Assembly: GCF_022376445.1 (NCBI RefSeq)
Contig: NW_025955165.1
Coordinates: 1 to 64,000, forward strand
Source: Fomitopsis serialis
Taxonomy: Eukaryota > Basidiomycota > Agaricomycetes > Polyporales > Fomitopsidaceae
Direction: 5' to 3'
DNA: 64,000 nucleotides
The first letter of the stretch is position 1. Each line of letters begins with the position of its first letter. A program made the translations under genes and the position numbers. Positions 1 through 64,000 of this stretch are shown piece after piece. The notes below the pieces were generated by a model. The model was given only the letters and a program-made list of their open reading frames with translations, was not told the DNA's origin and did not search any database.

Positions 1-1
1 G

Positions 2-488
2 AACGCGTTCGGTCGTGGTGGTCGCATCAAGCACGCCGAGTACTACCAGTGTGGCAAAGGACGTGATCTCGGTTTCGGCACCATCCTCAACTTCCAGACA
101 AAGAGCGGCATGGGTATGGGCGAGCAGATGCTCAGCCCAGAGTACTACTACCTCGGAACGCAGCTGCCCATCGACCGTTTCCTGATGTTCTACTACGGTC
201 ATCCCGGTTTCCATATCCATAACATGCTGGTTATGTTGTCCGTGCAGATCTTCATCACGACGAGTAAGCAGGCCCCGTTGTTCACTGCAACACATAGCTG
301 ACTCTTCATAGTGGTCTACCTCGGAACGCTCAAGGGTCAACTGACGCTTTGCAAATACACATCGTCCGGCGCGTTCATCGGCGTGGCGGGCTGCTACAAC
401 CGCAGCCCGGTGTTCCAGTGGATTAATAGGTGTATCATCTGTATCTTCCTGGTGTTCCTGATCGCATACTTGCCTCTGTTCTTACAAG
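2..488 (+). pseudogene. FKS1: 1,3-beta-glucan synthase (FKS1-type), truncated C-terminal-half fragment
   Basis: Frame 2 from the window edge encodes a highly conserved stretch of fungal glucan synthase catalytic subunit, the plasma-membrane enzyme that makes cell-wall 1,3-beta-glucan. Recognisable pieces are [19 protein letters not shown], the FGTILNF segment and [22 protein letters not shown]. Exon 1 ends at 263. A 48-nt GT..AG intron (264-311) splits an ATG codon, and exon 2 (312-488) continues LGTLKGQLTLCKYTSSG and a membrane segment ending PLFLQ, with a donor GT at 489. The expected next residues (ELTERG and the remaining membrane helices) are not visible downstream. Either the gene is cut here by a rearrangement or the continuation is too degraded to see. 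The 5' part lies outside the window. Family identity is near certain; pseudogene status is inferred from the missing 3' end. Confidence 0.85.
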
Positions 489-1770
489 GTATGATCATTT
501 CAACGCATTCTCATTTTTGAGTAGGATTAGTATGAGTCTGCCATGTACAACGTACAACTTAGATAGACTATGAAATATATCAATATTTACTGAGCTCAAT
601 CCCAAGATGCTCAAGATGTAGAAGGATTTAGCCTTACTTGGGCTACCTGTAGTGGCTTGGTGAGAACAGCGAAGGACACCAGACATGCTTGAAGAAGTAA
701 GATGGAATAAGAAAACGTCTTGAAAGGCTTATAAGTGACTCAAGTCATACAGATTAGCTGGGCGACCTGGTCAAGTCACCCAAGCAACACCAATATCCCA
801 TTTGCCTTGGTCAAGCCGGCCAAGTAAAATGTGTTTTTCCTGATGTGAGCAGACCATTGATTGGCCGTGAATGACCAGACGAGCAGAGTCTGACTTACGA
901 GCTGTTGTACTCACCCTTGCTACGGTCTTCTCTCTCCTCATCCTCGCCATTCGATGGCCATACCTCATCATCCTTTGTCTTGCTGTCCCTTCCATCCCGC
1001 GCTCGTCGGGTGCGAAAAGGAGTGACAGCTTGGACTGGGGAGTGTGTAGCGGTGCAGCAGACGCGTTGAACGAAGACTCCTGCCCCCCACGAGCATACTG
1101 AACAGACGGGCATGTGGGAGGAAGGATGCGTGGCGGAGTTGACTCGTCGAGCAAAGCGAGACTTGGAGGCGTGTCGGTCTCCAGTTCCGAGTTGGCTACT
1201 GTGTGGCCGTTATCGGGCGCGCGGCAGTTCCGCACCGCCCAGGAGCCGGGATTCGTCTTGCAGGCCACTCGTGTGGAGAGCCATGGTGATCATCCAGTGA
1301 ATGAGACATGGGGATGACGACAGGGGCGCGAGCGTGGACGCAGACGTGTCGGAAGAAGGCGGGTCGCGAGGAAGTGGGAGAGAGAGAAGTTGTTTGGACG
1401 AAGGACGCGTGGACGAGGGAACGCGTGGCGAGTAAGAGGACGTTAAGGGGGAGCGTGCGGTGATGGTACTCACCGAAGCCGACTCGAGCCTTCGAGCCTT
1501 TAGATGCGCATCGCACGAGCCGAGTTGCGTGCCCCGGAGACACGCGTTTTTGAAAAGATGCAATCGAGCTCGCAGTATGTAGATCGAGCCTTGAGGTGAG
1601 GTCGGGCAGGCGTCGTGGCTGGTAGTAAGTAGTTAAGTAGAGCACGCGCCAGAGTTGCGCATCTGGCGCTAGCGCGAGCCACGTATGCGCGGGAAACTCC
1701 GGAACCGGCGCTTGGGACTTTGAGCTCACCTGCCCTCTCGCACATCCGCTTGCCCACTCCCTCCTGCCCG
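489..1770. other. Intergenic, no recognisable gene
   Basis: Several short overlapping open frames on both strands have no recognisable domain, no splice-consistent extension and no signal peptide. I see no continuation of the glucan synthase, no tRNA-like cloverleaf and no transposon termini. Confidence 0.5.
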
Positions 1771-3440
1771 TTCATGACCTGTCCTAACTAGCGTGTTTGC
1801 TGGCCTGCTCTCACCTGCTGTCTCGCCTTCATGCTCGTTCGCCCTCCCTGCCGCTTTCGCCCGTTCGCCCGTTTCTGCCTGCTTGCCGTTGCCCTCACGC
1901 CCCTGCTCGCTCGCCCACTCGGTTGCCCGCTCTCATCCGCTCGGGCTCTGGTGCATGAGGGCGACCTCCTCAGGCCTGGGAGCACAAAATGGTGCGTGCA
2001 TCGTAATCGTGCTGGCAGGCATGATCACTGATCAATGACGATACCGCACACCGCAGCCGACGAACACACCGCGGGCCTGGGCGCAGTGACGACCGGACGG
2101 CCGGCATGGACGAGCAGAGTGCGGGGACGGATGGCTGGCTTGCGAGGATGGGCGAGAGCGAGGCGAGGGCGCGACAAGGGCGAGGGCGCGACAAGGGCGA
2201 GGGCGCGACGAGGGCGAGGATGAGGATCTGCAGGTGAGTGCAAGCATATGCACGCGGGCTCACTAACGGCAGGCGCAGGACGTGTCGACGTGCCGCGCGA
2301 CGTGTACAACGACCATGAGCACGCAGGGCCAATGCCCTGCGTGTAGGGACGGACGACGAACAAGCAGCGGGCAGACCAACGGCAGCACACACTGACCACG
2401 AGCGTACTGGGCAGTTGCCCAGCACGACCGACGAACTCGCGGAATGCGAATAGGCGGGCGGGCAAGCCGGGGGACAGGTAAGTGGGCTGCGGGCGTGGAC
2501 GGACAGTCGGACGGGCCCGCATGTGAGAGGCGGGAGCACGGGCAGGCGAGCGGGCAGGACCGTCGACCACGCGTATATCGTGCGCTGGGCAAACACCCAG
2601 CACACATACAAGGCCGACAAACGGTCAGGAGCCATCGGGCGGACGGGTGGACGGGCGGGCGTGCGAGCAGAGCAGCAAGCGAGTGGGACGGCAAGCTTAA
2701 GCGAGCGAGACGGCGAGCGGGTGAGTGAGTCGGCGGGCGGACGAGTGTCAGCAACAACGGGCGGCGACTGACGCGGACCAACAGCACAAGCACGTCAACC
2801 ACGAGCGTGCTGGGCGAATGCCCAGCATGCAAACGTGGCCGGCGAGCGCACATGCAGGCGGGCGGGCCAGTGGGAACACGAGCGCGCAGGCAGGCGAACG
2901 GGACAGCGGACGGGCAAGTGGGATGGCAAGTGCACGGACGAGCGGACGAGCGACCGAACGGACGGGCGAGAAAGCCAACGAGTAGCAGGTGGACTGGAGA
3001 GCTCACGGGCGGATAGGACATTGGGTAGGGAAGTGAGCAAGCAGGAACAAAGGAGGGCGGGTGCCCTGCGCAGTCGCGGCCGATGAACGCGTACACATGC
3101 GGGCGGGCGGTCACACAACCAGGCAACGACGCACACGACAATGGCACGCAGAACACCGCTGACGGACGTACGCGCAGGCGAGTCAGTACCGCACGCATAT
3201 CGACCACGAGCGCGCAGGGCGAATGCCCAGCGCGCAGGCATGGCCGATGAGCGGCGAGCGAAAGGTGGGTGCAGACAAACCAACAAGCAAACGGGAGGGT
3301 TCGTGGGCGGAGCATACAGACGGGACGCAGGGCGGGAAGACGGGAAGATGGATGAGCGAAAGGCTGGGACGCGCGAGTCGATGCTGGGTACGCCGAGGAA
3401 GGTGGTAGGGAGCACGGCGAGGAGTCGGTACAACGGGTGC
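1771..3440. repeat. GC-rich, strand-asymmetric low-complexity block
   Basis: From about 2420 to 3400 the plus strand is dominated by purine-rich GCGGGCGGGCGAGCGG-like words. From about 1790 to 1960 the complementary pyrimidine-rich words (CTCGCCCGTTCGCCC) are on the plus strand, so the two parts lie in opposite orientation. Long open frames exist on several frames simultaneously because stop codons are rare in this composition, and their translations are Arg/Ala/Gly/Pro-biased. I therefore treat them as compositional artefacts, not genes. Five hairpin repeats are embedded and listed separately. Confidence 0.65.
2311..3240. repeat. Five dispersed copies of a CTGGGC-n-GCCCAG hairpin repeat
   Basis: Copies lie at about 2311-2345, 2393-2427, 2564-2595, 2795-2832 and 3200-3240. 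Each has a leader resembling GACCACGAGCG followed by a short inverted repeat, for example GTGCTGGGCGAATGCCCAGC at 2808-2827. Loops vary (CA, AGTT, AAACA, GAAT) while the GGGC/GCCC stem arms are kept. Spacings grow from about 80 to about 400 bp, so this is a degenerate interspersed repeat and not a strict tandem array. Function unknown. Confidence 0.6.
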
Positions 3441-3540
3441 TGCCCGCTTGCCCGCGCCAGCCTACGCGAGCCTCTGCGCCCTTCTGTCCACTTCTTCTGC
3501 TTGCCCACCCGTACATGGACCCGCAGACCTGTCAACCTAC

Positions 3541-3660
3541 ACATGACCCGTACCCGCTGCACGGGTATGGGTACGGGTAAGCCCCCGGCAATTCACGGCC
3601 TGCGACGAATCTGTACCCGGGGCGGGTATGGGTACACATCAGCACACCCGCGGGTAGAAT
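3541..3660. repeat. Clustered GGGTATGGGTACGGGT / ACCCGTACCC words
   Basis: Two palindromic clusters (about 3546-3580 and 3611-3658) contain repeated GGGTAYGGGT words and their complements. They could fold back on themselves. They do not match the canonical fungal telomere unit TTAGGG and no coding is visible. Confidence 0.45.
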
Positions 3661-5704
3661 CCTACCACTGGCAGCGCCGGCGGCGGGGCTGGGCATGCAT
3701 ATACCTACGCTCGTTTCATACTGAACCTACTTACTATCACTATATTGGCACCCAATTCATTAGTATGATCCTACATGGTGTCATCAGGGAATCCCCTTCA
3801 GGACGATAAGCAATTTCAGCGTCGATAATGAGTTTTAGTTGTTATGATTCAGTAATTTCTTGCGCCAGCCTACAAGCCGCTGATCGGGCGCTCGTAAACA
3901 CGTCGCAAGATTTTGCCTGAGCATAATAATCTTCTGAGGCTCTACGATCCGCATACAAGACGCATCCATGCCGTTCATCAAATTTCACTGGCACCTCGTA
4001 TCGCATGTCGCCACTCAAAGTCAACCGTGGTCTGCCCTAAACTGCGTACGTTTCCAACTTCAAGTTGCCAGTGTATGCCTCGGGAGCGGTTACTTGGTCA
4101 CTTCAATCGTCACACTCACAGGCCTCAAGTCATCTCTCCCACTGGCAGTCCTCGGCCCGGGGAAGGGCTTTCTGCGTGCAGTTGTGCAATGCCTGCCGGT
4201 TCTCCTTCGAGCATGATGTGCCGGCACATCATGCTCGGAGGAGTGTTTTGGTTGGCAGATCACTGCTGTCGTGGCTCTGCCTCACAATCAAACCACCCGC
4301 AGGCTACATCCCAGGCGCAGTGCGGCGGTGCTTCAAAGAACGCGTGTGTGCGCACTGCGTCGGCTTGGGAGTCGGGGTTGCCTGCGCGTGGACACACTGT
4401 TTGGGGGGGGGGTCGCCGCGGGCGGCGGCGACGCTCGGGATGCTCGTGCATTCGACTCTGACGGGCTGGGGAGCATCGCGCGCTTCGAGAAGCGAAGAAC
4501 CCGGGGTGTGAATGAGACCGGCGAGGAGCGAGGTCGACAAGGAGAGCCGCTGCGGCATCGAACAGGTGTAAATGAGGGGTGCGTCATTCGTCGCTCTCTA
4601 TTGTGTTCAGAGCCTCAACGGCGACCATTCCAGCTTGCAGTGCGCACGTACACCCTCGTCCGAGCTCGGGCCTGAACTGCTGTCAACCGACAATGCGATG
4701 GATGTGGATGTGAGTGAAAGCACAGATGCAGAGACCCCGCCTCGAGGCTAACTGACATGCCTGTATCGTGTCCGGGAGGCGACATAGATGTAGTCTCTGC
4801 GTCCAAAACCTACCCCATTGGTCGCCCGTCTTGGCGTGTGGCATTCGCGACGACCACAACATCACACTACCGCCTGCGGCGGTCACACAGTGCGTCTGCT
4901 AGCTCTCGTAACCCGGGTCGCACAGAGGTGCTGATCAGTGTGTCTTGCTATGCAGGGCTGTCCTCGCAGGAGACTACGGCCCACGTCAGCTCCACTGCAT
5001 ACACGTTGAGTGTACCACTCGCACACCCCCGACCTTTTTGATCCACGCACGGCCCGCAGATCAAGTCGCCAATGACCGTAGGTGAGGTAATGCGCAAACG
5101 CTGCGCGAAGCGCAACTCGGGCGCGGTATCTGTGCACTTGGCTCAGCATCGGCGGGGGTATGCACATACGCATACCTTCGCAGGAGTTGATTCGGTGTGC
5201 TCGATGCCGAGCACAGTCCGGCGACTCTGAGTCTCGAGGCATGCTGGTCCACGCATCTCACCATGGCCCGCGGAACGCGCGTCTTTGCGAAGCCCCGAGA
5301 TCGCCGCGCTCGGTCATCATATGTGTCGGCAGGTCGTCTCGGAGGTCGAGGGAACGATGCCGCCGTGCACACATGCACCAAGCACGATGACAGGACACAG
5401 ACAATGCACGCCCCAGATCTCATCCGAGTCCGCAGGCTGTCAGGTCATCCCAGAGCCCAGGTTTCGCGTGAAGCCTGGGCTTCCCAGGACTTGAGCCTCG
5501 CCGCAAAGGCGGTGGGTGTGGTGTATGTAGTCATGGTAGTTTAGCATTACAGTGTCACTACATTATTATATTTGCGATTTCTCGACGATCCTCTCATGCT
5601 CCTTACGGGCGCTCACGGGGTTTCTGGGAGACGGCGACTGTGAGCTTGCGTCGGATGGGAATATTGCAGGGTATACAAGGGGTCGACATCAAACATCTAA
5701 TGAG
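3661..5704. other. Intergenic, no recognisable gene
   Basis: Only short unrelated frames are present. A run of ten or more G lies near 4401. No conserved protein domain, transposon end or structural RNA could be supported. Confidence 0.45.
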
Positions 5705-5984
5705 TACTGTAGATTTAAATTCAAAGCGGCGCGGGGTGTGACGTGTGACGGCCCCGCGACACTCAGGCGGCGCGGCGCGAGCGTCGGTGACCTGTGACAC
5801 AAGCCTCTTGGGCGGCGGGGCGGCGGGATTTTGGTCTACCGGCGCCGCAGGCGGCGAAAATTCGTGATGTCGGAGGTTTGTCACATCCGGCGGGCTCGAC
5901 TGTGACCAGTGACAACGCAGCGTCGCCGGCGTGGCGACAGGGCCTGTGACGCGTGACCGCCGCTTTGTATTTAAATCTACAGTA
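5705..5984. mobile_element. MITE with the same terminal inverted repeats as the adjacent transposon
   Basis: A 280-bp non-coding element runs from TACTGTAGATTTAAATTCAA at 5705 to the inverse of TACTGTAGATTTAAATACAA ending at 5984. The first ~27 bp of both ends match the ends of the large element that follows, apart from one or two bases. The interior is GC-rich and has repeated GTGAC words. Flanking TA dinucleotides fit a Tc1/mariner-type TA target duplication. The right-hand TA (5983-5984) is also the left TA of the 4.9 kb element, so the two are nested or abutted. It probably depends on that element's transposase. Confidence 0.75.
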
Positions 5985-6009
5985 CTGTAGATTTAATTAC
6001 AAAGCGGCG
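5983..6009 (+). repeat. Left terminal inverted repeat of the DNA transposon
   Basis: 27 bp starting TACTGTAGATTTAATTAC and ending in AAAGCGGCG. Exact inverse of 10856-10882. Confidence 0.85.
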
Positions 6010-6244
6010 GTCACACGTCACAGAACCCTTCGCCACGCCGGCAAAGTTGCACTGTCACAGGTCACGAATGTGTACGCCGGTTGTGACATATAACCAAGAA
6101 ACCTGCTTTTTTTCGCCGCCTGCGGCGCTGTACAACCAAGAACAACGTATGTAGACACTGATACATGCACCATGATGCATGCGCCGCCGATCAGAGCCCT
6201 CAATAGATGCATCTACACACTTATAAGATCAATGTCCGAACATA

Positions 6245-9200
6245 TCAACCCATGACATCGTCAGGCACATCATCATCAAAGTGTACCCAGTTTGCGCTGT
6301 TGTACCGTTTGTTGGCAGTTCGCCGCCGCTTTCCCATGATAGGGCCCGACTCGCCCTGCGCAAGTATCTCGTCCTGCGGCTCGATATCGGGTTGCAGATC
6401 ATCATAGCCTGCCACGTATCCGGTTGACTCATCATCAGATGCGCTCGCCGTTGTTCCCGAGGCTGGAGAACTCGTAGCTGAGTTCTGTGCTATCTCCGCA
6501 GAAAGCTCATCGAGGCGAAGAGCAGAGTCGTCCTCGAAAACTGTTGAGTCCATGTCATGGTCTTCGGGAAAGTCGTCAGAGTCGGAGGTTGCAAGCGGCT
6601 CGTCAGCGCGCCCAGATGTGATTTCGGCATAGAATTCCGGGTCTGACTGACGTAGATCGAGCAGAGCCCGCTTCGTCTCGAGACTGGTAAGACTCTCATA
6701 CGAGAGGTTGAGGTCACCGACGGCACAAAAGCGGAAAGCCTGTATTGATTACGTGATGAGCATGCGTCGATAACGTGCAGATCCCCGCTACCGCCGACAG
6801 TCTGAACGGACACTCACATTTTTCACAATCTCCTCCTTGTTGATCGCCTTGAAACCGTTGACCAACCACTGGGCCGACCTATTTCGCAACGTCTTGATGT
6901 CTTTCTTGAGGAGAACTTCATACGCCGTGAGTCCTCTCTTCAGCTCGTCCAACGTCTCAAAGACGGTGTCAGCGTGAGCCGAGCGATTGATAGCGAGCTT
7001 GAGCAGTCGCTGAATGCCAACGTCGCATGGCTGGACGAGACCCGTGCAGCCTCCGGGTATGAAGATGACTATGATCCAGACATAGTACCGCTTCATCCAT
7101 CCCCGGAATGCCTTCGATCTGTGGACTGACCAGACATCTATGATCCAGATGCACTGTTGATCTGGACGTCCAAGAAGGGCTCGTTGCTCCTCAAGATAGG
7201 GAACAAGAACATCCCTGACATACGTACACATTGTGTCCAAGGTCGACCAGTAAGTCTTCGTTTTGGAGTTTTCAAAGCGGATACCTAGTTCCTTCGCCTC
7301 GTTGCAACCTGGAGTACCTTGCGGCAACGACACCTTCGACGAGCCTTGATACACTGCTTGAAAAGGCAAGGCCTTGCCACTTGCCGAGACGCCAACTACG
7401 ATTGTGAAGGCACGCTTCTCTTCTGCGCCGACTATGGCGACCTGTTTGGAGCCAACAGGAGCATAGGTGACCTTGTTCCCCGATGCGTACGTCTTCCCTG
7501 TCTGATCGCAGTTCACGATGCAGGACGCTGGGACATCCTCATCACGAACGACACTAGCGACTCTCAGAATGAACTTCCGGCACACCTCCTCGTGCTCCGG
7601 AGGGTACTTCTGTCCAGCTCGTGTCCCGCGCCGTATCGTCCAGTCAAGATTGCGCTTCAGGAAGCGCCACACGAAGTGCTCGTTGCATTCGAAGGTTCTC
7701 CCTTTCTGCGTGGTACGCTCAAAGACTGCCGGTGCGTGATGTGTAATGATGGCGATCATAATGCCTCGTATCGTTGTAAGATCCAGTGCGATGCTTGTGT
7801 CTCGCAGCTGTTTCAGCTGATCGACGATGATCAGGACCAGATCAGGGTATTCGTCCTGATACAAAATCTTTGTCACAGACGACTTGAGCAAGAATGCAGA
7901 CAACTCACGAGAATTCCCGATCGCCCTTGATGTCCATTCTGACGGTAACCTTTCTTGACGCTCTGCAGCACAGAATCCTTCCAGATCTTCCCATCCGATC
8001 GGTCAACATCCCGCCAGTCGCTTACGCGCTGTGTCCGTAAATTTGCAAAGGTCTTCGGATTCAATTGTCTCAATCGAGTGACAATGACCTTCGGGCTGTA
8101 GGGATACCCGACCACTCGGGCAGCATCATCAATTTGTGACCAGATGTGCGGGGCTTTCCAGTTGATCGTCTTCGCGGGCTGTGAGGGCTTAGTGACTGGG
8201 CGGCCCTTTCGACTCGATTTCTTCTTTAGTTTCTGGACTCGCTTGAAGTCACGATGCGGCCGTGAACTTTCGGCAAGGTCGAGTGCTTCAGAATCGCAGT
8301 CTGACTCATCGTACGTGCGAAGTTTCTATTCAGTGAAAGCCATGTTAACGGTGTTGTTGCGCAGCCATATGAAATACTGTGACAAGGCTGCCATACCTTT
8401 GCCTTCATCAAGTTTCCGTCCGCATCCCGCTTCCCACTCATGATCTCTGCGTCACGCTTCCGCCGGCGCGACTTGCGCTGGCGGTCTGCTGCGGATGCCG
8501 TCACCTTCTGTTTTTTCTGCAAGGCAAGATGCTCTGCATGTTTTCGGAGTTCCGACACGCGCTCCGCATCTGCCACACTCCGCTCCTTCTCCTTGGCCAG
8601 CCAATCTGCGGTTGTCGTCTTGGCGAAGTATTGGTTAATGAAGCTCCTCTTCGATGGCACATGCACGGGCTCGTCTTGTATCTCTCCCAGTGGCCTTTCA
8701 GCGCTGGCGGCATGCTCATTGACATTGTCGCAGTCTTCATAATCTTCGTCGTCACTCGAGTCGCCAGACTCGGACTCAGAGGCACTCCCAGACCATGATG
8801 GCAGAACACGGTCATGCTCGGATGTTACCACCGAGCGAGTGTCATACCCAGGTGAGCTCTCCCGGTTCGACTCAAAGTCGGTCTCGGTATTGATGAGATC
8901 CATGCTAGGCTCGCCAAGCTCTGACTCGGATAGCATCGGCGGAACATTGCTGTCCGTATGCCAGATATTTTCGATGTCCATGCTGCCAGTTGGAGAACCG
9001 GCGTAGCTAATGATGTCATTTGCATAGTGCGAGGGGATCTCCTCCGAGCCAAGGCCAGGGCTAGGGCTTCTTCGTGACAAAGTTTGGGACAAGCGCATGC
9101 CAAACGCCTTCCGGAAGCGAGGGGGCATGACGCTATCGAAGCCACACTCAGGCTCTGATTCGATGCCACTGCCCGATGGTGGGATGGCTTCACCGGTGGT

Positions 9201-10589
9201 AGGACTTGGCCCCGAGTCTGACTCACGCTGTAAACGGTATCATGAACATTTCTACAAGGCGAATTTGATTGTTGCTCACGTTTTCGGAGTGCAGATTCAG
9301 CACGGAAAGCGCCAATCGCATCCTCTCAGTGGCAATGACGGCTTGCCTACATGGCGACTGGAGGAGGTGTATGTGGTCAGGTGAGTAATGATGTGCGAGG
9401 CCGTTGAGAGACAAGATGCCACATGATGAGTTGTCGCCAGGCTGCTGGGGGCTAATCGCGAGAGTGCGCTCGGTGATCCCAAGCGGTGTGTGCGTACCCG
9501 TGTTCAAATCGGCTGTATCCAAGTTACTCGCACGAGCGGTGCACACTCGCTCCATCCACCAAGTGAAAGCCGCCCTAGTGTGAGCGTTCATCGGTCTACC
9601 CCTTGGGTCAGCGTAGCCAATGGTGCGTGACACTACATCCAAGACGTAGAAGACGAAGTGATCTCCGTTAACATGCATCACCCCTCCAACAGACTTCTTG
9701 ACTGCGTGTGCGAGGTTGTGTTCCACAGCTCGTACAAATGTGTACCGGCGGTCGGTGTCGTACCTGTCCGTGTTGATCCAAGCATCCAGGAGTGCGTTGG
9801 TGAATTCGAGGTCCACGAGGATATGTGGTAGGTCATAGCGTACGTTCGAGGATCGTATATCGAAGCTGATGATGGCAATCTGGTCGGCAATGTCTCTACC
9901 GGTGAGCCAACCATCTGACAGGTATATGCATATTGACTCGACTCTTCGGTGCTCTAGACCAGGTCCTTCGAGGTCGTCAAGCCACTGGGTCTGTGAGAGC
10001 ACATCGAGAACCCTCGCTTCCATTTGACTCGCCGCACTAGACCCTCGTGCCTTTCCCTCCATCCATGCGACAGACCTCCGCCACTTCGCACGACTCTCGC
10101 GCGCCCGGTGTGCATCCAGCCAGTACTCGAGCGTCCACAAGGGTAGCCTGTGTGTATGGTGGTCCCGTGGTAGATGCAATGGTATGATCGACTTCGCTGT
10201 TATGTCCGTGTGTCCCTGCACAACATGTAGAAGTTCTTTGACAGCCCGGGCGCGGGCAACAGAGACTGTGACAAGTACTTAGCAACAATGTTATCGGATT
10301 CTGGCTCGCTTGATGAGATCCAGGCCGAAGCTTTGTGGCCCAGGTTCTGGTCAACCTGTGTACCTCCTCCTGGCAGGTTTGAGAATGCGAGGAGACTCGT
10401 AACGGATGATGTTCGATCTGGAAGGATATTTGCACGAATATGTGCAGGTATTGTACAACGACCAAGAAGCATAGAGTGAGAACCATATTGGTGGACAGAC
10501 CAGTCTGAGACTTCGAATACAGAGTCGTCTGTCATAGTGGTAGTGACTGAAGTGATGTTGAACTGAACATCAATTTTGCGTGGCAACAT
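6245..10589 (-). CDS. ULP1-type C48 protease fused to DDE_1 (pogo-like) transposase
   Basis: Six exons give one open frame of about 1330 residues: 10589-10364, 10265-9280, 9227-8397, 8325-7909, 7855-6818 and 6739-6245; all introns are GT..AG of 52-98 nt. Residues ~91-404 are ULP1-like: the catalytic His is in VNGDHFVFYVLD (~278), Asp in GYADPRG (~295), Gln in SPQQPG (~350) and Cys in NSSCGIL (~357). An acidic, Ser-rich linker with a basic patch follows (~405-720). Next come a helix-turn-helix-like block (WKAPHIWSQIDD, SPKVIVTRLRQL) and a CENP-B-like segment (FVWRFLKRNLDW). The DDE core has Asp in IVNCDQTG (~937), IIDVWSVHRS (~1060) and GLVQPCDVGIQR (~1098). An acidic tail ends in a basic KRRR-containing stretch. 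The 98-nt first intron is the least certain. The alternative is two genes, but no stop separates the domains after splicing a 52-nt intron at 9279-9228. Confidence 0.75.
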
Positions 10590-10855
10590 TCATCGTAAGA
10601 CAAGCAGCTGAGCGCTGGCTCGAAGCGGTATATGAACTGCTGCTAGAACGACTACAGTAGATGAGCTGCCAAAAGAGTGCTGCCGTCTTATGCCGCCTGT
10701 CACAGCCATGCACTTACCGCAGCATTCTTAGCTCCAACCACTCCGGGCTGTCACACGAAGACTGCACCGTGCCGCCCAGATGGGGTCCGTCACACGTCAC
10801 TATGACTCCCGCCGCGCCGCCGTAATGTTCTGCGGCTGTCACATGTCACAACCCG

Positions 10856-10882
10856 CGCCGCTTTGTAATTAAATCTACAGTA
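10856..10882 (-). repeat. Right terminal inverted repeat of the DNA transposon
   Basis: 27-bp inverse of 5983-6009, ending in ...ATCTACAGTA. Confidence 0.85.
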
Positions 10883-11292
10883 TGTGTAAAAGTTCTAGCG
10901 CTATAACGAATTGCGGTGTTTATAGGGCTTTCAGTGTTTACATGCGCTTATAACCGGATGTAATGAGCATGTGTACCCGACGCGGATTCCGTGATGGTGA
11001 TGTGATGTCACTACAGCCGCTACAACACAATTGGCGGGAAGTATTGTGTGTATAGTATGAAATAGCATGCAGATTTGTGAGATAACATAGCCTCACCGAG
11101 ACCACATCCTCCATGAAGTAGTGAGAATCCGTTCTCCATGAGTGTCATTTAGATCTAATTAGGAAGGGGGCAACGTAAAGTTCTCTAATCTCTAATTCAG
11201 CTAATTAGCTCACATTTTGCACAATTATGCCTCATTATGCATTATGAGTTCTCATTTGCAAATCCAGATTTTCCTGATGCGACGACGCCAGC
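10883..11292. other. Intergenic, AT-richer spacer
   Basis: Contains repeated CTAATTAG-like words around 11150-11210. No gene recognised. Confidence 0.4.
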
Positions 11293-11631
11293 ATGCCTGC
11301 TAGTCCCCCAGCCCCTCGCCGACGACATGGTGTTCGCCCCCGTCCTCTTCGCCGCACTCAGGCTGGCAGTGCAAACCCGACTGCTACCTCTGACACAACT
11401 ACCGTCTCTACTGGGGACCTGGCACCCACGTCAGCTGCCCCGACTTCTTCTGGGTCGGCCCCCAACCCTGGTGAGGATCGCGCCGTTGTTGGTGTCGCTG
11501 CAGCTCGAGTCGGTCCAGAGGTCGAGGACTCGGAAGGGCTCGCTCTCACTGGACAAGTTGGTGCTCCTGCGACCGCTACACCTGCAGAAGCACGCGCTCT
11601 ACGTCGCAATCCTCGTCGGAAGGCACAGTGA
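11293..11631 (+). CDS. Possible small Ala/Pro/Thr-rich protein, unrecognised
   Basis: An ATG-initiated frame of 112 residues runs to a TGA. It begins with a basic Arg/Pro segment (PRRRHGVRPRPLRRTQ), continues as Ala/Thr/Ser/Pro-rich and ends in another basic stretch (RRNPRRK). No domain or family is recognised. Composition alone could keep this frame open, and the overlapping frame 11237-11731 is also open, so a real gene is doubtful. It might be a relic of a transposon N-terminal protein, but nothing downstream supports that. Confidence 0.2.
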   Translation: MPASPPAPRRRHGVRPRPLRRTQAGSANPTATSDTTTVSTGDLAPTSAAPTSSGSAPNPGEDRAVVGVAAARVGPEVEDSEGLALTGQVGAPATATPAEARALRRNPRRKAQ

Positions 11632-12239
11632 GACCTTCCTCAGTCATTTTCATCCATATTTTATTCCCTCTCGTTGTACTGCTCTCGTCGCGCCCCTCAT
11701 ACCCTGTTTGCTCGTCGCTGGCGCTTACTAGGGCGCTAATGTTGTTGTAGTTCCCACGCGTGTCCGACTAGGTCGTCCGGCCGTCTTTATGCACCTGTCT
11801 CGCCGAAATATTCACTACGCCTGTCTCAATGTATCTAAAATTATTTCGACTTCTGGAACACATACCTGTGATATTCTAGCATACACTGGTACATCGAATG
11901 GAGCGTTTTCCTTGTGTTTGGACTCAGGGGAGCTCACAGACCGCTAGGGTGTCCGAGATCCTGGCCCAATACAGTAGTACCCGGTCACAGAAAGCCTGGC
12001 TTTCAATAATCAATATCAATGTCCGCTTACTTATAAGGAGCGCAGCGGGCCCGTCAACAGGATGCAGCATATGCTAGTAGCATCAGCAGCTTAGTACTAC
12101 AGTAGTGTCGAGGGATACGGGCGGCCACCATTGAACTTCAAGTCGAACTGGTGATGGTGTCGCGTTTCTGAGCCCGATGCCGCTTCGAAGTTTGTGAAGC
12201 TGGCGCAGCGATTTAGCGGAGGGCAGGAGATGGACATCC
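11632..12239. other. Intergenic, no recognisable gene
   Basis: No conserved frame, repeat boundary or RNA gene seen. Confidence 0.4.
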
Positions 12240-12560
12240 ACTTGTGAGCTGCTCGGCGATCGACATTTGGGCCTAGATAGGCGCGGCGGCGTCGGAGAGC
12301 GCCCTGATGATGCGCGTGGCGTCGGCCTGCAAGCTATCAATAAGTATATCAATCTCGACGTGGAATGCGTGCAGCTCAAGACAATGCTGTGCGAACTTGA
12401 AGTGAATGAGGCCAGCGAGAGTGCCGGCGGGTGCGATGCGGGCTCCGGCGGATGCAGTATCAAGGAATTCAAATGTGGCCTGTCTCTCAGGTCGTCGTCC
12501 ATAAGCTGAATTTCATTGGACGTCTTCACCGAGACTCGGTCCTCCAATGCAACGAAGACG
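12240..12560 (-). pseudogene. F-box-family relic, paralogue of the gene at 52.3-54.1 kb
   Basis: Read on the minus strand, this stretch parallels the C-terminal part of the F-box gene at 52339-54076. VSVKTSNEIQLMDDDLRD matches VSVETFNEIRLTDDDLRD. Further on, DNA-level similarity continues through the segments that encode AGTLAGLIHF and DARIIEALS in the intact copy, but here frames change and about 60 bp are missing. No F-box N-terminal part is visible upstream. It is a truncated, frameshifted copy. Confidence 0.6.
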
Positions 12561-12941
12561 TACAGATACTTGACAGATACTGAAATTTTTTTAATCGGTT
12601 GTGGCTTCCAGTCGCGGGTCATAACACATCATTAATCTTATGATCCGAAGAGACGTACGCAAGGGGCTGGTGGCCTGTAACTGTCGTTCAAAGACCGATC
12701 ACCGGGTGTACACGTTCCAAACTTGACAAGCTTCGCAATCCAAGTTATGTGAATATCCACTTTCCTATAAATATACCACGGTTACAGTGTATGCAACCAC
12801 GGCAGGGAAACGATAGACCATGGTTGTTCCAGAGAGTGCCTAGTTCCCTCTGACACCGACACCATAGGAATCACCGGCACGGTCTTCAAGCGTAAGGTTG
12901 TAAAAATCGGGAACACGCCCCTCGGACAACCCAATAACATC

Positions 12942-15900
12942 TTAACTGCGAGCCGTCACGTCTGCACAAAGCCGTGAATCAGCGCAGCAGATGTAGTCAG
13001 CGGGTGGACTATAACCGACCTTCGACGCTGTGGCCACTGAATACCTCATCAGTGTCTGGACCGCGAGCCGTCACGTCTGCACATAGCGGTGAGTCAGCGC
13101 AGGTCAGCTGTGGGAAATCCGGGTTCGGTGACGCGAGCGTTAGCGGGTAAAGCGGTGGCGAGCGTCGGTGAAGTCGGAAAACACTAGAAGCAGGCGAGAG
13201 CGGGCGGATAGCGGATGAGTGGGCAAATACTCGTCTCGTTGCTTGGGCTTCTGCCCGGCGTAGGTACAGTATTTATACATGAGTGAATAAAGACCGAATC
13301 GAGCGAGAACGTGAGTGATGTAAGCGAAGTGAGTCATAGTACAAAGGATGAGTGGCAAGCTGTGGCACAGGCCGCCACTCGGGCTGCCACTGCTGCCACT
13401 CCGAGGACAGCCACGAACGGATACGGAATGAGTCTAGACCGGGTCGTGGATGAGTAAGTAAAAGTGAGTGGAAAGCGGAATGAAAGGAAAATAAAATGTT
13501 TATTCGTACAGCGGACGAGCGCTTGAGCGATCGTACCTCAGCGCTTGTGAGATGTAGCCGGCGCCTGCGGCGCTACCCTTACATTCGCCCTCCAAGACTT
13601 GTCCATGACAAGTCTTTGGGGGCGCCGGGTACATTCAAAAGCGCGACGCGTCCTCGTCGTCGAAGTCGTCGGTCATCGAGAGGTCGATGTCGTCGTGGTC
13701 AGCAGGTACGTCTTCGTTTTCGTAGCTATTGTTTCCCTGGCTGGCAGCCTGGGAGTTCGAAGTCGAACCACTACCTGACGCCTGCGAGGCTATGCCTGGG
13801 AATAGCGAGGTGAGTACCCCGTATATGCCATGCTCAATGCTGACGGACGCACCCTCTTCGGTACCCTCAGGATGCTGCGCACGCCCCTGACGGCGCTGGC
13901 GACGACGCGTCCTAGCGTTCTCGGGACGTCCACCACCGTAGGGCCCACGACCCGGCTGACCGATGCGTCCACCAAGACCACCACGAGGGGCACCGCGCGA
14001 ACGACCACGGCCGTAGCGAGGCGGAACCGGACGAGGGCCATGACCAGCGCGCGCGTCCTTCAGGTAGCCCAAGAACTGCTGCTGCATGGCCGTGCTGTGG
14101 TCCAAGAACGTTGCAAAAGCGTCACCGGTCATCGTGACACCGGTTGCGGGCGTGGGTACTACAGCACCTCCGCTGCCTTGGACTCCTCCCGTCGACGGTC
14201 GAGTCGTGGCACGGCTGGCGTTTCGAGCCTCCAAGACGCGCGAGGAGTATTCCTCCGGAAGCGGCGCGAAACGTTGCGACACGCGGTATACCTCGCGGTA
14301 TCCCTCGGGAGGGTCACCAGGGAAAGGCGCCGTGCCGTTAAGGAACGCGCGGAACTGTTCGGCGTAACGGTCCCAACGGATACGATCATCAGCGGTGTAC
14401 TGGCGGGGGTTCACAGATGCGGTCATGGTGACTGAGCTGCGTGGTAACATGGAAGGTAAGCTCGCATTGCAGTGTGACATCGAGTGCGACGTACGCTGAG
14501 CAGAACACGGTGTACAGTGCGATGGAGCGGTCGGTTTAGAGGATCGCGAGTGAGGTTTGTAATGCGAGGTAAGTGAACGCGCTGCAATGGCTTTTCGCCA
14601 GGTCTCATCCTCCCCTTTAACAGCTTCCATGTACCTTCTACGGCACGGTCCACAGGCTGTGCAACGCGATGTCTCCAGTGGCTTGTCTCGTGGCTCTGCC
14701 ACTGGCAGTGGCACCCTAGCCTGACTTTGGCTGGTAAGTCGGCAGCATTTCATTTCGATAGCATCTGCGCTAGTCTGTTTCACAGGTGCCGGCGGCGGGT
14801 CAACGAGCTGGCTAATGCTCACAATGCCTAGGGCTTCGCAATATTCGGTCAGAGCCTGCAGGTGACGGACGTCATGGTACGGTACCCAAGTTTCGTCACC
14901 AGTGGACCATCTGACCAGGAACTCAGCATTCGAACCTCGGCCACTGTGCGACACAATTCGGTCGACGACCCATTCGCGTGGCTGCTCGCTGAAGCCCGGC
15001 AACTGGTGGAATTGTCTCCCCGGGAAGCGTCGGTCATCGTTCGGAATATGCGGGCGCAGCAGCGAGGCATGGAACGCGTCCGCGATGCCTCGCGCTTTTA
15101 ATTCCGGCGACAGTTCCAGCTTGTAGGTTGCCCCTGGCTCCACAACACGCGCGATGCGGAACGGGCCAAGGAACTTAGGTACGAGCTTTCGCGCGCGTCC
15201 CGTTGGCAGTCTTAGGTTCTTAGTTGACAGGTATACCAAGTCGCCTGTTTTAAACGGTGCAGGTCGGCGATGCTTGTTCGCATGCCGCGTCTGCTGCACT
15301 CGCGCTGCAATGATCGCGTCGTGCGCCGCCATGATCGCTTCGCGCATTCGCTGTGCAAAACGCTGAACACCTGGGTAGGTCGACTGATAATCCCAAACCA
15401 GTGTCCGCGGCATCTGGCCGTAATTCAAGTAGAACGGCGAGAATCCGGTCGTGTCCGAACGCGCCGTATTCATTGCTAGTTCGACTGCAGGTAGGCGAGA
15501 AGCCCAATCTTTCTGATCGGGACTGACACACTGCCTCAGCATCTGCGTCATGGTGCGGTTTGCACGTTCTGTGGCGCCGTCGGTCTGTGGGTGATAAGCC
15601 GACGATAGGCGCAACTCTGTGTTCATGAGGCGATGAAGGTGAGTCCAAAACGTACTCGTAAATAGAGTGTCCCGGTCGCTGATGATTCGTTCTGGTAGAC
15701 CATGCAGTTTGTATACATGTTCGAAGACAACCTCTGCGATTTGAATCGCGCCGTAGGTCTGCCGTGTAGGTATCAGGTGTACCATCGAGGTAAGGTGATC
15801 GATTACGACGCATATCATGTCAAAGGAGCCTGACAATGTCGTCGACTCCGGGAGCGGGCCGACAAAGTCTATCCCAATCGATTGCCAAGGTCGGGTGGGC

Positions 15901-18900
15901 ACTGGCAAGGTACGCAGCAATCCCATTGGCTGCTGATTGACTGATTTGCTTGTCGCGCAGACACCGCATGTTCGACAGTACGAGGTCACGTCGTCGACCA
16001 TAGTCTTCCACCAGACCTCCTCGCGCAGATACAGGAGCGTCTTGCGTGCGCCAAGGTGAGCTAGCACCGAATGGGCATGCTTGATAATCACCTCGCGAAC
16101 ACGTCGTGTTCCGACCAAGATATCCGGAATACACAAGATGTCAACGCCTCCTCGTCGAAGGTAAATCAAACCATCTTTTACTGCGAAGTCCTTGTACTCA
16201 CTTGGTTTGAGTAGGATTTCTCGGAAGAATTTATCTTCAGCATAGCGCCCTTCAAGTGTCTCGGGCATCGGCATACCAAGATCACTCGAGATGAGGACGC
16301 TGGTTGGAATAGTGTCCATTGGGTATGTTATTCCGTGTGCCACATCTTCAGCCTGGTTTTCTACAGGTTCACTGACCTCATCTGTTTCAACAGGCGATGG
16401 CTCATCCTCGGATTCATAGTCTGGTTGACCAGATTCGGAATGCCGAGCATCGTGAACTTGTGAGTCTCCCGATACAGCGCTCTTCGCAGCTTCACTAACA
16501 CGTTCATGTGAATCAAAGTTCCAACGTGTGCGCGGCTTTCCTGCCAGACGCGAGGATCGCCTCGGCTCGAAGTCGATAACTGCTGCAGCACCAGTGTATA
16601 CCGGACGCAGGACGCTTACTGCAGCGTTCTGCAGCGTTGAGAGGTGAGTCGAACTTTGATCTTCGTGATCTCGAAGCTCCTGGCTCACGTATTCACTCGA
16701 TGCGCGCTGTATGCCTAATGGCTCATCGCTGTAGATACGTGACAGGGCGTCAGCGAGTATGTTTGTCTCGCCAGGTATATAATGAATCGTGAAGTTGAAC
16801 TCATTCAGCACGTCCATCCAGCGATGTTGACGCGGTGATAGATGTTTCTGACCCATTATATATTCCAGAGCCTTGTGATCCGTACAGATCCGGAACTTCG
16901 CACCATGTAACAGGCCACGAAAACGTTTCAGGGACTCAACTATTGCGAGCAGCTCCTGTTCGTGCACAGGGTAATTCTGTTGCGCCGAGTTGAACTTGCC
17001 AGACCAGAAGGTGACGACCTTAGCTGTCTTTAGGTCATCTCCCTGACTAATGTATCCACTAGCCCCAGTCAACGAAGCGTCCGTAACGAGGTTGATCGAA
17101 GGTGCATTTGGTGAGTAATCCAATGCAACTCTTCGATTATCACGCATCTTGCTAACAATATCCTTGACCTGTTCAAAGGCTCGCTGGTGCGTATGTGTCC
17201 AGCGCCAGGGGGTAGTAGCCCCGGCAAGCGGCGCAAGTACACCCATTGGGATCCGGATTCCAGGACAGTCAGGTGCGAGGAACCCCACAGCTCCTAGGAA
17301 ACTACTTAAGAGCGACTTGTTCGTAGGAACCTTCCAGTTCGCTACTGAGTCGACTTTGTGCGGATCCATTGCAATACCTTTCCGGTCGATCACATGGCCA
17401 AGAATCTTCAAGTCTGCCGCGAAGAAGCGCATCTTTGAAGGATTTAGATAGAACTTCTCGCGTCGCAGGACTGAAAATACAGTGCGTACGTGTTTCATGT
17501 GATCTTCGACTGTATCTGAGTAGATGACAATGTCGTCCAGATAGACATCCATGAAGACACCAATATATGGCGCGAAAATGTGGTTCATTACCATCTGGTA
17601 CGTCGCACCACCATTGCAGTCGCCTTGCTGCATCACTAGACTCTCCATCGTGCCATCAGGTGTCGTGAAAAGAGTGCGCGGTACGTGTGATTTGTCAACT
17701 CTGATCTGCTCGTACGCATCCTTACCATCAAGCATTGTCCAGTAGGTGTGCCGTACAACGTTCCGAAGAATCGTGTCGATGTCAGGTAAAGGTGAAGCCA
17801 TCTTCACTGTATTTGCGTTATCCTCGCGCTTATCTACAACAGTTCGTATGCCCTGCTGACCATCCTTCCCCGGCTTGGACAGGATAAGCATCGGGGAAGC
17901 ATTCCTTCCGGAGGCGAAGCGCCATCGTCCACTATTGAGGTAAGCTTGCTTCTTTGCCTGCCAGATAGGCTTCAGCGCTTCAGGACACTTAGAAGGTCGC
18001 CATTTGTAGATCTTACCTTCGTCCATCAATGGTATCGTGTGATTGATATCCCGGAAAGGAGGTAGGGCCGCGCGAGTAGGATCTTGACACAGGTCCTCCG
18101 CTTCATGCTGTAACTGGGCGCGCAACTCGTCAAGCGAAGCTTCAAGTACATCAGCAGCCGCAGAACGTACCTCGGTAGCCTCTTCACCAATGATAGGTTG
18201 AGGAACAGGTGAGCCGACTGCAATCCGAGTCGGGTTGAGACTAATAGCAATCTTATGCTGGAAGATGAATGGCGTGCCGAGGATCGCGTCGTAATTATCG
18301 AGGTTGACGATGTCAAAACGTCGCGAGCAGCGGATGTCCTGGTAAGCTATATCAACTGTAGTACTGTAGTTGATCTTTGAGCGTGATCCATGTACTGCGA
18401 GTTGAACAGGTAACGGCTTTGCGAGCAAATCCTTCTTCAAGCCGAGCTGGTCGACGAGCGTTGTCGACAGGAAGTCTGCCATGCAACCTGTATCGAGCAA
18501 TGCTCGCACCGGCTTTCCTTGGATCATGACTTCTACGATCAGTGGCTTCGGGATACGGCGCGCGAAGTCCTTGGGACGCATGGAGGTATGCTCGACAGCA
18601 TGTACTGTGTCTTTTCCGAAGGTACGTCCTTGATCTCGCTTTGCCGAACCAGTCTTAACTGAAGCGCAGTTCATCTTTGCCACAGCACCGCAAAACACGC
18701 CGGGCGGCGACTGCAGTAACCTGCGACGTCGGCGTGCTGCTGCGTCTGTAGTCGGCTCGTCCAAGACGCCCTCCAGATCGACCTCTGGGTCCGCACTCTG
18801 TGCTCGGTCGCACAGCACATCAAACAGGATACGCTGTGCGTCAAAATCCGCACGCGTTATGTCCTCGTGTGTCACGCAAAACCGTAGGTCAATGTTCCGG

Positions 18901-21900
18901 AGGTATACGACATAGGCCTGCGCCATCTCATCCCAGACGACGGACACGCCCTCCGGATCGATCCCCAGGTCCTCTGGAAGTGCTGCGCAAATACGTGCGT
19001 CAAGCCATCGGCAAGCCGTAGGTATCTCGTCTTCTGAAAAGGCGTCCGGGTATGCTGATGTCCTCTCCTCAGACTGTGCATTGCGTTCGCGTACTGCACG
19101 CTGAACCAATTCTGGCACATTAACATTTGGATCCCGTAAGTCCTCTTCATGTACGATGATCGGCCAGTCCGGTTGCAGCCAGTCGGTGAGTTCATAGCGA
19201 TCCCCCAGTGCTATGGCTGAAAAACGCTCTTCAGGAGCCATACCCATTCGTTCGGCATCACGAGGATCTACTCGAGACTGGAAGAGTGCTACTATGTACT
19301 GCACAGTATCTTCCTGGTGAGCATGTGGCCATGCCTCCGTGGGTTCGCTAGACTCGACGACTGGAATGTTAACTGCATTGACAGAAATCTGGGCCTCACT
19401 AGCTGCTCGCGCTAGCTGATCAATGTCCGCAAATCTCGCCGAGCTAGCCTGTACGAACGGCGCTTTCGCCTTCTTTCGACGAGGGCAATTGCGAGCTTCG
19501 TGACCAGTGTCTTTGCACTCAAAGCATCGTCCTTCGGCGCGAAGGCGATCACGCTCTTCCTTACTGAGTTTCGACCGCTTCTCACTGCCATGTGAATGTG
19601 GATGCGAGTGAGGCTTCGGGCCTGTACCCTGTGAGTGACCCTTGTGCTGTGACTTCCCTACGTTGATGTTCTTTGCTTCAACACCAGCCTTCTTCGGAGT
19701 TGAAGCATTGTTCGGTGTGTAGGGCTGCGGGCCATCAACTCGGTTCTGGAACCGACCCCAGGTACGTCCAGGAACACGTCCTGTAAACTCACGGTCTTCT
19801 CTTAGCTTCGCGAAGTATGCGTCTTCTCTGCGCTTCGCATGCTTCACGAGCCGGTCGATCATCGTGACCTCTGGATCAAGACCTCTCTCGATCAAGTACA
19901 GTCTCAGGTACTGGTGAATACCAGACCAAAAGATCTGTACCAATTGACGTGCGGTGACATCCGGGAACCGTGAGGCGAGCTTCTCAATTTCTCGTACAAA
20001 GTCTCGGACCTTTTGACCATGCGCCTGTTTCGCAGACATCAACTTCTCACGAAGCTTTCGCTTGAAGTCACTCGGGAAACAATACTCGAAGAGCGCTTCA
20101 TACAAGGTACGTAGTGTCCATTCACGTTGATGCATTGCTACATGCTGCATGTAGAATCGGCTGGGTTTGTCCGACATGAAGTTGACGACGATCTTCAAGG
20201 TAAGTCGATCATCGAGTTCATGCAACTTGCGCCATGTCTCAACCTCATATACCCAGTGATCAAACAGGTCCAGGTCCGGTTTACCATCCCATACGAACGG
20301 CGTCTTCAGCTTAATGCCGGAAATTGCGCGGTGTAGCCGCCTCTTGTCAGCACGCGTTCGTCGACGATGTGACCGTTCACTTGGGCTCCGATGGCGACCT
20401 CTACTGCCATCTGAGCTGCTCGAGCCTCCATCTGACTCGTTGTCAGATGATGAGTCCGAGCTACTAGGTGAGTTGTCTCCTCCATTCGAGCCATTGTCTG
20501 AAGTGGGGGACTAGGAGGGCCATCGCCGTCGTCATCTGAGTCGGAACCAAACACCTTTGAACTGAAGAAGCCACCTCCCGGGACCTGCGAATCTTCGCGT
20601 TTGAAGCGCGTACTCTTTGCAGCCTTCTTGGGCTGTCCTTGTCGCTCCGAGGTATGATTCTCGCTTCGTCGGTTCGAGGCATCTTGCGCTCCTTCAGACG
20701 GCTGACGTTTATCCTTCTTAGGTTCTGGTGTGCGTCTCGGGGGTGCACTTTGACCGCGGACAAAGGTACGCAAGAATTCCTTCTGTTCCTCGTCTCGGTC
20801 AACACCTTTTCCTTTCTCCTTTGCAGTATATTTCTTTGTTTTAGCCGGTTCTGCCTCGACCTCAACAATTACTGCATTCACAGGTACGTCTCCGTTCTGA
20901 CTTCTGCTAGACTCACCCAACCTTTCGTAGGTAGTCTTTCGCGTGTCGTCACTGAGTGATCGTGCAATCGCGATCTGAAGTTGATTATACTCCTCATCGG
21001 AGTCTTCGGCGGCTGAGTACTCATAAGATGCGCCCTCCGAGTCCGACATAATACTGATTAATTCATCGAACTCAGAGTAATCTACAGGAGTTATCGTGGG
21101 TAGAGTAGGTGAGCTTTGTTCCTCCTCCTTTACTTCTCCATCGGAAGTTCCCCATTCCTCTGGAATAGATCCATAAGGATCATCTGATTCACTCAGATCG
21201 AACCAATCCGGGAAGAAGTAACGTTTAGTTACCCTTGTTTCACTGTTCGTAGTCGACGAAGCTTCTGACTTTCGAACAGGTACCATTTGCCAGCTGTGGT
21301 TCGAGTCGCTCCCCATGTCGGCTGGAGAGGACACAGCGGGGCTGGACTCCCGATCCGTTGATCGGGTCAGCGAGCTCTCGGTGCTAGGCACCTCGCTTTC
21401 CGGCGTCGCATTGCGTCGCGGCGCGCTCTGAGCGACCGGATCACCACTTCGTGGCTGGATCAACGGTGCGTTACTGTAAACCGGATCACCGCTTTGCATC
21501 GGGATCGACGGTGCGCCAGCCGGATCACCACTTCGCAGTGGGATCGACGGCGCGCTATCATCCCTTGCATCGCGTCTTTCGGCGACAGGGCTCAAGTTCG
21601 TACCTCGAACTTCTTGAGTTTGTGCGGCTGACTCAAGGTTTCTTCGCAGCGCGTTCTTGGCACTACGCGTGACCCTGCGAGACCCGGTGGCGTACTTGGC
21701 GAGTACGTCGTAGTCCGTGATGCCCCACTTGACGGCGAGGGCAATGTCAGTCGCAGCGAATAGAGGGGGTCCCTGTTGATCGCGGGCGTCGGGTTCCGGT
21801 GGCGGAAGTTGGTACTCGCTCAACAGGCCCGTCCCTTCAAACACGCCGGGTGCGTACCTCTCTGCGTCGAGGTCGCCTCCCGCCGTACGTACCTCGTCCG

Positions 21901-22962
21901 CGAGCGTTCGTCCTCGCGGCTCGGTGCCGATTTCTTCATCACTGTTAGAGTGAGCTGACATGTCGTTATCTAGATGTTAGTAGGTACCTAAAGAAAAGAA
22001 TTTTCGGGCGCGAGCGGGTGATCAGTCCGTCGCGGAGGGTTTATATGTTGAAACGAGAAAGAAATAACACTCAAAAAAATGTGGGAAATCCGGGTTCGGT
22101 GACGCGAGCGTTAGCGGGTAAAGCGGTGGCGAGCGTCGGTGAAGTCGGAAAACACTAGAAGCAGGCGAGAGCGGGCGGATAGCGGATGAGTGGGCAAATA
22201 CTCGTCTCGTTGCTTGGGCTTCTGCCCGGCGTAGGTACAGTATTTATACATGAGTGAATAAAGACCGAATCGAGCGAGAACGTGAGTGATGTAAGCGAAG
22301 TGAGTCATAGTACAAAGGATGAGTGGCAAGCTGTGGCACAGGCCGCCACTCGGGCTGCCACTGCTGCCACTCCGAGGACAGCCACGAACGGATACGGAAT
22401 GAGTCTAGACCGGGTCGTGGATGAGTAAGTAAAAGTGAGTGGAAAGCGGAATGAAAGGAAAATAAAATGTTTATTCGTACAGCGGACGAGCGCTTGAGCG
22501 ATCGTACCTCAGCGCTTGTGAGATGTAGCCGGCGCCTGCGGCGCTACCCTTACATCAGCGCAGCAGACGCAGTCAGCGAGTGGACTATATCTGACCTTCG
22601 ATGCCGCCGTCACCGGGAACGGCAGTCAGGTCTGCACAGAGAACGTCAATCAGTAACGAACATCTGGGTGGGTAGACGATGTCTGACCGTCGCCGACCGT
22701 GGTCCAGGAAGGTGCTAGGCAACACGAAGACCAGGTCAAACGTCAGACATGATGCATGGTAGAATGTTCAAGAGTATGTACCGCGCTTTTCAAGGTCTAT
22801 GGCAAGACAGTAGATTAGTACAGCAAGACGACTCAAGCAGACATTAAATTACTGACCTTCATGGCGAGGGAAGTGAATTGTGTCACTGGGGCGTGCTGGC
22901 GCAGCAGTGGCGACCTCGAATAGGACACAGGCTAGAACAACGAAAGGAGCGGTGAACTTCAT
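12942..22962 (-). CDS. Secreted kexin-type peptide precursor, copy 1 (retrotransposon in intron 4)
   Basis: Six exons sum to 86 codons plus stop: 22962-22857, 22796-22782, 22714-22688, 22631-22596, 13076-13020 and 12961-12942. Exon 1 is a signal peptide (MKFTAPFVVLACVLFEVATA) plus a short pro-segment ending PRHE. Exon 2 is a 15-nt exon encoding DLEKR, a kexin-type cleavage site. Exons 3-6 encode APSWTTVGD, DLTAVPGDGGIE, a DVTARGP...HSVE unit and DVTARS before the stop. Every intron is phase 1, so each internal exon is symmetric. Intron 4 contains the whole 9.4 kb Gypsy element, whose transcription runs in the same direction, so read-through or premature polyadenylation may silence the gene. 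The exon edges match sister copies at 47.6 and 50.3 kb, which supports the model. Function unknown. Confidence 0.72.
13104..13108 (+). repeat. Target-site duplication TCAGC (left copy)
   Basis: TCAGC directly abuts the left LTR and is repeated at 22555-22559 beyond the right LTR, the 5-bp duplication expected of Ty3/Gypsy integrases. Confidence 0.85.
13109..13583 (-). repeat. 3' LTR of the Gypsy element
   Basis: 475 bp, TG...CA ends, apparently identical to 22080-22554 (constant offset of 8971 bp). Confidence 0.92.
13594..13616 (-). promoter_or_regulatory. Perfect hairpin beside the 3' LTR, near the expected polypurine tract
   Basis: AAGACTTGTC, loop CAT, GACAAGTCTT: a perfect 10-bp stem with a 3-nt loop, 10 bp inside the 3' LTR. 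On the element's sense strand it is followed by purine-rich CTTGGAGGGCGAA immediately before the LTR, the likely polypurine tract priming plus-strand synthesis. Confidence 0.55.
13635..14426 (-). other. In-frame accessory domain at the Gypsy 3' end, with its own well-placed ATG
   Basis: The last 263 residues of the polyprotein start at an ATG in the context GTCACCATGA (14424-14426) and read MTASVNPRQYTADDRIRWDRY. Features are FPGDPPEGY, an RG-rich patch (RYGRGRSRGAPRGGLGG) and an acidic end (DDIDLSMTDDFDDED). The region between chromodomain and this ATG looks degenerate (Ser/His/Thr-rich). It may be translated separately from a subgenomic or spliced RNA, or simply as a polyprotein tail. RG repeats suggest nucleic-acid binding by composition only. 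Confidence 0.45.
13635..21961 (-). CDS. Gag-Pol polyprotein with chromodomain and C-terminal extension
   Basis: Exon A (21961-20555, 469 residues) is an acidic, Ser-rich N-terminal Gag region. A 44-nt GT..AG intron (20554-20511) shifts frame into exon B (20510-13635), giving about 2760 residues. In order: Gag core (TPFVWDGKPDLDLFDHWVYE), zinc knuckle CFECKDTGHEARNC, aspartic protease VRALLDTGC, reverse transcriptase with VYLDDIVIYS, RNase H starting VTDASLTGASG with TDHKALEYI, and integrase with an HHCC finger (HAHSVLAHLG...CRTCGVC). The integrase D,D,E residues are in SIGIDFVGPLP, ISDRDTLFTS and HPQTDGATERANR. A chromodomain follows (WVVDRIVSHSG, FLVRWSTGDETWVPY). About 360 residues of Ser/Gly/Arg-rich extension complete it. 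No stop interrupts the enzymatic regions. If the 44-nt segment is not spliced, frameshifting would be needed. Confidence 0.92.
22080..22554 (-). repeat. 5' LTR of the Gypsy element
   Basis: 475 bp, starts TGTGGG after an A-run and ends TTACA. It should hold the element's promoter. Confidence 0.92.
22555..22559 (+). repeat. Target-site duplication TCAGC (right copy)
   Basis: Pairs with 13104-13108. Confidence 0.85.
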
Positions 22963-23028
22963 ACTGATGCGAAGATGCAAGTTGAGGAACAACAGGAGTG
23001 CGATGGTCGAGTAGCATTCTCAGCTCTG

Positions 23029-23076
23029 CTTTTATCCCATACACGCAAGCGCCCACGGCGTACCTTCTCCGACGAG
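23029..23076 (-). promoter_or_regulatory. Conserved promoter block of peptide precursor copy 1
   Basis: On the minus strand CGTCGGAGAAGGTACGCCG is followed by GTGTATGGGATAAAAGC, with the ATAAAAG TATA-like core about 75 bp upstream of the ATG at 22962. The same block lies in front of copies at 45.4, 47.5 and 50.2 kb and, more divergent, at 43.4 kb. Confidence 0.65.
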
Positions 23077-24950
23077 TTTACCCATGTTTTCAACAACTTC
23101 GCGTCGCCCGAGCTCAGTGCTGTCTATCCGCAGTGAGACATAAAGCTCCCCGACACTGGTTTTGCCGTTCGCTGTACGGTCACGGAAGCCCTATCACAGG
23201 AACGAATTGATGGTTTCTCAGCACAGGTGAGCATGTCTACACACGATGCCCTAACAATTTGTGGAACGTACGCTCGAGAGCGGGCATGTACGAGACGTGC
23301 CATCTCTGTTCACTCGCATCTACTTGACCGCGCCGAGGCCCTAGATCAGCACTCGGTTCTCAGGCTGACGGTGTCGCCTGCGAGGCTACGTAGTAGCCGA
23401 AAGAAGGGTCCCGCCTTCTCGACTAGGCACGACTCATTGGGTTTGTGATTGCTCTGCTGGAGCATTGACATTTTGACTATGTAGGAGGAGTCTGAGCACG
23501 GCGAATAAATGTCAATAACAGCCCTCGGACGGACGTAACACATCCCTGTTGATCGGCCGGGGGAGCTTGAGAACATGGGATTTTGGCCTAACCAAACACT
23601 GCTAAGTACCGTCTGCTGCCGATGCGGGGCTTAGCATCAGCTGACGGCTCATGCAGTGCTGGCGGCTGGCATTACCTTTTCAACAGACAGTGACCCGACT
23701 CAGGATGTATCCATATTTACTCGGTGGTATCGCAGACTGTCTGCATGGCCATCCTATCAAGCAGTGTTAGTATGCATCGAAGAACGAGACCCCAGCCTGC
23801 CATTACGGAAATCTACACAACCGTCAATTGTTGAATAAGTAAGGCTCATCAACGAAACTAGACGTTACTCGCCTTGCTGATCACTGACAGTGATTGACGA
23901 TGGGGGTAGTCGTCGGTCCATCGCTCAACCATGGCCGGCACTAGTGCCGACATGACAGGGCGCATCAGAATTCAATACGCATCACATCCTTGCGCCGGTC
24001 TCAGAACGGCCTGGACATGTACTGTAGTGATATTATTTAAACCTCAGATCTAGTTGCATGAACGGTCTCACTATGGTCTGACTGGGCGGTACCAAGTCCC
24101 ATGATCCGTGGAAATTGTGCATGCAGGGCGATCCACTGGCTGGTGTGACAAACAAGATGAAGTGGCCTGTGGGTGTCGGATAGACGGCCACGATTACATA
24201 GAGGACATCAGAGGCTGGTCCACCGGAGGGCGGCCGCGGACACGCGTGACAGGGAGCTTGACACGATCACGCGACTTTAGCCATGCGTGACAGGACGCGC
24301 TGGATTTGGATCCTTACTTCCTCCTCATCAGGTTATTGCGCGTCGATCTCTCTCAAATTTGAAGGACTGCCTACGTATACACGGATTACAGTTGTGAGTC
24401 AAACAGGTACTCTTCAGGGATTGAACTCGTGCTTGGCAGCTTGCCACATACTAGTTAGCGCGGATGCCTTGAGAGCTTCCATCGCGAAATTGGGAACAGA
24501 CTGGCAACGGTCTGGTACGGCAAAACAATGGATGATCACATATAACAGAAGTAACAGGCTGCCCGCAAATTTGAACTAGGTTTCTTTTGCCTAGCAGAAC
24601 TTGTTCATAGACGTATCAGGCTGTCTGTACTCAACAGGGTGATAGTAAGTGGTCATAAACCACTAGGGCTTCAAGTGACTGGCTGCTATATGCCAGACTA
24701 ATGCGGGCTCACCATAAGTAGAACGTACTTCAACACTCTGGTCTGTTCACGAAGCCCTGATGCTTGTATGAGACCGATAGTTCATGTTGTATTGGCCGGT
24801 TGCGCACTATACCCTCAAGGCGGTTGTTGCTCGTACTGGCACGTAGCCATGCGCGAACCTCTAAGATCTCGCTGGGTACAAGTTTCAAGTATATATATTG
24901 ATAGTCGCCCTCTCGATCCTTAATCTAACTAAGTACGTTGCATTCGACAT
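23077..24950. other. Intergenic; first ~400 bp are an inverted duplicate of 49.5-50.2 kb
   Basis: About 23220-23460 matches, in reverse complement, parts of 47.0-47.1 and 49.45-49.6 kb (for example the CTACGTAGCCTCGCAGGCGA word at 49511-49530). Around 24240-24300 lies another shared motif, CACGCATGGCTAAAGTCGCG in reverse, also at 46.65 and 48.63 kb. No protein gene recognised in 23.5-24.9 kb. Confidence 0.5.
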
Positions 24951-24954
24951 CTAC

Positions 24955-25460
24955 AGAGTGTTCGCCACCGTGACCGGACCTGCGCAACTGCCCGCAGCGA
25001 TCTGAGCTTCGTTCGCGACCTGCTTTGTGGCACGCTTTCCGAAGATCCGTCTAGCATCAGCTCCCCGCGAGGACAACCCCGGCAAGTCAAAGCCCGCCGA
25101 CCATGAGCCCGACGACCCACGGCCACCCGCTCAACGAGCACGAGCCTGCCGACCACTTGCTCGACAAGCCCAAGCCCGCCGCGGGCCATTATAGCAGGTA
25201 AGTCGCCCACGTCTCGTCGATTCCCACGAAGATGACCCCGACAAGCCAGAGCCCGCCGACCACGAGCTCGACGAGCACGAGATCGACGAGCACCCGCTGG
25301 ACGAGCACCATCCTAGCGAGTACTGCCCCGGAGATCCCTCGCCCAAACGCGAGGCGCAATTGAAAGCCCGCCAACAACGCGCCCAACGACGACCCTCGTG
25401 TTGCTCGTTAGTCCACCCGCCCGCCTGCTCGCGCTCGTTCCAACGTTCGTCCACACATCC
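24955..25460 (+). other. Asp/Glu/His-rich low-complexity open stretch
   Basis: The plus strand contains repeated GACGAGCACGAG-like words. One plus frame reads EPADHELDEHEIDEHPLDEH and ends with a basic ALKARQQRAQRR-like segment. A donor-like GTAAGT is at 25198. The complementary frames are also long and open. There is no recognisable domain. It may be a degenerate exon of a repetitive protein or purely compositional. Confidence 0.3.
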
Positions 25461-25465
25461 ACCCA

Positions 25466-26493
25466 CTATGATGTGAGGCCATCATAATACCTGATGAATG
25501 ACACGCTTACCGGGTCCACTATGCGAAACATCCACGAGCAAGGACAGATGTTTTGGGCGTTGCCATGATGAGGGGAGCAAGTCAAGAGCAAGCAATAGGC
25601 AGCCACGTTCAAAAGGCTCACCTCAGATGGTTGAGACTCCGAGATCACGATTGTCACTGCCAAGACGACCGCAAATAACGACGGATTGATATCGCGAAGC
25701 AACCCATGCATGGTTACCTGAATCAGTCCGTAGATCGCCCGAGCTGTCCGAGACTCGCTCTGCAGCACGCAGAGTAGCCGGCCAGCCTCTGACATATCCG
25801 AGAGCTCGCTTGACAAGGATCCAAAAGAAGTGAGCAGCGAGTTGCTACTCTTTGCCGGCTTGCAGCGCAATTGCAGCTGCTGATTGAGTCGAGGGAGGCC
25901 TGCGGCCGGTGACATGTGTCCCTGTCCGAGTCATACGCAATCAATCCATACTGAATATCCACATACCTTCAAGGAATCTTCGTTCACTGAGTGAAGGCGA
26001 GAAGCTACTGTCAACAATGTGTGGAGGACATGATGGGGCGCACATACTTATAGTAGTATTTCCCAACTTGAGTCGATTACCCGGCGGTAGACCACCGTGA
26101 CCGATACTCCGCGAGAACATCGACGAAGACGAAGGCGCCACCATGGCAGTCAGCACTTCGGCACGACGAGCTTCTGTTATATACCTTGTACTACCCGCCC
26201 ATGACGTGCGCGCATGTTGTAGGCGGGTCGAACACTTATCAGTCTGACGGATTTCCGCACACAGTTGGACTTACCTAGCGGGCCACAGCCCACAGCTTGT
26301 CGAAATGATAACAAGAATATGTGGACATCGCCAGGGTCAAACAGATGGACGTTAGAGGAGCAGGCGACGAGAACGCTGTTCTCTGGAGATCAGCACATAA
26401 CAGGTCGATATGAAGACGGGCAGCCCTCCGCCAGACCGATAGCGGACTTACAATGCAGGTTTCTGAGGTACAATAAGCCACCATCTTTCTCAC
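25466..26493 (-). CDS. Possible multi-exon hypothetical protein
   Basis: The best coding signal is about 25895-25620 on the minus strand: LSSELSDMSEAGRLLCVLQS, then RTARAIYGLIQVTMHGLLRD, then a hydrophobic segment SLFAVVLAVTIVISE that could be a membrane helix. The block is bounded by a plausible acceptor near 25897 and donor GTGAGC near 25620. Possible upstream pieces are an exon starting MAPSSSSMFSRSIGHGG near 26142 and one at 26493 starting MRKMVAYCTSETC. I could not join them into a single phase-consistent model. No family recognised; the true boundaries and even the reality of the gene are uncertain. Confidence 0.3.
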
Positions 26494-26917
26494 GATGGAC
26501 CAGATGTATCAGGCAATAACGCCGTTGCGCAAATTCCGCGATGTCTGTCTCAGGCCTTACAGCTTCCGGTATCTCGACGCATGCGGTGCGTCACGACGTC
26601 TGGCCAAACCAGCGGTGCAGAAATTCGTAGTACACAAACTCCCAGCGCGATTTCCCTTTTCAAAGCTGTCACTTACAGTCCCTTGCAGCTCAGAGAGCCT
26701 CGTATACGGCCTTTGTAGTGACTGTACTACAGATCTCGCCGAGCGCATCTATTCGCGATAACTTGCATATGATTACTATCGGACGTCTTTTCTCAGGTTG
26801 GGGATCCCATGCTCACTGAGAGCGGGTCATCTGCCTGATGTCTCGACTGGGCCATTGCCTTGGGAAAGGTCGGGAGTTCATATGTACCTGCGACCTCACC
26901 TACTACGATCTAGCATC

Positions 26918-28164
26918 ATGGCCGCCCTTCCACCCGTGTTGCAATCGTCACTGGAGCAGCGCAAGGGATTGGCTTGAGCATCGCGCTCAGGCTAGCGGAC
27001 GACGGACTGGACGTTGCGGTGAACGACATCGTGTCAAGGCAAGCAAGCTGCAAGAGGTCGTGTCGCTAATCCGAGCGAAAGGCGGGCGATCTCTAGCTTT
27101 ACCAGGCGATGTGTCCAATGAAGACGACGTCAAGGCGATGACCGCGAAAGTGGTCGAAGAGCTCGGAGGCATAGACGTGGTACGCGGTCATGTGTCCGTA
27201 CACAGAGCCACTCCGATCCATTGAGACGCTTTCTACGCCAGATGATAGCTAACGCAGGAATCGCGCTGCACAAGCCTTTCTCGACAGTGCGACATCCATT
27301 TATGCATGCGCCGAGTGTCCCACACGCTGATAATCACGCCCACAGCAACTACCGAAGAGTGGGAGCGCGTCGTATCCATCAACCTCCGGGCGTCATGTTG
27401 TGTTACAGATATGCCGCAGTACAAATGGTCAAGCAAGGTCGCGGTGGCAGGATAATTGGTTAGATGGCGCAATGTCGTGGGTACAGTGCGATAGCTAAAC
27501 GAGTCGGTTCACAGGTGCGAGCTCCCAGGCTGGAAGGATCGGTAAAAAGTGTGATATATCTGACTCGGACTGACCTGCTAACATCTCGGTTTTCCTGGAC
27601 AGGTACTACCAGCCTAGCTGCATACAGTGCGACGAAGTTCGCCGTCCGTGGTCTGACTCAAACCGTCGGTAAGCACCAGACCTACGGCTCTCACGATTAC
27701 CTTGATGCAGACACAGCACTACGTAGCCCTCGAGCTAGCTCCGCACAAAATCACGGTGAACGCATATGCGCCAGGGTTCATCATAACAGATCTAGGTGCG
27801 TCCGTCCATATGAACGACTGTGGTCGTTCTGACGTCGGCTCGGCCCCAGCCTACCATCCGGACGATGAGAAGAATGGAGGCAAGCCTGGCTCAACGGTCA
27901 AGAAGGTGCGCATGGATGGCTGAATCTTCGTACTACGTGATTCATCGTCCGCTTCCTACAGCTCTTCGGACTACCACCAGATTGTCCTGAATCCGGGCCC
28001 GAGACGGTGGCAAGTATGGTATCCTACCTGGCCAGCCCCGAATCGCACTTCGTAACAGGTCCGTCAGCGATGGACGCCCTACCACTTTGGACGGGAGACT
28101 TACTGGTTATGAACCTTCCTCAGGACAGACGATCTTGGTCAACGGCGGCAGTCTCATGGATTGA
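26918..28164 (+). CDS. Short-chain dehydrogenase/reductase, acetoin/diacetyl-reductase-like, frameshifted
   Basis: A multi-exon SDR with Rossmann motif VAIVTGAAQGIGLSIALRLA, then LQEVVSLIRAKGGRSLALPG, DVSNEDDVKAM, and the NAG motif MIANAGIALHKPF. The active-site YxxxK follows in LAAYSATKFAVRGL (Tyr and Lys present), and then APHKITVNAYAPGFIITD and C-terminal GQTILVNGGSLMD. SDRs of this type use NAD(P)H to reduce small ketones; the exact substrate is not determinable here. At least three one-base deletions break the frame: near 26936 (start to Rossmann), near 27036 (DIVS to KASKL) and near 27398 (INLR to GVMLCY). Each would be repaired by lengthening a short homopolymer by one base. Introns are 45-60 nt. 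Either a young pseudogene or assembly error; I favour the latter. Confidence 0.75.
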
Positions 28165-28403
28165 TCTGGGTTCCTGTGATACCCACTCTGACGTCGGTAT
28201 ATATGCTAATGTATTGGGAAGATCGTGATAAGTTACTACTACAACTCCGCAGCCGTCCGTCCGTCTATGTCGCTAGATGCATGGTAAGTACACGCTGAAC
28301 CGGCCATCAGCAGCCGCGAACGCAGTAGGGTCAGGTAAGATTGATAAGGCTATAAGAGTAACTCAAGAACGAAGACATGCAACGACAGGACGACGACGTG
28401 GGA

Positions 28404-31400
28404 CTATGCGGCTGTCTTCGCGTCGATGCTATACCCGCTCGCCTGTACAGGCGCAGGGGTGTGCGCACCGGACGTCATTGGGGTCATCACGCCTTTCGAG
28501 ACGTTGTTCCAGAAAGTGGAGGTATTAGGGGAGAGGATGGCGGGGGTTTCGGGTCGCGACACTGCTGGCGTGTTTGCCTGTGTGTTCGCCTGCGACCGGT
28601 TGTGTGCCATGTGCGCGCGGACGAGGTGACCGGCGGCGAGGGCGCTGATAAGTGACAGCTCGCCAGCCATGACTGCAGACGCGATGATGCGGGCAAGTTG
28701 TTGCGCGTTCTGACCAGGGTTTGTCGGGTGCGCGCCCTTGACGCCGAGCATTTCAGTACAGCTTGTTGGGGGCAAGACAGTGCCGCCACCAACAGTGCCG
28801 ACCTCAATGCAAGGCATAGTGACCGTGACAGCAAGTCTTCGCCGCCGTTAGTCCTTAACAAAGACATCAGGAAACGCAAATATTAGTGTTCAATGCAAAC
28901 TCACGCCTCCATAAGTGTCATGCACTGTGAGCTCTCGACGTTCTGCGCTGGTCCTGACCAGTCGCCAAGAAGATCGCGTGAGGATGTTCGCTGCATGCGC
29001 GTTGAACCCACCAATGGAAGCTGCCATAGCACTTCCAACAGGTTCTTCTTCGTGTTCAGGTTGCATAACGCGTCGACTGTCGTCTTCAACACAGACTTGA
29101 CGACCTTGCCAGGGATAACCGCCTCAGCGACGATACTCTTGCCACGACCCTCAATCCAGTTGATCGCGGCCGGCTTCTTATCCGTGCAGTAGTTGCCGAG
29201 AGTGCAAGGACGACCATCTCGGGAACTCCTTGGCCATCGTGTCCAGCGCCTTTTCGGTCGCCTTCGAGATCATGTTCATGCCCATCGCATCGCCCGTACG
29301 CGTCGCGAACCGAACGAACAATGTCGTCCTGCCATCGCACATTAATGTTCTGCAGCTTCGCGAAGCGGGACGTCGACTCGAATGCCTCCTTGACGATGGC
29401 TAACCTTCCTGCGACTCAACCCAGGCACGTGCCTGGCTGCGACTGTATTGAGGGAAGTCAATGGCAGGGCCGCGGGTCATGGCGTCGTACGTGAGCACAG
29501 TGGTGACGCCTCCACCAGCATTCAGGGCCTTGCAGCCACGTGAGGTGGACGCGACGAGGGTACCTTCCGCGGTGGCCATAGGGATCGGGAACAGCTCGCC
29601 GTCGATCTTGAGAGGACCGGCGACACCGAGCGGGATGGGCATGTATCCGATGACGTTCTCGCAGCATGCCCCATGACACGCGAGTAGTCGAAGTGGGACA
29701 TAGGTACATCGGAGTACTCGAGCGTCTTCGTCTTCGAGGCGCGCGCTGAGGTGGATGTCAGTCACAGGCCATCAGCATCAAATAGCAGGTTGACTCACAA
29801 ATGAGAGCGCGACGGACATGAACAGCCCGCTCCAAGTCACCAAGCACTTTCTCCAATGCATACGGCGCAATCTTTCCGTTCTGCGCGAGCAAGATGACCT
29901 CCTCGTCGTTCAAGAGCGAGAGCGCCACGGATACCGGCTTTGGTCCATTCTCGAAGATCTCGATGCATTCCTCGAGCGTGCGCGTGGACACACGGCTAGA
30001 CTCCTTCCGGAACGGTGAGCTCTCGGGATCGCTGGTCGGCGAAGACGTCTCAGCAGGAGTGAGGGGAGCACGGATGGCGGCCTCGCGAAGCTTCATGTCA
30101 ATACGATCGAGGTTGAGCGACGGGTGTACGACGGCAGCGCATGCTTTGGCCGCTCAACATGCGCAGGTGGGACCGTAGCGGCTGCCACAAATGTCACAGG
30201 TGCAACAGGCGCATGGATAGCCACAGGCTCGGGGGCGGGCTCGGTCTCTTCAGGCTCCTCCCTCTCAGGCCGTACCCTAGAGCGCACCCGCGAACGGAAG
30301 CGCACGCCCTTGTCACGCACAGCCTTCATCGCAGCCAACCCAGATCCAGCCGCAATGCCACGGAGTAGGTATCCGTTCAGAGCAACGCTCAACCCAAGCA
30401 GAACGACGATCCACTTGGAGAGCACCGGGTCGCCGACAAGGTCAGACCAGCTCGACATGAAGTTCTCGATAGCCTCTGCCTTTGAACCGGAGTGTCTGGC
30501 AGCGGGCAAAATACGAAGGTAGGCAGGAGCAGCGACTTTGACAAGGAGCTCCGACTCCGAGTCAGTCTCGCTGGATTCGAGACCCGCCTTCTCAGCCAAA
30601 GCAAGACTCTTGAGAATGCTCGAGATCGCAGGGCTGGTGATGTCGACAAGGGGAGCAGGTGGGAGCGCGTCAGCCGCTGTGCGCACGGAGTGCTTGTGGT
30701 GGCGGGTGCTCGCGCTAGCAGAGGTCAGGGGAGTGATGAAGTTGAGGATGTGCAGAGTCAAGAACGAAGCGATCTATCATAGTAATCAGTGAGACCCTGC
30801 CGACCCGAAGCAACTAAAACAATAACCACTTACCAGGAGTAGCTTCAGCCTATACATCGGATTCTCATCCGCAGGGTGGACCTTGCCCCCAGGAGTCTCT
30901 GGGAGCAAAGAGCCCTTTACCCCTAGCACAGCAGCGGACAACCTCTCACCAGTCGTCTTCGGTGTCGGCGCATTCGCGGTAGGACGTTTGGATAGTGCAG
31001 GGCGAATTCCACCACTGGTCTGCCCGAGAGAATTCGAGCGAGAGCGGTTCATTTGGCGCACTTTCTTCACACGGCGAACCTATGTGCAAGCATAGCGGGT
31101 CAGTCATACTGCCATAGAGCTGGAGAGACAATTGTGGGATTCACAAGCCAGAGGCGGCGCATCCGCCACCGGGAACAGCCGAGGGATGTCACGCGGGCGA
31201 CATGACACGCGTGACAAGACCCATGACCAGCGGGTGCTCTCTGGAGCGAAACCCAGCGAAGCAAAAGAGCAGGAGCAGCACACTCACCTCTACCATGAGT
31301 GTCAACACCGCTGTATAGATCGTGCAAAGCATCAAGCAATCCATCCCCAGCGCGACCGCCGCGACTGAGCAGAACTCCTTCAGGCCACCGACGCCACTGT

Positions 31401-32589
31401 TCACACCGACGAGGAGCACCGCAATTTCGAGCGCATAGTCTCGGAGAATGAGGTTGCCGACCCGGTCAAGCGCCTCGAGAACGACCTCGCCTGCAGGTAT
31501 CATCCGCCCGTCTTCCTGTGGTTTGAGAGCCTGTGGCTGGGCCAGCACGGCTTTTGCGAGGCGCAAGGGCTTATCGAAACCCACGGTGCATACGAGGAAC
31601 GGGAGAGCCTCCGTCAGTGCGATAGGGTCGAGCGGGATATTCAGATAGCGACAAAGCGGGAGCGTGAAGAGGAAGGAGATCAGGCTCGAGGAAAATATGC
31701 CTGTGCTCAGCCAGAAGTTGGAACCCAGTGCGCGCGACGACAGCCATAGCCGTATGAACGTCGCGTGCATGAGCACGTAGCCGAGGAGGACGACGATGAT
31801 ATCGAGTGAGTCCGCTTTCTATGACATCTGTCAGGATGATTGCAGCAGAAGATAGACGCGCCGTACCTTCGTGAGCTCCCAGAAGCGCAGAATCGTAGCA
31901 TGGACAGCGTAGGCGACCCACTTGCTGCTCTTCATCTCGCCAATGGTTTCTTCGCGCTTCGCGCCGACGAGGTCGTATTCGACATTGTCAACCGTGACCG
32001 ACTTGACTTGGTGAAGAGACGCGAGCCAGTCTTCTCTGGCGCCAGGGACGAAGGACAACGTCAAGACTGAAGCCGAGGAGTCCGCAGAGCGGGTCACGAA
32101 GCACGGGGTAGCAGTCACATTCAAGCCAGGGTAGTAGCAAACAGACGAGTACGAGTCCCCGTTGAGGCCGGTGAGCTGAGAGGGCAAGTGCTCAACGATC
32201 TCCGAGAGTACCGTCGGGTCGACGTTGGAAACGCCTACGCAATGCATATCAGAAGGTGAGTCTGACCATGGACGCAAACCTCTCACCGTCCTCTCCTTGT
32301 CGTCCAGCCTGAAGACAATCTGCTGCAACTCCAAGGCCTTGACGGCATCCTTCGGATGCTTGGCCGCGTCGAGCCAGTCCCGTTGCGTAACTCCGAGCCA
32401 TTCGTCACCGCTCAGCCGGGCATGGGCGGGCCTGACATTGGTAGGGTAGGTGGGCGCGAAGAAGGACGAGTGCTTGATGCCGGAGAGGATGTGGAAGTAG
32501 GCGAGGGTGGCAAGAACGAAGACGAAGACGATGGACTCTATGGGGAAATAGACGTTGTGCGTCGCGAAGGGCCTGGTGAGGGCGCGCAT
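28404..32589 (-). CDS. HMG1: HMG-CoA reductase, with many one-base frameshifts
   Basis: The ER-membrane enzyme of the mevalonate/ergosterol pathway (HMG-CoA + 2 NADPH to mevalonate). The N-terminus ([20 protein letters not shown] at 32589) is followed by a sterol-sensing-type membrane region around 31780-31270 ([35 protein letters not shown]). A linker follows at 31070-30100, then the catalytic domain: [77 protein letters not shown] and GTVGGGTVL. Catalytic Glu, Lys, Asp and His motifs are all present. The C-terminal tail ends at 28404. The catalytic part changes frame at about nine places (near 30150, 29671, 29403, 29218, 29193, 29036, 28977, 28942 and 28830), mostly where GG or GGG on the coding strand seems one G short. 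Conservation between breaks argues for a functional gene with sequence errors. Confidence 0.85.
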
Positions 32590-35500
32590 GACTGCAGGTC
32601 GGTTGAGCGACGTGCCGGAGGACGTTAAATGTGGGCTCGCGGGGCGACTCCGAGGTTCTGGGAAGATGGAGATAAATAGGTTCGTGAATTAGCCGACTCC
32701 AATCGTACGAGAGGCCTGAGACACGCGCGCGTGAGGCGCTGCTGGAATGGTACTCACCAGCAACCAGGACTCGTGCTCGCTGCAGCCCCGAGGAGGGAAT
32801 GGAGAGCGAACGGTTGACGGGGTAAGGAGGAGGGAAAGGTCGGAGAGGAGGGAGGATGGAGGTCGTCGTCGTCTTGCAGCCGATAAATGTCATATTTTAT
32901 TCTCCGGTGGGACGACACCTAAGCGCCCATCAGAGCCGCCATCATATTATGTCATCAATCCCCGCTCTACTGCCTGATTTGGGTATTCTCGTGTCCATCC
33001 TGCCTTGTTCCCCCATCTTGAAGAATCATCTTGCGCGGAGCACCTGCGTGCTGGTATCTGTTGTTATTGTTGACGCACTGCGGCCGTATATTGCTTGAGG
33101 TCTTCTTGCCAGCATATGACGACGCCTATTGTATCCATTCTGTGCCTACCACATCGGGATCCGGACAACGCAGGACAGCCGGTGATGGAGCGTGTCTCCT
33201 ATCCTTCTCTGAAGTTCTCATACTGTAAGTTACACACATCGGATCATTACTCTGAAATGTCTGGTAGGCGTGTTGCAGATATCTATAGGCACGCGATACA
33301 GTCGCCGAGAGGCCCGTTGCAAGGATGCATGGCTATGTTCGCTCAGTCTCCGACCAATCTGCCAGCCGCCAGACGGTGGCAATCAGTCAGTGCACTCTAT
33401 CTCCTACTACTTATCTATGCCACTAAGTGTTCATCACGCTAGCTTTGTAAGTCAACGTACTCACCCAGAGGCGAGTTTCTCAGTAGGCTGCGGCGTTGCT
33501 GCCTTCCTATCGCAAGTTCGCAGATGCCGTGGAGGTGAGGATCCCCTTCTTTGCTTGTCAACTCATCCTCGGAGACACCTTGCACAACCGACCGGCGGAA
33601 GCTCCAGCGGAGACCCCGACCTCGTGGGTCCGCGCATGAATTTTGGACGGTCCGTCCGACTTCATACCAGCGTCCCGGCGGTGGAAGCGCCTGTGAGGAC
33701 TTAAGAACTCTCCGTCAATCACCTCGGAGAGATGCCTAGCCCAGCACTTCACAAGCTCTTCTCGACTTCCTCGTTCCTAGCACGCGTACTGTGGCCTGCT
33801 GTTGTCCGCATCTCCTCCGATGCGCACATGCATGTTCCTGGCTTCTCAGGCCGTCATTGGGTGCAAAGCTATGCTAACGTCTCTCGCGGGGTGAGATGCC
33901 CTACAGTGGTGCTACACCGGCCGCACTTCTCACGTTGTCGCCTTACTTCGCGGGAATGCATGTCGTTCGCCGTCCAGGCCTCGAATTTGAAGATCCTCTC
34001 CGCACAACGGGCGACGGTTACGTGGACTGGCGCGTGTCGTAAGCTCCGCCATTCTATGTATGTATTCACGTATAACTGGGACGCTCAATTGAATCAGCAG
34101 CGCAATTCAGAGAGGTTGCAAGATCCTCGTACTCATCGGGCACATCGGTAACTGGTTTTCCACCGTTCCGAGTTCTGAGCTCAGTTTTAGCGTCAAGATT
34201 AAGCTCAGGGCAGGACCTTCTCATCCAACGGACCAGGCACAGAGGACCGAAAAGGCCAAGGTAATCAACGGGGTACATCGCGCCAGCCTGTTCATGTCCA
34301 GGGTTTCCGCGAATGAATGTACTTATGTTATGCAGCACGCAAGTATCATTGCAGGCACGTACTCCATCTGTAGGCTGATGATACTGGATGTATTGTCAAT
34401 GGGTGTTTTATTTAGTGAGCGCGGTCGCCGAGTGTCACCGTCAAGACACCGATCGGCGCGCACTCCTCCATACATCGTAGACCCGTCGTCAAAAGCATAC
34501 AGTAGTGCCTTTGGAGTACAGCATGATGGACAAGATTGCGTCTACCGTCAAAGGTGCTTATTTGACACATACGTTGCGCTCACTAGTATACGTATATCGT
34601 ACTCACCATACAGCGTGAGATGAACGCAAGTCCTACCATGGTTGACTTTGGTCCTCGGATCGGTCCACAATAGAATTGAAGAACATCCCTACATCCGAGA
34701 AGTATCTGTTGTGCGCGGCTACGTCCCGCGTTGGAAGCACAAAGTTTGACATAACAAATGGGACGTGAGCATAATTGACAATCATTGACACACGGGATGC
34801 TGAGGATCTGAGCAGTGGTGGACTTTCTGGGTATCAACCCAGGAACCGGATGTGGTGCTGGCACTGTCATGGCGCGATGAACACACGGTTAAATTTTAAG
34901 AGAGTTTTTGGTATGTCTTGAACTTATATGAACGCACTCAGGGACCCTTGTCCCGATTGAGGACCTCTCCAATTCATTTGAAACGACGGCCAGTTGTATG
35001 CTTGCTCTATCTCGATGCCGCACACAAGCATCTGACACAGAGGGTACGGCGCAAAAATGGCACGTAGGGTTCTTGTGAGGTATGCATTCTTGGATAATAG
35101 GTCCGAAGCGAATTGTGGTTCTGCATCAAACTCGTCAGGTCACCTACGCTGGGCAAGGGGCCTTGCGCACATTCGATTACAGAAGCACCGGGTGGATTTG
35201 ACGCGGCCAGAACAGGGCCGTGTCGAGATGTCGAGCGATGAACTGGGAAGTGGCTCTTTGATGCAAGTTGACGCTCTCTGCGCTCTGGGATAGTGCTCGA
35301 GTCCGAACATCAGACATGGAGCAGAGCAGTGCATGCGACGAGGAAATGACGATGCGAGGTACATTAGTACTGGAAGCTGTTCTCGTTGATCGACGTACCC
35401 GCCACCATGTGAGGATGTGAGTACTCCGTCTGAGCCGGCAATCTCAGTGTGCCCTTTTCTTTTGTCTGGCCCGGGGGACGGAACATGCATTAGATGGGCG

Positions 35501-37655
35501 CATATGATTAACAAGCCAACACGTATACCTAACAAGAAAGCGCATATGCAGTGTATGCGCCAAGCCAGACGTAACTTAACAAGGATTCACATATTTGTCA
35601 AAGTCTGAGGACGGCGCTTAGGACTGTGTACATCAGATCCCGTGGGGCGTGACTGCCAATGGTTTTGTGAGGGAGAGCGAAGATCCGGGTGTGGCGGATA
35701 ACTGAAGAAGAATGACTGTCCAGTGGGCGATGGTGGTGGTTAAGGTGAGAGTTTGGGAGAGATAAGTTACATGACGAAGGCGGCCGCGCCGTCCGTCACG
35801 CGTCACGTCCGACTACGAATTGACGCGGTTATGTCACGTGGTCGCGACTGAAGTGCCAATTTGAATGGGTGGCGCCTAACTGTCTGCAAGTTCGCAACCT
35901 TATTCACAACCCTCAGCTTCGTCGCATGCCACCATCTCCACCGGCACTGAGACCCATGCTGAATCATGCCACGCTCAGTTCTGCCAGCAGGATGCCACGA
36001 CGAACTCTGATATTCGGATATTCCTCTATGCGAGCGCCACGCCCGCATCCGGGCCGGGGATGGTAAGAAGTTAGCACGACCAGGTTTTCGCTGCAATGGC
36101 TAACTCCCCATACTCGCTCTGTAGTGGTCAGTGATACAAAGATTGCACAACGCTGTATAGTGCATGCCCTACATATAGCGATGAGCTGCCAGTGAACCTG
36201 GTGTGGTGGTCATGACATCGCATCCGTGTAGGTCAGTGCGTTAGCTATCGGTGACAGGAAGATCACGACTGATGTATCAAGCAAGACGATTCACCGGACG
36301 CAGTCACCGAGGGATTCCTTACGCCGCCGTGGATTAGCTCCCTGCGCACAAATCGCGCGGTCATGCGGTACTGTTGAGTGCAATGTGAGCGGTTGGTCTC
36401 TGGGCACTGTTTTGCATTGACAGGTCGAATATCATTTCTCGGAGCTCTTGCATGGATCAGGAATGTAGCTGGCGGAATAGCAAGCGTCCTAGGCCTATCT
36501 GCTACGGTGACCGCGCAGCAGGCGCAGGGATCATTGCTATGCATCATTCAGTCATCACATATCCACCTTAAACAAGGTTCGACAGTACGTCGGCGGCCTT
36601 GCTAGCCTATTCTGGCGTGCACAGTCGAGCGCTCCGACTACGCGATACATCGCAGGACCGACGGCGCTTGTGTGAAGTGCGGTTGGGCTTCAAAGGTGCA
36701 GCACCACAGCAGCCGACGCTTCCTCTGGAGTATGCTACGGAATGCCTTGGCCGGCGCGGGCCCAAGAAGGCGGTTGTCAACTTCTTGAAACGTCTGGACG
36801 CAGCGAACGTGGTGGACGTGGGTCACAGTGGTGCAGCACAGCAGCCGACTCGGACGTCGCATTGTCACGAGCGCGTTGATCAGTCCTATTGTAAATACTC
36901 AAGAATCTTATACAGTCGTACCCAGGCGCTGCGTGGTGTTATATGCGACCACAGCGTCAAGCTTGTGCCAAGGCCAATTACGTTGTGATCAACCACCTGT
37001 GGTAGACTCAGATGTTAGAGGTGAGTTCTCCGGTTCTCTCATCGGTGTGCATTGGTTGAAGTGGAGAGCATCGGTGCCTTTGCCGTCAGCGTCCCTTCTT
37101 TGAGGGATATTTCATATATACGTCGGCTTTTGACTCCCATCCGCTGGCCGCCTGCGTCTGGACTGTGCGCCCAAATGGAGCGCTGTCACTCGGCCGCCAC
37201 TGTCAAACACGGCTGTCAACGCACACAGCCCATACGAGTATTCCGGGGACGAGAAACACACCAAAGTGCATTGAATCTGGTCGATCCTGCATCACTGAGG
37301 TCGATAATCGACCTCTGTGACATATAGCACTGCAAAGAGAAAATACGTCCTCGTACAATTACGTTTCTTCTGTGTCCTTGGTCCAAATAGGTTCATCCCA
37401 GTTATTGGAATAGGATGGCCGCTCATCGCGCTGTCACTGTGCACTAAAACTAAACGTGGTTCGTGATCCGACGCACGGTGGAACCGCTCACAGCGCTGGG
37501 GTCTTCTGACATCCCACTAGAACGTCATGACTTCACAGGTTGGCGATGCGCTGGTGAGGCCGCGAATATGCCTCGTATAAAAGGTGAGCTCTGTCCACTC
37601 CTTTCAGCATCCGACATCCTACGATTACAACCCAGACATCCCTTACACATCGAAC
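32590..37655. other. Gene-poor interval, nothing recognised
   Basis: Scattered short frames on both strands. The best, minus 34338-34066 (GLFGPLCLVRWMRRSCPELN), has no recognisable family and no clear exon partners. GC-rich CACGCGTCACG words occur near 35795. No tRNA, transposon terminus or conserved domain could be supported. Confidence 0.4.
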
Positions 37656-39781
37656 ATGAGCGCGAGCGACTTCCGTCCCATCATCACCGGAGCCACTGGC
37701 GGCGAGCCTATCGCAGGAGCGTTGGCACCCAACCGCGTCGAGTTCCGCGACTTCGTCAAGGACAAGCAGCAGTTTTCGCTCTATGTCCAAGCTCTCGGTC
37801 AGTCATCCCTTCTTCGAAGCCGTCGGACTGATATTCATGAACATCGTTTCTGCAGAGGTCATCTTCAAGGAGCCCTTCGACAGGGACTTCTCGTGGCCTG
37901 CCATTGGCGGTATCACGGTATGCCTTACGTGCGGTGGGGCGACTCGGGCTCCCCGACCCGCCCGGTGGTGATACCTTTGGTGGGTACTGCACCCATGGTC
38001 GGTACTGTTCCCGACCTGGCACCGGCCGTACGTCGCACTGTTTGAGGTAAGAGCAGGTCGGTTTGATCGTAACTGCATATGCTAATGCCTTCGCTCTCGA
38101 ACAGCAAAGCCTCCACGCTGCCGCCCTGAAGATTGCCCACGAGTACACGACAGACAAGCTCGGATGGGTCAAGGCTGCGCAGAACTTCCGTGTGCCCTTC
38201 TGGGACTGGGCGCGCCCCGTCCCTGCGGGAGAGCCCGCTGTGCCGTGGAGATGCGGACCACGACTATCACCATCATCACTCCTCACGGAGAGAAGACCGT
38301 CAAGAACCCCGTGCACTCTTTCACCTTCCTTTCGAAGTTCCCGTACACGACCTTCGATGCTCCGTACAACGGTTGGCAGACCACTCTCAGGTACCCCACT
38401 AGCGACCAGCCGGATGCGAAGAGCCAGATGGACCTCTTCGAGAGGTATGAAAGGACCCTTCTTTTTTTGTAGTCCCAGTGATAACCCTTTGCTTGCAGCA
38501 CGTATGGCCAGAACAATAGCCAGGTCCGCACGCAGACATACCAGATGCTCACGCGGCTCGTTACGTGGAACTACTTCAGCAACCACACAACGAAGCAGAA
38601 CCCGCCTATCGCCAACAGTCTCGAGACCATTCACGACAACATGCATCTGTTGATTGGTGGAAACGAGCAATACGAGGGGCACATGTCCGATGTCCCTGTC
38701 GCTGGTACGCATTCATGTTTAGTGAGGAACCGCCGGCCGCTGAATAACAACCATAGGCTTCGATGCTGCATTCTTCTTGCACCACGCCAACGTCGATAGG
38801 CTGCTGTCGCTCTGGCAGGCCATCAACTACGATGTCTGGGTCACCCCGGGAGACCAGCCCGGCGGAACCTACACCATCAAGGATAACGGCCCTGTCAATG
38901 TTCAGTCCGGTCAGTCATACTACGGTCTCTTCTGCAGACCAATGCTCATGCGCCATCTCTACAGATCTGACTCCGTTCTGGCTCACTGAGTCGTCGTTCT
39001 GGAATTCGACCCAAGTTCGCGACTGGGCCGGCGCTCTGCACTATTCCTACCCCGATTTTGACGGTCTGAAGGGCAAAAGCCCCGCGGAGATCCGCACGGC
39101 CACTTCGAGCGCGTCGGGAAGCTCTACGGACCTGTCAGGCCGACACCGCTTACCGTCCAGCCTGGTGGCCCCGAGATCCCTGCTGGTGGCCCCGGCCCCG
39201 TCCAGCCTGGCGGTCCCGAGAAGCCCCCGACTGGGACGAGCTCCGGCGGCTCCACGTCCGTCGAGTACAACAGCACGACGCACGAGTGGACCGTGCACAT
39301 CCGCTTCAAGAAGTTCGAGCTCGGGAAGAGCTACTCCGTCCAGGTCTTCCTGGGCGAGACGTACGTCGGCTCCGTGTCCGCGTTCACGAGTGCCTCCGCG
39401 CACCGGTGCGAGAACTGCCGGAACAACCTGGACATCGAGCTGGAGGGCTTCGTGCACCTGAACGAGGTTCTACTGCAGAAGCTGCACACGCTCTCGCCGG
39501 ACGTCGTGAAGCCCTACTTGACGAAGGAGCTCAGCCTCAAGGTCCAGGGCAGGAAGGTAGAGTCGTGCTTGCTCGTCGCCAGAATGTTCTGATGATGTTT
39601 CTGTGTAGCCGGATGGCACTCCTGCGACATCGAGCGCGATCTGCCGTCGCTCAAGGTGGCTCCGTTCTCGCGCCACGTCTACCAGGACTCGCCATACGAG
39701 GTCCCGAGGCTGGGCGACGTGACTTACCACCATGGTGTTCTCAGTGGCAAGCCCGGCCACACCCCGGCTGAGCGCTGGTGA
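37656..39781 (+). CDS. Tyrosinase (type-3 copper polyphenol oxidase), frameshifted
   Basis: Oxidises phenols to quinones (melanin and other pigments) with two copper ions. It starts [20 protein letters not shown]. CuA-site ligands are visible as GMPYVRWGD (the preceding His needs one extra C at ~37916), CTHG, and [14 protein letters not shown] central domain with [13 protein letters not shown] follows, then [16 protein letters not shown] and the CuB motif [16 protein letters not shown]. The C-terminal domain is long ([20 protein letters not shown]) and ends [17 protein letters not shown]. This matches the two-domain pro-tyrosinases of mushrooms, in which the C-terminal domain is removed for activation. 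One-base deletions lie near 37916, 37968, 38003, 38253, 39142 and 39625; five to seven introns are visible. I infer sequence error over gene death because all copper ligands survive. Confidence 0.85.
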
Positions 39782-40079
39782 ATGGGCCATCGCGGAGAGG
39801 CACGACTTGTACGATAGCTAAGTAATCTCGGAGAGGAGCGTCGTGCCTTCGAAACAGGACTCTTATGTGCTTTGTATATACGTGTAACTCAAGAATGTAT
39901 GCGCTATGGTATGTCAGTGACTCAGAACATAATTGGGAGCTTGAAGGTCGCGCCTGATCTGGAGGTGTGTGTTTCCAGCACGGCTTGTTCCGTACCGATG
40001 ATGTCATACAGCATACTGATGTCTTGCAGCCCGAGCACGGAAATTGCCGCTGTTACGACGTATCAAACATTCGTTAAGT
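39782..40079. other. Convergent intergenic spacer
   Basis: Tyrosinase and the dehydrogenase converge here, leaving about 300 bp for both 3' UTRs. Nothing else seen. Confidence 0.5.
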
Positions 40080-41501
40080 CTACCGAGACATGTTGAGCTC
40101 AGCGGGCATATTTCCTCCAAGCGCGCCGCCAATGACATTGTTGATCGCCATCGTGGCCATCCCCAACCTCGTCTCGTTCGTAGCGCTTCCTATGTGAGGC
40201 AAGACAACGCACCTAATAGTGAAGGGGGGTCAGGTGCGAACAGGTGGATGCAGACACGATACTAACCTCGGCTCCCTTAGGAGCGGATGATCCGCGGGGA
40301 CGTTGGGCTCACCCTCAACAACATCTACGCCTGCACCCCAGATCCATCCTTCCCTACACGCCTTTGCCAAAGCTTCAGAGTCAACGAGCACTCCGCGGCT
40401 GGTGTTCACCAGCACCGCCGTCTTCTTCATGCCTTTCAAAAACGCTTCGTTCACGACGTGATACGTACTCGGCCCGCCAGGCGCGAGCACGAATACAACG
40501 TCGCTCTCTCGTGCGAGTTCAGCCAGATCGACCCGCCGGAATTCCGCGAGGCCATGCGGGGCGTACTTCGCGAGCAGCTCTGCGTCGCGCGCAGGGTTGG
40601 GCTGCGAGGTGGGGTTCCCGGTGTAGAGCGCACGGGTGTAGCCGAAGGGGAGGAGACGCGCGAGGGTGGATTGCGCGATGCGACCGAAGCCGAGGAAACC
40701 TGCTGTGCGCGCGGGGTGGACCCAGCTCGCGCTTAGTTGGGAGCCAGCCCATAAGTAGGGGGCCCATGGGTAAGCGGACCACTGCACGACGCTCGGTGAG
40801 CGGGATAGGGTGAATGAAAAGCATAGACAGACCTGTCCCTTCTGAACAATCTCTGAGGTCTCCTTGATGTTACGGCCTGCCATCAAGGCAAGCATAACTG
40901 TGATATCGGCGACTATTGCATAGTGAGGGTACGTTCGTGAATGGTAACTAAACCATTACCTGCTTCTGTGAGGACATCCGGTGTAAACCAAGCTTGATTC
41001 CGCGCTGAGAGAGCGACTCCACGGCCACATGTTCTGTGTCGCAGGCAGCCAGTCAGTATGGCCGTCATTGTCCCATGATGATACTGACCATATCCAACGG
41101 ACATTGTGGAGATGACCTTTAGGCTTGGCCCGGCTGCAAGCAGGATCAGTTTGCTGAGGGTAGTCACGAACCATTAAGCATACCGGCGTCAAGGAACTCA
41201 TTGTCAACCTGTTTAACACGGTTGACGCTTGTCAGCTATCCTGATCGTCTGATGTCTGACCTTCTCTGAGAACAGGAGCAGTATGCCTGTTGCTCCGGGA
41301 ATGTTATCGAACAACCACTTTCTATCGCACGGCTGTGTTTCTGAGTGCCATGCGACAACCTGTGTAGAATGAGTGCGACAAGTTGATCTTCGTGAATTGA
41401 CAAATCAGGCATGAGCGACTTACATCGAGATCCGGACGATCGAGGAGGCGCATGGCCTCGGCGCCCAAGCTTCTCGTAACCACAACTTTCGGACGCGCCA
41501 T
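40080..41501 (-). CDS. D-2-hydroxyacid dehydrogenase (glyoxylate/hydroxypyruvate reductase type)
   Basis: NAD(P)-dependent D-isomer-specific 2-hydroxyacid dehydrogenase. Exon 1 reads MARPKVVVTRSLGAEAMRLL. Further exons give CDRKWLFDNIPGATGILLLF, AAGPSLKVISTMSVGYG and EHVAVESLSQRGIKLG. Next are ADITVMLALMAGRNIKETSE and the Rossmann motif AGFLGFGRIAQSTLARLLP. Catalytic Arg is in VNTSRGVLVDSEAL, Glu in DVVEGEPNVPADHPLL and His in CVVLPHIGSATNETRLG, so the active site is complete. The end is GGNMPAELNMSR. Introns are short. One base seems missing near 41000 (GIKLG to TPDVLTEA). Glyoxylate/hydroxypyruvate reductase is the closest named group; the true substrate is uncertain. It converges on the tyrosinase. 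Confidence 0.85.
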
Positions 41502-43359
41502 CCCGGGTTGCAGGTGCGCAGTGATTGAAGTTATGCGGTGAGCCAACGACCGAGCAGACGAGGACATGAAGGTTTTATTTAACCTGCGGCGAGTGCGGTA
41601 GACACTGGTCACATCTCACGTCGAATCGGGCACGCCGACAGTCCCCGCGAGAACGCCGACGCCCGTAGCGGAGGCCCGGCTCTCCGTCGCTGCTCACCGT
41701 CACGGTCTCGACGCGTGCCAGTGCTGTCCATCGTTCAACCTCACCGTCATATTCTATCATATTGTGCCCAGGTCTGCCCAGGTGATTCTCAACGAACTGG
41801 ACATTGGCGAGTACCGAAACAACGATATCCTGAGGCACGAAGGTTGAGGAAATGGTCTACGTCTGCCTGGGGAGACTACAGTACCGTGGGTATGACATTC
41901 GTCGACATCTAGTCTCCCCTAGGCAGACCCTAAAGAAAACCTCTTTGAGTGGGGGAGAGGACGGTCTTCTAGTCGACATCTCTGGGTAATTGATTGATTG
42001 TATTCCTGCAAGGCATGCGGCTGCGCTCAGTCCCCGGTGTGCAGACCACAGTCACCTCTGACTCTTTGAGGACGGTCGTGGCTGCGGTTGCTCGCGATCG
42101 GCGGCTTTGATCGCTCAGACAACCACCGGCCTGGCGCAATAGTATCAGTACTAGGTGGCCGCCAGTGGCAACTTGCAACCGAGCCGGCTACATCCAAGTA
42201 CTCGCCGAATTGCCATCAGGCCCTCCGAAACGCGACATGAGCGGAACGTACTGCCTGAATTTGGCCTAGACACGCGTGGGCTAGATCGTCAGACAGGAAT
42301 ATCCGGAGCGCGCGGAGGCCGAAGGAGTTGTTTGCTCTGCCCGCGGGAGACCAGCCGGGTTCACTTCCGAATCAGCGTGCTCCAAGGCCACAACTCAGCT
42401 GAGTAAGATGAAGCTTCGACGTAGTATCGGTTCTGACCCACAACAAAGTCTGGATATCCAGATCAAGAGACCGAGTGCTAGAACTCCGAGAGGTACGCGT
42501 CCCCGTTATCTACCAGTGGCGATATTGCGTCGACGAACTGACGACCCACCGCTCAAGGTTCTCAGCGATGCCACTTTGGTGTCATAAAGGACCGGTCTGG
42601 TGCTTATAATTGGCTCTACTAGGATATGCAGTGTCTTGCTCTCCGATGGGGTGGCCCGTAGTCGGCTTGTTCGCCCGCTTGTGTGTTCGCATCTTGTCAC
42701 TGCGAATTATTCTGAGTATTGCAGGGCTTCGTGCTCACCATAGTGCGTCGTACGAACACCATGCATCATCATGTGTGGCCTGCGACGACAGGAGCGGTAC
42801 GCTTGTCAGGCAAATTTTAGCATGCAACGTCATTATGGCTGTTTGGATGGTCATGTCTAGGAGACTCCGAGTTCTTGGCCCGCCGACAATCTCCGGTGAG
42901 TACGACGACGTTGAAATTGGCATGCCACTAATAAACTGACAGCCGCCAACAGACTCCACATGTACTTACTAACATGGGCGATTAGGTTAGCGCATGACCA
43001 TGAAGTCGGCATTGAAGTGGCTCGACACTATGAATTACCATGACACAGCCGGGCCATGTACAGAACGATACGACTGACTTCGGCGGCTATGAAGGTCCCT
43101 GAAATCATGTGGCAACATATGTAGCTGCGCCCGTGCCCCAAACAAGCCCATGTAAGCCAGAGCTCCGGTTCATCCTGCTTCAATATTGTATAGACATCGT
43201 CTCACCACCGATACTATCAGTTTCCGGCGCGCGTTCAGTAGGTAGCCCGAAGTGACCGCAACAAGAACGAACGGGCTCGTCGGTCACTTACGACCTCACC
43301 ACGAACAAACTATTGGGCTAGATGCTCGTGCCGTTCAAGTAACGGTCGGCCTGCCGGAC
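41502..43359. other. Intergenic, one small inverted repeat
   Basis: At 41867-41931 GTCTGCCTGGGGAGACTA is mirrored by TAGTCTCCCCTAGGCAGAC, an imperfect inverted repeat of about 19 bp with a ~27 bp spacer. A minus frame at 41838-41575 (MPQDIVVSVLANVQFVENHL) has no recognised family. Otherwise nothing supported. Confidence 0.4.
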
Positions 43360-43398
43360 AAGATACACCTCTGGCGGTTGTTTGCATAGGATAAAAGC
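43360..43398 (+). promoter_or_regulatory. Promoter block of peptide precursor copy 2
   Basis: GACAAGATACACCTCTGGCG then TTTGCATAGGATAAAAGC, the most divergent of the five shared blocks. The ATAAAAG core lies about 65 bp before the ATG, and the following ACATCGCACC matches CCATCGCA of sister copies. Confidence 0.55.
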
Positions 43399-43455
43399 TG
43401 ACTTCAGAGTGCTACTCAGACATCGCACCCCTCAACATTGCGACCTTTCCCCAAC

Positions 43456-44200
43456 ATGAAGCTCGCCTCTGCATTCGTGCTCGTCGCCTGTATCCTCCTC
43501 GAAGTCGCCACCGCAGCTCCGGCCCTTCAGGCTCAGGCCGAGAAACGCTTTGAGACCAGTAGTGGTGCGCACACATCTCATCGTCTGGGGGCATTACAGT
43601 CAAATTATCAACGGACGGCCTGACTGCTCAATTTCTGTAGACATGAAATACGGGGTGTGTTCTCTCATCAGCCTTATGAGCTATTGTGCAACATTGTATA
43701 ACTAATGTTTTAATTATCGATGCTTAGCATTTGGCGGGGATGGTGTGGGCGCAGAGTCCGCCCCGAGAAACGCGGTTTTTTGGGCACCGCCTATGCTTTA
43801 CCCTACCTTGAATCGACGGTGAGGGTGTCAGCTACAAATGATATTTTCTTCCTGCTGATGGCCCATCACGATGGTAGATCTCGAGAAACGCGGGTTTTTA
43901 GGCGCCGCCTATGCTTCCCCCTACCTTGAATCTGATGGTGAGGGGTCCGCTGCTAATGAATATTTCTCTTGCTGAGATCCATCGCATATCGGTAGATCTC
44001 GATAAACGCGGTGCGTATTCTCTTCAGCTATTGCGCATAATACCCTGGCGAAATATGCGACCTGACTATTATGTTTAGCACCCGGCGCGAATGATCCGGC
44101 TGTAGATTCTCAGCTCGAAGGCGCAGCCAGGGTGACACCTATAGCTCCTCTTGGGTTGAATCCGAAGGTCAGAGATTGTCCACTCCCCGATTCTACATGA
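43456..44200 (+). CDS. Secreted kexin-type peptide precursor, copy 2, with duplicated core exons
   Basis: Exon 1 (43456-43564) encodes the signal MKLASAFVLVACILLEVATA and APALQAQAEKRF. A 15-nt exon starts at 43641 (DMKYG; needs one more G before the donor). Exon 3 (43728-43818) carries EKRGFLGTAYALPYLEST. Exon 4 (43878-43937) carries DLEKRGFLGAAYASPYLESD. Exon 5 (43996-44010) is DLDKR. Exon 6 begins at 44079 with APGANDPAVDSQLEGAAR. Thus two near-identical Tyr-containing cores each follow KR. Exon 3 needs one extra C near 43776 and one extra G near 43819 to keep phase 1. Exon 6 either runs to TGA at 44198-44200 or splices at 44166 like its sisters, so the 3' end is uncertain. KR-flanked repeated cores are the layout known from kexin-processed fungal peptides and from dikaritin-type RiPP precursors; no modifying enzyme is assigned. 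Confidence 0.6.
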
Positions 44201-45358
44201 AGAGTGCTTATTCTGTTTGACAGACGGTGAATCTGACGAATGTACGTCCCGATTTGATGCGCATTTGAAGCATGGCTGAACGCGTGAGACATAGGAATGG
44301 CGTCGTTCGTCATTGGATCATTGGAACGTGGTGCTGTCCAGCTCTCAATACATGCTGCGATCGATGGAATGTCCGATGGTTGGACCGAAATCCTAAAGCT
44401 TCACAACAATTCATATGCCTTCATTAGACGAGTCAGTACTTGGTGCGATCACGAATCGACGGCAATGGGATGTTCACTGTGCAGTGCGTTCATCCTCGAA
44501 AATGGAGGCAGGCATCCTGGCACCAACCTCTAGATGATGCTTCAGCCAGCTGGTCTCCTAGCTCCAGTGGTAATCGACTCGGAGCAAAAGACCACGTAAC
44601 ACGTCTTGAAGCGTGAAGCATTTCCAAACAGGAATGGGGTGCGATCGATCGTAAGTCGAGGTCGTGGATCGCTTCCACGAGTCCATTAAGGTTCTTCTTT
44701 ATCCATGTCTGCCTGGAGGCTTTATTACTGACAATACCCTGTGCCTTCGTAAGGATTCAGTGTAGGCATGAAGTCAAACCTCAACTGCGAAGAGGCCAGC
44801 CTGAAGGTCCATGAGAGCTCGGTAAATATTAGGTCCATATTACGAGCGACTTGAGCCTGAGGTGGCAACTCGCCGACACTATTGGCAGTGGTTTTACGGA
44901 CTTGGAGCTCCGCTCACGGGCCACCTCGCATGACATGCGACCAGTCTGAGATTGATTTCTATCAAATCTTGTAGAATGTAAGCGCGGCAATCGCAGACCA
45001 CCTGTCCTTGCGTGCCCAGTTTTGTACTCTCCGTTTCAAACACCATGCACTAATGGAATTTTCCTCGACAGATCTGGTATGGAACGATGCCGCGGCGTGG
45101 ATTGGACACCTCAGTGGAGCCTCTATTATCATTGTGTCAGGTTACTCGGCCGCGTTCTCCACGAGTGGCGGACCATGTGCACACATCTGTTCCGTAGTAG
45201 GCTACTGGGAAAGCGCGTACCCTCCGAGAGCCTGACTGGACGCAGCGACATGCCATTGAACCGAATAGACCAAATGCACAGAAGGACCGACGAATATCTC
45301 GTGCGTCATTTTTGAATCATTGCACTAGTCTCCGGCCTCGTGTTCACTGAATAAGCTA
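44201..45358. other. Intergenic, nothing recognised
   Basis: Short frames only; no repeats strong enough to report. Confidence 0.4.
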
Positions 45359-45410
45359 TGCGCGTCGGACGACACACGTCGTCGGCGGCTGTGTGTATGG
45401 GATAAAAGCA
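45359..45410 (+). promoter_or_regulatory. Promoter block of peptide precursor copy 3
   Basis: GCGCGTCGGACGACACACG and then GTGTGTATGGGATAAAAGC, 65-75 bp before the ATG at 45475; CATCGCAAC follows as in the other copies. Confidence 0.6.
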
Positions 45411-45474
45411 GGCCTGAAAAATCTCCCTGAACATCGCAACCTTCTGCAAAGTCGCGTCTTAACTTCTCAGCACT

Positions 45475-45937
45475 ATGAAGCTCACCTCTACAGTCACTCT
45501 TCTTGCCTGCCTCCTGCTCGAGGTTGCCTCCGCTATGCCAGCGATTCAGGCTGAGAATGAGATTGTGAACGTGCGGCACGGTGCGTGATTTGGTACTGGG
45601 TCGGTGGGACATCAGTATTGACGTGCTCTTGCATTGCCACCGACACAGACGGTATGATTCATCTCACCGACTACCTTGTACCTACTGATGCTTTTCGTAT
45701 AGGCGTCGAATTCATCGGTATTATCCTCTTGAAATCCACTCAACTAGCCTCTGTCCTCGCAACGACGGACTGACTGACTGGCATTGGCACCGTCGAGAAA
45801 CGCGGCGGCCCCATCTACTGGTTGGATAGCGATGAAGAAGGTTAGGCAGCGTAGGCTCATCGAGGGTGTTTATTCTATTTGCTGACTCGTTTCCACTAGC
45901 AACCAACGCGAAAGATGCTGCAAACGATGTGATCTAG
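45475..45937 (+). pseudogene. Secreted kexin-type peptide precursor, copy 3 (doubtful reading frame)
   Basis: Exon 1 (45475-45580, 106 nt, phase 1) encodes MKLTSTVTLLACLLLEVASA and a pro-segment. A possible 3-nt exon lies at 45649-45651. A 15-nt exon GCGTCGAATTCATCG encodes GVEFI in the position where sisters have DLEKR, so the KR is lost there. The next block holds VEKRGGPIYWLDSDEE, with a fresh KR site. Reached from the only nearby acceptor (CAACTAG, ~45750), it has length 93 nt (phase-preserving) but contains an in-frame TGA near 45773. The last exon (45900-45937) is ATNAKDAANDVI and stop. Either a nonsense mutation, or an acceptor just upstream of GCATTGG that I cannot see. Confidence 0.5.
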
Positions 45938-46309
45938 ACGCGCGGTGTCGCCATTCAAGTCGCCTTTCGTGAAGGTTGAATGTTGTCATATGGATGCCCT
46001 TTATGCAACCGTACTCACTGCGTGCAGATGATGAGTAAGACCTAGTACTGTTAACCACAGTTGACGTGACCACGTAGGCATCCGATCCCTGTAATTCTAG
46101 TGACCGCCTCTTGGGGCTATCTCCATCTTCCTGTCAGCGTTAGATACTCGGTGAATCACTTCAGCTGTCTTGCAACCCGCAGATTCAATCCCTTGAAACC
46201 CGATCATCGCAAGACGGCGTGTCCAGTCAAGTTGGGCGAGATCTGCAGCACATGCCAAGACCGCATGTATGATATGTACTAAGTCTAACGAGTCTTCCTG
46301 CCAGTGATC
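45938..46309. other. Intergenic, nothing recognised
   Basis: No conserved frame or element end. Confidence 0.4.
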
Positions 46310-47500
46310 GGCTGCAACAGCTACTATGAAAGAACGAATCGCGTTGAGGCTCTGCATATGAATGTCTACAGTGTGCACTGGTATTGTTATGTACGTCGAG
46401 ATGCACTGGCATGCCAGTCAGGGTGTCGAGGTACCGGAAGCTGTACTTGCACAAACTGAAGTTCTCAAGGTCTTACGTGTGTGGCAAGCACGCTTCAATC
46501 CCGGTGGATTACATCTTTCATTCCATAACTGCAATCCGCATCGTTTTTCTGTGAGAGACATCGGCACGCAATAACCTGCGCCGGTGAGGATCTCAGGATT
46601 TGTTACGAAACCAGCTAACTTATTTACTCGAATGAACGCGCGTCTTGTCACGCATGGCTAAAGTCGCGTGATCGTGTTAAGCCCTGTCACGCGTGGCCCG
46701 AGTCCGTGGAGACTTCAAGGACCGCTTCTCTGATGTGCTCCAGTGTGGCCTCCACCATCCGACACCTACAGACTAATATCCCATCACGCCAGCCAGCGGG
46801 TCCTCCCGCATGTTCCCAAGGATCGTGCCACGGGATGGCGCTGCCTCCGGGCCAGTGAGACCATAGTGAGACCGCTCATGCGATTCTGAGGCGTAACGAT
46901 CACTACTTAGTACTTACAGTAGTACGCGTATAGACCGTCCTGAGACCGGCGCAAGGATGAGGTGCGTCCCAAATGTCTCAGCCTGAGATCCGAGTGCTGA
47001 CCCCCTTGTGCTTCAGTAGATGGAGTGAACAGACATGACACGTAGTATACGCGCCTAGGCCTGCTCTCAAGGAGTACGTCCTACGAGTTTTGGGGGCATC
47101 GTGTGTAGACATCCTTCACCTGTCCCCGGAGACCATCATGTGCCGCGTTGTGCGGAATTTTCATTTCCACCATGCGCTGAACGTCGCTTTTACCCCGCGA
47201 TGTTACACAATGCCTTGCGAGGAACTCCTCCGTGGGCTCGTGAACTTGCGCCCGCGACTAGACCAATCTTAATCAAGGTGCACATAGGTATGTGTTGCCT
47301 GCTTGATGCATAGATACAGCCGCAATTGACAGACTTGAGATGGACATATAGGCACACATCGACAAGATTGCAGATTCGTCCTGAATCGTTCCTGCAATAG
47401 GATCTTCGGTACTGAACAAGGAAAGCCAGTATTTATGATGTTTAGGTCTCACAGCGGAGACAGCACTGATCTCGGGCGACGTGAAGTCGCTGAGGTAACA
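46310..47500 (+). repeat. Segmental duplication, unit 1 (upstream of precursor copy 4)
   Basis: Shared in order with 48345-50190: TATGAAAGRACGARTCGCG (46325/48352), CACGCATGGCTAAAGTCGCG (46652/48628), CCTGAGACCGGCGCAAGG (46940/48926), a GACCATCATG-containing block (47131/49671) and ATAGATACAGYCGC (47311/49841). About 500 bp extra sits in the second copy. Confidence 0.65.
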
Positions 47501-47504
47501 AGTG

Positions 47505-47555
47505 TACGCGTCGGAGAAGGTACGCCGTGGGCGGTTATGTGTGTGGGATAAAAGC
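47505..47555 (+). promoter_or_regulatory. Promoter block of peptide precursor copy 4
   Basis: GCGTCGGAGAAGGTACGCCG then GTGTGTGGGATAAAAGC; nearly identical to the blocks of copies 1 and 5. ATG follows at 47620. Confidence 0.65.
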
Positions 47556-47619
47556 AGAGCTGAGAATGCCACTCGACCATCGCACTTCTCTAGGGTTTTG
47601 CGTCGCATCGTTCGTCAGC

Positions 47620-48084
47620 ATGAAGCTCACCTCCGCATTCGTTTTCTTGGCCTGCGCCTGTTCGAGGTCGCCGTTGCTGCGCCAGCACCCCTTCGGACGC
47701 GCTTTACGCTGATCCCTCCGACGGTAGATAACTTCGTCTGCTCGATTAGTTTGTTGTACTGATTACTGTCTTGTGTAGTAGACCTAACCAAGCGCGGTAT
47801 ATACTCTTGACATTTACCATGCATCATGTCTGACGTTTGATGACCTGTTCTTCGTGTTGCCTAGCACCCGACTGGGTCACGGTCGGCGACGGTTAGACAT
47901 GGTCTACCCACCTATACGTTCGTTACTGGCTGACGTTCCCTGTGCAGATCTTATGCCGTTTCCGGTGACCGGGCGTCGAAGGTCAGTCCTGACTACGTCT
48001 GCTGCTCTGACTCACGGCTTTGTGTAGACGTGACGGCTCGCGGTCCAAGTGCTGACGAGTTGACCATTGGGCATAATCCTAAAG
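47620..48084 (+). pseudogene. Secreted kexin-type peptide precursor, copy 4, frameshifted
   Basis: Exon 1 begins MKLTSAFVFLACA; one missing C near 47658 shifts the rest, which in the other frame reads LFEVAVAAPAPLRTRF as expected. Exon 2 (47782-47796) encodes DLTKR, exon 3 (47865-47891) APDWVTVGD, exon 4 (47948-47981) is two bases shorter than its copy-1 counterpart, and exon 5 from 48028 starts DVTARGPSADELTIGHN. The donor at the end of exon 5 (GAAG|GT in sisters) is changed to AAAGTT, so the 3' end is undefined. Several breaks are of the homopolymer-loss type, but the lost donor suggests real decay as well. Confidence 0.6.
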
Positions 48085-48344
48085 TTTACGCCCTTGCCTT
48101 GAATAGCGTGTCGGTGGTTCTTACGGCATCGGTGTCAGAGAAAGCTAGAGCTTTTGTAGAACATGGTCCATTGTTTCCTTGCTGTGGCAGCGTGCACTGT
48201 ATCCATATCAGATCAATCGGAACGTGGATATCCACATAACATGGACTGCGAAGTTGATGGTACGCCAATGACCCCAGCCCTCAGGTCCCGCATCAGGCTG
48301 AGCTGTCCTGCTTCAGTCTCCGTTGGCGGACCGTACTTGTAAGT
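48085..48344. other. Spacer between duplicated units
   Basis: Open plus frame continues to 48239 but without family support. Confidence 0.35.
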
Positions 48345-50190
48345 AGCAGCTATGAAAGGACGAGTCGCGCTGGGAGTCTGCGCACGAACATCTGCACTGC
48401 TGGTTTGGTCCAGATGTCGTGATGCACCGCATGCGCCGATTGACTAGAAGCTGTAGACCTGAGACGGAAGCTCTGAAGGTCCATTGGTATTACTTGACAT
48501 GTAGCATTCAACTTCTGAGGAGTACGTCTTTGATTCATAAATGTAATGATCCGTGTAGGTTGAGAGAGATCGACACGCAACAACCTGAGGATGGATGAGG
48601 ATTTGGTAAGGATCAACGCGTCCTGTCACGCATGGCTAAAGTCGCGTGATCGTATCAAGCTTCCTGCTGTCACGCGTGTCCTCGACTCCTCGACCCGCAC
48701 AGTCCGCCCCTCGAGTCTCGGACTGGTCGCCGCTTCTCTGATGTGCTCCTGGCCTCAACCGTCTATCCTACACCCAAAAGCCACCTCATCTCGTCTGTCA
48801 CGGGTATCCCCGCACATGCAGTTTCTGGGGACCATGCTGCCGGAAGATGCTGCCCAGTGAAACCATAGTGAGACCGTTCATGCGACTCTTCGTAATGATT
48901 GCTAAACTACATGTACAGGCCATCCTGAGACCGGCGCAAGGCTGAGATGCGTACCGAATATTAAATCCTGATGCGCCCTGTCATGTTGCCGCAGAGGGCG
49001 CGTGATCATATCAATCGCTCAGAGTCGGCTCGGTACTAGTGCCTGCCATGGTTGATGGCTCGACCGACGACAACCCCGCGTCGAAAATATCTATTTGTAA
49101 CCATACAGCAAGGTGAGTGCCTTCTGGTTTCGTTGATGAGTATTGCCTATCCAACAATTGTCCATTGGGTTTTCGCTTTGTAATGGCAGGCTGCCCTCGC
49201 GTTCTTTGACGCATACATTGCTTGATAGGGTGCACATGCAGGCAGTCTGCGATGCCGCCCAGTAAGCATCCATCGATCTGGAGGCCAAGAATCCATGTTC
49301 TCTGGCAAGCTGCCTCGGCCGATCAACAGTGATGCGTCGCGTCCGAGTCTGCCAGCGAAATCCGTGGGCTGTGATTGTCATCTGATCCGCGACGTTCAGG
49401 CTTCTCCGAGTCGAGAAATGTCACTGTAAAAATCAACTAAGCTCCAGCAGAGCAATCACGAATTCGATGCGTCCTGCCTACCCGCGAGAAGCGGACTCTT
49501 CTTTTGACTACTACGTAGCCTCGCAGGCGACAAGTACCGTCAGCCTGAGAACCGAGTGCGGTTCACCAGATGGGTGAACGGATAAGACGTTGTATCGTAA
49601 GTTACACGCCCGCTCTCATAGAGTACATTTCACGAGTTGTTTAGACATCGCGTGTAGACCTGTGCTCAGAGACCATCATGCGCCACCACCCGATGCGCTG
49701 TGCGGAAGCTTCGTTTCCACTGCACCATGCGCTTGCATCCCCGCGACGTGCAATAGCGCCTTGCGAGGAACTCCTTCGTGGGCCCGCCCATGGCTAGACC
49801 AATCAAGGTGCGCATAGCTATGTGTCGACCGCTTGATGTATAGATACAGTCGCGATTGACAGATCTGAGATGGTCATATGGGCTGCAGATCAGAAGAACG
49901 TTGTGTAGTCAACGCTTCAATATACCATATCCGTGAACAATGCGTGTTTCACAGATACGGCCTCCTATCCAAGCTGGCATTTTTGTACGACGATGAAGAA
50001 TGCGGGCAGCCTCACTTATGCACACGTTGGTAAGATTACAGACTCGTCCTGAATTGTTTTCGCAACAGGTTATACTTTACCGAACGGCCAACGCTAGAAT
50101 CCATGATCTTTATGTCTCAACTCGGAGACACAGCACTGATCTCGGGCGACGTGGAGTTGTTGAAAGAATAGGTAAACTCGTCGGAGAAGG
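48345..50190 (+). repeat. Segmental duplication, unit 2 (upstream of precursor copy 5)
   Basis: Second copy of 46310-47500, with an extra ~500 bp around 49000-49500. Part of 49.45-49.6 kb also matches the reverse complement of 23.22-23.46 kb, so three loci share this flank. Confidence 0.65.
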
Positions 50191-50225
50191 TACACCGTGG
50201 GCGCTTGCATGTATGGGATAAAAGC
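50179..50225 (+). promoter_or_regulatory. Promoter block of peptide precursor copy 5
   Basis: CGTCGGAGAAGGTACACCG then CATGTATGGGATAAAAGC; core 70 bp before the ATG; CGACCATCGCATTCC follows, a possible start-site region. Confidence 0.65.
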
Positions 50226-50290
50226 TGAGCTGAGGGTGCTGCTCGACCATCGCATTCCTTTCATTCTTCTCCTCGCATCTCCTCTACAGC

Positions 50291-50763
50291 ATGAAGCTCA
50301 TTACTCCTTTCGTTGTTCTGGCCTGTGTCCTATTCGAGGTCGCCACTGCTGTGCCAGTGCGCCCCACTAACACGATTTACTTCCCTCCCCGCGAAGGTCA
50401 GATAATGTCTGCTCGAGTCGTCTGTTCGTACTGAACCACTGTCTTGTGTATTAGACCTTCACAAGCGCGGTGTGTATTCTTGAACATTTTACTGTGCATT
50501 ATGTCTGACATGTGATGCCTTGTTCCTAGCACCCGGTATCGTTGGTTCTTCCTGGACCTCTAACGACGGTCAGACATCGTCTACCCACCGATGACGTCCA
50601 TTACTGACTGACGTTTTCTGTGCAGAGATTACGGCGCGCGGATTGGCTCACCGATCAGAACCTCGTGTTGACGGTGGCCACGGCGTCGAAGGTCAGATAT
50701 AGTCCGCTCGCTGACTACGTCTGCTGTGCTGACTCGCGGCTTTGTGCAGACGTCACGGCCTGA
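50291..50763 (+). CDS. Secreted kexin-type peptide precursor, copy 5 (intact)
   Basis: Five exons, 79 residues: 50291-50396, 50455-50469, 50530-50568, 50626-50691 and 50750-50763. Exon 1 encodes signal MKLITPFVVLACVLFEVATA and a pro-segment ending PPRE. The 15-nt exon 2 encodes DLHKR. Exon 3 is APGIVGSSWTSND. Exon 4 starts EITARGLAHRSEPRVDGG and ends GHGVE. Exon 5 is DVTA and stop. All introns are phase 1 and 51-60 nt, with donors GTCAGAYAT or GTGTGT. The exon order matches copy 1, except that copy 1 has an additional DVTARG exon. Predicted secretion followed by cleavage after KR would release a peptide of about 39 residues with no cysteines. No family is known to me. Confidence 0.75.
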
Positions 50764-52338
50764 TGAGTTGTCCGGTGGGCACGTTCCCGATTTCTACCAC
50801 CTTCAAGTTACGTGTGGAAAGCGTGCCGGTGGCTCCTATGGCTTCGTCACGCGAAGCTAGATACTTCTTGGGAAAAACATGGTCTATCGCTTCCCTGCCG
50901 AGGTTGCATGCACTGTAACCGTACTATCTTTATAAGAATGTGGTCATTGACATTACTTGAATATCGAAGTTTGTCAACCCGGTGATCGGTCTTCAAGTGG
51001 AAACCGCAGAGAATCCGCGACTCAGACGGTGTACCAATTACCTCAGTCCTCCGAGTGCGGCCAATTGTCACTGCTTCTTGTCAGTATCCCGTTGGCGGAC
51101 CCTACTCCAGTGGCAAACCACTCTGCTCGCGCTGAATAGTCGTGTTTCTCCCCGGAAAACTGTCCGGGCTCGCTGGCTGAGTACGCGTATCCGCTCTTAT
51201 GGCGTCTGTTTGAGGTCTCAGCTTCCCAGTGAGGGTAAGTATATTGGCATACCAGGTGGCACCGCCAGTATCGGGCATGCTTCGGCCTTGACATGTACCA
51301 GTCCGTCACGGTCACACGTACGGCCCGGTACTTGCGCTAAGGACGTTTGCCGTACGTTCGCCTCCGCCGCTCCTCCTCTCAGTCTCTGCGAGGCCGTGCG
51401 CAGTTAGCATGTATCTGGGGGTAGCAAAGCAGTCTACCGCTGCTGTAGACTCGTCGACCTTCTTAGCCTCTGACTCGGGAGACCTTGGACTGTAGCGCTG
51501 AACGACCACTTACCCTTGCTCCGACGCCGCCCCATTCGACATCTCACGACCTGTTGTATCGATGGACATAGGCCCCTCGGAGCAGTTAATGGCATGTTCT
51601 GAATGCTGCATGAATTCCCTCAAGTCATACGTGGCTGGCTTGAGGAAAAGCTGCGGGAGCTAGGCAAGCATCCGTCCGACCCGCACCATGTCCAACGGGC
51701 TCGGATAAAACGCATGCGCTGACGAAACGGGTTCCAGAGTTCGGGTACGTGCGTTACCCATCTGTCGCGTGAAGCAAAATGTAATCCCACTGGCTAGCTG
51801 TAGTCCACTCGTGTGGCGCGCTATCGTTACCGTGGACATTGCGCGTACCAGTCTGTCAACAGTGCAACTCGAACACTGCGACGTCCAAGGAAGTTCATTG
51901 ACAACGACATATCGTGTAACGCGTCACAGAAGGGGAAGCCGGAGGGTGCGATGATTCGTGACTGTAGCAAGCTCGGCAGGGATAAAGACACGGTAAGTAC
52001 TTACTCGTAACGGAATGGTGAGGTCCCTTGTGACTCGCGCGGGTGGCAGGTTCTTCCAACGTCTTCGACATCGATGGATGGGGCGTGACCCTACTGATGG
52101 ATTGGATGATCATAGCAGTACCGAGGTGCCTTCGCTATTGTTTGCTCGTTAAGGACAAGGCCTGTGCCACCCCGAGAGCTGCGTTGACCATTGTCTTTCA
52201 CTCATCCCCACCTTCTTCTCTATCAGCGGCGGGCCTAGTCGACGCCCCTCAGTCTTCCTGCCAACACTCGGTGAGCTGTGTCTAGCCTTCACGATATCAT
52301 GCCACTAACAGGCCTCTGCCGCTCCATAGTTGACATCC
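50764..52338. other. Intergenic, nothing recognised
   Basis: Sequence just after copy 5 retains weak similarity to the 48.06-48.25 kb region; beyond that no gene or repeat supported. Confidence 0.4.
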
Positions 52339-54076
52339 ATGCAGGCATTTCCTGTGCCCGCGGTACGCCGCCTCCTGGCTATCCCAGAGGTACTGGCTCA
52401 GGTGGCAGAAGAGACGTGGTCGAGCAAGAGTCTCGCTGCCCTTGCTAGGACTTGCCGTGACTTCTGTTCTCCTGCCCTCGACAAACTATGGCAACATCAA
52501 CCAGGCCTTGAAAATATCGTGAAGTGCATGCCCGCGGATCTGTGGGAGATGCAGCCAACTCACGATGACGATGGTAGTTCAACCATAGTATGTCTCGCTA
52601 CGTCACTTAGCCAACACCACGTTCATGTGTATATCTTCAGATATTCCAACGACCCCTACGCCCTGAAGACTGGGTCCGATTCGATGTCTATGCCCTCCGC
52701 ATCCGCGAGCTCTGTATCGGCTTCCGAAGATTGTACTACGAGGTTGGCAGACCGAAATTATCAAGCGAGGCGCTAGTCACTTTGGATCAATACAACCCTT
52801 CGAAGGCTTTATTCCCGAACCTTCGTTATTTATACTTGAGCAGCATCACTGATACCGACGTCGTACCGTATCGCCGCCTGTTCCTCAGCCCCGCCTTGCT
52901 CGACCTCGTGATCGAGTGGGAAGTCTTTGACGTCAATGCTGCGGCTCTCCTAGATCACCTCTCCGCACACTGTCAGAGTGTTCGAATACTGAATATCGCA
53001 ACTCAACAGGAGGAATCATGGTCCTCGCCCGGCCCTGTTGAGATCCGAGCTGGTATTTTCGATAGCTTGAAGGCTTTGCATATCCTGTCCTTCATTTCCG
53101 CCGTACCTCTCCCTGCCGCCGCCTTCATGGAACTTCAATCTTTGCCTCATCTTACTGATCTACACATCTCAATACTGGACGAACCCGCATCGCCGTGGAC
53201 ATTTCCTGTCGCTACAGAGTTCCGGCCGTTCCGTGCGCTGCAGCTATTCTTCATCCGATGCTCCCAGGTAACGGACTGCTCCAAAGTGCTGGCAGCATTC
53301 TCCTTCCCTGTGCTAGAGGGCCTCACAATTCGTGCAGGAGAATTCGGCTCCCTGGGACACCTCTTCCGAATCATACGCGACAACTGCTCGCATACGTCTC
53401 TCTGTCACATCAGCATTTGTTGGTGTGACCTGTTCGATCAAGACCCTGGACCAGTGGAAGCCACTGCAAGTGATTTCCGAAATCTGTACGCCTTCCATGA
53501 ACTGCAGGTCCTCTCGGTGGAGACCTTCAATGAGATTCGGCTCACGGATGACGACCTGAGAGACATGGCGCTCTCCTGGCCGTACTTGGAGTCTTTGAAG
53601 CTGCTCCCTAGCAAGGACAAGGAGCGTCCACCAGAGACCATCCGAGTCGCATCCGCCGGCACTCTCGCCGGGCTCATTCACTTCGCAAGCATTGCCCCCG
53701 GCTGCACACACTCCATATCGGGATCGATACCTCGCAGGCCGACGCTGCGCGCATCATCGAGGCGCTCTCCGGCGCCGGGCCGATGCGTATGTCTGCTCTC
53801 AGATGCCTTACCCTTGGCAGATGTGTGCCTGTAGGGGATCCGAACGAGGTTGCGATGTCGCTCGCAATCATATTCCGACGCCTGGAGAAGTTCATAGGCG
53901 GCTACCCACAAGAGAATTCGCCGGAGTGGAAGCCCACAGAATTGCTCCTGCCGGCCTGCGCCTCGTACGTGGCGAGTCACACCGTGTACGTAGAAAGGTG
54001 CGTGAGCCGGCCTGCTTGTCACCAGTCGCTCTCCGAGTTGAGTGCCTCCTCTCGCACTAGCCCTCACTCTGAGTAG
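52339..54076 (+). CDS. F-box protein, frameshifted
   Basis: Start ATG at 52339 (MQAFPVPAVRRLLAIPEVLA). Residues ~10-55 are F-box-like: IPEVLAQVAEETWSSKSLAA then LARTCRDFCSPALDKLWQ. After a short Asp-rich stretch comes DWVRFDVYALRIRELCIGFR, then LFPNLRYLYLSSI and a long array of Leu-rich segments typical of fungal F-box/LRR-like substrate receptors of SCF ubiquitin ligases. Three frames are used (breaks near 52570-52740 and near 53712), after which HIGIDTSQADAARIIEALSG continues to a TGA at 54076. No clear introns in the main body. A degenerate paralogue lies at 12.24-12.56 kb. Such genes are highly duplicated in Agaricomycetes, and the target protein is unknown. Confidence 0.7.
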
Positions 54077-54790
54077 AAGCATGCGATGTCGCATCGGAAT
54101 ATTTGTGTTTCAATAGCAAGACGGGCGTATAGATTGTGGTTTTCCGAAGGCATGTCGTGGTCGCGGCGGAGCCAGCTTTATCTTGCGTACTCTCGAACCG
54201 CAGTGAGACTGGTACGTCGTCTGTCGTGTTGGATGGTGCGTATGACAATGTCCATGACGACGTGTATGATATCGTGTGGGACCGAGACTGTCATGATTTA
54301 CCGCTGGACAGACCCGTGAACTGTTTTTCAAACGCACTGAGTGCTTCCGGCCACCCCTGGAACATGACTGCGTATGTACGTCGCCCATGGGTCAGATTCG
54401 TGGATCGCTGACAGCGCCCGGTGACGGCTAGGTAGATGTATCTGTCAACACCACAATCGCGTTTTTCCCTTAATCTCGTGGCTCGCTAACTCGCTAATTG
54501 AAGCGGTATGCTTTGGTACTGCTACAGGCAGAGCCGTGCACTGCTAGTTCACCACTAATTGCGACGAGTTTCTAGCTGATTCAGTGGTCACTCTTAGGGA
54601 CTGCAGAAAACTTCCGAAAACCACGTCGCCGTGCATGCCGTTGTCTCTGATGGATGTGCCTATGCGGACCACGGTTCCACCATCTCAACAGGCCTTGTGG
54701 GACCGATATGACTTCCGAGCACTCATCCGCATTTGATGGACACTGTCTCCGCGAATCATCTAGACGAACAACGCAGAATGGCGCTGGATG
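54077..54790. other. Intergenic, nothing recognised
   Basis: No supported gene. Confidence 0.4.
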
Positions 54791-54795
54791 GAGGG

Positions 54796-54805
54796 CTATA
54801 TATTG
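54796..54805 (+). promoter_or_regulatory. TATA-like box of peptide precursor copy 6
   Basis: CTATATATTG about 50 bp before the ATG at 54851; differs from the ATAAAAG block of the other five copies. Confidence 0.4.
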
Positions 54806-54850
54806 CGTCGCACGCAGGGCTGCTGACCCCACTCACCTCTGCTCGCCGAG

Positions 54851-55349
54851 ATGAAGGTCACGTCTGCCATCTTCCTCAGCGCTGCTGCTCTGTTCCACGC
54901 TGCTTGTGCGGTCCCACTCGGCGAGATCGACGGTCAGCTCTCTGGACGCGCCAGTAAGGTGTACGTTGTGACGGACGGTATGGTTGCCTCTCGCCTCTGC
55001 TGATCCGGGTCTCGCTGAACGAGTCTTCCTTAGACATCGTGGAACGCACCGGCAATGATGTAGACTCTCCATCTCAGGTTACGAAAAGTGAGAATTCCGG
55101 GAGCATGCAGAACACACGTGCTTTTGCTGACCCGTTCTACTAGTAGACCTCGATAAGCGTGGCAGCGACCTTTACACCGTCACCGATGGTATGGTCGCGC
55201 ACTAGGTCTCGATACTATAGGCTGACGGTCTATGCCACAGACGTGGTAAAGCGCGATGGCGGAATCGTGGCCTATAACGGTGTGTATCTGCTTGACTATC
55301 CAGCTCTTTGCACTGACGATAAACATCAGAACTCGACGAAAGCCTTTAA
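54851..55349 (+). CDS. Secreted kexin-type peptide precursor, copy 6 (divergent, two KR sites)
   Basis: Five exons, 93 residues: 54851-54977, 55034-55087, 55147-55188, 55241-55279 and 55330-55349. Exon 1: signal MKVTSAIFLSAAALFHAACA, then VPLGEIDGQLSGRASKVYVV and TD. Exon 2: DIVERTGNDVDSPSQVTK. Exon 3: NLDKRGSDLYTVTD. Exon 4: DVVKRDGGIVAYN. Exon 5: ELDESL and stop. All four introns are phase 1 and lengths are multiples of three, as in the other copies, although sequence identity is low. YVVTD and YTVTD, and LDKR and VVKR, look like repeats of one ancestral exon. Predicted kexin products are GSDLYTVTDDVV and DGGIVAYNELDESL-like peptides, each with one Tyr. Function unknown. Confidence 0.7.
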
Positions 55350-55723
55350 ACGAAGACCTATGTTCACAAGAATCCAAGCTATATCGGGGGAGCATGGTCC
55401 GATGATGGGCAGCCGTAGACTCGATGAGTCGTTGACAAGGAGCATATCTTGTAGGCTATACGTAGTGGTGAATGGTTCTGCTAGCATTGGCAATTCAAAA
55501 TCTTCGTGTGAACTCCATGTTGTGAACTGTGAACCGCATCCAGTGCGGTGCACGGCGGCGGGTGTTTGCTAGCACTTTTTATGTTGATGCTCTATAGTGA
55601 TAGTCAAAGGGAGAGCTTAAATAAGAAGATGTCCCGGTGACGGGAATGAACGGTCCATCACCATCGCAAATGTCAAGTCCAAAATGGTGATCACCAAGTG
55701 ATCACCAGTACGTCTCGTAGTAC
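55350..55723. other. Intergenic spacer
   Basis: Convergent end of copy 6 and the S28 peptidase; nothing else seen. Confidence 0.4.
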
Positions 55724-57834
55724 TTATCGACGGGTTGGGGGCTCCCATGTCTCCAGCCAGCTCTTCATCGCAGCTATGCCCTGAGTCTGAGATCTGAACA
55801 GCAGCGATTGTCGAATCGACTTCCCCATTCGCGGCATCCATATCTGAGCAATGGTAGCCATCACCCATGACGATAGGCTGCATGGCAGTGCTTTGACAGG
55901 CTGTCCCGTCAGCGGAGACAGTCGCAACGCGCCATGGGTCCTCTGAATGGTGTTTGCATAAGCGATAGGACATGTTTATTCAGGCTTCTACTCACTCTCT
56001 CCGTTCGAGAAGAACAGGCGATCAGCCTTGATGAACCATCCATGATACGCCGCATTCGTCTCGTTCACCTTCGGCGTTGGTGGAGTTGAACGCCTCCGGG
56101 AACATTAGCATGCTTCTTGGTTAGATCCTTCAAGACAGTTGTTACGTGACTAACCTCCCAGTAAGTTGGCTGGATCAGACAAGAAACAAGAGTCGGCTCG
56201 CCATCAGGCGCTCCGTCTTGATAGAAGCCCATTTGGTTGCAACTGTCGAGGCATGTCAGTGCACGACCTTGTCGATGTATAGTATCCATGGCTGTACAAC
56301 CACGTACAGGATCCAGTACCATGAACGATCGGCGTTGTTGACAGTAAGGTCCGTGTAATAAGTTGCGCTTGCATTGTATCTCCCAAAACACGTTCTGCTG
56401 CGGGATCGTCAGCTAATGTGTTCCTGACTATGAACCATCTAATTTGAACTGACTCAGCGTCTTGATCATCGCAATCTGCGAGACCTCCACTGCTCAACAA
56501 TGTTTCATCAAGGGTGAACAAATGAACTCACAGCGTTGATAGCACACCTCTTTCCAGAATCCGGCCCATGAATTCAATGCGTTCTGAAGACCCCATCCCT
56601 CGGACGGTGCGGTCTGATTATCCTTGACTTCCAACGCGTCACAAAAATGGAAGAATAGAGGGTCCGACAGGTTAGACGAGGGTTGGAGGCCTTGCCATGC
56701 GAAGAGTGGGTGTTGCACTGTGTCGTCAGGCGTGTCACCAGTGCAATCACGAAACCATCAGAGAAGCAATACGCACAGGCACTCGCGAAGTCATCGAGGT
56801 GTGTAAGATGCATGCTGAAAAGTTCCTTGATCTCGTTGATGGCAGTATTATTCCCAGATGTGAACACGGAATCGACGTGCCCGATTACCGCCTGTACATC
56901 AGCGGAGCAATTCTGTGGCATATGCTTTCGAATGATATTGAAGTAGCCCCAATAGTCACTGATATCCTCATCAATAGGACCGAGAAGAGAATGCAGTCGT
57001 TTGACGTACGCGATACTCTCCACGACACCTGACAAGGACCATGCAGCGTAGAACACGTCAGGTTTGCTACAGGGATTAGAGCGATTAGCATCAGATACCA
57101 TAGGAAGAGCGCAAGGTAACCTACTTGACTTTAGTGAAGCTGGTTAACGCGCCGGCATAGCTGCCCCCAATGAGAATCCATGGCGCCTCGTCCGGTGTTA
57201 CATGGTCGCCACCAGGCATCGGCAGCTTCACGTTGTATGCGATGTACTCGAAATCGTCAATCGCTTGCTGGATCGTGTGATACTGCAGGCTCTCGACTGA
57301 AAGGTTATCATATGGGTTTGAATAGCCATAATAACGGTGCTCCAGAACGATCGTCGATCCATTCAGTTCCTGGGCGATCATCCCGTTTATCGTGGAGTTT
57401 ACGAGGGAGTCTTCAGAGCCTATGGCGGAATACATTCAACACAGACCCTTCAATTGGTAGAGGACACACACCCTCTGCGTTCCCTTCTCTGGGCGTGGTC
57501 AGAATGATTGGCCCGCCTATGCCTCTTTTCTCAGCGACGATGTACTACGTTTCGATATCTGCTTACCAGCTTCATAGAACTCCCATGTGTGCCAATATCG
57601 CTGTTTGAACGTCCCGATGCTGGGATTAGTGTGGTCGATCAACTGATCAAAGTAGTATGTGTTGAGAGGCGGCAATTCGGTCCCATTGCGATCCACAATC
57701 GCTGCGTCCCGCCGTATCTGGTTTTTCTTGACGAAGCTTCTTCCGAGAGGTCTATGTCTCGGGGACAGGGCACCTGTACCCACCGCCAACAATGCCAAAA
57801 GTAGGATAGCGCTCGTTCGCATGAATCGTGTCAT
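55724..57834 (-). CDS. Secreted serine peptidase of family S28 (prolyl carboxypeptidase/DPP2-like)
   Basis: Multi-exon gene on the minus strand. It starts with a signal peptide, MTRFMRTSAILLLALLAVGT, then PLNTYYFDQLIDHTNPSIGT and FKQRYW, the S28 N-terminal hallmark. Next are GSTIVLEHRYYGYSNPYDNL, the nucleophile motif ILIGGSYAGALTSF (catalytic Ser), PDVFYAAWSLSGVVESIA, GFYQDGAPDGEPTLVSCLIQ, and NAAYHGWFIKADRLFFSNGE followed by DPWRVATVSADG (catalytic Asp). The catalytic His is in MGDGYHCSDMDAANGEVDST, and the end is ETWEPPTRR. The triad appears complete. Enzymes of this family cut after proline near termini and are secreted or vacuolar. Introns are 45-60 nt. Some exon joints, near 57490 and 56560, could not be settled. 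Confidence 0.82.
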
Positions 57835-58508
57835 GAACCAAGGCTAGGAGAAAGAGTGACTATGGAAGAGAACGGATGAGCTCACTGATATGTATGCGAA
57901 GGCTAACCAGACAATTCAATCGGCTGCCATCAATCTTCGGAGAACGCACTGCGAGAGGGCGGTGAGGAGTTACGTGAGACCGTGCAACGTAGTCCGGAAG
58001 CCTCATCAAGGGCACAGGAAGATGTTGAGAACAGTCGAAGACACCTGGGCGCGGCTGGCTGGCAGAGCGACGGTCGAGGGCGGCGACGCTGGCTGACAAC
58101 ATGAGACGTCAGTTAGTACGCATTTTTCGTACGGAAACGCAAATGGCTGTACCGGGGATTCCCAAGCGTGACCAAGGCAGAAAAAACAATGTTAAGCGCC
58201 TGCATGGCTGTGAGTAACAATTGTCCTGCGTTATAAGTATCTGCTGTGATCTGCCATACATTCAGTGGTCAAATACGATCAGTAGTACAGCAGTAAGCGG
58301 GCGGGACCACACCACGCAGTATGAAGTGCGCGTTGGATGATCCAGATTGACCGACATAGGCTACTATCTGCTACCATTCCGGCGTACTCAGCGGAAGAGC
58401 ATCAGCATTTGTTAACCACGTACCCGAGACTGGCCGTGCATAAAGCACGGTGAGTGATGTCCGCCCATTGGGTCGCATCAGAGTGCGTACAGGCCTCTGG
58501 CCGCGAAG
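57835..58508. other. Intergenic between the S28 gene and the LINE tail
   Basis: Upstream region of the S28 peptidase; no gene recognised. Confidence 0.4.
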
Positions 58509-58535
58509 TTTTTTTTTTTTTTTTTTTTTTTTTTT
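58509..58535 (-). repeat. Poly(A) tail of the LINE
   Basis: 27 uninterrupted T on the plus strand. Confidence 0.9.
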
Positions 58536-58671
58536 GGAGGGCTGTGACGGTTTCTGGCACCAACCAATGGGGTCGGCCCGGTCAACCAGCCGGCAAGCGG
58601 GTTCCCCCGCTATGCAATCCAGGGCAAAATGCGGTTTACGCACGGCTTGTTAGGGCCAGTGTGGGACTCAT

Positions 58672-61600
58672 TCATCCGGGATCCCACTGGGGAATTCCCG
58701 GTGCAATACCCACTAAAACCCGTGTTTTAATCCAGTCATCTGTTAGGTCTTCCTCGTTCTCGAGGGTGCCCCGCCATGTTTTTAGTGCGACGTCCTGACT
58801 GAGGGCGCTTCGACCGAAGCGCTTGTGTGTCATCGCTCTGTCGAGTATTAGTCTTGCGTTTATAGAGTGCACCCATTTGTTTCGGACGGTTCTGGCTGAG
58901 TGTTCCCAGCCGTCTTGGTCGCTGTGTCCTATCGTCCTTTCGCATCTAAGCTTCCAGACCATGTAGGCAGATTCCGATCCTAGGATGCGCCACAGGCGCG
59001 TCACACCTATGTCTTCCTTCCCACTCGTTGGCTCGGTCCACGCGCGCAAGCCAATGCCCAGGATTTCGTGTATGTTTGGCTGCTGCCATCTCAGCCCTTT
59101 CCGGGTCCACACGGTCCTCATTAGGGACCACACTTCCTCTCGTCCCGTCGCGGCACACTCAAACAGGATGTGCTCTATGGATTCAAGTTGACCGCACCAC
59201 GAACAGTGGGCGCGGTCTTCATAACCTGGTATGTTTATCCAGTACTCGCCACACCTCAGGGCGCCGTGAGTTGTTTTCCACAGGAAGTCCGTGATCGGCC
59301 TCCGGATGTCGGGGCGTGTTTGTGACTTCCAGACATCAGCTTGGTTGACGGTGCGGCGGTGCGTTTCCTTGTAGTGCTGTATGATTCCGTTGACGATCTT
59401 GGTAGTGCGTGACCTCCGGGGCGGCGTTTTTCGCTGAGATATGCCTTTGTACGCCAGCGATTGCGTCAGTCGTGACAGACGGACGCCGGAGAGGTGGAAG
59501 TTCGTCGCGACCGCTGGAATCACCCTCTTTTTGGGCCCATGTTGGTTCGTGTATTTCGCAGCTGTCGTTGCTTCCCGAAGTTTTTTCCTGTCATCCTCGT
59601 TGCCTTGGGCGGCCACCCGTATAGCGGTTACCGCGCATCGTCGGCGGAGGCAGTTTACGAGAGCCTGTAAGTGCGTGGCGTTCGGGACGTCGATCCATCC
59701 CTTATCTTCCCAGACGCCTAGTTTCTCGAGTAGGGCTGTTCGGAGGAAGCCAGATGACACGACCAGGTGTATCGGGGCGTCCCAGGGCACGGTCTCTGCC
59801 GCGTACAGCGCCGCCATTATGCCTCCAAGGGCATCACCGGGGGATCGTTCTATGATTGTTTGTTCGACTAGCGCGTTTCGTCGGTCTCTTTCTCCGAAAT
59901 AGGCGAAGCCTACATTCACCTTCCGTGCTTTTTGCGACTTGGATGCGATTTCCTTCGTGTTGAGGATCACAACCGTCGTTGATTCTTCGACGATCTGGCG
60001 ACCTGGTCTGGCGCGGATCGCGGGTGGGGCATCGTGAACCTGTGGGTGTACGAAGGCACGGAATGCTTCAGAGACCTGGCCTCTCGAGGTGACTGTTGGG
60101 TCGAAGACCACGTCATCGTCGGCCAGGAGGGCAGCTGTGTTCTGGTCTTTACGGCGACGGGTCAGGGACAGTCCGTCCGAGGGGGCAGTGAAGTCCGGGT
60201 GCCACTTGGGACGGATTTGGTCGAGTAGCTTTCGTCCCGCGGCCCGGCAGGCATCGGGGTCCCTGCATCCATTCATCCTGGCGTTCATGCAGTCATCGCA
60301 CATGCATGGTTCCCCCTCGGGGTCATTTGGTGCCCTTCGGTGGTCGAGTAGTCTTATTACGTCTGTGAGTCGTACTACCCCGTGTGTTAGTCGTAGGCAG
60401 TCGCTTAACCCTGTGTTATTCAGTCTCCTCAGAGCCGATGTTGCGCCGAGGTGGTACCAGACCGGAAGTTGTTTCTTGAGGTCACTGTGCAGCCTGATCG
60501 CTGCGAAGCTTACGTCGTGTTTCTTTGCGGTTTTGAGCACCGACTTGATCTGCGTTGACAGGCCTGATCTTCCAGATGTTGCCGGCTTCCAGCTCTGGAG
60601 GAAGCTGTTAATCTGGGCCTCTGGCCTAATTGCTCCTGCGTCCTTTGTAGTGTGGTGGCTCAGTATAGCGTCCAAGACATATGCCCACTTTGGCCTGGTC
60701 TCCGACAGGTCAAGGTATTTTGTGATCCACGTGAGTTCGATCGCCTCATTCCTTGTGGCGATATCGAGAAGGCCGATCCCTCCTTCTATGCGTGGTTTGT
60801 GTAGGATATCGAGGCTTATCATGGGTTTGGAGTCTCCCCATATGAAGTTGCGAATCATTTTGGTGAGTTCTGTTTCGACGGAGGGGGGCATGCCTTGGAC
60901 TTTCGTCAAGTATTGGGACATGCCCCCAGGTCCCATCTGTACAATGTGTCTTTTCCCTTGGAGGGACGGGTGGCATTTGCCCCATCGTTCCAGGAAGAGC
61001 CTAATCTTGTTGAGGACTGGCGTCCATACGGCGATGTCGTTGACCTTGTTCCCGATCCATGCGCCTAGGATTCGCACAGCTTCACCGTCTTTGGCTATGT
61101 GAATGTTAGCGGGTATACGCTCATCGCTTTCTGCAGGGTTGATTTGGCGGGTGGTCCAGACCGACTCCCTGTACTCCTCGCTCCCGATAGGGATGACTTC
61201 CGTTTTGTGATGGTTGAACTTTGCTTTGGAGGCAGCGCACCATGTGTGGAGCACGTCCCAGAGTTGGGACCACTTATCGTGCTTGGATAGGAAAGTTGAT
61301 GTGTCGTCGGCGAACAGAGAAGCCACCAGACGATCTGCGAGACCCGGAATGGAGATACCTCGAAGGCTTGATTTTCGGAGCATGCAGGCTAGGGGCTCGA
61401 TGGCGATGTCAAATAGTAAGCATGAGAGGGGGTCGCCCTGTCTGACTCCGCGTATTACCACGAAGAAACCACTGACTTCCCCGTTCAGGATCACGACCGT
61501 CGTGGCGCCTTTGTATAGGTTCTTGATCCTTTTGATGAACTCGGGTGGGAAACGGCACACTTCCAGGATCATCCAGAGGTATGTGTGATCTATCTTGTCA

Positions 61601-62208
61601 TATGCCTTCTCCTGATCGAGGGCTATGATGACCCCGTCTTCTTCCATTGCCTCGGCGTATTCCACAGTGGATTTGCAGAGCTGAGTTTGGTCTTCAATGT
61701 GTCTACCAGGTACAAATCCGGCTTGGTCGATATGTATAATTGACTGTGCGATTCTGCCGAGGCGGGTGGCGAGTATTCGGGTGTATAGTTTGTAATCGGA
61801 GTTGAGGAGTGTTATGGGTCTATAATTGGCGATTTCTCTCTTGTCTCCTTTCTTGTGGAGGGGGCACATCCATCCCTCCGCGAACTTTGAGCCTGGGCGT
61901 GGCCCGTGTGTCTCGAATTCGGCGTATGCTTGCCTGAGCATGCGGAGAGCATCAAAGGATGGTGCGTTTTCGTCCAATCTTCGTCTACGTGTATGCTCTT
62001 GATGTAGGGCCTTCCAGAACTCGTACGGTATCCCGTCGAGACCTGCAGCTCGGCCAGTGCCAGCTTTCTCTAGGGCCTCTTCAACTTCGTCTTCTGAGAT
62101 CGTGTCTATTAGGGATTGCTGTTGTGCGTCATTCAGTTTCTCCGTCACCGCGTCTAAAACAGTGCGTGTTGCCCTTTCCGTCCAGTCGAGCCCATTCAGC
62201 TGTCTCAT
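58672..62208 (-). CDS. LINE ORF2 remnant: reverse transcriptase, RNase-H-like region, zinc finger
   Basis: One uninterrupted frame of 1178 residues. Reverse-transcriptase blocks in order: AAGLDGIPYEFWK, GWMCPLHKKGDKREIANYRP, ITLLNSDYKLYTRILATRL, IHIDQAGFVPGRHIEDQ, VIIALDQEKAYDKIDHTYLW, GVRQGDPLSCLLFDIAIEPL and the catalytic FADDTSTF. Residues ~770-900 (FAYFGERDRRNALVEQ, GDALGGIMAALYAAETVPW) resemble a diverged RNase H. HCSWCGQLESIEHILFEC is the C-terminal Cys/His zinc finger found in fungal LINEs. The start given is the first ATG after the truncation and is not a natural start. Lack of any frameshift over 3.5 kb contrasts with the host genes. Confidence 0.88.
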   Translation of the reverse strand: MRQLNGLDWTERATRTVLDAVTEKLNDAQQQSLIDTISEDEVEEALEKAGTGRAAGLDGIPYEFWKALHQEHTRRRRLDENAPSFDALRMLRQAYAEFETHGPRPGSKFAEGWMCPLHKKGDKREIANYRPITLLNSDYKLYTRILATRLGRIAQSIIHIDQAGFVPGRHIEDQTQLCKSTVEYAEAMEEDGVIIALDQEKAYDKIDHTYLWMILEVCRFPPEFIKRIKNLYKGATTVVILNGEVSGFFVVIRGVRQGDPLSCLLFDIAIEPLACMLRKSSLRGISIPGLADRLVASLFADDTSTFLSKHDKWSQLWDVLHTWCAASKAKFNHHKTEVIPIGSEEYRESVWTTRQINPAESDERIPANIHIAKDGEAVRILGAWIGNKVNDIAVWTPVLNKIRLFLERWGKCHPSLQGKRHIVQMGPGGMSQYLTKVQGMPPSVETELTKMIRNFIWGDSKPMISLDILHKPRIEGGIGLLDIATRNEAIELTWITKYLDLSETRPKWAYVLDAILSHHTTKDAGAIRPEAQINSFLQSWKPATSGRSGLSTQIKSVLKTAKKHDVSFAAIRLHSDLKKQLPVWYHLGATSALRRLNNTGLSDCLRLTHGVVRLTDVIRLLDHRRAPNDPEGEPCMCDDCMNARMNGCRDPDACRAAGRKLLDQIRPKWHPDFTAPSDGLSLTRRRKDQNTAALLADDDVVFDPTVTSRGQVSEAFRAFVHPQVHDAPPAIRARPGRQIVEESTTVVILNTKEIASKSQKARKVNVGFAYFGERDRRNALVEQTIIERSPGDALGGIMAALYAAETVPWDAPIHLVVSSGFLRTALLEKLGVWEDKGWIDVPNATHLQALVNCLRRRCAVTAIRVAAQGNEDDRKKLREATTAAKYTNQHGPKKRVIPAVATNFHLSGVRLSRLTQSLAYKGISQRKTPPRRSRTTKIVNGIIQHYKETHRRTVNQADVWKSQTRPDIRRPITDFLWKTTHGALRCGEYWINIPGYEDRAHCSWCGQLESIEHILFECAATGREEVWSLMRTVWTRKGLRWQQPNIHEILGIGLRAWTEPTSGKEDIGVTRLWRILGSESAYMVWKLRCERTIGHSDQDGWEHSARTVRNKWVHSINARLILDRAMTHKRFGRSALSQDVALKTWRGTLENEEDLTDDWIKTRVLVGIAPGIPQWDPG

Positions 62209-62216
62209 GGAAGGTC

Positions 62217-62540
62217 ATGGTACAGCCGACGCGCAGTCTCGTGGAACAGGATGGGATGGGCCGACGCCGGCCGACCGCGACTGTCTCACGGAAGGCAATC
62301 GGGTCGGCCGAGGGCAAGGCGGGCAAGGCGGGCAAGGCGGCGCGTGGGACTATTGGCTCTCAAGACGGATTGGTTCACTACCCAACGCAGCTCGATACAA
62401 AAATGGACCATACGTTAGTAGAAATGAATCAAATTAGTGACTGCCAAACATTCTTGTCCAGCCGACGATTGTGTCTCCCCCATGACGATGCACTACCCGA
62501 CTGTGGGCTGGAGATGGTTTGCGGCCGACCACCGTCTTAG
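62217..62540. other. Boundary between the LINE and the minisatellite
   Basis: Contains GGCAAGGCGG tandem triplet at ~62321-62340 and degenerate copies of the CCGACCGTC word of the neighbouring array. Confidence 0.4.
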
Positions 62541-62544
62541 TTCA

Positions 62545-63330
62545 CCCGACCATTCCGTCTCACCCATACCAATACGCCCACCGACCGTCGGCTGGTGAAA
62601 TGAGTCCAGCAGATGCCCGTCTTAGAGCACTCGACCGTTTAGTCTCACCCATACCAATCCATCCACCGACCGTCGGCCAGTGAGTGTGTCCGGCCGATGC
62701 CTGTCTTAGTCCAGCCGACCATTCCGTCTCATCCATACTAATCCATCCACCGACCGTCGGCCAGAGATGGTATGCAGCCGATTCCCGTCTTAGCCCAGCC
62801 GACCATTCCGTCTCATCCATACTAATCCATCCACCGACCGTCGGCCAGTGATTGTGTCTGGCCGATGCCTGTCTTAGTCCAGCCGACCATTCCGTCTCAT
62901 CCATACTAATCCATCCACCGACCGTCGGCCAGTGAGTGTGTCTGGCCGATGCCTGTCTTAGTCCAGCCGACCATTCCGTCTCATCCATACTAATCCATCC
63001 ACCGACCGTCGGCCAGAGATGGTATGCAGCCGATTCCCGTCTTAGCCCAGCCGACCATTCCGTCTCATCCATACTAATCCATCCACCGACCGTCGGCCAG
63101 TGAGTGTGTCCGGCCAATGCCTGTCTTAGTCCAGCCGACCATTCCGTCTCATCCATACCAATCCATCCGCCGACCGTCGGCCAGAGATGGTATGCGGCCG
63201 ATGCCCGTCTTGGTCCAGCCGACCGTCTTGTCTCATCCATGGCGAACCACTGTCCGACCGTCGGCTGGAGTAAGTCCTCAGCCGACCACATTGTGATGCA
63301 AGCCGACCGTTGTCTCATCCATGGCAAACA
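62545..63330. repeat. 84-bp minisatellite, about nine units
   Basis: The anchor GCCGACCATTCCGTCTCATC recurs near 62548, 62633, 62717, 62801, 62885, 62969, 63053, 63137 and 63221: period 84 (first step 85). Units come in two forms, one with CCAGAGATGGTATGCAGCCG and one with CCAGTGAGTGTGTCTGGCC. As 84 is a multiple of three, a minus frame (63387-62560, 275 codons) stays open and repeats WPTVGGWISMDETEWSAGLR every 28 residues. No promoter, start context or flanking domain supports a protein, so I list it as a repeat. Confidence 0.85.
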
Positions 63331-63689
63331 AGCAACCGACCACAGGCTAGAACATGGTTTGCAGCCGACCACTAAGGTTGGACCCAACCGACCCAGTCGG
63401 CTGAGCTACGACAGTCTGTTGGCGCACCAATGGCTGTGCCAAGAATCTGGACCATAGATTGAATCGATGCAATAATTGTGTGTAACTGCCGTGAAACGCC
63501 GCTGCCAGTAATGCCGCCGCGTACCTCGACATCTACTACTGCTGAAGAATGGAACCCAGGATACACACAGCAAAACGACTCCGCTGGCGGAGGCAGCAAA
63601 TATAGGTGATGGGATGTGTACCGTTGACTAAGATTTTGAACTTCTCAAACGTAGGCCGTAGACTGGATCCCTCATAAGCCCATCCAATA
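63331..63689. other. Degenerate edge of the minisatellite and unique sequence
   Basis: Decayed CCGACC words until ~63400, then nothing recognised. Confidence 0.4.
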
Positions 63690-63835
63690 ACCGTCTTGAC
63701 CGAACCGTCTTGAACGAACCGTCTTGACCGAACCGTCTTGATTGAACCGTCTTGAGTCAAATGACCTGGGCCAACCGTCTTGATAAGCCCGCGTTGACCC
63801 CGCCGTCTTGACACAGCCGATAACCGTCTTGAAAC
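63690..63835. repeat. 15-bp minisatellite AACCGTCTTGACCGA
   Basis: CCGTCTTGA recurs about eight times between 63691 and 63830, the first five at strict ~15-bp spacing. The CCGTCTT word also occurs in each 84-bp unit nearby, so the arrays may share an origin. Confidence 0.7.
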
Positions 63836-64000
63836 GGCCCAGTACAGTGTCAGATCAAACACTGGCATTATAGGTTTACATGAGGACTCATGTTAGGTTT
63901 GACATCTTTTTTCCCGCTCAGTACTCGCTCTTCCCCAATCTGGCATGAGCTCAACTCCGAACTTAAGCCTACTGTCACGTGGCTCCGAAGTCACGATACA

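Follow-up and report, generated by a model that had tools for sequence, protein, structure and literature searches.

Probable KEP-type peptide precursors built from exchangeable exon cassettes in the polypore Fomitopsis serialis

What is encoded by genes that, behind a putative signal-peptide exon, consist largely of exons as short as 15 nt? The question is raised by six related loci in a stretch of 64,000 nt (the window) from the polypore Fomitopsis serialis. Their start codons lie at 43456, 45475, 47620, 50291 and 54851 on the plus strand (copies 1 to 5) and at 22962 on the minus strand (copy 6). Exon 1 can be aligned among all six, and so can the upstream sequence, copy 5 excepted. The six loci, put forward in an earlier note on this DNA, are genuine members of a larger family: exon 1 was found in 25 rows on four contigs, or 17 once haplotype copies are removed. 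A hydrophobic start with an A-x-A site, judged by eye and pattern only, makes a putative signal peptide in 24 of the 25 rows, and x-P-x follows A-x-A in 24 of 25. These genes probably encode KEP-type precursors assembled from exchangeable exon cassettes. KEP-like (KEX2-processed repeat protein) is a known class, to which the family is assigned by layout. The idea of modular precursors of secreted peptides, with kexin sites and made of symmetric short exons, was supported; the remark that no named family was known with this layout needs correcting, since KEPs have been described (PMC6339444, PMC7329392, PMC9769878).

Of the six window copies, just two look intact, namely copies 4 and 5. Their predicted exons are as follows:

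50291..50396, plus strand: copy 4 exon 1; public model P0013 is identical
50455..50469, plus strand: copy 4 exon 2, 15 nt, DLHKR
50530..50568, plus strand: copy 4 exon 3, core APGIVGSSWTSND
50626..50691, plus strand: copy 4 exon 4, EITARGLAHRSEPRVDGGHGVE
50750..50763, plus strand: copy 4 exon 5, DVTA and stop
54851..54977, plus strand: copy 5 exon 1, 127 nt; public model P0012 differs in one acceptor
55034..55087, plus strand: copy 5 exon 2
55144..55188, plus strand: copy 5 exon 3, LDKR-GSDLYTVTD; the start may lie 3 or 6 nt further in
55241..55279, plus strand: copy 5 exon 4, VVKR-DGGIVAYN
55330..55349, plus strand: copy 5 exon 5, ELDESL and stop

Position 55349, the end given earlier for the cluster, is the exact end of the last exon of copy 5. 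The other four copies look broken or interrupted, a point that the description as six loci had missed:

43456..43564, plus strand: copy 1 exon 1, signal peptide (putative), 109 nt
43878..43937, plus strand: copy 1 candidate exon DLEKR-GFLGAAYASPYLESD, 60 nt, phase 1
43996..44010, plus strand: copy 1 candidate 15-nt exon DLDKR
45475..45580, plus strand: copy 2 exon 1, 106 nt
45703..45717, plus strand: copy 2 candidate 15-nt exon GVEFI
47620..47723, plus strand: copy 3 exon 1, 104 nt, frame broken
47782..47796, plus strand: copy 3 candidate 15-nt exon DLTKR
47865..47891, plus strand: copy 3 candidate core exon APDWVTVGD, 27 nt
22857..22962, minus strand: copy 6 exon 1; public model P0016
22782..22796, minus strand: copy 6 exon 2, 15 nt, DLEKR
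22688..22714, minus strand: copy 6 exon 3, core APSWTTVGD
22596..22631, minus strand: copy 6 exon 4, DLTAVPGDGGIE
13109..22555, minus strand: LTR retrotransposon whose LTRs are identical; it lies in the intron that separates exons 4 and 5 of copy 6
13020..13076, minus strand: copy 6 exon beyond the LTR element, DVTARGPDTDEVFSGHSVE
12942..12961, minus strand: copy 6 candidate last exon, DVTARS and stop

In copy 1, no in-frame chain through the KR exons was obtained, and the public model departs from the frame as well. For the later KR exon of copy 2, reading of the sequence revealed no in-frame AG acceptor. Exon 1 of copy 3 has a length, 104 nt, that is incompatible with phase 1, an early stop follows in its frame, and the fourth candidate exon measures 34 nt. 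Copy 6 is split by the LTR element. Exon 1 measures 109, 106, 104, 106, 127 and 106 nt in copies 1 to 6, which corrects the figure of 106 nt given before for copies 1, 3 and 5. KR sites do occupy exons of their own, namely DLDKR in copy 1, DLTKR in copy 3, DLHKR in copy 4 and DLEKR in copy 6. Outside the window, exon 1 of C6_128 is followed by no family exons, and C13_12 and C13_57 yield poor chains.

In its predicted layout the family matches micro-exon genes: most of the coding sequence is spread over short symmetric exons, with phase-1 introns on either side. Some 15-nt exons hold the linker or cleavage site only (DLxKR, DLxAR), and the adjoining short exons hold the cores. Of 52 internal exons in 11 models, 48 are at most 51 nt and 14 are 15 nt long; the count leaves out six of the 17 loci (copies 1, 2, 3, C6_128, C13_12, C13_57). 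Intron phase was assessed with an exon chainer that allows all phases and uses hand-set splice scores. The same script was run on all 25 family rows, haplotype copies included, and on 600 control ATGs. Phase-1 introns made up 103 of 113 in the family and 171 of 471 in the controls, which bears out the earlier description of short exons joined in this phase. When chains with at least four introns are considered, phase 1 was kept throughout in 14 of 17 from the family and in 0 of 30 from the controls. The three exceptions (C6_144, C406_26, C406_7) are haplotype copies, and the other copy of each locus passes. C6_144, which lies close to the end of its contig, has four single-base gaps relative to copy 5; these may be assembly errors. 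In principle, the small indels of copies 1 to 3 could be assembly errors, too. The chain score itself has no separating power: the best controls reach 5.8 and 5.7, copy 4 reaches 4.2 and copy 5 reaches 5.6.

Tandem linker-core repeats are present in C6_134, C6_114, C6_109 and C6_112. The best case is C6_134 (C6:134251) with 18 exons and eight cores, whose linkers are mostly AR and not dibasic. Across its six 42-nt core exons (all except two of 39 nt), codon positions 1/2/3 show 18/19/100 differences out of 210. Intron identity from unit to unit is 0.76 and 0.74, and one shuffled set gives 0.72. In C6_114 and C6_109, the corresponding figures for eight 48-nt units, a 45-nt one excluded, are 84/85/237 of 448. 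This strong third-position bias points to purifying selection on the repeat units. No such bias was seen between copies 4 and 6 or between copy 5 and C6_118. The haplotype pair C6_109 and C406_1 differs by exactly one exon-plus-intron unit, an example of the in-frame gain or loss anticipated in the earlier note. Since the introns share one phase, whole peptide units could be added or deleted in frame by unequal crossing-over between them.

Could all this reflect chance exon-like patterns in repeated DNA, i.e. no genes at all? The exons are very short, and in their splice scores copies 4 and 5 are not set apart from the best controls. Nevertheless, the lack of all-phase-1 chains among the 30 controls, the third-position bias of C6_134 next to near-random introns and the agreement with public models make this very improbable. 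Public models equal our own for copy 4 and C6_138 and nearly equal them for copy 5 and C6_112. For C6_118 and C406_11, the agreement with public model P0003 is not independent, because one acceptor was moved to match it. For C6_134 with its eight cores, no public model was found.

How constant are the predicted peptides? A motif G-x(0-3)-Y is common to 33 of 39 and absent from six, including those of copies 4 and 6. The claim that cores differ sharply and change fast is partly right: it gains support from copies 4 and 6 and from copy 5 and C6_118, where third-position bias is lacking. It does not fit the shared motif, the purifying selection indicated for C6_134 and C6_114/C6_109, or the core types that recur in relatives. 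Rhodofomes roseus, which has homologues with TGGE(A/V)Y cores, shares two types of core, and one recurs weakly in Daedalea quercina. When 7997 candidates were scored in a protein search with C6_134, no homologue emerged at E<=1, and a PDB profile search with six precursors yielded no match at E<=1. For 10 family or homologous proteins, Pfam listed two matches, with E 0.32 and 0.0056, neither of which reaches the curated cut-off. Among ten window ORFs, four were assigned to Pfam families (DDE_1, Sterol-sensing, Tyrosinase_C, 2-Hacid_dh_C) and six were not.

The frequent tyrosine raises the question whether the genes encode dikaritin-type RiPP precursors. Here, the core Tyr would be oxidised and the peptide cyclised with the aid of unlinked UstYa enzymes and of the tyrosinase encoded at 37.7-39.6 kb. 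Tyr occurs in 33 of 39 predicted peptides, a Tyrosinase_C domain is encoded at 39062-39592 near the family, at least 33 UstYa matches exist elsewhere in the genome, and cyclisation of ustiloxin and phomopsin needs tyrosinase (PMC7329392). On the other hand, none of the 33 UstYa matches listed is located on C119, C6, C406 or C13, which are short contigs, and UstYa (DUF3328) genes lie near only 6.1% of Basidiomycota KEPs (PMC7329392). Dikaritins, named earlier as a near concept, were rejected on the grounds that the matches listed include no linked UstYa, although a tyrosinase gene is nearby; we regard this reading as unlikely. Tyrosinases are common in such fungi, which also counts against it.

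Small secreted effectors acting as whole proteins, with incidental KR or AR sites, would suit copies 4 and 6, which have one dibasic site each, no repeated core and, between them, no third-position bias. The tandem linker-core repeats of the four loci above and the linkers that form their own exons in several copies argue against such effectors and render them quite improbable.

In PMC7329392, KEPs were filtered for at least three tandem repeats of at least 8 aa between dibasic KEX2 sites. Judged by reading only, C6_114 and C6_109 appear to pass this filter and copies 4 and 6 do not, C6_134 has eight repeats with mostly AR sites, and copy 5 has two related units only.

For the favoured KEP-type precursors, the following pathway can be proposed from the sequence. 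Exon 1 would encode the signal peptide, followed by the x-P-x start. Two grammars are predicted. In one, a 15-nt exon with the linker D-L-x-[KA]-R only precedes a core exon of about 27-45 nt; in the other, linker and core share one exon of about 39-54 nt. The later exons are symmetric with phase 1 at both ends, and the spliceosome would join them as cassettes. The precursor would then enter the ER; the x-P-x start may help its export from there via an Erv29/Surf4 receptor. In the Golgi, KEX2 would cut after KR or RR, and cleavage after a lone R is probable as well. The genome has a kexin P-domain gene at C68:470309. KEX1 would trim the basic end, and any AP or EP would be removed by a STE13-like protease. 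For such precursors, PMC9769878 reports linear KEP peptides, trimming of the STE13 type and cuts that apparently follow single arginines. The products would be linear, carry a G-x(0-3)-Y core and be secreted, most likely as extracellular signals or competition peptides.

Do these peptides serve as mating pheromones of the alpha-factor type? Twelve of 39 predicted peptides start with AP or EP, although in eight of them the cutting rule itself used AP/EP, and alpha-factor-like KEPs have been reported in Basidiomycota (PMC6339444). Basidiomycete mating pheromones, by contrast, are a-type (PMC6339444, PMC9769878), and STE3 receptor matches were found on C734, C287, C370, C541 and C223 but on none of the family's contigs. 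A search for STE2 gave no match; control genomes were equally silent. The mating reading was rejected for want of linkage to STE3, and its probability is minimal.

A more far-reaching and rather doubtful proposal concerns KEP-type precursors whose cleavage linker sits on its own symmetric 15-nt exon. Such a precursor would be splice-programmable for this very reason, and one locus could yield a combinatorial set of secreted peptides, a solution reached independently of schistosome micro-exon genes. If so, inclusion of a linker exon would release the neighbouring peptides and skipping would fuse them. Skipping of damaged core exons could also keep partly broken genes such as copy 1 productive. 

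An exon layout of this kind is not described in three KEP papers (PMC6339444, PMC7329392, PMC9769878), whose main texts do not contain the word 'exon'. Judged by title, the papers found on KEX2, exons and alternative splicing dealt with no fungal peptide cassettes, and those on GGEAY/GGEVY with nothing fungal. The abstract of a Trichoderma paper calls functional microexons previously undescribed in filamentous fungi.

How does the family compare with known systems? Like KEPs, it appears to have a signal peptide, short cores that recur between predicted KEX2 sites and some STE13-type XP dipeptides. It differs in that cores and even cleavage linkers are placed on their own phase-1 exons, C6_134 has mostly AR linkers, and window copies 4 and 6 lack a repeat. 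In Basidiomycota, KEPs include expanded families (PMC7329392). Surveys of them start from annotated proteins (PMC6339444, PMC7329392, PMC9769878), so genes composed of 15- and 42-nt exons can escape. The family supplies definite core sequences for mass spectrometry and for signal or inhibitor tests, e.g. the predicted HVGGIYGVDADE, TGGEVYITPPD and SDLYTVTDD. Dikaritins such as ustiloxin and phomopsin likewise have KEX2-cut repeated precursors with a core Tyr, and a tyrosinase gene is near the family; they differ in that no UstYa match is listed on its contigs. Ascomycete alpha-pheromone precursors have junctions of the same KEX2/STE13 style, and in yeast alpha factor an APV-like start follows the signal peptide. 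The present family differs in not being linked to STE3 loci. As predicted for the present family, schistosome micro-exon genes combine secreted products and a conserved signal peptide with numerous short exons whose lengths are divisible by three; most of these measure 15 bp, according to the accessible part of PMC10526429. Their introns range there from 100 to almost 5000 bp, compared to 50-82 nt here, and that part does not mention kexin cutting for them. The resemblance concerns layout, and no homology is claimed. The layout would offer a simple physical route by which a peptide repertoire grows or shrinks in frame, and provides a testable parallel with schistosome micro-exon genes.

The six loci of the window belong to a real, coherent family of KEP-like (KEX2-processed repeat protein) precursors with an exon-cassette design. 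They comprise copies 1-5 on the forward strand at 43-55 kb and copy 6 on the reverse strand at 12.9-23.0 kb. The earlier note ascribed one architecture to all six. Exon 1, the signal-peptide exon, is common to all of them, and the upstream sequence to all except copy 5. Same-genome searches yielded 25 exon-1 rows, 6 on the window contig C119, 10 on C6, 7 on C406 and 2 on C13. When the seven C406 rows and the C6 copy of window copy 5 are subtracted, 17 loci remain, a lower bound (at least 17 loci, at least 25 rows). Loci elsewhere are named by contig and kb of exon 1. At C6:128188 and C406:20132, family exon 1 is followed by what we take to be kinase-like coding sequence where peptide exons are expected.

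A script built exon chains for every start, allowing all phases and using splice scores set by hand. The phase-1 joining read from the sequence in the earlier note holds: 103 of 113 introns in the family chains (25 rows) are in phase 1, and 14 of the 17 chains with at least four introns are phase 1 throughout, counts that include haplotype copies and are not all independent. From 600 control ATGs elsewhere on C119 and C6, 171 of 471 introns were in phase 1, and none of 30 chains with at least four introns was all phase 1. Chain scores overlap (best control 5.8 vs 4.2 for copy 4 and 5.6 for copy 5). Eleven models were settled: copy 4, copy 5, copy 6 before an insertion, C6_138, C6_134, C6_130, C6_118, C6_114, C6_112, C6_109 and C6_97. 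Their 62 introns measure 50-82 nt (median 58); 48 of 52 internal exons are at most 51 nt, and 14 of the 52 exactly 15 nt long.

Linkers (cleavage-site segments) and cores (the peptides between them) follow two grammars. In the split form, D-L-x-[KA]-R occupies a 15-nt exon and the core the next exon; in the fused form, both share one exon.

Linkers and cores in family loci
Copy 4, split: DLHKR, then APGIVGSSWTSND
Copy 6, split: DLEKR, then APSWTTVGD
C6_138, split: DLDKR, then APGAND...
C6_134, split: 18 exons with eight pairs of linker and core; 585 nt of coding sequence in a span of 1603 nt
C6_114, fused: six units, e.g. DLDKR-TGGEVYITPPD

The two forms may interconvert through intron gain or loss. 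In the eight-core gene at C6:134251 (L014), linkers are mostly AR, not KR. AR linkers are plausible cleavage sites because apparent cleavage of KEP products after single arginines is described in PMC9769878.

Among the C6_134 core exons (six of eight, those of equal length, 42 nt), differences at codon positions 1/2/3 number 18/19/100 of 210; between-unit introns are 0.76 and 0.74 identical vs 0.72 for one shuffled set. The eight 48-nt units of C6_114 and C6_109 gave 84/85/237 of 448, and such pairwise counts among related units are non-independent. From these codon-position differences, old exon duplicates have retained their peptide, which is hard to explain without translation. Paralogues showed no third-position bias: exon 1 differs at 4, 6 and 5 sites between copies 4 and 6, and between copy 5 and C6_118 exon 1 differs at 2, 2 and 3 and exon 3 (ungapped comparison) at 8, 8 and 7.

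In-frame gain or loss of units, anticipated from the phase, is seen at C406_1, the haplotype partner of C6_109 with one additional exon plus intron. Otherwise, both are identical across the compared stretch. The exon adds one further LEKRVGGEVYTSPPD unit in frame; the intron is unlike its neighbour in sequence, which disfavours a simple assembly duplication. Other members are damaged. Copy 3 has a 104-nt exon 1 and an early stop, no in-frame chain was found through the KR exons of copy 1, and no usable acceptor for the KR exon of copy 2. In C406_26 (C406:26180, L016), the partner of C6_134, exon 1 is one base shorter and the frame is lost. Copy 6 is interrupted by one element:

13109-22555: LTR retrotransposon in the intron between copy 6 exons 4 and 5; LTRs 13109-13584 and 22080-22555, identical

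It carries a 2291-aa gag-pol-like open frame, and its flanks point to a 5-bp target duplication. Since the LTRs are identical, the insertion is recent. With copies 1-3, copy 6 and C406_26 broken or interrupted, the cluster displays a birth-and-death pattern of membership.

F. serialis (Polyporales, Fomitopsidaceae) is a brown-rot wood decayer; the assembly holding C119 comprises 66.2 Mb in 806 contigs. C406 is mostly about 97-99.7% identical to C6, and the C6 end matches window 54291-58510 at 97.3%. Two haplotypes seem to have been assembled in part. The same-genome search found no allele-like second copy of window 51900-53400 or the copy 1 region, so these are possibly collapsed, hemizygous or missing. 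If C6 continues the window chromosome past 58.5 kb, the cluster would extend tens of kb further; we infer this join, as C119 has transposon sequence beyond 58.5 kb. Two features lie there:

58672-62214, reverse strand: 1180-aa reverse-transcriptase-like open frame where the C6 match ends, by its motifs presumably from a non-LTR element
62517-63320: 84-nt tandem repeat (seven overlapping reports) with an open frame running through

Public protein models equal the predicted ones for copy 4 (P0013) and C6_138 (P0011). P0012 differs from the copy 5 model in one acceptor and P0010 from the C6_112 model at the end; P0003 equals the C6_118 model once one acceptor was matched to P0003. P0001 (C6_109), P0015 (C6_97) and P0017 (C6_130) agree in part, then read on, P0016 (copy 6) extends into the LTR element, and P0021 (copy 1) goes out of frame. 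P0014, P0018 and P0020, from environmental contigs of 1347-1800 bp, read through several expected exon joints, P0014 straight through DMKIR and DIDKR linkers; they would show splicing if their contigs are transcripts. P0006-P0008 look like genomic read-through of an intron between the same G and D residues. Rhodofomes roseus has TGGEAY cores (P0002, P0004, P0005) and TSPGGG-type cores (P0019), the latter found in Daedalea quercina (P0022) only at E 0.14.

In silico cleavage of the 11 precursors, at every dibasic site and at any AR/TR that precedes AP/EP, gave 39 predicted peptides of at least 6 residues after the first site. G-x(0-3)-Y occurs in 33 of these 39, which are non-independent owing to repeated units; when residues were shuffled within each peptide 1000 times, the motif was present in 15.5 peptides on average and in 23 at most. 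An x-P or x-A start, the form of STE13 dipeptides (PMC6339444, PMC9769878), is seen in 14 peptides; 12 of the 14 are AP or EP, eight of them after AR/TR sites where the cutting rule itself used AP/EP. In 24 of 25 rows, x-P-x directly follows A-x-A. Surf4/Erv29p binds an N-terminal hydrophobic-Pro-hydrophobic motif (PMC6097701), and family precursors might use this receptor via their x-P-x start.

Two genes flank the forward-strand copies:

37581-39592, forward strand: tyrosinase gene with a Tyrosinase_C domain (Pfam), about 4 kb upstream of copy 1
56494-57843, reverse strand: peptidase-like gene adjoining copy 5, possibly S28-type; no Pfam match in the one ORF scanned

Matches to the dikaritin-associated protein UstYa (DUF3328) number at least 33 in the genome (C41, C285, C151, C113, C357 and others), several of them paired, and possibly mark dikaritin-like clusters; among the matches listed (at least 33, whole genome), none is near the family. 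STE3-type receptor matches are densely arrayed on C734 and C287, where they perhaps mark two haplotypes of the B mating locus.

Kexin-processed peptides and dikaritins had been proposed as the nearest concept; by layout, KEPs are the class. The leading two functional options are an extracellular signal or a competition peptide. For kep knockouts in another mushroom, no phenotype was found (PMC9769878). The word "exon" is absent from the main texts of PMC6339444, PMC7329392 and PMC9769878 on KEPs, whereas the F. serialis family is built of exon cassettes. With schistosome micro-exon genes, whose products are secreted and to which it has no known homology, the family shares a 15-bp-exon layout and, by prediction, secretion (PMC10526429).
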